Shown here piece after piece: positions 1 through 29,005 of a stretch of DNA of 29,005 nucleotides (positions are counted from its first letter, which is position 1; the number at the start of each line of letters is the position of its first letter). The translations under genes were made by a program, and so were the position numbers. The DNA comes from a virus, in the IMG/VR virus record IMGVR_UViG_3300021373_001353, positions 1 through 29,005 of that record, one strand, 5' to 3'. Under the pieces are notes generated by a model, which was given only the letters and a program-made list of their open reading frames with translations, made no database searches and was not told where the DNA came from.

Positions 1-97
1 ACAGCTTATTAGTAGCAGCAGGGTCAAAGTAAATATCTCCCCAACCTTCAGGTTTAGGATTTCCCCACTCGCTTCTGTGATATATTTCGTTTGGCAT
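1..97 (-). CDS. Phage protein of unknown function, 5' part only (runs off the left edge)
   Basis: An ATG at 97 opens a frame that stays open to the window edge, giving 32 residues that begin MPNEIYHRSEWGNPKPEGWG. The aromatic, Gly/Pro-rich start resembles small proteins found next to head-tail connector genes in Bacteroidota phages; I recognise the pattern but not a function. It is the next gene after the connector (stop at 161) in the virion operon, so a structural or connector role is an inference from position only. The 63-base gap upstream holds no clear promoter. The protein is truncated by the window, not by mutation. Confidence 0.6.
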   Translation of the reverse strand, partial: MPNEIYHRSEWGNPKPEGWGDIYFDPAATNKL

Positions 98-160
98 CTT
101 GCTCTTTATTTAAGTAACATTTTAGTTTTAATTCGTTGTCCTTCTTTGGTTTGTATTTAC

Positions 161-664
161 TTACAGCATCCATCCGTTAAATAAAGCGTTTTTGTCAGGA
201 TATATTTCCTCGTTAGCGTTACTGTAATACTCTGGGAATTTACTTGGCGCATTGAAACTTAAATAGTCAATTAACCTTTGGGTGTAGTATTCGGCATAAT
301 CCCTCTCCTTTGCTATAAGCGAATCAATCTCTTGCTTATCTACAATGGTACTGTTTTCAGAGCTGTGCTTAAATACACCCCCATTAGCAATAGTGTAAGA
401 TGCAAAAGGAAGATACTCAACCATAGCATAGTGAATAAGCATGGGTTGTATATATTCGTTTACTAGTGCCAAATAATCTCCTTCAAGCGAACTAGCAACT
501 ATATCGGCACTAATCTTATCATATAAATCACTACCCAAGTAATTCTGAATATGAATCTCTTGTGCAATCTTAATGAACTGAATAAATTTATCAGTATCAA
601 TCGAACCGCTTAATGCAGTATTCTTGATAAGGTCGCTTCTCTTTATAAATATTGCTGTTGCCAT
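161..664 (-). CDS. Head-tail connector / adaptor protein, DUF6712-like
   Basis: This 167-residue protein begins MATAIFIKRSDLIKNTALSG and contains a segment IQNYLGSDLYDKI followed by helices and a conserved-looking YAEYYTQRLIDYLS. This layout matches the DUF6712 family, regarded as head-tail connectors in Bacteroidota phages. Such proteins form a ring under the portal and join the capsid to the tail. Its start ATG shares one base with the portal stop (TAATG at 664), so the two are translationally coupled, and a connector directly after a portal is the usual order. No membrane segment or signal peptide is seen. The family assignment is by pattern recall, not by a search. Confidence 0.75.
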   Translation of the reverse strand: MATAIFIKRSDLIKNTALSGSIDTDKFIQFIKIAQEIHIQNYLGSDLYDKISADIVASSLEGDYLALVNEYIQPMLIHYAMVEYLPFASYTIANGGVFKHSSENSTIVDKQEIDSLIAKERDYAEYYTQRLIDYLSFNAPSKFPEYYSNANEEIYPDKNALFNGWML

Positions 665-1917
665 TATTCTACATCTTCAATTTGTTCTTCTACCTTTTCT
701 TTGACTTCTTCCTCTATATCCTTTTTAACGCCTGTTTCCTTCTCTATCTCGGCTTCGCTGATAGCGTTAGTCAAGTCAGTAAATTCAAGCGGTTGTAGGG
801 TCTTAAAATAGATATCAAGGTCTATTCCGTTGTACTCAAGTATCTTCTCAAGTTCATCAAGTATTGTAACCTGCATTGGTCTTATAACTGTATTGTCCAT
901 AAGAACAGAAGCAGTCTGTAATTCTTCTGCGTTATTTCCAAGACCTGTATTGTCTTTTATACCTACAAGCATAGGTGACACTATACGATGTGATACCATT
1001 ACCTTACGCATACTTTCATCTGATAAGAACTGGTATTGCTGATGTGCATCTGATAGCTGTACAGGCTCAATGGTTGCTGCCAACTCCTTGCTATCGTTAA
1101 ACGCCAAGATGAAACGACCTGCGTTAGAACTACCGCTAAATTTATTTATAATGCTGTTCTCTATCGCATCTCTTTGCTCTGCATCTGGCGTACCGTTATT
1201 AAAGTTGATAAGCATAGATGGACTTAATCCATTCTGAATATTGTTGATGTGATAGTTAGCAATTTCTTCTTCCAACTCTGCATACTGTAATCCTCCTTGA
1301 TAATCTACTGGCGAATAGTATTTATACCCAGCACGATAAGGCTTTATGTATAGTATCTCAATAGCAGCGTTAGAGAAACCAAATGCAGGTATCTTTGTTA
1401 GCTTGTCTCCTGTGCTTGCTGTACTCCAATCAGAATGATAGTAGTATGCCTCTATTTCGCCTTTAGAGTTGCATTTCTCGGCTCTTAACGTCTCTACTGG
1501 TATATGTTCTACTTGAGCTATTTTAGAGCGGTCTTTGGTGTATATAACTTGAAGAGCAGCCTGACCCATCATTTTATAATCATGAGTTATCCTCTTAATA
1601 ACATCTTTCTTTAGAAGCTCTTTCATCTCTTTGTAGTCAGCTTCATTTTCTTTGCTGTCAGTCGCATCAAGACCTCTTCCGTATATCATCTCGGATATAC
1701 CGTTTATTGCAGCGTTATTGGTTGGGCTTCCGTTGTACCTGTCTATTAGGTAAGTAAAATAGTCGTTGTCCTCACCATAAGCAACAAAATCATCGTTATA
1801 GTATTCTTTCACCTCTGGTCTTGAATAAGAACCGAGTTGAACAATGTGTATTTTACCTTCTTCTTTATTACTCATAATAGGTCTTTTCTTTGCGTAATGT
1901 CTTACTTTTTTTGCCAT
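664..1917 (-). CDS. Portal protein (PBSX/SPP1-like)
   Basis: This 417-residue protein has the features of phage portals: an N-terminal DNDYFTYLIDRYNGSPTNNAAI segment (residues about 50-70), a mid-protein clip and stem region with VEHIPVETLRAEKC, and SDESMRKVMVSHRIVSPMLVGI followed by TGLGNNAEELQTA. The latter is the typical stretch in which portals describe binding of the terminase-side wing. The C-terminus is a charged Glu/Lys-rich tail (EEEVKEKVEEQIEDVE). The portal is the dodecameric DNA channel at one capsid vertex. Here it lies well downstream of the capsid gene instead of beside the terminase, which is unlike lambdoid phages. It is separated from the preceding lectin-fold gene by only 3 bases. 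Confidence 0.9.
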   Translation of the reverse strand: MAKKVRHYAKKRPIMSNKEEGKIHIVQLGSYSRPEVKEYYNDDFVAYGEDNDYFTYLIDRYNGSPTNNAAINGISEMIYGRGLDATDSKENEADYKEMKELLKKDVIKRITHDYKMMGQAALQVIYTKDRSKIAQVEHIPVETLRAEKCNSKGEIEAYYYHSDWSTASTGDKLTKIPAFGFSNAAIEILYIKPYRAGYKYYSPVDYQGGLQYAELEEEIANYHINNIQNGLSPSMLINFNNGTPDAEQRDAIENSIINKFSGSSNAGRFILAFNDSKELAATIEPVQLSDAHQQYQFLSDESMRKVMVSHRIVSPMLVGIKDNTGLGNNAEELQTASVLMDNTVIRPMQVTILDELEKILEYNGIDLDIYFKTLQPLEFTDLTNAISEAEIEKETGVKKDIEEEVKEKVEEQIEDVE

Positions 1918-1920
1918 TTC

Positions 1921-2913
1921 TTATCCTCCTAATGCCAATATTGCGTTACTGTTAGTTTCTCCGTTGGTCTCTCCGTTTACTCCAGTTAAAGTTTGTCCTA
2001 AATCACTCCAAAATAAATGTCCTGTACTTGGTTGAGTTGGAGATACAATTAGTTTTCCATCAACTCCATCTCTATTGTATATAGCAGCTACTACTCCGCC
2101 AGCAAATTTATCTCCAGTTATGATACTAGAATCTGTGTTTGGTTCAAATCTAAATGGTCTTACCACAAAGGGTAAATCAGCTTGTATTTCTGGCGTGTTT
2201 TTTTGTTCACTTACTATGTTATTGCCGTATAATGGCATCCTCCACATATAAGAACTGCTTTGACTTAATTCTGTTGAAGTCCATATATTTTTAAAATCAA
2301 CCGAAAAAGGATTTTGGTTTATAACACCTTCGGGTATTCTATCATAACCATAACCCTCTAATTGATTGTTCGTAATTTTAGGGAAGTCAGCCAAAAACGC
2401 ATCTACTTCGCCCTTTGCTGGAACATACCAATCATCATAAGTAGTTCCATCTACTGTAACACAGTAAAGGCTACAAACTTGAAATGCACTTGTTTTAGCA
2501 GCCATAACAGAGGTGTCGTAACATAAGCTAACAACTCCACCGCCACCGCCACTTTCTGAACTATCCAAGAACACAAACTGGTTGTCAAATGTTTGTTCAA
2601 CTATGTAATCTCCTTTACCAACCTCATATTTAGGGTAGTCAATTTGATTAGTAACATAAGCCATACCCCTGTAAATCTCACTAACATCATCCTTGATGAC
2701 TATCGTGTAGTAAGTTTCTGCTGTAAGGTCTGTAAACGTACCTGTAATTGTACTTATGTTCTTTGAACTATCAAAGGTATTTGTTACGGTATAATCAACC
2801 GTTTGCCTAGAGCTTTTGTTAATTAGCTGCAACACAGTATTTCCTATTATAGACGTTCTTCTCGGCTTAATATTTATATCTTGAGATAGCGTAGATGTTG
2901 TCAGTATGTGCAT
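1921..2913 (-). CDS. Virion adhesin-like protein with a DUF1566/Lcl C-type-lectin-like domain in permuted order
   Basis: 330 residues. Residues about 1-115 are beta-rich and probably anchor it to the virion, followed by a SSESGGGGG linker. Residues about 125-255 carry the second half of the DUF1566/Lcl fold: DDWYVPAKGEVDAF, IWTSTELSQSSSYMWRM and VVRPFRF. Residues about 265-330 carry what is normally the first half: GDKFAGGVVAAIYNRDG, KLIVSPTQPSTGHLFWSD and an NSNAILA end. The usual order is the reverse, so the domain looks circularly permuted. Such folds bind ligands and in phages often serve in receptor recognition; that role is inferred. It has its own promoter at 2945-2975, after a strong terminator. 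No reverse transcriptase or template repeat is seen, so there is no sign of a diversity-generating retroelement. Confidence 0.65.
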   Translation of the reverse strand: MHILTTSTLSQDINIKPRRTSIIGNTVLQLINKSSRQTVDYTVTNTFDSSKNISTITGTFTDLTAETYYTIVIKDDVSEIYRGMAYVTNQIDYPKYEVGKGDYIVEQTFDNQFVFLDSSESGGGGGVVSLCYDTSVMAAKTSAFQVCSLYCVTVDGTTYDDWYVPAKGEVDAFLADFPKITNNQLEGYGYDRIPEGVINQNPFSVDFKNIWTSTELSQSSSYMWRMPLYGNNIVSEQKNTPEIQADLPFVVRPFRFEPNTDSSIITGDKFAGGVVAAIYNRDGVDGKLIVSPTQPSTGHLFWSDLGQTLTGVNGETNGETNSNAILALGG

Positions 2914-2944
2914 ACTAAAGTAACAATCAAATTATTATTTGTTT

Positions 2945-2975
2945 CAAAGATACAAAAAAAGGGTCGCATAAGCAA
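2945..2975 (-). promoter_or_regulatory. Promoter for the lectin-portal-connector group
   Basis: On the minus strand a TATCTTTG -7 element (2952-2945) has a TTG 20 bases upstream (2975-2973), matching the Bacteroidota promoter pattern. It is embedded in the terminator hairpin at 2954-2983 and its U-tract, so transcription stops and restarts at the same place. The next ATG is at 2913, leaving a leader of roughly 25 bases. Confidence 0.6.
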
Positions 2976-2983
2976 CCCCTTTT
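2954..2983 (-). terminator. Intrinsic terminator after the tail-tube gene
   Basis: Minus-strand RNA forms AAAAGGGGUUGC / UUAU loop / GCGACCC plus a U tract, a stem of about 12 pairs. It includes a U-G wobble that would be a C-A mismatch on the plus strand, so it works leftward. It lies just past the tail-tube stop codon. Confidence 0.8.
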
Positions 2984-3004
2984 AAATTCACAACCCTATT
3001 AAAT

Positions 3005-3559
3005 TTATGAAGGGTCTCTTTGAGTAGATTCAGTAGCAGTAGCACTTGTCATACCTGCAAATGGGTCTGCATCAGTACCTCCATCTACGAAAGATGGCAT
3101 ACGGATTTCATTAGCAGTTAAAGTAAGTGTGTAGCCATTTAAGTCTCCCATAGCAGTACCAGTTACAGCAGTACCACCAGTTACATCAGCACCATTATCA
3201 GCACCAACCAATAAGAACTTGTCATCAAACGTCTGAATAACAACGTGTGGTCTACCATACGCCATTAACTTTAATTCTTTGTTGTCCTCTTTAGTTAGCT
3301 TAAATAATGTAGCGTTTAACACCTGCTCGAAGAATGTTGTTCCATTCTCCATAGAAGATGTAATGTTTGTTTCAAGCGAAGAATTACCTTTAACATCGTA
3401 AGTGTGATAGTCGAAAGTACCAGTCATATCAGTAATCTCATCACTAGAACCATAGGTTAAAGTTCCTAAATCACCGAAATCTACAAAGTGTAGTTTCTTA
3501 ATACCACCGACAGCATCTTTACAAGGTCTTAATCTTCCGCCAGTTAAATCACAAGCCAT
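3005..3559 (-). CDS. Major tail (tube) protein
   Basis: 184 residues, starting MACDLTGGRLRPCKDAVGG and continuing with FVDFGDLGTL, an EITDMTGTF segment, ENGTTFFEQVLNATL and LMAYGRPHVVIQTFDDKFLLVG. This pattern is typical of the short tail-tube-like protein of Bacteroidota siphophages, which polymerises around the tape measure. The size is normal for a tube subunit. The C-terminus is Thr/Asp-rich and probably exposed. It sits between two leftward terminators (3577-3603 and 2954-2983), which would make its transcript level depend on read-through from the capsid gene. A different head decoration role is possible, since it directly follows the capsid gene. Confidence 0.75.
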   Translation of the reverse strand: MACDLTGGRLRPCKDAVGGIKKLHFVDFGDLGTLTYGSSDEITDMTGTFDYHTYDVKGNSSLETNITSSMENGTTFFEQVLNATLFKLTKEDNKELKLMAYGRPHVVIQTFDDKFLLVGADNGADVTGGTAVTGTAMGDLNGYTLTLTANEIRMPSFVDGGTDADPFAGMTSATATESTQRDPS

Positions 3560-3576
3560 AGTTTTACTTTTTTAGT

Positions 3577-3603
3577 AAAAGGGGCAGAGTTACTACCCCT
3601 TTC
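3577..3603 (-). terminator. Intrinsic terminator between capsid and tail-tube genes
   Basis: Minus-strand RNA gives AAAGGGGUAG / UAACU / CUGCCCCUUU, a 10-pair stem including one wobble valid only on this strand, followed by a short U run. The run is shorter than in the other terminators, suggesting partial read-through into the tail-tube gene, which has no evident promoter of its own. Confidence 0.7.
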
Positions 3604-3616
3604 GATTAAACAATTA

Positions 3617-4597
3617 TTATGCTAACGTCAGTAACGTCAAGTCAGAACCGATACCGTACTGTACACCTGCTGTATATCGCATGATGATACGTACATTCTG
3701 GCTTCCGTCAAGGTCAGCCATGTCGATTACTTTTACTTCGTTGTGGTCGCTTAATAGACCTGTACCAAAGTAGATGTTAGAAGCCTCACCAGCAACGATG
3801 TGGTCAGCAGGCATTCCTGGCGCATGTTGGATTTTAATACCTTCAAAAGAAAGTGCATTACCCATATTGTACCATTGTTGTCCTTTAGCATCTGTACCAG
3901 CAGCACCTTGTCCACCTGTTGCGAAACCGCCTAATGCACGAACATAAGCTTGCAAAGCAACAGTTGGAACGTAGATAGTCAAATCTTCCTTACCGTAAAC
4001 AGTAGAAGGAATTGAATCAACTACATTTCCAAGTAGTGTTACAATGTTAGCAGAAGTGAAAGATGTTTCAGAGCCATTTGCAGCATCGTTTACATCTCCG
4101 TCAGCAGCCATAAGAACTGTAAGACCGTCAAATTCTCCAGCATTGGCGTTTACACCAGCCCAGATATTTTGCTCTGTCTTTTCAGCAACTTTAGCAGAAA
4201 CGTGTCCTAGAATAAAGTCAGAGAAAGACGCAGGTAGTTTGTCAAATGCAGAATATCCCATTTGTACAGCTTCCCAGTCTGCTCTAAAGTCTTTTTTACA
4301 AAGCTCTAGGTTAACTTGGAACTCTTCTGGCTGAAGAATACGCTCTGTAAGTGTAAGCGCATCAGCAGTAGCAGAAAAATCACAAGAAGCATCTCCTATA
4401 AAGTTAGTTGAAGCAACTTTCTTTACGACTTCTTTATATTTTACATTAGGTTTGATGGTGATTGCACCTTCAGCTAATGTTTTACCTGTCAAGAGGGCAG
4501 CAGAAATGTATTTTCCCGCAAACTCTCCAGCGTAAGTAGAGGTGATGGTATCAACAGAACCATTACCAGCGTATAGATTTACTTTTTGATTACTCAT
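3617..4597 (-). CDS. Major capsid protein
   Basis: 326 residues. Recognisable capsid-like stretches are NVKYKEVVKKVASTNFIGDA near the N-terminus, LTLTERILQPEEFQVNLELC, then TEQNIWAGVNANAGEFDGL, a DLTIYVPTVALQAYVRALGG beta segment, and a C-terminal NVRIIMRYTAGVQYGIGSD strand. This fits a HK97-fold major capsid protein of the type seen in Bacteroidota phages. It follows the acidic scaffold-like protein and the protease, the classical maturation order. No long delta domain is fused, consistent with a separate scaffold. Codon use and start (ATG after an A/T-rich leader) match its neighbours. Confidence 0.88.
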   Translation of the reverse strand: MSNQKVNLYAGNGSVDTITSTYAGEFAGKYISAALLTGKTLAEGAITIKPNVKYKEVVKKVASTNFIGDASCDFSATADALTLTERILQPEEFQVNLELCKKDFRADWEAVQMGYSAFDKLPASFSDFILGHVSAKVAEKTEQNIWAGVNANAGEFDGLTVLMAADGDVNDAANGSETSFTSANIVTLLGNVVDSIPSTVYGKEDLTIYVPTVALQAYVRALGGFATGGQGAAGTDAKGQQWYNMGNALSFEGIKIQHAPGMPADHIVAGEASNIYFGTGLLSDHNEVKVIDMADLDGSQNVRIIMRYTAGVQYGIGSDLTLLTLA

Positions 4598-4604
4598 TTT
4601 TATA

Positions 4605-5174
4605 TTATATTAGTTTTGAAAATACTCGGTCAAGTGTACTAGCAGGGCGATTCTGACCGAATTTAACCACCTCTTTTTGTTCAGTTTTTTCTGATGGATT
4701 GTGTGCGATTGGCTCGGCTGCTGGTTCAGCAGATAGCTTTTCGACTTGAGATGAAAGTTCAGCTTTTTCTTGCTCAACCTTGTTATACTCAACCATCATA
4801 TCTTCTTTGATAGATTTAATCATATCTTCTAGTTCTGCGATTTTAGAGTTGAAATCCTCTTCCTTCACATAACCTTCCATTAACTCTACTTCTTCAGAAT
4901 CTTCTTCTTCCAATTCTTCTTTAGTAGCTTCTTCTTCTGATTCTTCAGCCAACTCAACCTCTTCAGTTGATTCAGCATCAAGAGCAGCCTCTACCTCTTC
5001 AGCAGAAACTTCCTCAACAGAATCTTCAGATAATGCAACTTCCTCTACTTCTGGAGTTTCAGTAACTTCTTCGGCTGCAACTTCGATGTTTTCAACCTCT
5101 TTCGTTTCTGGCTCACTAATAGCAGAGAGTTTTTGCATAATATCATTCAAAATGTTTGTAGCTTTACTCTCCAT
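4605..5174 (-). CDS. Scaffold-like protein
   Basis: 189 residues, extremely acidic in the middle (residues about 20-105 are a Glu/Val/Ala tract), then a predicted coiled coil (IAELEDMIKSIKEDMMVEY to about residue 155) and a basic C-terminal tail ending in TLDRVFSKLI. An acidic, coiled-coil protein with a short basic capsid-binding tail, between protease and capsid genes, is the standard profile of a phage scaffold. Scaffolds guide procapsid assembly and are then degraded by the prohead protease. The assignment rests on composition and position, since scaffolds conserve little sequence. Confidence 0.72.
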   Translation of the reverse strand: MESKATNILNDIMQKLSAISEPETKEVENIEVAAEEVTETPEVEEVALSEDSVEEVSAEEVEAALDAESTEEVELAEESEEEATKEELEEEDSEEVELMEGYVKEEDFNSKIAELEDMIKSIKEDMMVEYNKVEQEKAELSSQVEKLSAEPAAEPIAHNPSEKTEQKEVVKFGQNRPASTLDRVFSKLI

Positions 5175-5237
5175 ATTATGTTAATTAACAGTTATAGTTA
5201 TAGATAAATAACAAGTATTAAACAACTTGTTAGATTT

Positions 5238-5378
5238 TTAGGCACGTATTTTACCAATACCTTGCGCCCTCAAAGTGCCATCACAGCATTTCCTTGAGTA
5301 TGTTCTTCCATTTTTACACAAGCAACCACGTTTTGAATTGCTTGGAACTTGCCTTCCTACTGTTTCTTTACTTTTCAT
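5238..5378 (-). CDS. Cysteine-rich microprotein of unknown function
   Basis: 46 residues starting MKSKETVGRQVPSNSKRG and carrying a CLCKNGRTYSRKCCDG core, with four cysteines in 12 residues. The pattern suggests a small zinc knuckle or a disulfide knot. The ATG overlaps the end of the protease gene by 11 bases, and the stop lies 63 bases before the scaffold start, so it is part of the head operon. Short proteins of this type recur in head modules of Bacteroidota phages, but I know of no assigned function. A role at the capsid (a metal-binding minor protein) is an inference from place only. Confidence 0.65.
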   Translation of the reverse strand: MKSKETVGRQVPSNSKRGCLCKNGRTYSRKCCDGTLRAQGIGKIRA

Positions 5379-6309
5379 TTCTTCCTTTGTCATCATATTC
5401 AGCTAATTCAATTTCTCCTAATTCTTTTAGTTTACCTCTACTCCAAGCAAGTCCAGCTTTACCACCCCACAACAAGTATGAGATAGTGCCACAAGCCTTT
5501 GAATCGCCAGCATCATAATATGTCTCTGCTCTCGATAAGTATGAATACATCCTCTTAATCGTGGACACACTCAATTTTTCACCTCTTGACAACTGCTGCG
5601 CTCTTATTTTCCCCACAGAGGTTGCACAACGGTTATTAACCTTCTTGTTTAGCTCAATACCTCTCTTGGCGTTATTTCTAACACCACTTCCGTAATCGCC
5701 GTAGGTTTTTAGGTTTAGCTTTCCAGCTTCAATGCTATCTGCAATCTCTAATAATACTTCAGCAGCATCTTCTTCTTGCTGCATCATGGACATAGCGACT
5801 TTATCTGTAAAGTAACCCTCAATAGAAAATCCTTTTACTTTACCTGTCTTAACGTAATCTTGCCACACCTCTTCATTGTTTACCTTCATAGAGACCATCC
5901 AAGTACCAACAGGCATCTTTAGCCCATACTTCCGAGACTTGTCATATTGCTCATCTTCTATTATCCAAGATTCAACAACAGACATTCCTGATAGTTGCGC
6001 TTGATGCTCAAGAGTTGACCTGTTTTGATTTCCCTTCATTAAGAATAATTCTGATGCCCTACGAACAGTATCTTCAGAGAAGTATATGTAATACTCATCC
6101 TCTTTTTCTCTTCTGTATATTTTCTTGTTAGGCACAAGTGCAGCGCCCATAAGAATACGCTTATCCTTATCAACATCAGCAAGCTCAACTTTTATTTCTT
6201 CTTTTAGGGCTACAAAGTTTTCTTCTATTGCAGGCTGCTCTACAATTGATATGGCATCAATGCCAGAGAACTCTCCCTCTTCGTCTATAAATAATTCTAT
6301 TACTTTCAT
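5368..6309 (-). CDS. Prohead maturation protease (S78/XkdF-like) with an extra C-terminal domain
   Basis: 313 residues. The N-terminal 1-175 resembles the XkdF/S78 putative serine protease family: an opening ISIVEQPAIEENFVAL, then the expected catalytic His (H102 in STLEHQAQLSGMSVVESWI) and Ser (S162 in VKGFSIEGYF). It would cleave the scaffold and perhaps the capsid protein during maturation. Residues about 205-300 form a second, basic helical domain (RCATSVGKIRAQQLSRGEKL, TIKRMYSYLSRAETYYDAG, SYLLWGGKAGLAWSRGKLKE) that I have seen in other phage head-morphogenesis proteins but cannot name. The fused tail may be a DNA- or portal-associated domain. It lies directly upstream of the scaffold and capsid genes. 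Confidence 0.8.
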   Translation of the reverse strand: MKVIELFIDEEGEFSGIDAISIVEQPAIEENFVALKEEIKVELADVDKDKRILMGAALVPNKKIYRREKEDEYYIYFSEDTVRRASELFLMKGNQNRSTLEHQAQLSGMSVVESWIIEDEQYDKSRKYGLKMPVGTWMVSMKVNNEEVWQDYVKTGKVKGFSIEGYFTDKVAMSMMQQEEDAAEVLLEIADSIEAGKLNLKTYGDYGSGVRNNAKRGIELNKKVNNRCATSVGKIRAQQLSRGEKLSVSTIKRMYSYLSRAETYYDAGDSKACGTISYLLWGGKAGLAWSRGKLKELGEIELAEYDDKGRNEK

Positions 6310-6318
6310 ACTATTGAA

Positions 6319-8508
6319 TTAACCGAATGATGCGGTGTTTGTTATATTTCTATCTAATTCTTGTTGTGTTGAAATGTCTTTACCTACTACAAATGCTTTT
6401 ACTGGTTTTGACTGTTGTCCAGCAACGGTTTCTGCTAATTGCGATGTTTCAGATGCGCCTACTACGTTAAAGTCTGGTGCTTGAATTGTTCTTGCGCCAC
6501 CACCTGCGCCTCCCCCTGCTCCAGCAGGTGTTTTTACCTTTAATATTTCTTTAACACTAGCAAAACCGCTAGCATAAGCAGCTATCTTTGCTATTGTACC
6601 CCTTATTGGTGAGTTTGACGTTGGTATTGGTAAAAATTGAGATTCGTATGCTTTTTGCCCAGCAGTATATGTTGACATTAAGGTTGAGGCTACGGCAAGA
6701 GCTTTACCAGCAGCAGTTTCTTTACCTGCTAATTTACTAAATGCACCCAAGGCGTTTGCGGTTACATCTAATAGCTGCATTTTTGATTTAGCTTCAAGTT
6801 CTGCTATTTGTATTCTGGCATCGGTTTGTTGTTGTTCTACATCGGTAAGCTGCTTTTGCAAGTTCATTCTCTCTTGAAAAGTCAGGTTCTCACTTTCAAG
6901 CGCAAGTTCCAATCTTTGTCTTTCTTTCTCTAACTGCTCATTCTTTAGGTTAAACAGGTTTCCAGCCTTTATACCCTCGTTAAGTATTTCTTGGTCTGCT
7001 GCCCTCTGTCTATTTTCTTCTAACTTATACTGTAATTCTCTATCGGCATCTATTACCTTCTGTGCCTGTTCTATCTTTAAATTACCTGTGGCTACTAACT
7101 CCTCTGCATTAAGTTGATTTATATATTTAGTTAAAGACTTTTTGGATTTAGCAACTTCATTGTCAAACCTCTTTTGGGCATCTAATCTTTTATTTTCATC
7201 TTCTTCAATGGCAAGAAACTCATCTAATCTTCTTTGTTGGTCTTGTTCAAACTCAGTTCGCTTTAATCTTGCCCTTTCTCTAATACCATCAAACTTAATT
7301 TTAATTTGTCGTTTTTCATCTTTTATAAAACCCTTGAGTAATCTCTCTCTTGACTTCTGCGTTTCTTTCTCAAAGTCAAGGTCTGCTGCTTTAAATATAC
7401 GATTTCTTGCTCCTGAACCTTTTTTAGCTGAATCTATCTGTATTTGAGTATATTCAATAAGAGAATCTATTTGCTCATCTAATTTTTTATTCTCTTTGTC
7501 TCTATTTTCTATTATTCTTTTTACAGCAATATCATCTCCCCTTACCTCTTCCGCTCTTATTATTGTTTTTTTCCTTATAGAAATAGTTTCTTCTTTTCTT
7601 TTTTCTATTGTCTCGTCAAGGCTTTTAGATAGCTTCTCTGCCTGTTCTATTGTTAGATTACTTACATCCTTTAATTCATTTTTTGCATCAATCTCATTCT
7701 GTAATTGTTCAGATACAAGTTCGTCTATCTTATTTTGTGCTGCACGAGCCATCGCTAAAGCAACAAGTGATTCTCTATATATGTCATTTTGTTCAGCAGC
7801 TTGAGCTGTGTTATTAGCTACATCAGATAAAGAAACTTCAGCATCATCTAACTGTTTTATGTATTCAGGAAATTCTTTATTTAACGCCTGTATTGCTTTT
7901 TTCTGCTCTTCTTGTGATTTATTAGAATCCTGAAGTGTTCTTATATAAGTTTCAAACTTACCTGCTGTTCCTTGAACTTCACTTCCAGCATTCTTAAATG
8001 TTTCTTTTAATAGATTTCCTCCACCAGCTAAATCTTTAAAAACATTGTATAAATCACTTCCGTATGTTATTAATAACTGTATTCCTATAAGAAATGCAGC
8101 CTGTGCTGTAAAAAGACCTGATATTGCTGAAGCAAAAGAACCAGTTGCTTTTACGTTTAGTTGAACTAAATTCACTAACTGCGACAAGTTGTTCGCTATG
8201 GCTGTAAAACCAAAACTCGCATCAGAAGCAAGTCGGCTACTTTCCATTATAATAGCATTATTCAGACCAGAGGTTGCCCTCATTCCGTCTGTCGCTTTTG
8301 CTGTTGCGTTTGCTGCTGCTGCCTGTTGAGTAAGAGCTTTATCAACTTCTTTGGCTGATAGTACTAATTGTTTATCTGCAATGATTTTTGCCTTTTCAGC
8401 ATCAGTAAGACTATTAAAGTTATCTTTAGTAACTTTTAATTGCTTTTGGGTATTAGCAGCCTCCCTATCGTTAATCTTTATCGATATGAGTATCTTTTGT
8501 TCAGCCAT
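6319..8508 (-). CDS. Tape measure protein
   Basis: 729 residues and one of the two largest genes, as expected for the protein that sets tail length. Residues about 1-100 are helical (TQKQLKVTKDNFNSLTDAE); about 110-165 hold a hydrophobic patch (GLFTAQAAFLIGIQLLITYG), as tape measures often have. Residues about 200-560 are highly charged coiled coil. Residues about 570-660 are Ala/Gly-rich (NALGAFSKLAGKETAAGKAL), and a Gly-rich linker (AGAGGGAGGGA) precedes the C-terminus. By the usual approximation of about 1.5 angstroms per residue, the tail would be roughly 100 nm. Its place next to baseplate-like genes fits. No peptidase or lysozyme motif is visible in it. Confidence 0.82.
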   Translation of the reverse strand: MAEQKILISIKINDREAANTQKQLKVTKDNFNSLTDAEKAKIIADKQLVLSAKEVDKALTQQAAAANATAKATDGMRATSGLNNAIIMESSRLASDASFGFTAIANNLSQLVNLVQLNVKATGSFASAISGLFTAQAAFLIGIQLLITYGSDLYNVFKDLAGGGNLLKETFKNAGSEVQGTAGKFETYIRTLQDSNKSQEEQKKAIQALNKEFPEYIKQLDDAEVSLSDVANNTAQAAEQNDIYRESLVALAMARAAQNKIDELVSEQLQNEIDAKNELKDVSNLTIEQAEKLSKSLDETIEKRKEETISIRKKTIIRAEEVRGDDIAVKRIIENRDKENKKLDEQIDSLIEYTQIQIDSAKKGSGARNRIFKAADLDFEKETQKSRERLLKGFIKDEKRQIKIKFDGIRERARLKRTEFEQDQQRRLDEFLAIEEDENKRLDAQKRFDNEVAKSKKSLTKYINQLNAEELVATGNLKIEQAQKVIDADRELQYKLEENRQRAADQEILNEGIKAGNLFNLKNEQLEKERQRLELALESENLTFQERMNLQKQLTDVEQQQTDARIQIAELEAKSKMQLLDVTANALGAFSKLAGKETAAGKALAVASTLMSTYTAGQKAYESQFLPIPTSNSPIRGTIAKIAAYASGFASVKEILKVKTPAGAGGGAGGGARTIQAPDFNVVGASETSQLAETVAGQQSKPVKAFVVGKDISTQQELDRNITNTASFG

Positions 8509-8662
8509 TCTTGTATGCTTTAGATTCTTTCACTCGTTTCACTTGTCTCTTTGCTTCATCCCAACTAGAACATCCTTTGTATATTCCTTTGGCGATGTCT
8601 ACGTTGTGAGATACGCCATACCAATCAGACACTTGCAATAAATCTATAATCTGCTTTATCAT
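8501..8662 (-). CDS. Small protein between baseplate-like and tape-measure genes
   Basis: 53 residues (MIKQIIDLLQVSDWYGVSHN to VKESKAYKNG). Its ATG overlaps the upstream stop (ATGA at 8662-8659) and its stop overlaps the tape-measure start by 8 bases, so the reading frame is bracketed by two couplings, strong evidence that it is translated. A YGVSHNVDIAKGIYKGCSSW stretch suggests a small folded helical unit. No family was recognised. The position just before the tape measure is where other phages encode small tail chaperones, but that is only a positional analogy. Confidence 0.65.
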   Translation of the reverse strand: MIKQIIDLLQVSDWYGVSHNVDIAKGIYKGCSSWDEAKRQVKRVKESKAYKNG

Positions 8663-10920
8663 AATGCGTTTAATAATTCTAGTTTAGATTCACCTGTTTT
8701 TAAGTTTGTGTCTATTGAATTTATGGTAAACACCTTGTCTCCAATCTGAAATCTGTCATTCAGCTTATAATTAAGTAATATGCTGCTCGGTAAATGTGCT
8801 GTAAGTTTGAATATTCTTTTCTTGGCGTTAAACGCATCTTCTATATATGTTTGATAGAATTTCTTAAACAATGAGTTAGACGTTCCTGCGTAATCTTGAA
8901 GTGTAAACTCATCAACTTCGCTATCAAAGTTTATTGTAAATGAGGGTTCATCATCATCGTCAAAACCATTAAATTCAACAGAGTTTGATGGTCTCCAGTA
9001 TGTAGAAACAGCAGAGTGCGTTCCGTTATCAAGCCAACTAATTCTTTGGTCTGGATTTGTAGACAATTGAATCTGTCTTATTCCATAAAACAAAAGAGGG
9101 TTTGTAAGAACAGAATCATAATCACCAGTCTTTGGGTCTGCATCTGCATCTGGCTTAAAATTATCCCCAGCCGAATATCCCCACATTATTCTCGTAGTTC
9201 CAAGTGCGGAGGTGTCATCATCATCAAACAACTTCTCAAACTTCATGTGTGCAAAGGGAACTTCTATCTTATATGGTTTACCCCTATCTACATCGGGTGA
9301 CTTGTATTCTGAATCTCCAAAAACCTCATTAAATGCTTCTTTATGCTGAATCATTAAAAGGGTTTTAGCCTCTTTATACTTAAATTCAATTTCACTATAA
9401 GGTATCGTAGCCTCTATGTCCGTTGAGGCTGAATCAACGTATTTTCTTATATCGAAAATTCTTGGGTTGTCAGCATAATAATCATCAAGAGGCAGAACTC
9501 TTATCTTTCCATAATCATTGTCATTTCTGTCATCTATAAAGTATGATGTAAGATTAAACATCTTAAATATTCCAGTAAGAAAGTCATATACTTTCATTTT
9601 TGGCATCCTTTCCGTTGGGCGTATTGTGGTTACTGTCGCTACGTTGTCTGGAGTATAGACACCATCCGCCAAAGTTGTATCAGTACCCTTCGCCCTGTCT
9701 CTTATTTGTCTAACTCTTAAAGATGATGTTGCTGAAAATGCTGAATCTGCACTAACGACCATCTTTATACCAGATATAGTTCCGCTATATGTAGAGAAGT
9801 TTCTACCAAACTCAAAAGTTTTAGTGCCATAAACGTTATCATGCTCTGCGATTATAGCATTGTTGTCAAGTGTGTTTATCACTTTAAGCGTGTATGGTAG
9901 TGTGGATGATGTTGTTACTGTTAAATCAAATTGAACCCTGTAATCTATTGCTGCTGTTCCAGTTCCAGTAACCCATTCTTCTATTTTAAATACAGAATCT
10001 TCATCTGTTCCAGAATCCTCAATACTTGGCGTTATATTTAACGTTTGAAAGTCAGCAAGGGTATCTCCAGAAGAGTGTGTAAAGTTCTGTAATACGTATT
10101 CAGTAGCATTTCCTCCGCCAATTTCACCTTTTTCTCGGCTTAACCACATATACAAGCCTCTATTTATAGTTCCAACTCCAGAAAACGCCTCTGAATCGAA
10201 AAACTCTCTTGTAAACTCTATACCATATTTTCTTTCAATAGCCTCTATAATATATATTAGCCTCAATGCTGGTTTTAAGTCTTGATACTGAACCCCTCTG
10301 TGGTGCGTTCCACCACCACTTTGATACGCTATATTTCCAGAAAGAGTGTCTGCTGTATTATTAGAAGAATCAAAAAACAATCTTTTTGTGTGCGTAACAA
10401 GGGGTACTATAAGGGGTTGTCTTGTTGTATATCCATCAACAGTAACATCTAATTGACTTGTAAATCTTGATTTGCTTTGAATATTATTATATTCATAGGA
10501 AAAGTTATCAATCCAAGTAAGTGATTCTAATTCATCATCGCCAAGCAAATCTTTTAGTGTAACGGTGTTACCATAGAATGTTACGTTGTAGGCGAATGGC
10601 TTGTTCTCCTTCATCTTCACGCCATTTAGGAATATCTTACCTTCTCTAAACGGAATGTAGTTTATCTCAAGCCTAGCATCAATCTTCTTTCTAGCATCAA
10701 ACGCACCTTCTGATATAAAGTAGTTGTAAAAATGTTTAAATATCTTGTTGTTCTTCTTTGACGCAGGTACTGTAAATGATTGAGAGAAGTCAGTAAATAC
10801 TTTAGATATATCTCGTATATCCTGTATTTTGGACGTTACAGAGATTGTTTCATCTTCAAACAAGTCCACCGCCTGAAATACATTGTCGGAATCTTTTATA
10901 TACAATACTACTTTATTCAT
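8659..10920 (-). CDS. Tail tip / baseplate-like structural protein
   Basis: 753 residues. The N-terminal domain has SVTSKIQDIRDISKVFTDF, then QSFTVPASKKNNKIFKHFYN and FDARKKIDARLEINYIPFR, a block I associate with large tail proteins of Bacteroidota siphophages. The middle has Thr/Ser-rich beta-strand repeats, and the C-terminus (LNYKLNDRFQIGDKVFTINS, LKTGESKLELL) looks like a compact beta domain as in tail-hub proteins. It lies directly upstream of the tape-measure gene (with one small gene between) and downstream of another tail protein, coupled by TAATG at 10920. A hub or distal tail role is an inference from position and architecture; no enzymatic motif is seen. Confidence 0.7.
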   Translation of the reverse strand: MNKVVLYIKDSDNVFQAVDLFEDETISVTSKIQDIRDISKVFTDFSQSFTVPASKKNNKIFKHFYNYFISEGAFDARKKIDARLEINYIPFREGKIFLNGVKMKENKPFAYNVTFYGNTVTLKDLLGDDELESLTWIDNFSYEYNNIQSKSRFTSQLDVTVDGYTTRQPLIVPLVTHTKRLFFDSSNNTADTLSGNIAYQSGGGTHHRGVQYQDLKPALRLIYIIEAIERKYGIEFTREFFDSEAFSGVGTINRGLYMWLSREKGEIGGGNATEYVLQNFTHSSGDTLADFQTLNITPSIEDSGTDEDSVFKIEEWVTGTGTAAIDYRVQFDLTVTTSSTLPYTLKVINTLDNNAIIAEHDNVYGTKTFEFGRNFSTYSGTISGIKMVVSADSAFSATSSLRVRQIRDRAKGTDTTLADGVYTPDNVATVTTIRPTERMPKMKVYDFLTGIFKMFNLTSYFIDDRNDNDYGKIRVLPLDDYYADNPRIFDIRKYVDSASTDIEATIPYSEIEFKYKEAKTLLMIQHKEAFNEVFGDSEYKSPDVDRGKPYKIEVPFAHMKFEKLFDDDDTSALGTTRIMWGYSAGDNFKPDADADPKTGDYDSVLTNPLLFYGIRQIQLSTNPDQRISWLDNGTHSAVSTYWRPSNSVEFNGFDDDDEPSFTINFDSEVDEFTLQDYAGTSNSLFKKFYQTYIEDAFNAKKRIFKLTAHLPSSILLNYKLNDRFQIGDKVFTINSIDTNLKTGESKLELLNAL

Positions 10921-12113
10921 TATCGAATATTGTTTATTTTGTCTACTGCAACATCAAACTCCATACTGTACTGAACCAACTTATCATTAACTCTCTTCTT
11001 CAGTTGAAGTGATTGCGTTTTTAGTTTCAATGGTACTATCTTTTCTTCGTCTGTGAGCCTTGTCATCCAAACCTGCTCTGACAGCATAAGCTGCTTTATA
11101 TGCTCATTACATGATTCGTCAATGTAATCTGTATTTAACGTTATACTATCGTTACCAACTAGGTTCAGCGTTCTCATTTGATGCTCTGAAGTGTCATATG
11201 AGAAGTTTGCAAAGTCCATTACGGAAGCCTTATAATCCTCCTTTTTTATATTAAGAGATTCATTATTTCTTCTTGTGAAGTAAAGGTCTTGTAATGCGCC
11301 ATACTTATTCACAAAGGTAACTCTTATCGGCTCATACTTTGAGCAGTCGAATGTTTTTACCTTGAGTATCTTCGTTCTTGTTTCTGTGTCGTTTGTATAG
11401 TTAACCCAAACCTCATCGACAGCACCTATATCAACAACATTCTCAAACGCTTCTAATAACGAGTTATCTTCAAATACACCTCCAGCCTCAAGAACTCTCT
11501 CTTTGTAGCTGTCTGCTGTTGAATTGCTATCGGATGCTATGTATTGGATTGCTTCAGATGTTGTTGGGTTTGCTGGGTCTGTATAAACAACATTTTTAGA
11601 ATATACAGTTTCTCCATTTAATCTAAAAGCTACGCTATTTGTTGTATCTGTATAAACAGGAATATTAACACTCCTGTCATTAACCCTGTATATAGTGCCT
11701 TCAGACATCATCAGTCCTTCATCGAAGTCTGGATTAATACCTTCTTCAAAGTATCCGTAACCTTCTGTTGCTACGAATTGATTATAATAATCACTTGGCG
11801 TTACTGTTGGTGAGGAAAGTGAGTTTCCATTTTCATCAAATGCGGTAATTATGGGATTTACCAAAACTACATAACTATCATATTCGCCATCATACTTTAT
11901 CTGGATGTAGTCTCTTACAAGTTCAGATATTTCAAATACAACGTAATTATTGCCTTCTAGCTCCGCTTTAACTATGGTGTACTTTAAATCTTCAGGGTCG
12001 GGAGTTGAATCTCCTGTTCCCTCATATATGTAAAGTTGTAGTTTAGCCTCAAACAAATCTGCGTGATAAACTTTTATATAAAACGGACTTCTTGTGTTTA
12101 TTAATCTTGCCAT
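10920..12113 (-). CDS. Tail-associated structural protein
   Basis: 397 residues, beta-rich and acidic (MARLINTRSPFYIKVYHADL, FEISELVRDYIQIKYDGEY). The C-terminal third includes FVNKYGALQDLYFTRRNNES, SITLNTDYIDESCNEHIKQL and KRVNDKLVQYSMEFDVAVDK, a conserved-looking block of Bacteroidota phage tail proteins. It is coupled by TAATG to both the upstream connector-like gene and the downstream baseplate-like gene, so the three are probably made in similar amounts. A distal tail or baseplate wedge role is inferred. No signal peptide, membrane segment or enzymatic motif is apparent. Confidence 0.62.
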   Translation of the reverse strand: MARLINTRSPFYIKVYHADLFEAKLQLYIYEGTGDSTPDPEDLKYTIVKAELEGNNYVVFEISELVRDYIQIKYDGEYDSYVVLVNPIITAFDENGNSLSSPTVTPSDYYNQFVATEGYGYFEEGINPDFDEGLMMSEGTIYRVNDRSVNIPVYTDTTNSVAFRLNGETVYSKNVVYTDPANPTTSEAIQYIASDSNSTADSYKERVLEAGGVFEDNSLLEAFENVVDIGAVDEVWVNYTNDTETRTKILKVKTFDCSKYEPIRVTFVNKYGALQDLYFTRRNNESLNIKKEDYKASVMDFANFSYDTSEHQMRTLNLVGNDSITLNTDYIDESCNEHIKQLMLSEQVWMTRLTDEEKIVPLKLKTQSLQLKKRVNDKLVQYSMEFDVAVDKINNIR

Positions 12114-12667
12114 TATTTCCCTTTAAAAACGTATGTATCGCCCTTCTTTGTATAGCCGACACTTTTTAATATTTCATCTAATTTACCTGTTATATCTTCT
12201 TTTAGTGGAGGTAGCATACCATCTACTATATTCTCAAATGCTTTTTCTACAACTTCGCCAATGTATCTTGCTGGCGCAATACCACGAAGTGATATAGCCT
12301 CTCCAATCTTGTATGCGACCTTTGCTATGTTAGATTCTGTTCTCGGCATCGCCCTTCCTCCAAAATCCTTTAGCGTTACTGGCTTCTGTCTAATCCAATC
12401 CTTTATAGCATTCACGTTAGGGCTGAATGGTGCTGTGCCTTCGTCTACGCCCTTAAGGTATGAGTTACCGTATAGGTTTATATCAAGACCACCGTTCTCT
12501 ACTCTTACGTTTAACGATTCGCCACCTTCTCCGCTTGACTTTACTGGCGCATTTATCTTACCTACTCTTTGTCTTGATGTCTGATACGATTCAAGGAAAT
12601 ACTGAATCAATTTCGTTTCTGCGAATGATTTAACGTATGCTTCAGTATTTTTAAATCTAATCTCCAT
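12113..12667 (-). CDS. HK97 gp10-like tail/neck protein
   Basis: 184 residues. The stretch SYLKGVDEGTAPFSPNVNAIKDWIRQKP, followed by AYKIGEAISLRGIAPARYIGE, matches the general pattern of HK97-gp10 and related proteins, where a V-D-x-G-T-xP loop precedes a helical pair and a final GIxP segment. These proteins sit at the head-tail neck or help end the tail. The gene is coupled (TAATG at 12667) to the preceding tail-completion-like gene, the usual gp10/tail-terminator pairing. The residues after 150 are charged and helical. The family assignment is by motif recall. Confidence 0.68.
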   Translation of the reverse strand: MEIRFKNTEAYVKSFAETKLIQYFLESYQTSRQRVGKINAPVKSSGEGGESLNVRVENGGLDINLYGNSYLKGVDEGTAPFSPNVNAIKDWIRQKPVTLKDFGGRAMPRTESNIAKVAYKIGEAISLRGIAPARYIGEVVEKAFENIVDGMLPPLKEDITGKLDEILKSVGYTKKGDTYVFKGK

Positions 12668-13137
12668 TAGCAGACAGTTACAACATTATTAGGGATTGAT
12701 ATAGATAGGGTAAGCGCCCAACCAGTCATTAAGTTCTCAAATCTATCTTCAAACATAGTGGCAGTTGCATCGGTATCTAAAACGTAGTTATCATCGTTCA
12801 GGTCTCCACGTCTTAATTTAGACTGCAATCTGTTTATTACTGCAAGCTGCGTGTTTAACACATCGTGTTTATTATCCAGTCCCTGATAAGGTATTGAATC
12901 GCTATCGAATCTATCTTCCTTACTTTCGTCAACCAAGTCCATTGCTATCACCTGAATCGAGAATGTTATTGTATGTTCTCCAAATACAGCATCCTGTATG
13001 TTTATGTGTGATAATGGGAATATACTCTGCTTGGACAAGTCAACATCCATAATGTTACCAAAAGTAACTGTGCTTACAAATTCACTTGAATTTAGCTCTT
13101 CGTATATTTTATCTATAAGGTCGTAAAACTCTTTCAT
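12667..13137 (-). CDS. Tail completion / tail terminator-like protein
   Basis: 156 residues (MKEFYDLIDKIYEELNSSEF). The sequence SIFPLSHINIQDAVFGEHTITFSIQVIAMD and an acidic linker ending in a final WALTLSISIPNNVVTVC strand suggest an alpha-beta fold like small tail terminator proteins, which cap the tail tube at the neck. Size and position (between the chaperone and the gp10-like gene) support this. Its ATG overlaps the stop of the -1 frame of the tail chaperone gene (ATGA at 13137-13134), so ribosomes that shift frame end exactly at this start codon. Confidence 0.6.
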   Translation of the reverse strand: MKEFYDLIDKIYEELNSSEFVSTVTFGNIMDVDLSKQSIFPLSHINIQDAVFGEHTITFSIQVIAMDLVDESKEDRFDSDSIPYQGLDNKHDVLNTQLAVINRLQSKLRRGDLNDDNYVLDTDATATMFEDRFENLMTGWALTLSISIPNNVVTVC

Positions 13138-13397
13138 CTCTTGTATGCTTTCTTTATCATTGCAGCTTCTAATTCATTCTTTTCTTTTTCAAACGTCAGG
13201 AAGTTGAGGCATTGGAAAATCGGAAGTCTGGTAACTTGGTCAAACTTGAGAACATTTCCTCCAGCGAGAGCGTAGATTGATTGATACCAACCCCACTTTG
13301 AGCCAAAGCCTGCTTGAGCTGATAAGTCTGTTCCTCCGTCAGATTTTTCTGTATATAGCTCGGTATAGCTCTCAACAACTCCTTCCCTAAATCGTAA
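13134..13397 (-). CDS. -1 frameshift C-terminal extension of the tail assembly chaperone (gpT-like part)
   Basis: After the slip on T TTT TTT, the -1 frame reads 87 codons, with no stop, to TGA at 13136-13134. It begins LRFREGVVESYTELYTEKSD and then gives a good folded-looking domain: FGSKWGWYQSIYALAGGN, VLKFDQVTRLPIFQCLNFL and TFEKEKNELEAAMIKKAYKR. The WGWYxSIYxLAxG and LxFEKEKNELE signatures are ones I recognise from Bacteroidota phage tail proteins. The fused protein would be 254 residues against 233 for the zero frame. The extension fills the apparent 58-base gap between genes and ends on the next ATG. Over 13196-13397 both frames would be coding. Confidence 0.7.
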   Translation of the reverse strand, partial: LRFREGVVESYTELYTEKSDGGTDLSAQAGFGSKWGWYQSIYALAGGNVLKFDQVTRLPIFQCLNFLTFEKEKNELEAAMIKKAYKR

Positions 13398-13897
13398 AAA
13401 AAAACCATAGAACTCATTACTACATCAAGAGGCATTTCTTTCATTAGGTTAGAGACTTCTTCACTTGGTTCGTAGGGCGCTACTGTATACTTATCTTTCT
13501 GCTTGAAGTTAACTGGTCTATAAAGTGCTGCCATCGCCTTGTGCATACTTCCCCAGTCTGATATGTTATCTTCTACGTCTATGTATGCGCCAAGAGAAAT
13601 ATTCTCTAACTGCGGTTCAAATCCCATATCTACGCCAAGTAAGTCAAACCTGCGTATTAGATTAGGTTTCTCTTCAAACGCCTTGTTGATTATGGTTAAC
13701 ACCTTTTCCGCATCTTTAGCTGGAATGTTAAGCACTTCCTTTAGGGATATGTTACAGAATATCTCAATAGTCTTTAACGCCAAGAAATCATCAGCACCTT
13801 CATTCTCTTCAAGTATTCTCAAGTATCTCTGATATTGCCCAAGTGTTATGCTTGACAAGTCAGTTGGAACTGATAATTCTATTTCTATGGTTTTCAT
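13196..13897 (-). CDS. Tail assembly chaperone (gpG-like), zero-frame product
   Basis: 233 residues. The N-terminal part (MKTIEIELSVPTDLSSITLG, then IFCNISLKEVLNIPAKDAEK) looks like a tail chaperone domain. Such proteins bind the tape measure before tail-tube polymerisation and are made in two lengths by a -1 ribosomal frameshift. Here codons 165-167 are GTT TTT TTT, followed by TAC, giving a T9 run with a perfect slippery heptamer. Past it, the zero frame continues as YDLGKELLRAIPSYIQKNL to NASTS, while the -1 frame encodes a second plausible domain. Unusually, the zero-frame product continues 66 residues beyond the slip site. It is the first tail gene of the virion operon. Confidence 0.75.
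   Translation of the reverse strand: MKTIEIELSVPTDLSSITLGQYQRYLRILEENEGADDFLALKTIEIFCNISLKEVLNIPAKDAEKVLTIINKAFEEKPNLIRRFDLLGVDMGFEPQLENISLGAYIDVEDNISDWGSMHKAMAALYRPVNFKQKDKYTVAPYEPSEEVSNLMKEMPLDVVMSSMVFFYDLGKELLRAIPSYIQKNLTEEQTYQLKQALAQSGVGINQSTLSLEEMFSSLTKLPDFRFSNASTS
13396..13405 (-). promoter_or_regulatory. Programmed -1 frameshift site (T9 slippery run)
   Basis: The minus-strand sequence is G followed by nine T, then ACG. The heptamer T TTT TTT lies in the correct register for a -1 slip (zero-frame codons 166 and 167 are TTT). The -1 frame then stays open for 87 codons. I have not folded the downstream region, so a stimulatory structure is neither shown nor excluded. Confidence 0.65.
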
Positions 13898-13984
13898 ATC
13901 TAAATAATAATTGGTTGTTTAAGTGTACTTATTGATTATGCACCTGCCTGTATGACACATATATATAATATATATCTTAATGTA

Positions 13985-14100
13985 TAATAACATGTATCGT
14001 ATCTTAATATGCATTTTAAGAAGGTTATGTTTTATAAAGCATATTAACATGATACACTCTATATAAATAATATAACATGTATTATATAATAACATGAGTA
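13985..14100 (-). repeat. AACATG repeat array, left copy
   Basis: The region between the 87-residue gene (stop 14106) and the tail chaperone (start 13897) is A/T-rich with no credible gene. It carries four AACATG cores at about 13989, 14046, 14074 and 14091. The first lies in ATAACATGTATCGTAT and the last two are 17 bases apart. The same unit and spacing recur at 26487-26602. It could be an origin part or an operator for the virion operon; neither is proven. Confidence 0.75.
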
Positions 14101-14105
14101 ACCAG

Positions 14106-14369
14106 TTATGATTCATAACCTACTTTTTCTAAATGGTTGTCGTAGTATTTTATGTAGATGCGCCACAAAACATCAGTCAATTCTTCTTTTTTGTACTTAT
14201 CAGGCGATTTAATGCGTTTTAAGCCATTATCTATTTCAATATGATACATATCTCCACTTGGTACAGGATATGCTCTTAAATAGCTTCTAAATGCCCAAGA
14301 GATAGCTTTACGAGCTTTATCTGTGTCTTGTAAATGCAATGGAATTGGTTTTATCTTACGTTTTGGCAT
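14106..14369 (-). CDS. Small basic protein, first gene after the virion-operon promoter
   Basis: 87 residues (MPKRKIKPIPLHLQDTDKAR to YYDNHLEKVGYES). It is basic and helical with IEIDNGLKRIKSPDKYKKEE and TDVLWRIYIKYYDNHLEK segments. I do not recognise a family. It is the first gene read from the promoter at 14531-14562, after a leader of about 155 bases that holds four TATTRRATT repeats. Being first in the late operon and small and basic, it could be a regulator or DNA-binding protein, but no helix-turn-helix is clear and I give no function. Confidence 0.55.
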   Translation of the reverse strand: MPKRKIKPIPLHLQDTDKARKAISWAFRSYLRAYPVPSGDMYHIEIDNGLKRIKSPDKYKKEELTDVLWRIYIKYYDNHLEKVGYES

Positions 14370-14370
14370 A

Positions 14371-14448
14371 CCTATTAGATTTATAGCTAATATACGAATA
14401 ACCTATTAGATTCACAAGTAAGGGTATTAAATTCATACCTATTGAATT
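14371..14448 (+). repeat. Cluster of four TATTRRATT repeats
   Basis: TATTAGATTTATA (14373), TATTAGATTCACA (14404), TATTAAATTCATA (14425) and TATTGAATTGAG (14440) all read on the plus strand, each preceded by CC or GG. They lie in the untranslated leader of the virion operon. They belong to the dispersed family also found near 2997, 16781, 18332 and 28244. Confidence 0.7.
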
Positions 14449-14530
14449 GAGTGGCAGGTGGAAATGATTAGGTAGGTGGAGAGTGGAGATATAATGTATG
14501 AGTGGTGGACACTCGGCAGAGTACCAACAA

Positions 14531-14562
14531 TAAAGATACAAAACATTCCTATACTACACAAA
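14531..14562 (-). promoter_or_regulatory. Promoter of the virion operon
   Basis: On the minus strand TTTG (14562-14559) is followed 20 bases later by TATCTTTA (14538-14531), close to the TTTG-N19/20-TAnnTTTG Bacteroidota pattern. It lies just downstream of the terminator at 14605-14636 and next to a tandem AATGTTAAG-type site. It would initiate the leftward structural transcript near 14525. Confidence 0.6.
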
Positions 14563-14567
14563 TAAAT

Positions 14568-14587
14568 TGCGTTAAGATAATGTTAAG
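14568..14587 (+). promoter_or_regulatory. Tandem operator-like site (left hub)
   Basis: TGCGTTAAG AT AATGTTAAG: two TTAAG-containing half sites 11 bp apart. The same 11-bp tandem occurs at 16621 and 18206. Here it is immediately upstream of the virion-operon -33 element, where a bound protein could activate or block transcription. Confidence 0.5.
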
Positions 14588-14604
14588 TATTTTAGGTGTG
14601 GATA

Positions 14605-14636
14605 TAAAAAAAAGGGCTGCATTTCTGCAACCCCTT
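14605..14636 (-). terminator. Intrinsic terminator of the accessory operon
   Basis: Minus-strand RNA: AAGGGGUUGCA / GAAA / UGCAGCCCUU followed by a run of U. A GNRA-type tetraloop and a U-G pair valid only on this strand mark a leftward terminator. It follows the 46-residue gene and insulates the virion operon, which starts about 70 bases further on. Confidence 0.85.
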
Positions 14637-14676
14637 AACAAAACAAACTAAAAAAACTCTACTTCTTCTCCTATTT

Positions 14677-14817
14677 TTATTTTATCCACTTAATTAAACC
14701 GTTATCATTCAACCACTTAAGGAACTCTTTATCTTGTAGATGATTTATTTCTTTGCTTTGTTTTGTTCTACTTTCTTTAATTATTCGCAAATTATTTTCA
14801 AATATATTCCTATTCAT
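14677..14817 (-). CDS. 46-residue protein of unknown function
   Basis: MNRNIFENNLRIIKESRTKQ to WLNDNGLIKWIK; charged and helical, with a Trp-rich end (KWLNDNGLIKWIK). It is the last gene of the accessory operon, 11 bases after the 58-residue gene and just before a strong terminator. ATG follows an A/T-rich leader without a Shine-Dalgarno. I recognise no family. Support comes from orderly spacing and codon use like the neighbours. Confidence 0.5.
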   Translation of the reverse strand: MNRNIFENNLRIIKESRTKQSKEINHLQDKEFLKWLNDNGLIKWIK

Positions 14818-14827
14818 ATTAATTATT

Positions 14828-15004
14828 TTAACGTTGATACCATTGCTTTGTAGCTCTCTTACTTATATAAAAATTGCCACCGATTAAGCGATATTCATTT
14901 AATAAATATAGTGCCTCTTTCCTTGTTTCGGCTTCGTCAATAGTTTCAATGCCGTATCCGATAGATGGTGTATAGTTGTCGTTTTTGTAGTTTATGTAAT
15001 ACAT
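14828..15004 (-). CDS. 58-residue phage protein of unknown function
   Basis: MYYINYKNDNYTPSIGYGIE, then ETRKEALYLLNEYRLIGGNF and ISKRATKQWYQR. The layout (a short strand, a KEALxLLNEY helix, and a final YxSxRAxKxW motif) is one I have seen in small proteins of Bacteroidota phages and plasmids; I know no function. It starts 6 bases after the stop of the 273-residue gene, so it is co-transcribed with it. Length looks complete. Confidence 0.58.
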   Translation of the reverse strand: MYYINYKNDNYTPSIGYGIETIDEAETRKEALYLLNEYRLIGGNFYISKRATKQWYQR

Positions 15005-15009
15005 ATTAT

Positions 15010-15831
15010 TTATATTAAGTTATCAATGTAGTTAATTTGTTCTTTGCTTATATTGTGGCATCCTATTCTTAAAAGTTTATCGAATGATATTGTAGTGTAA
15101 TTTCCTACCTTTGCGCCTCGCATCATTGCGCCACTTTTAAGCAGCTTTAAATAGCGTTTGGCTTCGTTTACATCTATCTTTACCCCTTGTGAAGTTTCAA
15201 CGAATTGAGCGCATTTAGACAGGCGTAAATAATCTTTGCCACCGATACGAAAATAGTCCTTTTTATATTCCCTAAATTTAGACAGGCTTTTAATCAATTG
15301 CTTTTTTTCTTTGTCCTTCTTTTTTCTTTCCTCTTCTTTTGCCCAATCTTTAAGGTCTTGAATGCTGGTTTCCTCTTGCAACGAATCAACAAATAAAAGA
15401 AGCTCCTTATATTCTTTGTATTTTCTTAATTCGTTTCTTTTGCGCTCATTTATATATTCATTAAAGGAATTCCACAATCTATAAATTTGACTAATATACA
15501 TTTGCGGTTTTCTGGCTTTGGATAGTTTCTTTTTTAAGTACATTATATCCCTATAAACTATATTAATATCTGTTTTTGTTTTATAATATTGTTTATATTG
15601 AGACGTTGCACCACATAGCAAACTTATATGTTTGCCTGTTGAAACACTGTACCCTTCATCGTTTATTAGTATTGTTTTATCATCTAAAAAGCGCCCTAAT
15701 TCGTAATGGTAGCCATAACTATATATTTTGTCCCCCTCAAAAAATATACTTCTATTTGGAGTACGTCCATTGTTTTGTGTCCGTTGTGCAAATGTGTGTA
15801 CACATTCGCTGTTGGTGAATACTGTTTTCAT
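15010..15831 (-). CDS. Conserved phage hypothetical protein with a charged coiled-coil middle
   Basis: I start it at the ATG at 15831 (MKTVFTNSECVHTFAQRTQN), giving 273 residues; the 20 codons upstream lie in an A/T-rich leader. Residues about 5-75 (HTFAQRTQNNGRTPNRSIFF, then GDKIYSYGYHYELGRFLDD and ILINDEGYSVSTGKHIS) resemble the N-terminal domain of a widespread phage family, in which a YSYG-H motif follows an NxSF-type strand. Residues about 110-230 are Lys/Glu-rich helix, and the C-terminal 60 form a small folded end. No catalytic motif is recognised. Genes of this type are common in phage accessory zones. Confidence 0.65.
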   Translation of the reverse strand: MKTVFTNSECVHTFAQRTQNNGRTPNRSIFFEGDKIYSYGYHYELGRFLDDKTILINDEGYSVSTGKHISLLCGATSQYKQYYKTKTDINIVYRDIMYLKKKLSKARKPQMYISQIYRLWNSFNEYINERKRNELRKYKEYKELLLFVDSLQEETSIQDLKDWAKEEERKKKDKEKKQLIKSLSKFREYKKDYFRIGGKDYLRLSKCAQFVETSQGVKIDVNEAKRYLKLLKSGAMMRGAKVGNYTTISFDKLLRIGCHNISKEQINYIDNLI

Positions 15832-15955
15832 TTTGTTTTGTTTTATTGTGTTAATTTTTAAAAGGGGGGAAGTGTTATTATTGAGGCTCACAATTCAGCT
15901 TCTTGCCTACAATACGGTATTATCGACACTACACCCCCATGTTAATATATTTCTA

Positions 15956-16219
15956 TTATTTTACTAAATATCCCCAGTCATCAAAATAGAATTTACTTTG
16001 TTTTAATGCGGATTTTGTCAATTTATAATCGTTCATTTGCTCGTAAGAATTTACATCTAAAAAGCAAACGGACACTTTTCTTATATCGCTATTGCAAATC
16101 ATCGTGTCATTGATATCATCGATAACGTCTATTAGTTCTCTGTCTAAATCATTGGACAAATTAACGTGCATTATTTGTTGTGGCTCGCTTTCGTATGTTA
16201 GTATTAATTCTGTTTTCAT
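15956..16219 (-). CDS. 87-residue acidic protein of unknown function
   Basis: MKTELILTYESEPQQIMHVN, then LDRELIDVIDDINDTMICNS, with a KVSVCFLDVNSYEQMNDYKL strand-helix and a final FYFDDWGYLVK. A ferredoxin-like alpha-beta layout is plausible but not shown. ATG overlaps the preceding stop (ATGA at 16219-16216). The 124 bases between its stop and the next gene contain a C-rich tract and A-rich leader; I see nothing else certain there. Confidence 0.55.
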   Translation of the reverse strand: MKTELILTYESEPQQIMHVNLSNDLDRELIDVIDDINDTMICNSDIRKVSVCFLDVNSYEQMNDYKLTKSALKQSKFYFDDWGYLVK

Positions 16220-16341
16220 GTTGTTTTGTTTATTTCTTGTTCTACTATTTCCGCCAAAGGGTAAATATCAGTATATTGATTAAGGTCTAATTTACGCCCC
16301 TTAATTTCCTCTACTCGTTTTATATAATCAAATAAATACAT
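16216..16341 (-). CDS. 41-residue protein of unknown function
   Basis: MYLFDYIKRVEEIKGRKLDL to AEIVEQEINKTT; helical and charged. It is linked by ATGA overlap to the next gene and follows an A-rich leader (AAAATAAAAAATAAAC) characteristic of Bacteroidota translation starts. No family recognised. Coupling to its neighbour is the main support. Confidence 0.5.
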   Translation of the reverse strand: MYLFDYIKRVEEIKGRKLDLNQYTDIYPLAEIVEQEINKTT

Positions 16342-16355
16342 GTTTATTTTTTATT

Positions 16356-16442
16356 TTATTGTGTTAATATTATTCGAAGGGCTAAATATAGCGGCACGAT
16401 GTATAAAAGTAGGTGCACCGCTTTTTTTGTTATTTTGTCCAT
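16356..16442 (-). CDS. 28-residue membrane microprotein
   Basis: MDKITKKAVHLLLYIVPLYL, then ALRIILTQ: one membrane helix after a lysine-rich start. It begins 3 bases after the stop of the preceding 36-residue membrane protein. Two single-helix proteins in a row suggest a small membrane pair, perhaps superinfection exclusion or lysis related, but this is only an inference from form. Confidence 0.42.
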   Translation of the reverse strand: MDKITKKAVHLLLYIVPLYLALRIILTQ

Positions 16443-16445
16443 GTC

Positions 16446-16556
16446 TTATAAATTACTAAAAATTTGAATTGATGCGCCAATAATGAAGGCGAATGTCAAG
16501 CCTACCAAAATGTAAGCGAAAATATTTGTTTTGTTGTTTGTGTTGTTTGTTTTCAT
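16446..16556 (-). CDS. 36-residue membrane microprotein
   Basis: MKTNNTNNKTNIFAYILVGL, then TFAFIIGASIQIFSNL: a polar Asn/Thr start and one strong membrane helix. It is the first gene from the promoter at 16595-16629, with a leader of roughly 35 bases ending in A/T-rich sequence. Function unknown. It may be an inner-membrane protein acting in takeover or exclusion. Confidence 0.48.
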   Translation of the reverse strand: MKTNNTNNKTNIFAYILVGLTFAFIIGASIQIFSNL

Positions 16557-16594
16557 AATTGTTAATTTATATTATTTATTTGTTTTTGTTAGTA

Positions 16595-16629
16595 CAAATA
16601 TGCAACGTTTTTTTGTTTCTAATGTTAAG
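16595..16629 (-). promoter_or_regulatory. Leftward promoter at the middle hub
   Basis: CATATTTG (16602-16595), one mismatch from TAnnTTTG, lies 18 bases downstream of a CTTAACATT box (16629-16621). The same 18-base distance is seen at the right hub. It would drive the small membrane-protein operon. Confidence 0.4.
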
Positions 16630-16664
16630 CCAATGTTAAGTTTTTAATAGTGAAATTTAACATT
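16621..16664 (+). promoter_or_regulatory. Operator-like box cluster (middle hub)
   Basis: AATGTTAAGCCAATGTTAAG at 16621-16640 is two identical 9-mers 11 bp apart. An inverted TTTAACATT follows at 16656-16664. The cluster lies between diverging promoters and shares the exact 20-mer with 18206-18225. Confidence 0.6.
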
Positions 16665-16691
16665 AAGTTTACATACAATTTTGTATATTTG
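16656..16691 (+). promoter_or_regulatory. Rightward promoter at the middle hub
   Basis: TATATTTG (16684-16691), a perfect TAnnTTTG match, with a TTTAACATT box 19 bases upstream in place of a TTTG -33. An ATG follows 4 bases later, at 16696. Confidence 0.45.
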
Positions 16692-16695
16692 CAAA

Positions 16696-16794
16696 ATGGA
16701 CTATCCACACCTTAACGTCAGAATTACCCTACACGATGCAGGGCGAATACTACACACCCAAAATACAAGCATAAACCCCCTATTGAATTCATAG
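16696..16794 (+). CDS. Possible 32-residue leaderless peptide
   Basis: MDYPHLNVRITLHDAGRILH to NPLLNS. The only support is the perfect -7 element 4 bases before the ATG, the same spacing as at the ERF gene and at 18256. The 3' end is formed by the dispersed TATTGAATTCA repeat. It may be a peptide, or the transcript may act as RNA convergent to the gene ending at 16898. Confidence 0.25.
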   Translation: MDYPHLNVRITLHDAGRILHTQNTSINPLLNS

Positions 16795-16864
16795 CCCTAT
16801 TAAATTCACAGGGTATTAAATTTACAAAAGGGGGTATTAAATTTATTCTCCTGTTAAATACAGG
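16781..16864 (+). repeat. Tandem TATTRAATTYAYA repeats
   Basis: Copies begin at 16781, 16798, 16814 and 16835, plus a degenerate TGTTAAATACA at 16852; the steps are 17, 16, 21 and 17 bases. All read on the plus strand, most after CC or GG. They lie between a possible rightward transcript and the 3' end of the leftward gene at 16898. The surrounding 16557-16897 region otherwise holds the hub promoters. Confidence 0.75.
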
Positions 16865-16897
16865 AATAAGCCAATAAAAAAAATGGCGCAACCTAAT

Positions 16898-17197
16898 TCA
16901 ATCATCCGTTTCATTTTTAAGGTTATCAAAACTAAAATCGTGTTCGTAAACTTCCTCCATTAAGGCACAATAAGCCACTTGCGGTATTGTGGTACATTCT
17001 AATTCAAATCTACTAAAATCGTAGGCATTTAGCGAATCAATTATTTCCATGCAGTCCGCATAATATATACACGCATTATCTATGTACTCGTGTATGTGTG
17101 TTTGCACATCATCATCATTTAATATGCTTTCATTCTTAATTTCCTCGATTAACTCATCTTTCAAATCGCTAATCCAATCGTTTATTCTAAATTCCAT
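16898..17197 (-). CDS. Acidic phage protein of unknown function
   Basis: 99 residues, strongly acidic: MEFRINDWISDLKDELIEEI, then THIHEYIDNACIYYADCMEI and a CTTIPQVAYCALMEEVYEHD segment. The helical, acidic build with two paired cysteine-containing helices is reminiscent of DNA-mimic or small regulatory phage proteins, but I recognise no family and would not assign an anti-restriction role. Its ATG overlaps the preceding stop by 11 bases and it is the last gene in the operon beginning at 18156. Confidence 0.6.
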   Translation of the reverse strand: MEFRINDWISDLKDELIEEIKNESILNDDDVQTHIHEYIDNACIYYADCMEIIDSLNAYDFSRFELECTTIPQVAYCALMEEVYEHDFSFDNLKNETDD

Positions 17198-17399
17198 TTA
17201 TCTTATGTTTTAATTGCATAATCAAATCCTCATCTTCTTTTTTCTTTTGCTTCATGGTTACTTCAATAATACTTGGTAGCCAATCGAACAATGCCTGTGG
17301 GCGTATTGTTACTGTATTGTGGTCATTAGATAAGCACACGCCATCTTCATTTGACCATAATGTAATTATCTCATCAATATATATTTCTTCGTTATTCAT
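17187..17399 (-). CDS. 70-residue protein of unknown function
   Basis: MNNEEIYIDEIITLWSNEDG, then NDHNTVTIRPQALFDWLPSI and a Lys/Glu-rich helix (MKQKKKEDEDLIMQLKHK). The N-terminal part looks like a small beta sheet ending in a DWLPSI helix start, a pattern I have seen in short phage proteins without known function. It sits 13 bases after the 176-residue gene and overlaps the next one, so it is part of the same operon. Confidence 0.58.
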   Translation of the reverse strand: MNNEEIYIDEIITLWSNEDGVCLSNDHNTVTIRPQALFDWLPSIIEVTMKQKKKEDEDLIMQLKHKINGI

Positions 17400-17412
17400 T
17401 ATTTGTATTTAT

Positions 17413-17943
17413 TTATGTTAGTTTACCTTCTTTTGTAAATTCGTATTCGTTTGCTTCTATTGCGTCTATAATTGCTTCATCAGACATAAGGTATTCATAT
17501 TCACCCCTTAACCAATGTAGGGCATCTCTTTCAATCTGTTTAAAATAATACCCTTCAATAGTTTCAACCCTTAAGTCAAATGCCTCTTCTTTACCTTCCT
17601 TAACAGAATAACCATCTATTTCATTGCCTTCCCCTAATTCCTTAACTAATTTATCCCTTTGTTCAATAAAATATTCTGCATTTGCTTTTAAACTGTTTTC
17701 GCCAAATGTACCAATGATATTAACTGCTACTTCATGATGTGTTTCAATAAGGTCAATGCCAATTTCACTTCTTCTTCCTAAATCAAAATGCTCAATTCTT
17801 ATTCCTAATTCTCTAAATGTTTCGTATGTGCAATCCCACCAATCGTAATTTACATTTATTTCACGAAGGTTATTAATTGCATTTTCTTTTGCATCATCTG
17901 ACAATTCATCAAATGTATATGCTTGTGTTTCTATTATTCTCAT
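17413..17943 (-). CDS. Conserved phage/plasmid protein, 'DELSDDAKENAINNLR' family
   Basis: 176 residues. It opens MRIIETQAYTFDELSDDAKE and has NYDWWDCTYETFRELGIRIE followed by HFDLGRRSEIGIDL. This combination is typical of a family common in Bacteroidota and their phages, sometimes labelled 'antitoxin of toxin-antitoxin stability system'. I do not consider that label well supported, and no toxin-like partner is evident beside it. The C-terminal part (LHWLRGEYEYLMSDEAIIDA) is conserved-looking in the family too. Function is open. Confidence 0.7.
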   Translation of the reverse strand: MRIIETQAYTFDELSDDAKENAINNLREINVNYDWWDCTYETFRELGIRIEHFDLGRRSEIGIDLIETHHEVAVNIIGTFGENSLKANAEYFIEQRDKLVKELGEGNEIDGYSVKEGKEEAFDLRVETIEGYYFKQIERDALHWLRGEYEYLMSDEAIIDAIEANEYEFTKEGKLT

Positions 17944-17949
17944 TTGTAT

Positions 17950-18156
17950 TTATTTTATTAATTCTATTTTTAAGCTACTTTGATTTTTGTTAAATTGAGG
18001 TATTGAATAGTATTTAGTATCATTGTATTTATTATATCTAATAAGAAACGAACCTATACCATGAGAATTATATATAGGAGCATCATCAGAGTACTCAACA
18101 ACTCCATTTTTAACTTCATAAACCCCAAAAAGTTTATCTCTACTATTATATTTCAT
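17950..18156 (-). CDS. 68-residue protein of unknown function
   Basis: MKYNSRDKLFGVYEVKNGVV to KNQSSLKIELIK. I choose the ATG at 18156 because the -7 element at 18187-18180 places transcription start near 18173; a longer frame upstream would run through the promoter and operator. It is beta-rich with a YNSHGIGSFLIRYNKYND middle. First gene of a four-gene leftward operon. No family recognised. Confidence 0.55.
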   Translation of the reverse strand: MKYNSRDKLFGVYEVKNGVVEYSDDAPIYNSHGIGSFLIRYNKYNDTKYYSIPQFNKNQSSLKIELIK

Positions 18157-18179
18157 TTGTGTTATTTTTATGTTCGATG

Positions 18180-18214
18180 CAAACATACGAAGCCTAATGT
18201 TACCCAATGTTAAG
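18180..18214 (-). promoter_or_regulatory. Leftward promoter at the right hub
   Basis: TATGTTTG (18187-18180) is a perfect TAnnTTTG. A CTTAACATT box (18214-18206) lies 18 bases upstream. It serves the 18156-16898 operon, with a leader of about 17 bases. Confidence 0.6.
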
Positions 18215-18225
18215 CCAATGTTAAG
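18196..18225 (+). promoter_or_regulatory. Operator-like box cluster (right hub)
   Basis: Three boxes, AATGTTACC (18196), AATGTTAAG (18206) and AATGTTAAG (18217), lie 10 and 11 bp apart, on one helix face. They are shared between two diverging promoters, and the last two copy the 20-mer at 16621-16640. Confidence 0.6.
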
Positions 18226-18251
18226 AAATTGTAAAATATTTACTATCTTTG
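18217..18251 (+). promoter_or_regulatory. Rightward promoter at the right hub
   Basis: TATCTTTG (18244-18251) with an AATGTTAAG box 18 bases upstream. The ATG at 18256 follows after 4 bases, so the message would be leaderless or nearly so. Confidence 0.55.
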
Positions 18252-18255
18252 TATA

Positions 18256-18669
18256 ATGATATTTAAAGGCAAATATATGTATAAATGGAATAACAACGGA
18301 GATATTGAAGTTATATCTGAACAAGAAGAGGTATTGAATTCACAGGAACAGACCCCTATTAAATTCACAGAGAACCCTATTAAATTCACAAGGAAACAAA
18401 CGCCAATCTTTACAGGGGTATTGAATTACTTTCCCGATGCGATAAGAGAAGTTGCAAAGTGTTCTTACGTAGGGCAACAACAACACAATCCAGATAAACC
18501 TCTGGCGTGGGATAGAAGCAAGTCAGGAGACGAATTAGATGCTCTTTCTCGGCACTTACTCGAAGCAGGTACGATAGACACCGATGGTATCAGACACTCC
18601 GCTAAAGTAGCTTGGAGGGCGCTGGCTAACTTACAAAAAGAGATAGAGAATGACAATGAAGCAATTTAA
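18256..18669 (+). CDS. Predicted dATP/dGTP diphosphohydrolase N-terminal-like protein
   Basis: 137 residues. Residues about 55-132 (LNYFPDAIREVAKCSYVGQQ, then LAWDRSKSGDELDALSRHLL and HSAKVAWRALANLQKEI) match the phage family named dATP/dGTP diphosphohydrolase N-terminal (DUF5664-like). By family it may act on purine deoxynucleotides to shape the dNTP pool; activity is not shown here. Residues about 25-55 (NSQEQTPIKFTENPIKFTRK) are a translation of three dispersed DNA repeats, so the N-terminus looks inserted or expanded. I use the ATG at 18256 because the 4-base spacing from the -7 element recurs elsewhere; 18277 is an alternative. It opposes all its large neighbours. Confidence 0.65.
   Translation: MIFKGKYMYKWNNNGDIEVISEQEEVLNSQEQTPIKFTENPIKFTRKQTPIFTGVLNYFPDAIREVAKCSYVGQQQHNPDKPLAWDRSKSGDELDALSRHLLEAGTIDTDGIRHSAKVAWRALANLQKEIENDNEAI
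18332..18427 (+). repeat. TATTRAATTYACA repeats inside a coding region
   Basis: Copies begin at 18332, 18357, 18378 and 18419 (steps 25, 21 and 41). Two encode the PIKFT peptide. They have the same orientation as the intergenic copies, which supports repeat spread instead of selection on the protein. Confidence 0.7.
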
Positions 18670-18772
18670 TCAATACCTCCGCACTTGTTTAGATAATGGG
18701 TGTGATGAGGTTGTAGTTAAGTTCGGTAGACAAGGTATAATATCAGTTGAACCCATAATAGAACAAGAATGA
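18656..18772 (+). CDS. 38-residue protein of unknown function
   Basis: MKQFNQYLRTCLDNGCDEVV to IISVEPIIEQE. ATG lies inside the end of the preceding gene (14-base overlap) and its stop overlaps the next ATG (ATGA at 18769-18772). This double coupling in a rightward mini-operon is the reason to accept it. No family recognised. Confidence 0.5.
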   Translation: MKQFNQYLRTCLDNGCDEVVVKFGRQGIISVEPIIEQE

Positions 18773-18852
18773 AAACAGATAAAATAGATAAAATAGTCTG
18801 GATAGCAATAGCGGTATTAACCATACTTGCGTGGTGTGGGGTATTGAATTGA
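18769..18852 (+). CDS. 27-residue membrane peptide
   Basis: MKTDKIDKIVWIAIAVLTIL, then AWCGVLN: a charged start and one membrane helix. It ends 1 base before the convergent terminase stop. Its last codons (GVLN, stop) come from a TATTGAATTGA repeat copy. Likely real through coupling, function unknown. Confidence 0.45.
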   Translation: MKTDKIDKIVWIAIAVLTILAWCGVLN

Positions 18853-18853
18853 T

Positions 18854-20071
18854 TTACCTCAAAACATACATACCCTTCGGCACAGTTCTTTCAAGGGCGT
18901 ATTGAATTGCATAGCGACTTCCGTCAATGGCGTGATTCCAAGAATCTCTGGGAATACTGCCCTTTAGCTTCCATGCGTAATTGTTAAACTCACGTATTAG
19001 ATTCACAGATTCTTTATCTACAACTATATTGTAATCTTGCATAAGAGCGATACCAGATAAAATGCTACCTTTCTTTTTTATAGTAGGCGTAATGTTTTTA
19101 AGTCCTTTTGTCTTTAACTCTGATATGAGGCGTGGCTCACTGTTGTCGCATACAATTAGATTATTCCCAGCATATCTCCTACACATCTCAAATATATTAG
19201 ACGTAGAAAGCCCAGCTTTGTAGAAGTGTTCTTTTATCCATATAGTCTTTCGTAGCTTATCTACCGCAATTTCAGTTAAGGTTGAAGGGTCAACGCTAAA
19301 TCCAAAGTCAAGTCCAAAGATGGTATCATACTCGTTATTGAAATCGCCAATCTCCCAATGAGTAAACACAACCCCTTCTGCTTTCTCAAGCCATCCTCCC
19401 AATATCTGGTGCTTGAACTTCTCTGGTCTCCTTTGGCGCATTACCTCAACTTGCTCTACAAAAGATGGAGACAAGTGTTGCTTGTTGTCAAGATAGGTTG
19501 TATGTATATAGCTGACGTTCTCTTTAACGCCATTATAACCGTCTTTAATGCCTCTATTCTCAAAAAACCTCTCATATATCCAATGCTGTTTAGTTGTGGG
19601 GTTTAAGATAAGGATGCAGCGATTCTGCTTCCCAGTAGCACGAACAGAGTAATCAATCTTCTCAAACGATTCTTCGTCTGTAAGTTCTTCTGCTTCATCC
19701 AAGACAAATGTCGTAACGCCTTGAATAGACTTGAGTTTGGCTGTTTGGTCTCCACTCGCAGTCTTAATACCACTAAACAGAATACTGCTTCCTGTTAGGT
19801 TATTTATAATCTCGTTCTTTGTAACGGTAAAGTTCTCTGCAATACCCATCAGTTCAAGTTTCTCCAAGAACTCTGGTATAATAGACATAGATGCCGAAGT
19901 CATTGTATATCGAGTAAACAATATGCGATGCCCTCTTTCGTATGTTAGAAGCACCAAGAATGTATTTACGCCAAATGATTTACCAGAACCTCTACCACCT
20001 GTAATTACAAAGTATCTGCTTGGGTCTCTGAACAGAGGATTGTATTTAGGGTTGAGGTTTACTTTCTTCAT
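18854..20071 (-). CDS. terL: Terminase large subunit
   Basis: 405 residues. ATPase domain: Walker A GGRGSGKS (residues 25-32), Walker B TFVLDEAEE with D125/E126, and the coupling motif ILILNPTTK (about 153-161). RNase H-like nuclease: D255 in IFGLDFGFSVDP, D309 in IVCDNSEPR, and D383 in NHAIDGSRYAI. This is the motor that cuts and pumps DNA into the procapsid through the portal; the type is PBSX/Terminase_3-like. The start overlaps the putative small subunit by 26 bases. Unusually, it is separated from the portal by about 17 kb of leftward genes. No motif is missing. Confidence 0.95.
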   Translation of the reverse strand: MKKVNLNPKYNPLFRDPSRYFVITGGRGSGKSFGVNTFLVLLTYERGHRILFTRYTMTSASMSIIPEFLEKLELMGIAENFTVTKNEIINNLTGSSILFSGIKTASGDQTAKLKSIQGVTTFVLDEAEELTDEESFEKIDYSVRATGKQNRCILILNPTTKQHWIYERFFENRGIKDGYNGVKENVSYIHTTYLDNKQHLSPSFVEQVEVMRQRRPEKFKHQILGGWLEKAEGVVFTHWEIGDFNNEYDTIFGLDFGFSVDPSTLTEIAVDKLRKTIWIKEHFYKAGLSTSNIFEMCRRYAGNNLIVCDNSEPRLISELKTKGLKNITPTIKKKGSILSGIALMQDYNIVVDKESVNLIREFNNYAWKLKGSIPRDSWNHAIDGSRYAIQYALERTVPKGMYVLR

Positions 20072-20501
20072 CCTTTATTTCTGTTGATTCAATGTCAATA
20101 GTTTCTTCTTGTTGTAGGAAGGATATAACAGGAATATGAACCTCTTGCTTTACGTTAATGTCCTTCTGTTCTTTTGGCTTCCCATACTTATATTCCCACA
20201 GTAGGCGCAAGTGTGCAAAGGATTCCTTACTCATTTCAGCAAGTGTCTCCCAAGCCTTCTTCTCACTCCCAAAGGCTTTCTTCATTGAACCAAGCGCAAA
20301 GTTCTTTATGTCCGCTTCTTTGGCTTTAGGCTTTCTCCCCTGACCTCTGGACACTCCTTTTATTGCACCGTTGTTTCTACGCCCATCAGAGTAGGGAACG
20401 TGTGGTTTACTCTCCTTCGGCTCTGGTTTGGGCTTGATTGGTATTCCTAACTCCTTTTTCTTCTCGTCTGATATTAGACTTCTCTTTTTTGGTCTTGGCA
20501 T
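20046..20501 (-). CDS. Terminase small subunit-like protein
   Basis: 151 residues. A Lys/Pro-rich flexible N-terminus (MPRPKKRSLISDEKKKELGI) is followed by GQGRKPKAKEADIKNFALGS and a helical AWETLAEMSKESFAHLRLLW EYKYGKPKEQ core, then an acidic tail. Size, a basic DNA-binding-type N-terminus and direct overlap with the large subunit fit a small terminase that recognises the packaging site. Sequence conservation in this class is low, so the call rests mainly on position. Confidence 0.75.
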   Translation of the reverse strand: MPRPKKRSLISDEKKKELGIPIKPKPEPKESKPHVPYSDGRRNNGAIKGVSRGQGRKPKAKEADIKNFALGSMKKAFGSEKKAWETLAEMSKESFAHLRLLWEYKYGKPKEQKDINVKQEVHIPVISFLQQEETIDIESTEIKDEESKPQP

Positions 20502-20544
20502 GTTTAAATAATAAAGTTCATACCCAAGTGTTTAACTTGCTGAT

Positions 20545-20694
20545 TTACTGATTGTAGTATCTGTTAATCAAAGTGTCAATTTGCCTGTTGTAATACATGA
20601 TTAACTCATCATTGTCCTCTTTCTGCTTCGCCAGTCTTAACTGGTCTTTAAAGTATGACATTGACTTTACGAATGTTTCTGTTTGTATTTCCAT
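20545..20694 (-). CDS. 49-residue protein of unknown function
   Basis: MEIQTETFVKSMSYFKDQLR to QIDTLINRYYNQ: a pair of charged helices. ATG follows an A/T-only leader (TAAAATATAAAATA). It lies between the DnaA-like gene group and the terminase pair. No family recognised. Confidence 0.5.
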   Translation of the reverse strand: MEIQTETFVKSMSYFKDQLRLAKQKEDNDELIMYYNRQIDTLINRYYNQ

Positions 20695-20708
20695 TATTTT
20701 ATATTTTA

Positions 20709-20870
20709 TTATTCATAAAACCACTTTTTATTTTTAGGGTAATCTTTTATTACCAACTCAATATAAAAGAATATTAAGTCAAGTACAATAGATTTATATA
20801 TATCGTTAAAATAATTATAGGCTATTCCTATACGAAATCCATTGTGATATTTACTTATTTTTAGTTTCAT
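20709..20870 (-). CDS. 53-residue protein of unknown function
   Basis: MKLKISKYHNGFRIGIAYNY to DYPKNKKWFYE, with a hydrophobic stretch SIVLDLIFFYIELVI that may be a membrane helix. It starts 6 bases after the DnaA-like gene's stop and ends 14 bases before the 49-residue gene. The open frame is A/T-rich, so confidence is moderate. Confidence 0.48.
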   Translation of the reverse strand: MKLKISKYHNGFRIGIAYNYFNDIYKSIVLDLIFFYIELVIKDYPKNKKWFYE

Positions 20871-20876
20871 GTCTTA

Positions 20877-21353
20877 TTAGTATATTGAACCGCTTATGCC
20901 TTCAGAGGCGTAATAAACCTTTGTCTGTTGGTTTCTCGGTTGTATGTTATTAGATATAGCTTCTTTTAAATCGCTACTCAACTTCTCAATATCCTTCTTT
21001 AAATCGGACACCTCAATCCTCAACCTAATATTCTCTTCCTCTAAATCAATCTCTGGCTCTCCAGTCAGACCATAAAACTCATTACGTATTGAATCAAACT
21101 TCTTCCTAAACAACCTGTCGTGCTTATAATCTATCGCAAACTCATTTATCTGGTGCAGAACAGTAGCGTGATTCTGTTTAAGTGGTAACGTCTGTCCTAT
21201 TTCATGTAGTGAGGACTTCCTGTAAAATTCACGCATAATTTTATAGTACATCCTTCTTGCGTGTACCACCTCTCTCTTTCTTGTCTTTACGCCTATCTTG
21301 ACGCCAGTTTTCTTTTGTACTATTCTTTTAAGGTATTTTATTTCAGATTCCAT
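20877..21353 (-). CDS. DnaA domain IV-like DNA-binding protein
   Basis: 158 residues. Residues about 28-80 (RKREVVHARRMYYKIMREFY, SSLHEIGQTLPLKQNHATVL HQ) resemble the C-terminal helix-turn-helix of DnaA, including a basic loop and an NHATVLH segment similar to the DnaA signature D-H-[ST]-T-V-x-x-A. There is no AAA+ ATPase. Residues about 105-140 form a coiled coil (LEEENIRLRIEVSDLKKDIE), presumably for dimerisation. It may bind an origin or DnaA-box-like sites and recruit the phage primase-helicase, or act as a regulator. It is in the replication half of the genome and overlaps the preceding gene by 11 bases. Confidence 0.75.
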   Translation of the reverse strand: MESEIKYLKRIVQKKTGVKIGVKTRKREVVHARRMYYKIMREFYRKSSLHEIGQTLPLKQNHATVLHQINEFAIDYKHDRLFRKKFDSIRNEFYGLTGEPEIDLEEENIRLRIEVSDLKKDIEKLSSDLKEAISNNIQPRNQQTKVYYASEGISGSIY

Positions 21354-21528
21354 CTAATTCTCGTTTATATTGTTCATACGCTTCCATTGCACCCTGTATA
21401 CATTCATACTGCTCTGTATCTTTAAAGTATTCTATTAAGAATTTAACCTCGTTAAGAAGCAACATACCCTCTCTTAATGAGAGCAGCACATCTTCTCGGC
21501 AATCCTCTTTAGCTTGTTGATACGTCAT
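21343..21528 (-). CDS. 61-residue acidic protein of unknown function
   Basis: MTYQQAKEDCREDVLLSLRE to EAYEQYKRELDGI; two amphipathic helices. It overlaps the preceding 44-residue gene by 20 bases and the DnaA-like gene by 11, so it is part of a tightly packed operon. Function unknown. Confidence 0.58.
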   Translation of the reverse strand: MTYQQAKEDCREDVLLSLREGMLLLNEVKFLIEYFKDTEQYECIQGAMEAYEQYKRELDGI

Positions 21529-21643
21529 CTTTTTTATCTTCTGGCAACTTCTCTATTACAGCTTGAAGCATGGCGTATATCGTTGTAACCGCCTTCTCAA
21601 GCATTTCTATTCTGTGTTGCTGTGTTAGTTTCTTTTTTCTCAA
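21509..21643 (-). CDS. 44-residue protein, TTG start
   Basis: Read from a TTG at 21643 that overlaps the preceding TGA: RKKKLTQQHRIEMLEKAVTT after the initiator, and IEKLPEDKKDDVSTS at the end. A basic start and a leucine-heptad-like helix resemble short phage coiled-coil proteins. The non-ATG start is chosen because the frame is open, overlaps both neighbours and ATG alternatives lose half the helix. The first in-frame ATG is at codon 14. Confidence 0.5.
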   Translation of the reverse strand: MRKKKLTQQHRIEMLEKAVTTIYAMLQAVIEKLPEDKKDDVSTS

Positions 21644-21774
21644 CGCAATATTTCTTTTCTAATAAAATCAGACAGTCTCATTCCGCATTCTGATGCTCGC
21701 TTGTTTAGAAGCTCAAGCTCTGATGGTTTAACTCTCACGTTTATATTTTTAACTCTATTTTCTACTTTAATCAT
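21640..21774 (-). CDS. Ribbon-helix-helix type DNA-binding protein
   Basis: 44 residues: MIKVENRVKNINVRVKPSEL, then ELLNKRASECGMRLSDFIRK and EILR. The VxVRVKPSELELLNKRA strand-helix and the MRLSDFIRKEIL second helix are typical of ribbon-helix-helix (MobC/Arc-like) proteins, which bind DNA as dimers with the paired strands. ATG shares one base with the exonuclease stop (TAATG at 21774). It is a good candidate to bind one of this genome's operator families, but nothing ties it to a particular site. Confidence 0.72.
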   Translation of the reverse strand: MIKVENRVKNINVRVKPSELELLNKRASECGMRLSDFIRKEILR

Positions 21775-22559
21775 TATAATATTCCTTTTATAGTGTATTG
21801 GTCTATATTCTTTGGTTCATCAGAGAACCAAGTCTTAAAGACATTAACCGCATTATCAACTAATCGCTCTCCTTCATAATAGAACTCTTCGCTTACATTG
21901 TAGATGCCAATGTCTTTGGTTTCCTTATCTACACATAAAAATACAAAATCTTTGTAATCTATCCCAAATAAATTGCAATAAATAAACACCTGACTTGCAT
22001 ACCCATACTTCTTACAGTTATAAGGAAAGCTACCCTCTGAAAGACCTGTTGTTGTCTTTAGGTCTACGATTCCATTCGCACCAATAGCATCTGCCTTACC
22101 CCTGAAAGGAATAGACATAATGTTTCCGATAGCTGGCTTCTCATATTCAAGTAACTCGATTAGTTGAGCAGCATCATCGTTATTATAAATAGCATCAGAA
22201 AGCCTCATTGTTTCTTCATACTCTTTTCTTAAGAACGTCATTGGATTGTCAGCAAACGCCTCCTTGTATATCTTGGTGTTCCTTGTACTTGCATCCACCC
22301 AATTAAGGTGTCCGAACTTTTCAGGCTCAAAGCAAGCGAGGTGTAGTAACCACCCAGCAGTCATAGCACTTGTACGCTTATTAGCAAACCTTAAAGACTT
22401 TGCGTATGCTTTAGGCGATTTGTTAAGTAACTTAACACTACTACTACTCAAGGCGTTCTTACCCAAGTATTCATAGTAGAACTCATCGTTGTCCATTTGC
22501 TTTAGAATAGAATCTTTATCCCAAAACTTTCCATCTAGTGTAACTATCTGATTACTCAT
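21774..22559 (-). CDS. RecB-like PD-(D/E)XK exonuclease (DUF3799-like)
   Basis: 261 residues. Motifs in order: GWLLHLACFEPEKF (H73), an EYEKPAIGNIMSIPFRGKAD stretch (E140, D157), the catalytic DLK in GIVDLKTTTG (D166, K168) and the QVFIYCNLFGI helix (Q190). This is the PDDEXK_1/DUF3799 architecture of phage exonucleases that resect double-stranded ends. It would work with the ERF annealing protein at 27184-27726 in recombination-dependent replication. Overlaps the preceding gene by 8 bases. Complete length for the family. Confidence 0.82.
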   Translation of the reverse strand: MSNQIVTLDGKFWDKDSILKQMDNDEFYYEYLGKNALSSSSVKLLNKSPKAYAKSLRFANKRTSAMTAGWLLHLACFEPEKFGHLNWVDASTRNTKIYKEAFADNPMTFLRKEYEETMRLSDAIYNNDDAAQLIELLEYEKPAIGNIMSIPFRGKADAIGANGIVDLKTTTGLSEGSFPYNCKKYGYASQVFIYCNLFGIDYKDFVFLCVDKETKDIGIYNVSEEFYYEGERLVDNAVNVFKTWFSDEPKNIDQYTIKGIL

Positions 22560-22791
22560 CTATCGTTCTTTTAGCTAGTTCTGGTGCTATAAATTGCATG
22601 GGGTGAAATTGCTCAAACACCTTGTTTAGTGTGTACCTAATTTCTTCTCTATTCTTTTTAGCCTCTTCGGAATAATACCAATCAGCAAGTTCCATTTCTT
22701 CTTGGTAACTCTTTTCCATTCTATCTATCTGTTCAGCATTAAGAGAACCTCGCTCTCTCATCTTCTGAAATAACTCATTTGATTTACTCAT
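22552..22791 (-). CDS. 79-residue charged helical protein of unknown function
   Basis: MSKSNELFQKMRERGSLNAE, QIDRMEKSYQEEMELADWYY, then EEIRYTLNKVFEQFHPMQFI. It is helical and highly charged, sharing overlaps with both neighbours (4 and 8 bases). It may be an accessory to the exonuclease but no family is recognised. Confidence 0.6.
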   Translation of the reverse strand: MSKSNELFQKMRERGSLNAEQIDRMEKSYQEEMELADWYYSEEAKKNREEIRYTLNKVFEQFHPMQFIAPELAKRTIDE

Positions 22792-22982
22792 TTTATTTGT
22801 CTTATTAGTAATTTAATTAACTTCTCTATCTTGTTCAAAAACCACGATAAGGGTGCGTTAAGTATATAGTGTATTATCTGCAATACACTCTCAAGCATCC
22901 AGAATATGAATACCAGAACGATTACAAATACTAACTTCAGTAAGTTTAAGGGGGATAATATAAATCTTAATAACTTGTTCAT
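22788..22982 (-). CDS. 64-residue membrane protein
   Basis: A hydrophobic protein with at least one and possibly two membrane helices (LNLLKLVFVIVLVFIFWML, then VLQIIHYILNAPLSWFL) and a basic end (IEKLIKLLIRQIK). It is first after the promoter at 23000-23031, with a leader of roughly 12 bases. Single or twin membrane-helix early proteins often act in exclusion or host takeover; this is only a suggestion. Confidence 0.58.
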   Translation of the reverse strand: MNKLLRFILSPLNLLKLVFVIVLVFIFWMLESVLQIIHYILNAPLSWFLNKIEKLIKLLIRQIK

Positions 22983-22999
22983 TTGCTTATTATTTTAAG

Positions 23000-23031
23000 C
23001 AAACATACAAACTATTTAGTAATTAACAAAA
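23000..23031 (-). promoter_or_regulatory. Early/middle promoter
   Basis: TTTTG (23031-23027), 19 bases, then TATGTTTG (23007-23000). This is a textbook Bacteroidota promoter, with the same TTTTG-N19-TAnnTTTG layout as at 27731-27762. It drives the membrane protein, exonuclease, ribbon-helix-helix and DnaA-like group. Confidence 0.72.
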
Positions 23032-23038
23032 TTATTAA

Positions 23039-23194
23039 CTATTTTTTTGGATTGAAGTTCTCTTTCCAGATGGTGTAGCATACCGCCATTCTCTGGTCGG
23101 TGTCTTTATATTCGGAAGCCATTTTACCGTTACCAATGCAACGCACTATAAAATCTTTCTGCTTCTCGTACTTCTTTGGCTTAATTAGTGGCAT
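23039..23194 (-). CDS. 51-residue 'RCIGNGKM...QRMAVCYTIW' protein
   Basis: MPLIKPKKYEKQKDFIVRCI, then YKDTDQRMAVCYTIWKENFN. The pattern (F-x-x-R-C-x-G-x-x-x-M, then F/Y-x-D-x-x-Q-R-x-A-V-C-Y) occurs in short phage proteins and at the ends of some phage head proteins. Two conserved cysteines could bind metal. It starts 1 base after the preceding stop. Function unknown. Confidence 0.68.
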   Translation of the reverse strand: MPLIKPKKYEKQKDFIVRCIGNGKMASEYKDTDQRMAVCYTIWKENFNPKK

Positions 23195-23195
23195 G

Positions 23196-23588
23196 TTAAA
23201 ATTTACATTTTTGGCAATTCCAATAATCGCCCAGCTTATTTAAGTAAGAAACGAAGTCAATATTGTTTCTTTTGGTCCAAGAGCCATTGTAGTAGACACC
23301 AGTAACTTTGCACCTATCAATAGGAACATCCACATCATCTCTATCAAAATTGTGTTCTACTTTTATAACGCATGATTTATTAGTGCGCCAAGAATCACAG
23401 ATACGCTCAAGAAGTATTCTTTGTCCAGTAGGTATTTTAGTTCCCTTATATTTAGATTCGATAAGTATTAAAACCTCATTATCAAATTCAAGAACAGCAT
23501 CTATATCTGATGGGTGTATCTTTCCATTTTGCACTCCAGTAAAATCTAAACCTTGTTTAGTCTTGTTGCTATTCCTTATTAAACTCAT
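23196..23588 (-). CDS. Predicted PD-(D/E)XK-fold nuclease-like protein
   Basis: 130 residues. IHPSDIDAVLEFDNEVLILI then ESKYKG gives a D-x-D...E-x-K pattern (D28 or D30, E44, K46), and PTGQRILLERICDSW supplies the following helix with Gln. This arrangement fits a small PD-(D/E)XK nuclease family frequent in Bacteroides-type phages. A final CQKC motif may bind zinc. It overlaps the CGCD protein by 20 bases. Activity is unproven, since the acidic residue choice is by eye. Confidence 0.62.
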   Translation of the reverse strand: MSLIRNSNKTKQGLDFTGVQNGKIHPSDIDAVLEFDNEVLILIESKYKGTKIPTGQRILLERICDSWRTNKSCVIKVEHNFDRDDVDVPIDRCKVTGVYYNGSWTKRNNIDFVSYLNKLGDYWNCQKCKF

Positions 23589-23958
23589 TGTGTATCTTTA
23601 GTAGTTTTTGCTTTACAGGCTTGAAACAACTGCTGCAATTTGTGGGCTGCAATTTATCATTAAAGATACGATTATAAACGGAATAAATCTCTTTAACCAT
23701 ACTACCGCTAATCGTGTTTCTTGACCTCTCAAATAACCATTGAATTGTGTCCAACTCATCATCCGTTGGCGCATTGTATTTTCCATAAGGGAATAAATAA
23801 TTTAGCGTTTCCTGTCTCTTATCGCAGCCACAATCCTCCCCGAGAACCGCCTTTGCTAATTTATCAATACCAGTCTTGCGAAACACCTTCTCTATGGTAT
23901 CGCCAAGACCTGTTGACTTAATCTCCTGTGATTTCTTTTCTGATTGCTTCTTTGGCAT
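23569..23958 (-). CDS. Conserved phage protein with CGCD and CSSC motifs
   Basis: 129 residues. GLGDTIEKVFRKTGIDKLAK, then VLGEDCGCDKRQETLNYLFP, with a later NCSSCFKPVKQKL. The GLGD-IEK, GI-KL, D-CGCD-R-E-LN signature is common in Bacteroidota phages; I know no proven role. Four cysteines in two pairs suggest one zinc site. It directly follows and overlaps (41 bases) the sigma-like gene, so it may be a transcription partner of that factor, which is an inference from linkage. Confidence 0.7.
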   Translation of the reverse strand: MPKKQSEKKSQEIKSTGLGDTIEKVFRKTGIDKLAKAVLGEDCGCDKRQETLNYLFPYGKYNAPTDDELDTIQWLFERSRNTISGSMVKEIYSVYNRIFNDKLQPTNCSSCFKPVKQKLLKIHNEFNKE

Positions 23959-24457
23959 TTTTTAGTGTATTAAATATGCTACTTAAACTTATTTTTGTTT
24001 CTCTGGCAATATCCCTCATAGACATACCCCTATGATAGTAAAGATTAAAGATACCTTTGTCGTACCAGTACCAATCCTCAACCAGAGCTTCAACTCTCTT
24101 AAATAACGCTTCTTCTTTTTCCTTTTCTTCGATAGAATCCAAGCTATCTTCATACATTCCTTTAAAATTATCATCCGTAATCTTATCCGTTGAAAATACA
24201 ATTGGATTCTTTTTGCAGCTTGTGTGTATATTTGCATAATATAAATTTCTTAACGTAATGTAAATGTAAAAGGTGTTAACCTCTGTATCATTGTACATAA
24301 TCTTTTGAGGGTCTTTAACATAGTCAAAAATCCTAACAAACATCTCTTGGACAAGTTCTTTAGCCTGTTCCCTTGAAATGTTAAACGACATCGCCATATT
24401 GTACCAGTCATCATACTTATTTGCGAGTTTTTGTAACAACTCTTCCTTCGTCAACAT
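23918..24457 (-). CDS. Sigma-70 family-like factor (ECF-type layout)
   Basis: 179 residues. Residues about 20-85 look like region 2 (ISREQAKELVQEMFVRIFDY, VNTFYIYITLRNLYYANIH) and residues about 135-175 like region 4 (GIFNLYYHRGMSMRDIARET, KISLSSIFNTLKNAKEAIRK), a helix-turn-helix that would read a -35 type element. It could redirect host RNA polymerase to phage promoters. The promoters at the two right hubs carry a TTAACATT box in place of TTTG, so they are candidate targets; no direct evidence links them. A terminase-like or other HTH role is a weaker alternative. Confidence 0.72.
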   Translation of the reverse strand: MLTKEELLQKLANKYDDWYNMAMSFNISREQAKELVQEMFVRIFDYVKDPQKIMYNDTEVNTFYIYITLRNLYYANIHTSCKKNPIVFSTDKITDDNFKGMYEDSLDSIEEKEKEEALFKRVEALVEDWYWYDKGIFNLYYHRGMSMRDIARETKISLSSIFNTLKNAKEAIRKEITGD

Positions 24458-24734
24458 AATCTATTACAATTAAAATTTGCTCAATCGAATTACAAACAGC
24501 ATAATTACCATTCCACTTCTCCTGAAATTCCACCTCATCAGGCGTTAACTTCTGTTGACTTTTTGTTTTATTTCCGTCTTTTAACTCAATCATGTAGTTA
24601 TCATTTCTGTAACCTAATATTAAGTCTGGCGCACCTTTTCCCAACTGATGGGTGTGTAAGACTGAAACGCCTAAATCTCTTAATTGTTTTACTACTTCTT
24701 TTTGGTTTGCATCTACTCTCGCTTTTTTTCGCAT
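24417..24734 (-). CDS. VRR-NUC domain nuclease
   Basis: 105 residues, almost all one domain: a start ARVDANQKEVVKQLRDLGV, then KGAPDLILGYRNDNYMIELK with the catalytic D37, E50 and K52, then QQKLTPDEVEFQEKWNGNYA. This is the stand-alone viral VRR-NUC type of the PD-(D/E)XK superfamily, often next to phage helicase genes and thought to act on branched or replicating DNA. Overlaps the primase-helicase end by 22 bases and the sigma-like gene by 41. Confidence 0.86.
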   Translation of the reverse strand: MRKKARVDANQKEVVKQLRDLGVSVLHTHQLGKGAPDLILGYRNDNYMIELKDGNKTKSQQKLTPDEVEFQEKWNGNYAVCNSIEQILIVIDYVDEGRVVTKTRK

Positions 24735-26449
24735 CTTAAAACATCTATATCCTTAAATGGTGTGTATCCATCAAAGTAATACCTTTGTTCTCTTATGTTA
24801 AAATTGATGCCCTCCACATCCTGTGGAATACCAACTAGCTTTTGTTTCTTAATCTTTTGTGAACCAAAGATAACACTTGTATCCGAGAAATCCAAAGCAC
24901 GATTAGGTCTCCATACAAACATCACATTATCTGCCTTGTCTGAAAACGTACCGCCACCCTTAATTCTATTCACATCGGGTTTGTAATATCTGCCACTTTC
25001 ATCCTTTTGTGGTGTAACTTGATGCGCCACTAAATTTACAGATATATGATTCTCAATAGCAAATCTCTTTAACTCACTCATGAAACGACTTATATACAAG
25101 TCCTCACGTTCCCCCTTGTACATCTTGTGCTGCACCGTATTGTAAGGGTCAATGATTAAAGAACGAATACCCTTTGTTTTAACAAGAAACTTTGCTCTAT
25201 CAAATATAGAATCCAAGTTAAAGTTCTTTCTAGGGTATATTAGGAAAAAGTGTTTCTTTACAAAGTTGATTGCTTCATAATACTCATCCTTCGTCATCTG
25301 ATTATTCTTGTAATATGGGTCGGCACTCTTACCAATGTACATCTCTACAATATCATTGAAAAAGTCTTTCATCGGCATATTCTCTGGACTAAATACGCCA
25401 AACTTCCAACCATCGTGAAATGCCTTAACAGTAGCAAGCTGGTTCAAAAGCAAAGACTTTCCTTCGTTCTGATACCCAGTCCATATATTAACCTCGCCCA
25501 TTCTCCAAGTCCAAGCCTTATCAATGTGAGGAATGTATGTGCTTGTGCCTCTCTCCTGACCGTTTTCAAAACCATCCATCATAGATTCAACAACATCGTC
25601 AACATCAAAAATACCTTCTACTTTGGGCGCTTCAGCTATTTTAAGGCGATTACGGAGACTTTCTACGCCTTCCTTGACCAAGACCTCATTAGCATCCTTA
25701 AACGGTCTTAAATCGACTATTTTACACTTCTCTGCGCCAAAACGTCTAATTAACTCTTGTTGCAAGTTTCTACCATTGTCATCATTATCTGTGGCGATAT
25801 AGATAGTAGATGCCTCATCAAAAACATCATAACAAGTTGTTAGACACTCAAGTTTCTTATCAATACTCTTGTCTCCAACATTGGGCGCACCCATATTAAC
25901 AGAGGTGTGGTAAGGAATACCAATCACTTCCCAACTCAAAGAATCAATCTCTCCTTCACATATAACAATCTTTGGTTGACCTTTAACGCCATCATAGTTG
26001 TATATGATTGGTTTAGCATCTTTAGCTTGAGCAAAGAACTTGCCGTCTAAACCTCTTTTCTTGTAGTTTACAAGTTCATTATCCTTCATATAGGGAAAGA
26101 AAATGTTTTTGTCATCACTTGACGAAACAATCTTATTTCTTTCAATAACCTCATTAGTTATACCCCTTCCGTTAAGGTATTTGCGCCCCCTATCAGAGAT
26201 TCTCTTCATATTGGTTTTAGATGGCTTTGTGTATTGTTTCATTGGTTTTGTGTATTGTTCCATTTTCTTTACTGTTCCTTTATATCCGCATTTATGGCAA
26301 TTATATACGCCCATCAATGTATTGATAGACAGGCATGTGTCTTTCCAATTCTCTTTGCCTAGAGACTTGCATTTAGGACATTTAACCTTTTGTTCTTCTC
26401 CGTTTCCCTTCGGTTCTATACCTAAATCTAAAAATTCTTGTATAAACAT
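24713..26449 (-). CDS. Primase-helicase (T7 gp4 / Twinkle-like)
   Basis: 578 residues. Zinc ribbon C24-x2-C27 and C51-x2-C54; TOPRIM primase domain with E165 (VICEGEIDS) and D221/D223 (IATDNDDNG); RecA-like helicase with Walker A GYQNEGKS (325-332), Walker B LIIDPYN (D434) and VNLVAHQ (H476/Q477). It would unwind the phage fork and lay primers. It is the first gene downstream of the 17-bp repeat array and lies between the recombination genes and the nuclease-sigma group, the usual place for the core replisome gene. No phage DNA polymerase is seen in the window. Confidence 0.93.
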   Translation of the reverse strand: MFIQEFLDLGIEPKGNGEEQKVKCPKCKSLGKENWKDTCLSINTLMGVYNCHKCGYKGTVKKMEQYTKPMKQYTKPSKTNMKRISDRGRKYLNGRGITNEVIERNKIVSSSDDKNIFFPYMKDNELVNYKKRGLDGKFFAQAKDAKPIIYNYDGVKGQPKIVICEGEIDSLSWEVIGIPYHTSVNMGAPNVGDKSIDKKLECLTTCYDVFDEASTIYIATDNDDNGRNLQQELIRRFGAEKCKIVDLRPFKDANEVLVKEGVESLRNRLKIAEAPKVEGIFDVDDVVESMMDGFENGQERGTSTYIPHIDKAWTWRMGEVNIWTGYQNEGKSLLLNQLATVKAFHDGWKFGVFSPENMPMKDFFNDIVEMYIGKSADPYYKNNQMTKDEYYEAINFVKKHFFLIYPRKNFNLDSIFDRAKFLVKTKGIRSLIIDPYNTVQHKMYKGEREDLYISRFMSELKRFAIENHISVNLVAHQVTPQKDESGRYYKPDVNRIKGGGTFSDKADNVMFVWRPNRALDFSDTSVIFGSQKIKKQKLVGIPQDVEGINFNIREQRYYFDGYTPFKDIDVLRCEKKRE

Positions 26450-26486
26450 TTGGTAGTCTCGTTTTTATTTTGTTTTTTTTACAATT

Positions 26487-26602
26487 ATATAACATGTTAC
26501 GTATTATAACATGTATCGTATTATAACATGAGTATTAAATATTTATAATATGTATCATATTATAATTCTTTATATAACATGTATCGTTTCGTAACATGTT
26601 AA
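26487..26602 (-). repeat. 17-bp AACATG iteron-like array, right copy
   Basis: AACATG cores begin at 26491, 26508, 26525, (AATATG) 26547, 26576 and 26593, with steps of 17, 17, 22, 29 and 17. Full unit ATAACATGTATCGTATT. Two cores are perfect AACATGTT palindromes. The array abuts and slightly overlaps the stop codon of the winged-helix gene and lies upstream of the primase-helicase. Candidate replication origin or operator. Confidence 0.85.
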
Positions 26603-26877
26603 TACTTGAATTGAGGATTAACATATATTCTGCGTTGCTTTCCATCAAACCCTATACTTTTCGTTTCACGTCTAATACAGGCGTTTTCCTCAAGTATATT
26701 TAAAATTCTATACAAAGTCCTATCCTTAATGGTTAAAGCCTCGCAAATGTGCTTATTTGAAGCGAAACAGTAACCTTTGTCTTTAGACAGAGACTTAATG
26801 TAAGAAAATACTGCTTTTTCTACAAATGTTAGTTTACTTAAACCTTCCATATCTACTTTTATATAATTAGTTTTCAT
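26599..26877 (-). CDS. Winged helix-turn-helix protein (replication initiator/O-like)
   Basis: 92 residues: LSKLTFVEKAVFSYIKSLSK, then YCFASNKHICEALTIKDRTL and YRILNILEENACIRRETKSI. This is a helix-turn-helix_36 type domain, as in the N-terminal part of phage replication proteins and plasmid initiators; the final strand pair is the wing. It is directly next to the AACATG repeat array, so it is the prime candidate to bind it. It lacks a second domain for helicase loading. A leftward terminator separates it from the SSB-like gene. Confidence 0.75.
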   Translation of the reverse strand: MKTNYIKVDMEGLSKLTFVEKAVFSYIKSLSKDKGYCFASNKHICEALTIKDRTLYRILNILEENACIRRETKSIGFDGKQRRIYVNPQFKY

Positions 26878-26880
26878 AGC

Positions 26881-26908
26881 TAAAAAAAGGGGGTTTTTAC
26901 ACCCCCCT
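26881..26908 (-). terminator. Intrinsic terminator after the SSB-like gene
   Basis: Minus-strand RNA AGGGGG / loop / CCCCCU followed by seven U. It stands between the SSB-like gene (stop 26917) and the winged-helix gene (start 26877), so the latter depends on read-through or an unseen promoter. Confidence 0.75.
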
Positions 26909-26916
26909 CTGTTTAT

Positions 26917-27180
26917 TTAGAACGGAAAGTCATCATCGACTTTAACTGGTTCTGATTTTGGTTTATTATCTGAAGATGGTTGCCACTCGTCAATGTAAAC
27001 ACTATGAGTTTTACCATACTGGTCTGCCTCTTTCTTTTTAGAGACCCCTAATCTTAAATAACGCTCTCCGTTATATTCACTCCAAAAGTCTTTAACTTTG
27101 GATTCTGCGATAGAGATGTTTACAATCTCCATTCCGTTGGGTGCTTGTCGACCTGTGCCGACATACTTTTTTTCTGACAT
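26917..27180 (-). CDS. SSB-like single-stranded DNA-binding protein
   Basis: 87 residues. A beta-rich body (VNISIAESKVKDFWSEYNGE, RYLRLGVSKKKEADQYGKTH SVYIDEW) and a linker lead to an acidic end, KVDDDFPF. The DDDFPF tip is like the DDIPF partner-binding tail of bacterial SSBs. It is shorter than cellular SSBs but fits the phage class. It follows ERF by 3 bases, as SSB genes often follow annealing-protein genes. Functional assignment is moderately certain. Confidence 0.7.
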   Translation of the reverse strand: MSEKKYVGTGRQAPNGMEIVNISIAESKVKDFWSEYNGERYLRLGVSKKKEADQYGKTHSVYIDEWQPSSDNKPKSEPVKVDDDFPF

Positions 27181-27183
27181 AAT

Positions 27184-27726
27184 TTATGTATTTAATAATT
27201 GTTCTACTTTTTTACTTACTTTGTATTTCTTGCGAATATCCGATATGGTAACTCCATTCTTAAATGCTTTCTTGGCATTTTCAAACTTCACACCACTTTC
27301 AGGCAACCAATCAAGGTCGTTATCCTTGCTTGAATGGTCATTAGTCGCATCGGCATCCTTTGTATCATCTATTAAGAATAACCCATTTAGAGCGTATTTA
27401 CGAGCATAAGATGAACTACTCCCAAAACATTGCGCTACATCCATTCCCTTTTTATTAGGGTCTATTCCAGCTTGTGCTGTAACCTCAATAGAACCATCCA
27501 AGTCTTTTAATTGTGCTGTTGATTCTATATAAATAGAAAGTCCATTGCCTAGATGTATAACCTCATCACTTATAGTTAAGACAACTTTGTGTTCTACCAG
27601 TAGAGGTTTTACTGCTTCCAGTATATCCTCACAATTACGGTACTTATACTTACCGAAACTGTTAAATTGATTTTTTGGTGCTTTCAGTCTCCCCTGAATG
27701 TCCACCAGTTTTTCATGTATATTCAT
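27184..27726 (-). CDS. erf: ERF family single-strand annealing protein
   Basis: 180 residues. NQFNSFGKYKYRNCEDILEA at the start and DVAQCFGSSSSYARKYALNG LFLIDDTKDAD in the second half are hallmarks of the ERF/SSAP family, which anneals complementary strands in phage recombination. The C-terminal 40 residues look like a small HTH-like partner domain. An exonuclease (21774-22559) and an SSB-like protein are its expected partners. A near-perfect promoter lies just upstream with only 4 bases between -7 and the ATG, so the mRNA is probably leaderless. Confidence 0.9.
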   Translation of the reverse strand: MNIHEKLVDIQGRLKAPKNQFNSFGKYKYRNCEDILEAVKPLLVEHKVVLTISDEVIHLGNGLSIYIESTAQLKDLDGSIEVTAQAGIDPNKKGMDVAQCFGSSSSYARKYALNGLFLIDDTKDADATNDHSSKDNDLDWLPESGVKFENAKKAFKNGVTISDIRKKYKVSKKVEQLLNT

Positions 27727-27730
27727 GAGG

Positions 27731-27762
27731 CAAATATATAAATTCCAACTGACATTACAAAA
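27731..27762 (-). promoter_or_regulatory. ERF promoter
   Basis: TTTTG (27762-27758), 19 bases, TATATTTG (27738-27731), then 4 bases and ATG at 27726. It overlaps the end of the upstream nuclease gene. Confidence 0.72.
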
Positions 27763-28132
27763 TAATATCGAAATTATTGAAATTATCTTTGTATTTATTG
27801 GTTAAAGATAGGCGCATTGCCTTCTGTTCTACATTAGGAATGATGAAGAATCCATTGTATTCATCGAACCATACCGCAAAGAAGTCGCACAAATGCTTTG
27901 GATAAGCGCCACCCTCTCTATGTAAGGTAACTCTAGTGTTGTTATGTTCTATGTCTTTCTGCCTTTCAGCACTAACATATTTAATCTGAATCTTAAATAC
28001 TTTACCGCCCCTCTCAAGTAAACAGTCATAAGTAGATGAATCTAAAAGTGGCATAGATACATTAAATCCATTCTCCATCGCTCTTGTGGCGAACTTATAC
28101 TCTGCAAAACAACCCTTTTGATTTCTATCCAT
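27755..28132 (-). CDS. PD-(D/E)XK endonuclease (PDDEXK_5-like)
   Basis: 125 residues from the ATG at 28132 (MDRNQKGCFAEYKFATRAME). GCFAEYKFATRAMENGFNVS is the opening helix with Glu, STYDCLLERGGKVFKIQIKY holds the Asp and the Q-x-K pair. This arrangement is that of Holliday-junction-resolvase-like and PDDEXK_5 endonucleases. It could cut branched intermediates or host DNA. I prefer 28132 to a TTG start upstream because a TATATTAG -7-like element lies 4 bases before this ATG, the spacing seen in the other leaderless genes. Confidence 0.75.
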   Translation of the reverse strand: MDRNQKGCFAEYKFATRAMENGFNVSMPLLDSSTYDCLLERGGKVFKIQIKYVSAERQKDIEHNNTRVTLHREGGAYPKHLCDFFAVWFDEYNGFFIIPNVEQKAMRLSLTNKYKDNFNNFDIIL

Positions 28133-28144
28133 TCGACTAATATA

Positions 28145-28228
28145 CAAAAAAAAAGTGGCAACCTAAAAAAGCTACCACTTTCTATGAAACAAAATAAAAA
28201 ACAAATGAAAACAGGATTAACCTGACAC
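28145..28228 (-). ncRNA. Possible short RNA or leader ended by a terminator
   Basis: A TATATTTG element at 28240-28233 would start a transcript near 28228, which meets a strong terminator at 28152-28181 within about 80 bases. It has a small CAGG/CCTG hairpin near its 5' end and no ORF of note. It could be a small RNA, an attenuated leader for the nuclease gene, or a chance promoter-like match. Confidence 0.3.
28149..28181 (-). terminator. Intrinsic terminator after the lysis genes
   Basis: Minus-strand RNA AAAGUGGUAGC / UUUUUUA / GGUUGCCACUUU plus a U9 tract, an 11-pair stem with two G-U pairs valid only on this strand. It divides the lysis group from the recombination operon. Confidence 0.82.
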
Positions 28229-28232
28229 AAAA

Positions 28233-28240
28233 CAAATATA
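28233..28240 (-). promoter_or_regulatory. Possible -7 element
   Basis: TATATTTG on the minus strand, a perfect TAnnTTTG match, with no TTTG 19-20 bases upstream; two dispersed TATTAAATTCA repeats occupy that place. Only the -7 part is supported. Confidence 0.35.
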
Positions 28241-28243
28241 CCC

Positions 28244-28276
28244 TATTAAATTCATAAGGGGGTATTAAATTCACAG
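28244..28276 (+). repeat. Pair of TATTAAATTCAYA repeats
   Basis: Copies begin at 28244 and 28263, separated by 19 bases, same strand as all other copies, in the gap after the small basic protein gene. Confidence 0.7.
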
Positions 28277-28282
28277 AAGTTA

Positions 28283-28408
28283 TTAACGACCTTGCCCTCT
28301 GTATTTCTTTTTATAACCACTTTGACCCACTGATGCGTTCTTTGAATGAATATTAGGTCTTTTACCCCTAGAGCTAGGAGTGTATGCATTAACTATCTTT
28401 TTCGCCAT
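28283..28408 (-). CDS. Small basic 'KKKYRGQG' phage protein
   Basis: 41 residues from the ATG at 28408: MAKKIVNAYTPSSRGKRPNI, then HSKNASVGQSGYKKKYRGQG and R. Strongly basic and probably disordered; proteins with the SKNAS...YKxYRGQGR ending recur in phages of marine bacteria and Bacteroidota, with unknown function. I begin it here, not at longer upstream starts, because those overlap the holin in another frame. Overlap with the holin end is 20 bases. Confidence 0.68.
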   Translation of the reverse strand: MAKKIVNAYTPSSRGKRPNIHSKNASVGQSGYKKKYRGQGR

Positions 28409-28790
28409 TCTTCTTACTTTTTTCCCAAGTTCTTCCAACAAAGTACGCACCATATACGGTAATGAGCAATGTTTGAAAAATAGGGATATATTCTTTCTGT
28501 ATGCTAAACTCTCCAATGTTTCCATCGGTAAATGCCAATAAGGTAAACATAACCGTAAGAAAGACCAGAGTAAGCGGTCTAATGTTTTTCGACATCCAGC
28601 TATCACTCTGCATATCATACTTCCAACGCTCTGTAACTTGTTGTTGTGCATCTTTATCAGCTTCTTCTAATAGTTCTTGTATCTTTTGCTTGGCTTGTAG
28701 GCGCTCTTCGTCAGTAGTTGTTAACTTGTCTATAACACCACCAATATCCTTTATTAAACCGCCTGTAATTAGTTGTATTAGCTTTTTCAT
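28389..28790 (-). CDS. Holin (GTA/3TM-like family)
   Basis: 133 residues from the ATG at 28790, which shares a base with the endolysin stop (TAATG); a GTG at 28802 is possible but less likely. An N-terminal amphipathic helix and a charged coiled coil (DEERLQAKQKIQELLEEADK) are followed by SWMSKNIRPLTLVFLTVMFT and IPIFQTLLITVYGAYFVGRT as membrane helices and a charged C-terminus. This matches the GTA_holin_3TM-like family, which forms lesions in the inner membrane and frees the endolysin. Its place next to the endolysin supports this. Confidence 0.8.
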   Translation of the reverse strand: MKKLIQLITGGLIKDIGGVIDKLTTTDEERLQAKQKIQELLEEADKDAQQQVTERWKYDMQSDSWMSKNIRPLTLVFLTVMFTLLAFTDGNIGEFSIQKEYIPIFQTLLITVYGAYFVGRTWEKSKKNGEKDS

Positions 28791-29005
28791 TAGTAAGTCC
28801 ACATTACGCCTTGTGCTTTGTCAGGGTCTATGTCAGCGTGTATAAAAGTTTTTGCAACTCCTATCCTACTAAACCCTACATCTAAAAGGCAATTAATTAA
28901 ATCAAATCTATTTTTAGTACTTATGGGTAAGCCCTTGTTATTGTCAGATAAATCAATAGCCAAACCTTTTAAGTGACTGCTATTTTTTACACCGCCAACA
29001 GCTTC
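28790..29005 (-). CDS. Endolysin, M15-type D,D-peptidase (3' part only)
   Basis: 71 residues to the window edge: NSSHLKGLAIDLSDNNKG, GFSRIGVAKTFIHADID and KAQGVMWTY. The SxHxxGxAxD and HxD motifs are the zinc-binding and catalytic residues of peptidase family M15_3 (VanY-type D-alanyl-D-alanine carboxypeptidase fold). It would cut peptidoglycan cross-links in lysis. The N-terminus is outside the window, so any signal sequence is not visible. It overlaps the holin start by 1 base. Confidence 0.85.
   Translation of the reverse strand, partial: EAVGGVKNSSHLKGLAIDLSDNNKGLPISTKNRFDLINCLLDVGFSRIGVAKTFIHADIDPDKAQGVMWTY

Follow-up and report, generated by a model that had tools for sequence, protein, structure and literature searches.

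Probable −1 frame change at a nine-T tract and apparent selection on both protein endings in a gpG/gpGT-like phage tail gene

Described systems and the layout of the locus

Frameshifting in tail chaperone genes is usually viewed as a choice between a short protein and the same protein plus a domain. Ribosomal slippage is the known mechanism in these genes, and the classical examples adjoin the tape measure gene, as does lambda G, the heptamer of which is not poly-T. Outside the tail genes, Shigella mxiE changes frame at a run of nine A/T. The frame change of Thermus dnaX, which is also not a tail gene, likewise falls on nine consecutive A/T (PMC5009743). In lambda, the slip occurs near the 3′ end of G, and gpG is almost without a separate tail (PMC5009743). 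In SPP1, gp17.5 (173 aa) shares its first 112 residues with gp17.5*, the slip site being UUUUUUC (PMC6316719). The frame-changing trick is thus already known in phage tail genes; what is new at the locus described here is the strict run of nine T's together with a double-coded ending that appears to be selected.

The window (i.e., the whole stretch of viral DNA analyzed here, 29,005 nt, from IMG/VR record IMGVR_UViG_3300021373_001353) contains a gpG/gpGT-like tail gene of a marine bacteriophage in which, judging from the sequence and its relatives, a programmed −1 frame change very probably takes place on a poly-T tract. Both reading frames are on the minus strand (13897 to 13134), a detail missing from the original prediction; read on the plus strand, the same interval has no ORF and its translations are ridden with stops. 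The parts of the gene are as follows.

13196..13897, minus strand: zero-frame ORF (ATG start, 233 codons, TGA at 13198-13196), encoding the putative short, gpG-like product of 233 aa
13396..13404, minus strand: T9 slip tract, with T_TTT_TTT in register at codons 165 to 168 (GTT TTT TTT TAC)
13137..13397, minus strand: −1 frame extension of 87 codons, a candidate T-like domain with the motif KWGWYQS (stop TGA at 13136-13134)
13196..13396, minus strand: dual-coded stretch, i.e., 66 zero-frame tail codons and the stop, also read in the −1 frame
12667..13137, minus strand: next gene (156 aa), the ATG of which overlaps the −1 stop TGA as ATGA

Codons 164 to 168 of the zero-frame ORF read ATG GTT TTT TTT TAC, and the −1 frame is entered by a −1 shift after the second TTT of the tract. 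The two predicted products (233 and 254 aa) have their first 167 residues in common and differ in their C termini. Once assigned to the minus strand, the structural elements that had been predicted were all found in the sequence: the T9 tract at codons 165 to 168 with its in-register T TTT TTT, the −1 frame that stays open for 87 codons, contains both of the quoted motifs (WGWYQSIYALAGG and TFEKEKNELE), and ends in a TGA overlapping the next ATG, and the zero frame that continues for 66 codons beyond the slip. The predicted 200 or so dual-coding bases amount to 201 nt with the zero-frame stop counted. The −4 overlap between the −1 stop and the next gene is alike in 102 of 145 relatives (described below).

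The zero-frame protein is homologous to gp40 of Nonlabens phage P12024L and to phrog_32199, and the −1 extension belongs to a conserved family (A4) similar to P12024L gp41 and phrog_38404. As modeled by AlphaFold (mean pLDDT, 85), the zero-frame protein has a long helix (residues 157 to 185) that spans the slip point, followed in the zero-frame tail by two further helices of lower confidence. The −1 extension was also modeled as helical, and the confidence was high beginning at the WGWY motif.

The gene resembles lambda G/GT in its predicted short and frameshift-extended products with a common N terminus and in its compatible position within the morphogenesis cluster, whereas the lambda slip leaves almost no separate tail. 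The likeness to SPP1 gp17.5/gp17.5* is a mid-gene −1 change at a U-rich heptamer with a tail peculiar to the short form (61 codons in SPP1) (PMC6316719). Unlike SPP1, the window gene has T9, and most of its −1 domain overlaps the zero-frame tail; no sequence homology was found between the two, and the comparison was made from the published description (PMC6316719). The long zero-frame tail, predicted to be unusual, has a precedent in gp17.5 (PMC6316719); in the present family it appears to be selected. A literature search that covered few subscription papers found no publication testing such a tail for selection, a weak negative.

The neighborhood of the gene was delimited by three further features.

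18854..20071, minus strand: terminase large subunit (Pfam PF04466; E = 1.6e-33), the upstream anchor of the morphogenesis module
6319..8508, minus strand: tape-measure-like protein (729 aa), proposed from its length, helical/hydrophobic makeup, and position, and the presumed client of the chaperone
5368..6309, minus strand: XkdF-like head maturation protease (Pfam PF14550; E = 1.3e-14), the downstream anchor

The 729-aa tape measure candidate had no profile match in Pfam or NCBIfam. Between it and the frameshift gene are four tail-like ORFs on the same strand, unlike the classical arrangement in which the two genes are adjacent. The same gene order, with a T9 slip, was found in a flavobacterial prophage (L320) on a 3.9-Mb chromosome contig. 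Over positions 161 to 20071, the minus strand of the window carries the terminase, tail genes, tape-measure-like gene, protease, capsid, and portal, with the portal and capsid genes following the tail module instead of adjoining the terminase.

Position and architecture fit the predicted role, i.e., a gpG/gpGT-like tail assembly chaperone, and we infer the function by analogy while treating the gene as a putative member of that group. Neither half matched a characterized chaperone in Pfam, NCBIfam, or the PDB sequences, and a fold search of both halves (Foldseek, PDB), which a known chaperone fold may have escaped, returned nothing usable. The BFVD entries labeled as tail assembly chaperones gave weak matches only (E = 0.6 and 1.4). 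One weak fold match, gp10 of Flavobacterium phage 6H (NC_021867.1 10352-10927), was rejected, as its −1 frame closes immediately after T_TTT_TTC. In phage 6H, this heptamer is near the end of gp10. The gp10 gene precedes that for the tape measure, and after gp10 comes an unannotated gap that holds a T-domain-like stretch.

If the division of labor is modeled on lambda gpG/gpGT, the majority of translation would yield the 233-aa protein, which would coat the tape measure protein. A minority would enter the −1 frame and yield the 254-aa protein, the WGWY domain of which would recruit tail tube subunits. The slip itself would most likely occur on the ribosome, by tandem tRNA slippage at U_UUU_UUU.

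Relatives of the gene and conservation of the slip site

Relatives were collected by a search with the fused protein (80 loci), a search with the Nonlabens homologue (13 added), and an alignment-based search (80 added), the results of which partly overlapped. Deduplication, together with two MAG contigs, gave 145 distinct genes from viromes, some only about 27 to 35% identical. In all 145, the N- and C-terminal homologies stand in a −1 relation, and the site of the change is constant and holds an in-register T_TTT_TTT. The tract was T9 in 123 genes, T10 in 21, and T12 in 1, and neither T7 nor T8 occurred. The original prediction had left room for relatives lacking the T run and for a −1 frame devoid of homologues and constraint; instead, at least nine T's are present in 145/145 relatives, and the −1 extension has both homologues and constraint (see below).

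Relatives that seemed in a pattern scan to be without T7 proved, where read at the slip, to have T9, with RWGW and not KWGW. In a freshwater clade (84 to 86% alike), T9 was likewise found in every gene for which the slip was read. Outside these sets, a search of phage DNA gave a single match, a 58-base, chance-like stretch in Listeria, and three weak genome matches (L262, L266, and L268) were discarded because their architecture differs.

The −1 relation could have arisen from an insertion/deletion during sequencing or assembly of the homopolymer, the real gene being one continuous ORF. T9 is error prone on some platforms, and some BFVD proteins of 226 to 268 aa, among them the phage proteins A0A516L611, A0A516L5A8, and A0A6J5N0W0 (258 to 267 aa), match both halves, which suggests the existence of distant homologues in which the halves form a single unshifted frame. 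However, the same −1 relation occurs in 145 distinct sequences from independent samples, in two isolate genomes, and in an integrated prophage, and the zero frame is conserved beyond the slip. We consider the probability of such an artifact to be negligible.

The two isolates, Nonlabens phages P12024L and P12024S, are the closest and the only named ones among the relatives. Their gp40 and gp41 are homologous to the window gene and have T9, an in-register T_TTT_TTT, and a −1 extension with KWGWY; the differences are a zero-frame tail of only 25 codons and an annotation as two unrelated hypothetical proteins. In P12024L, gp40 and gp41 (NC_018272.1 23946-24640; L081 6001-6695) are halves of one T9-frameshift gene, and the annotated start of gp41 is an internal ATG. 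This annotation is the precedent for a different explanation, namely, two genes, with the −1 ORF having its own start or being translated by reinitiation. Against it, the −1 frame ahead of the conserved motif is without ATG in 133/145 relatives and without ATG, GTG, or TTG in 108/145, and the zero-frame stop is far downstream. Two separate genes are very improbable, and a programmed frame change within one gene remains the preferred reading.

Cousins of the frameshift gene were found in Bacteroidota chromosomes (L274-L318); in one family, roughly one genome in five (60/301) has such a gene. Among the 44 cousins whose slip was read, T_TTT_TTT is in register in every case, with tracts of T7 (27 genes), T8 (4), T9 (10), and T10 (3). 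The cousin gene was near a terminase gene in the single neighborhood that was read (L319). The zero-frame tail after the slip is 52 to 79 codons long in the main clade, 16 to 26 in the Nonlabens clade, and 6 to 53 in the cousins. With homologous slip tracts that range from T7 to T10 and tails of 6 to 79 codons, the family offers a natural series for learning when the ribosome and when the polymerase is used to change frame.

We also compared the tract with the rest of the same loci. The Phe-Phe pair at the slip is written TTT TTT in 145/145 relatives; away from the slip, these loci use this spelling for only 121 of 273 Phe-Phe pairs. Their other coding sequence (394 kb) contains no T≥9 run (4.6 expected from synonymous shuffles), two T8 runs (14 expected), and 24 in-register T_TTT_TTT heptamers. 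Because runs of at least nine T's are absent from this sequence and heptamers are tolerated, it is the length of the tract, not the heptamer, that marks the site. On the tree, a flanking T was lost upstream twice and downstream once; each time the tract had shifted and still comprised at least nine T's.

Selection on the two endings

The original prediction spoke of two credible protein ends, a claim upheld by signs of selection in both frames (i.e., synonymous suppression and excess zero-frame conservation). An alternative is that the zero-frame tail is passive, the slip being early and the frame open by chance or through the composition of the −1 frame. In agreement with this, the length of the tail is variable, and its motif GVGINQ shadows KWGWYQ in the shifted frame. 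We assessed what the −1 protein by itself imposes on the zero frame. With the −1 protein held fixed and its codons drawn synonymously according to the usage of the upstream part, conditional on the end position of the tail, few random draws left a zero-frame tail of the observed length open (median per sequence, 1%). Codon junctions that would make stops are avoided in the zero-frame tail.

Synonymous change, read in the −1 frame, is suppressed in the overlap. Among 31 independent close pairs, pS was 0.147 in the overlap; the part upstream gave 0.368, and the stretch beyond the zero-frame stop gave 0.263. Normalized per amino acid, the observed/expected synonymous ratio was 0.42 to 0.58 in the overlap and 0.71 to 0.75 past the zero-frame stop. 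The eight codons right after the slip are the most constrained (0.20 to 0.26), to which a local nucleotide requirement beside the tract could possibly contribute. At the amino acid level, we compared divergent pairs, the synonymous sites of which are near saturation. The zero-frame similarity over codons 2 to 52 exceeded the level forced by the −1 protein by z = 22, and the excess past the stop was z = 3 to 5; both the synonymous and the similarity tests use related sequences, and these z values are not probabilities.

The strongest argument that the zero-frame tail is selected, as far as such comparisons can indicate, is the control provided by the Nonlabens sister clade, in which the tail is short. 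The same −1 codons have observed/expected synonymous ratios of 1.00 to 1.17 in that clade, and the similarity excess past its stop is z = 0.2 to 1.7. A constraint at the RNA level could lower synonymous change too, but it would neither exclude stops nor keep the residues of the zero frame, and the folding analysis gave no sign of an RNA structure. A passive tail is thus very unlikely, given the rarity of open frames, the synonymous suppression, zero-frame residues in excess of −1 demands, and the loss of the effect past the sister-clade stop. We conclude, on comparative evidence, that both frames are under amino-acid-level selection in the overlap, i.e., that this stretch is dual coding.

On this comparison, the DNA that encodes the −1 extension also gives the short protein an ending that is under selection in its own right, and the usual picture of a protein with and without a domain gives way to a pair with alternative C termini. 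The zero-frame tail thereby becomes a testable object. With this reading, the annotation is also set right for a large group, comprising uncharacterized marine and freshwater phages and Bacteroidota prophages.

Ribosome or RNA polymerase at the slip

Ribosomal slippage, which the original prediction had taken for granted, is the most likely slip step, although our confidence in it is modest. It is the known route in tail chaperone genes, and it is slightly favored because the cousin prophages work with T7, which is short for ordinary polymerase slippage. The in-register X_XXY_YYZ heptamer expected for this mechanism is conserved in 145/145 relatives and 44/44 cousins, and any T9 contains one. 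The stimulators that often accompany frameshifting, common but not obligatory, were not seen: shuffled folding gave no stimulatory RNA fold upstream or downstream of the slip (mean z, about 0), and only 15/145 relatives have any SD-like tetramer upstream of it. RNA folds in the cousins were also near zero, with the exception of one 60-nt window in those with T9 or more (mean z, −1.05).

The invariant tract of at least nine T's keeps a second route in serious contention, which we rate as somewhat short of even: RNA polymerase, alone or in addition, would slip on T9 and produce U10 (or U8) mRNAs, and U10 read normally would give the long protein. A selected A/T run of about nine or more at the frame change, as expected for transcriptional slippage, is present. 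When bacteria transcribe nine consecutive A's or T's, slippage is efficient, whereas ribosomes of Escherichia coli shift only weakly at U_UUU_UUU (PMC5009743). The absence of detected stimulators points in the same direction, as does the retention of T≥9 in 145/145 relatives when a ribosome needs only T7. The three lineages that lost a flanking T, each keeping the length by a shift of the tract, and the 394 kb of coding sequence in which T≥9 is absent and T8 rare, yet 24 in-register heptamers are tolerated, also favor the polymerase. Furthermore, in 138/145 relatives, the +1 frame to which a U8 mRNA would give access ends after no more than three codons.

On the other side, the tract in 31 of the 44 cousins, which share the architecture, is T7 or T8, no longer than the usual threshold for polymerase slippage. 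The flanking T's could be accounted for in part by hydrophobic residues in both frames, and register does not discriminate, as every T9 holds an in-register heptamer. No publication reporting polymerase slippage in a tail chaperone was found in the literature search, again a weak negative with few subscription papers covered. Ribosomal slippage accordingly remains our preferred slip step. More tentatively, the chaperone pair may be made by polymerase slippage at the invariant T9, with the T7 cousins ribosomal and both C termini functional, a combination that we consider possible but doubtful. Were it true, one gene family would span both slippage mechanisms, as dnaX does.

Several observations on homopolymers and heptamers were made along the way. 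In the 394 kb of flanking coding sequence, there is strong avoidance of runs of at least 8 T's (2 compared with about 19 expected); the avoidance sets in abruptly between 7 and 8, and A runs are less avoided. Apart from the slip tract, the window has a single run of nine, which reads A9 on the plus and T9 on the minus strand and is at 28146-28154, the very start of a putative TTG-started ORF (28147..27755). Inside the dual-coded stretch of many relatives, a further heptamer, A_AAA_AAT, stands in register (accompanied in some by G_GGA_AAA). The A_AAA_AAT sits at the K-W codons of KWGWY, 20 to 45 codons before the zero-frame stop (L026, L034, L040, L067, and others).
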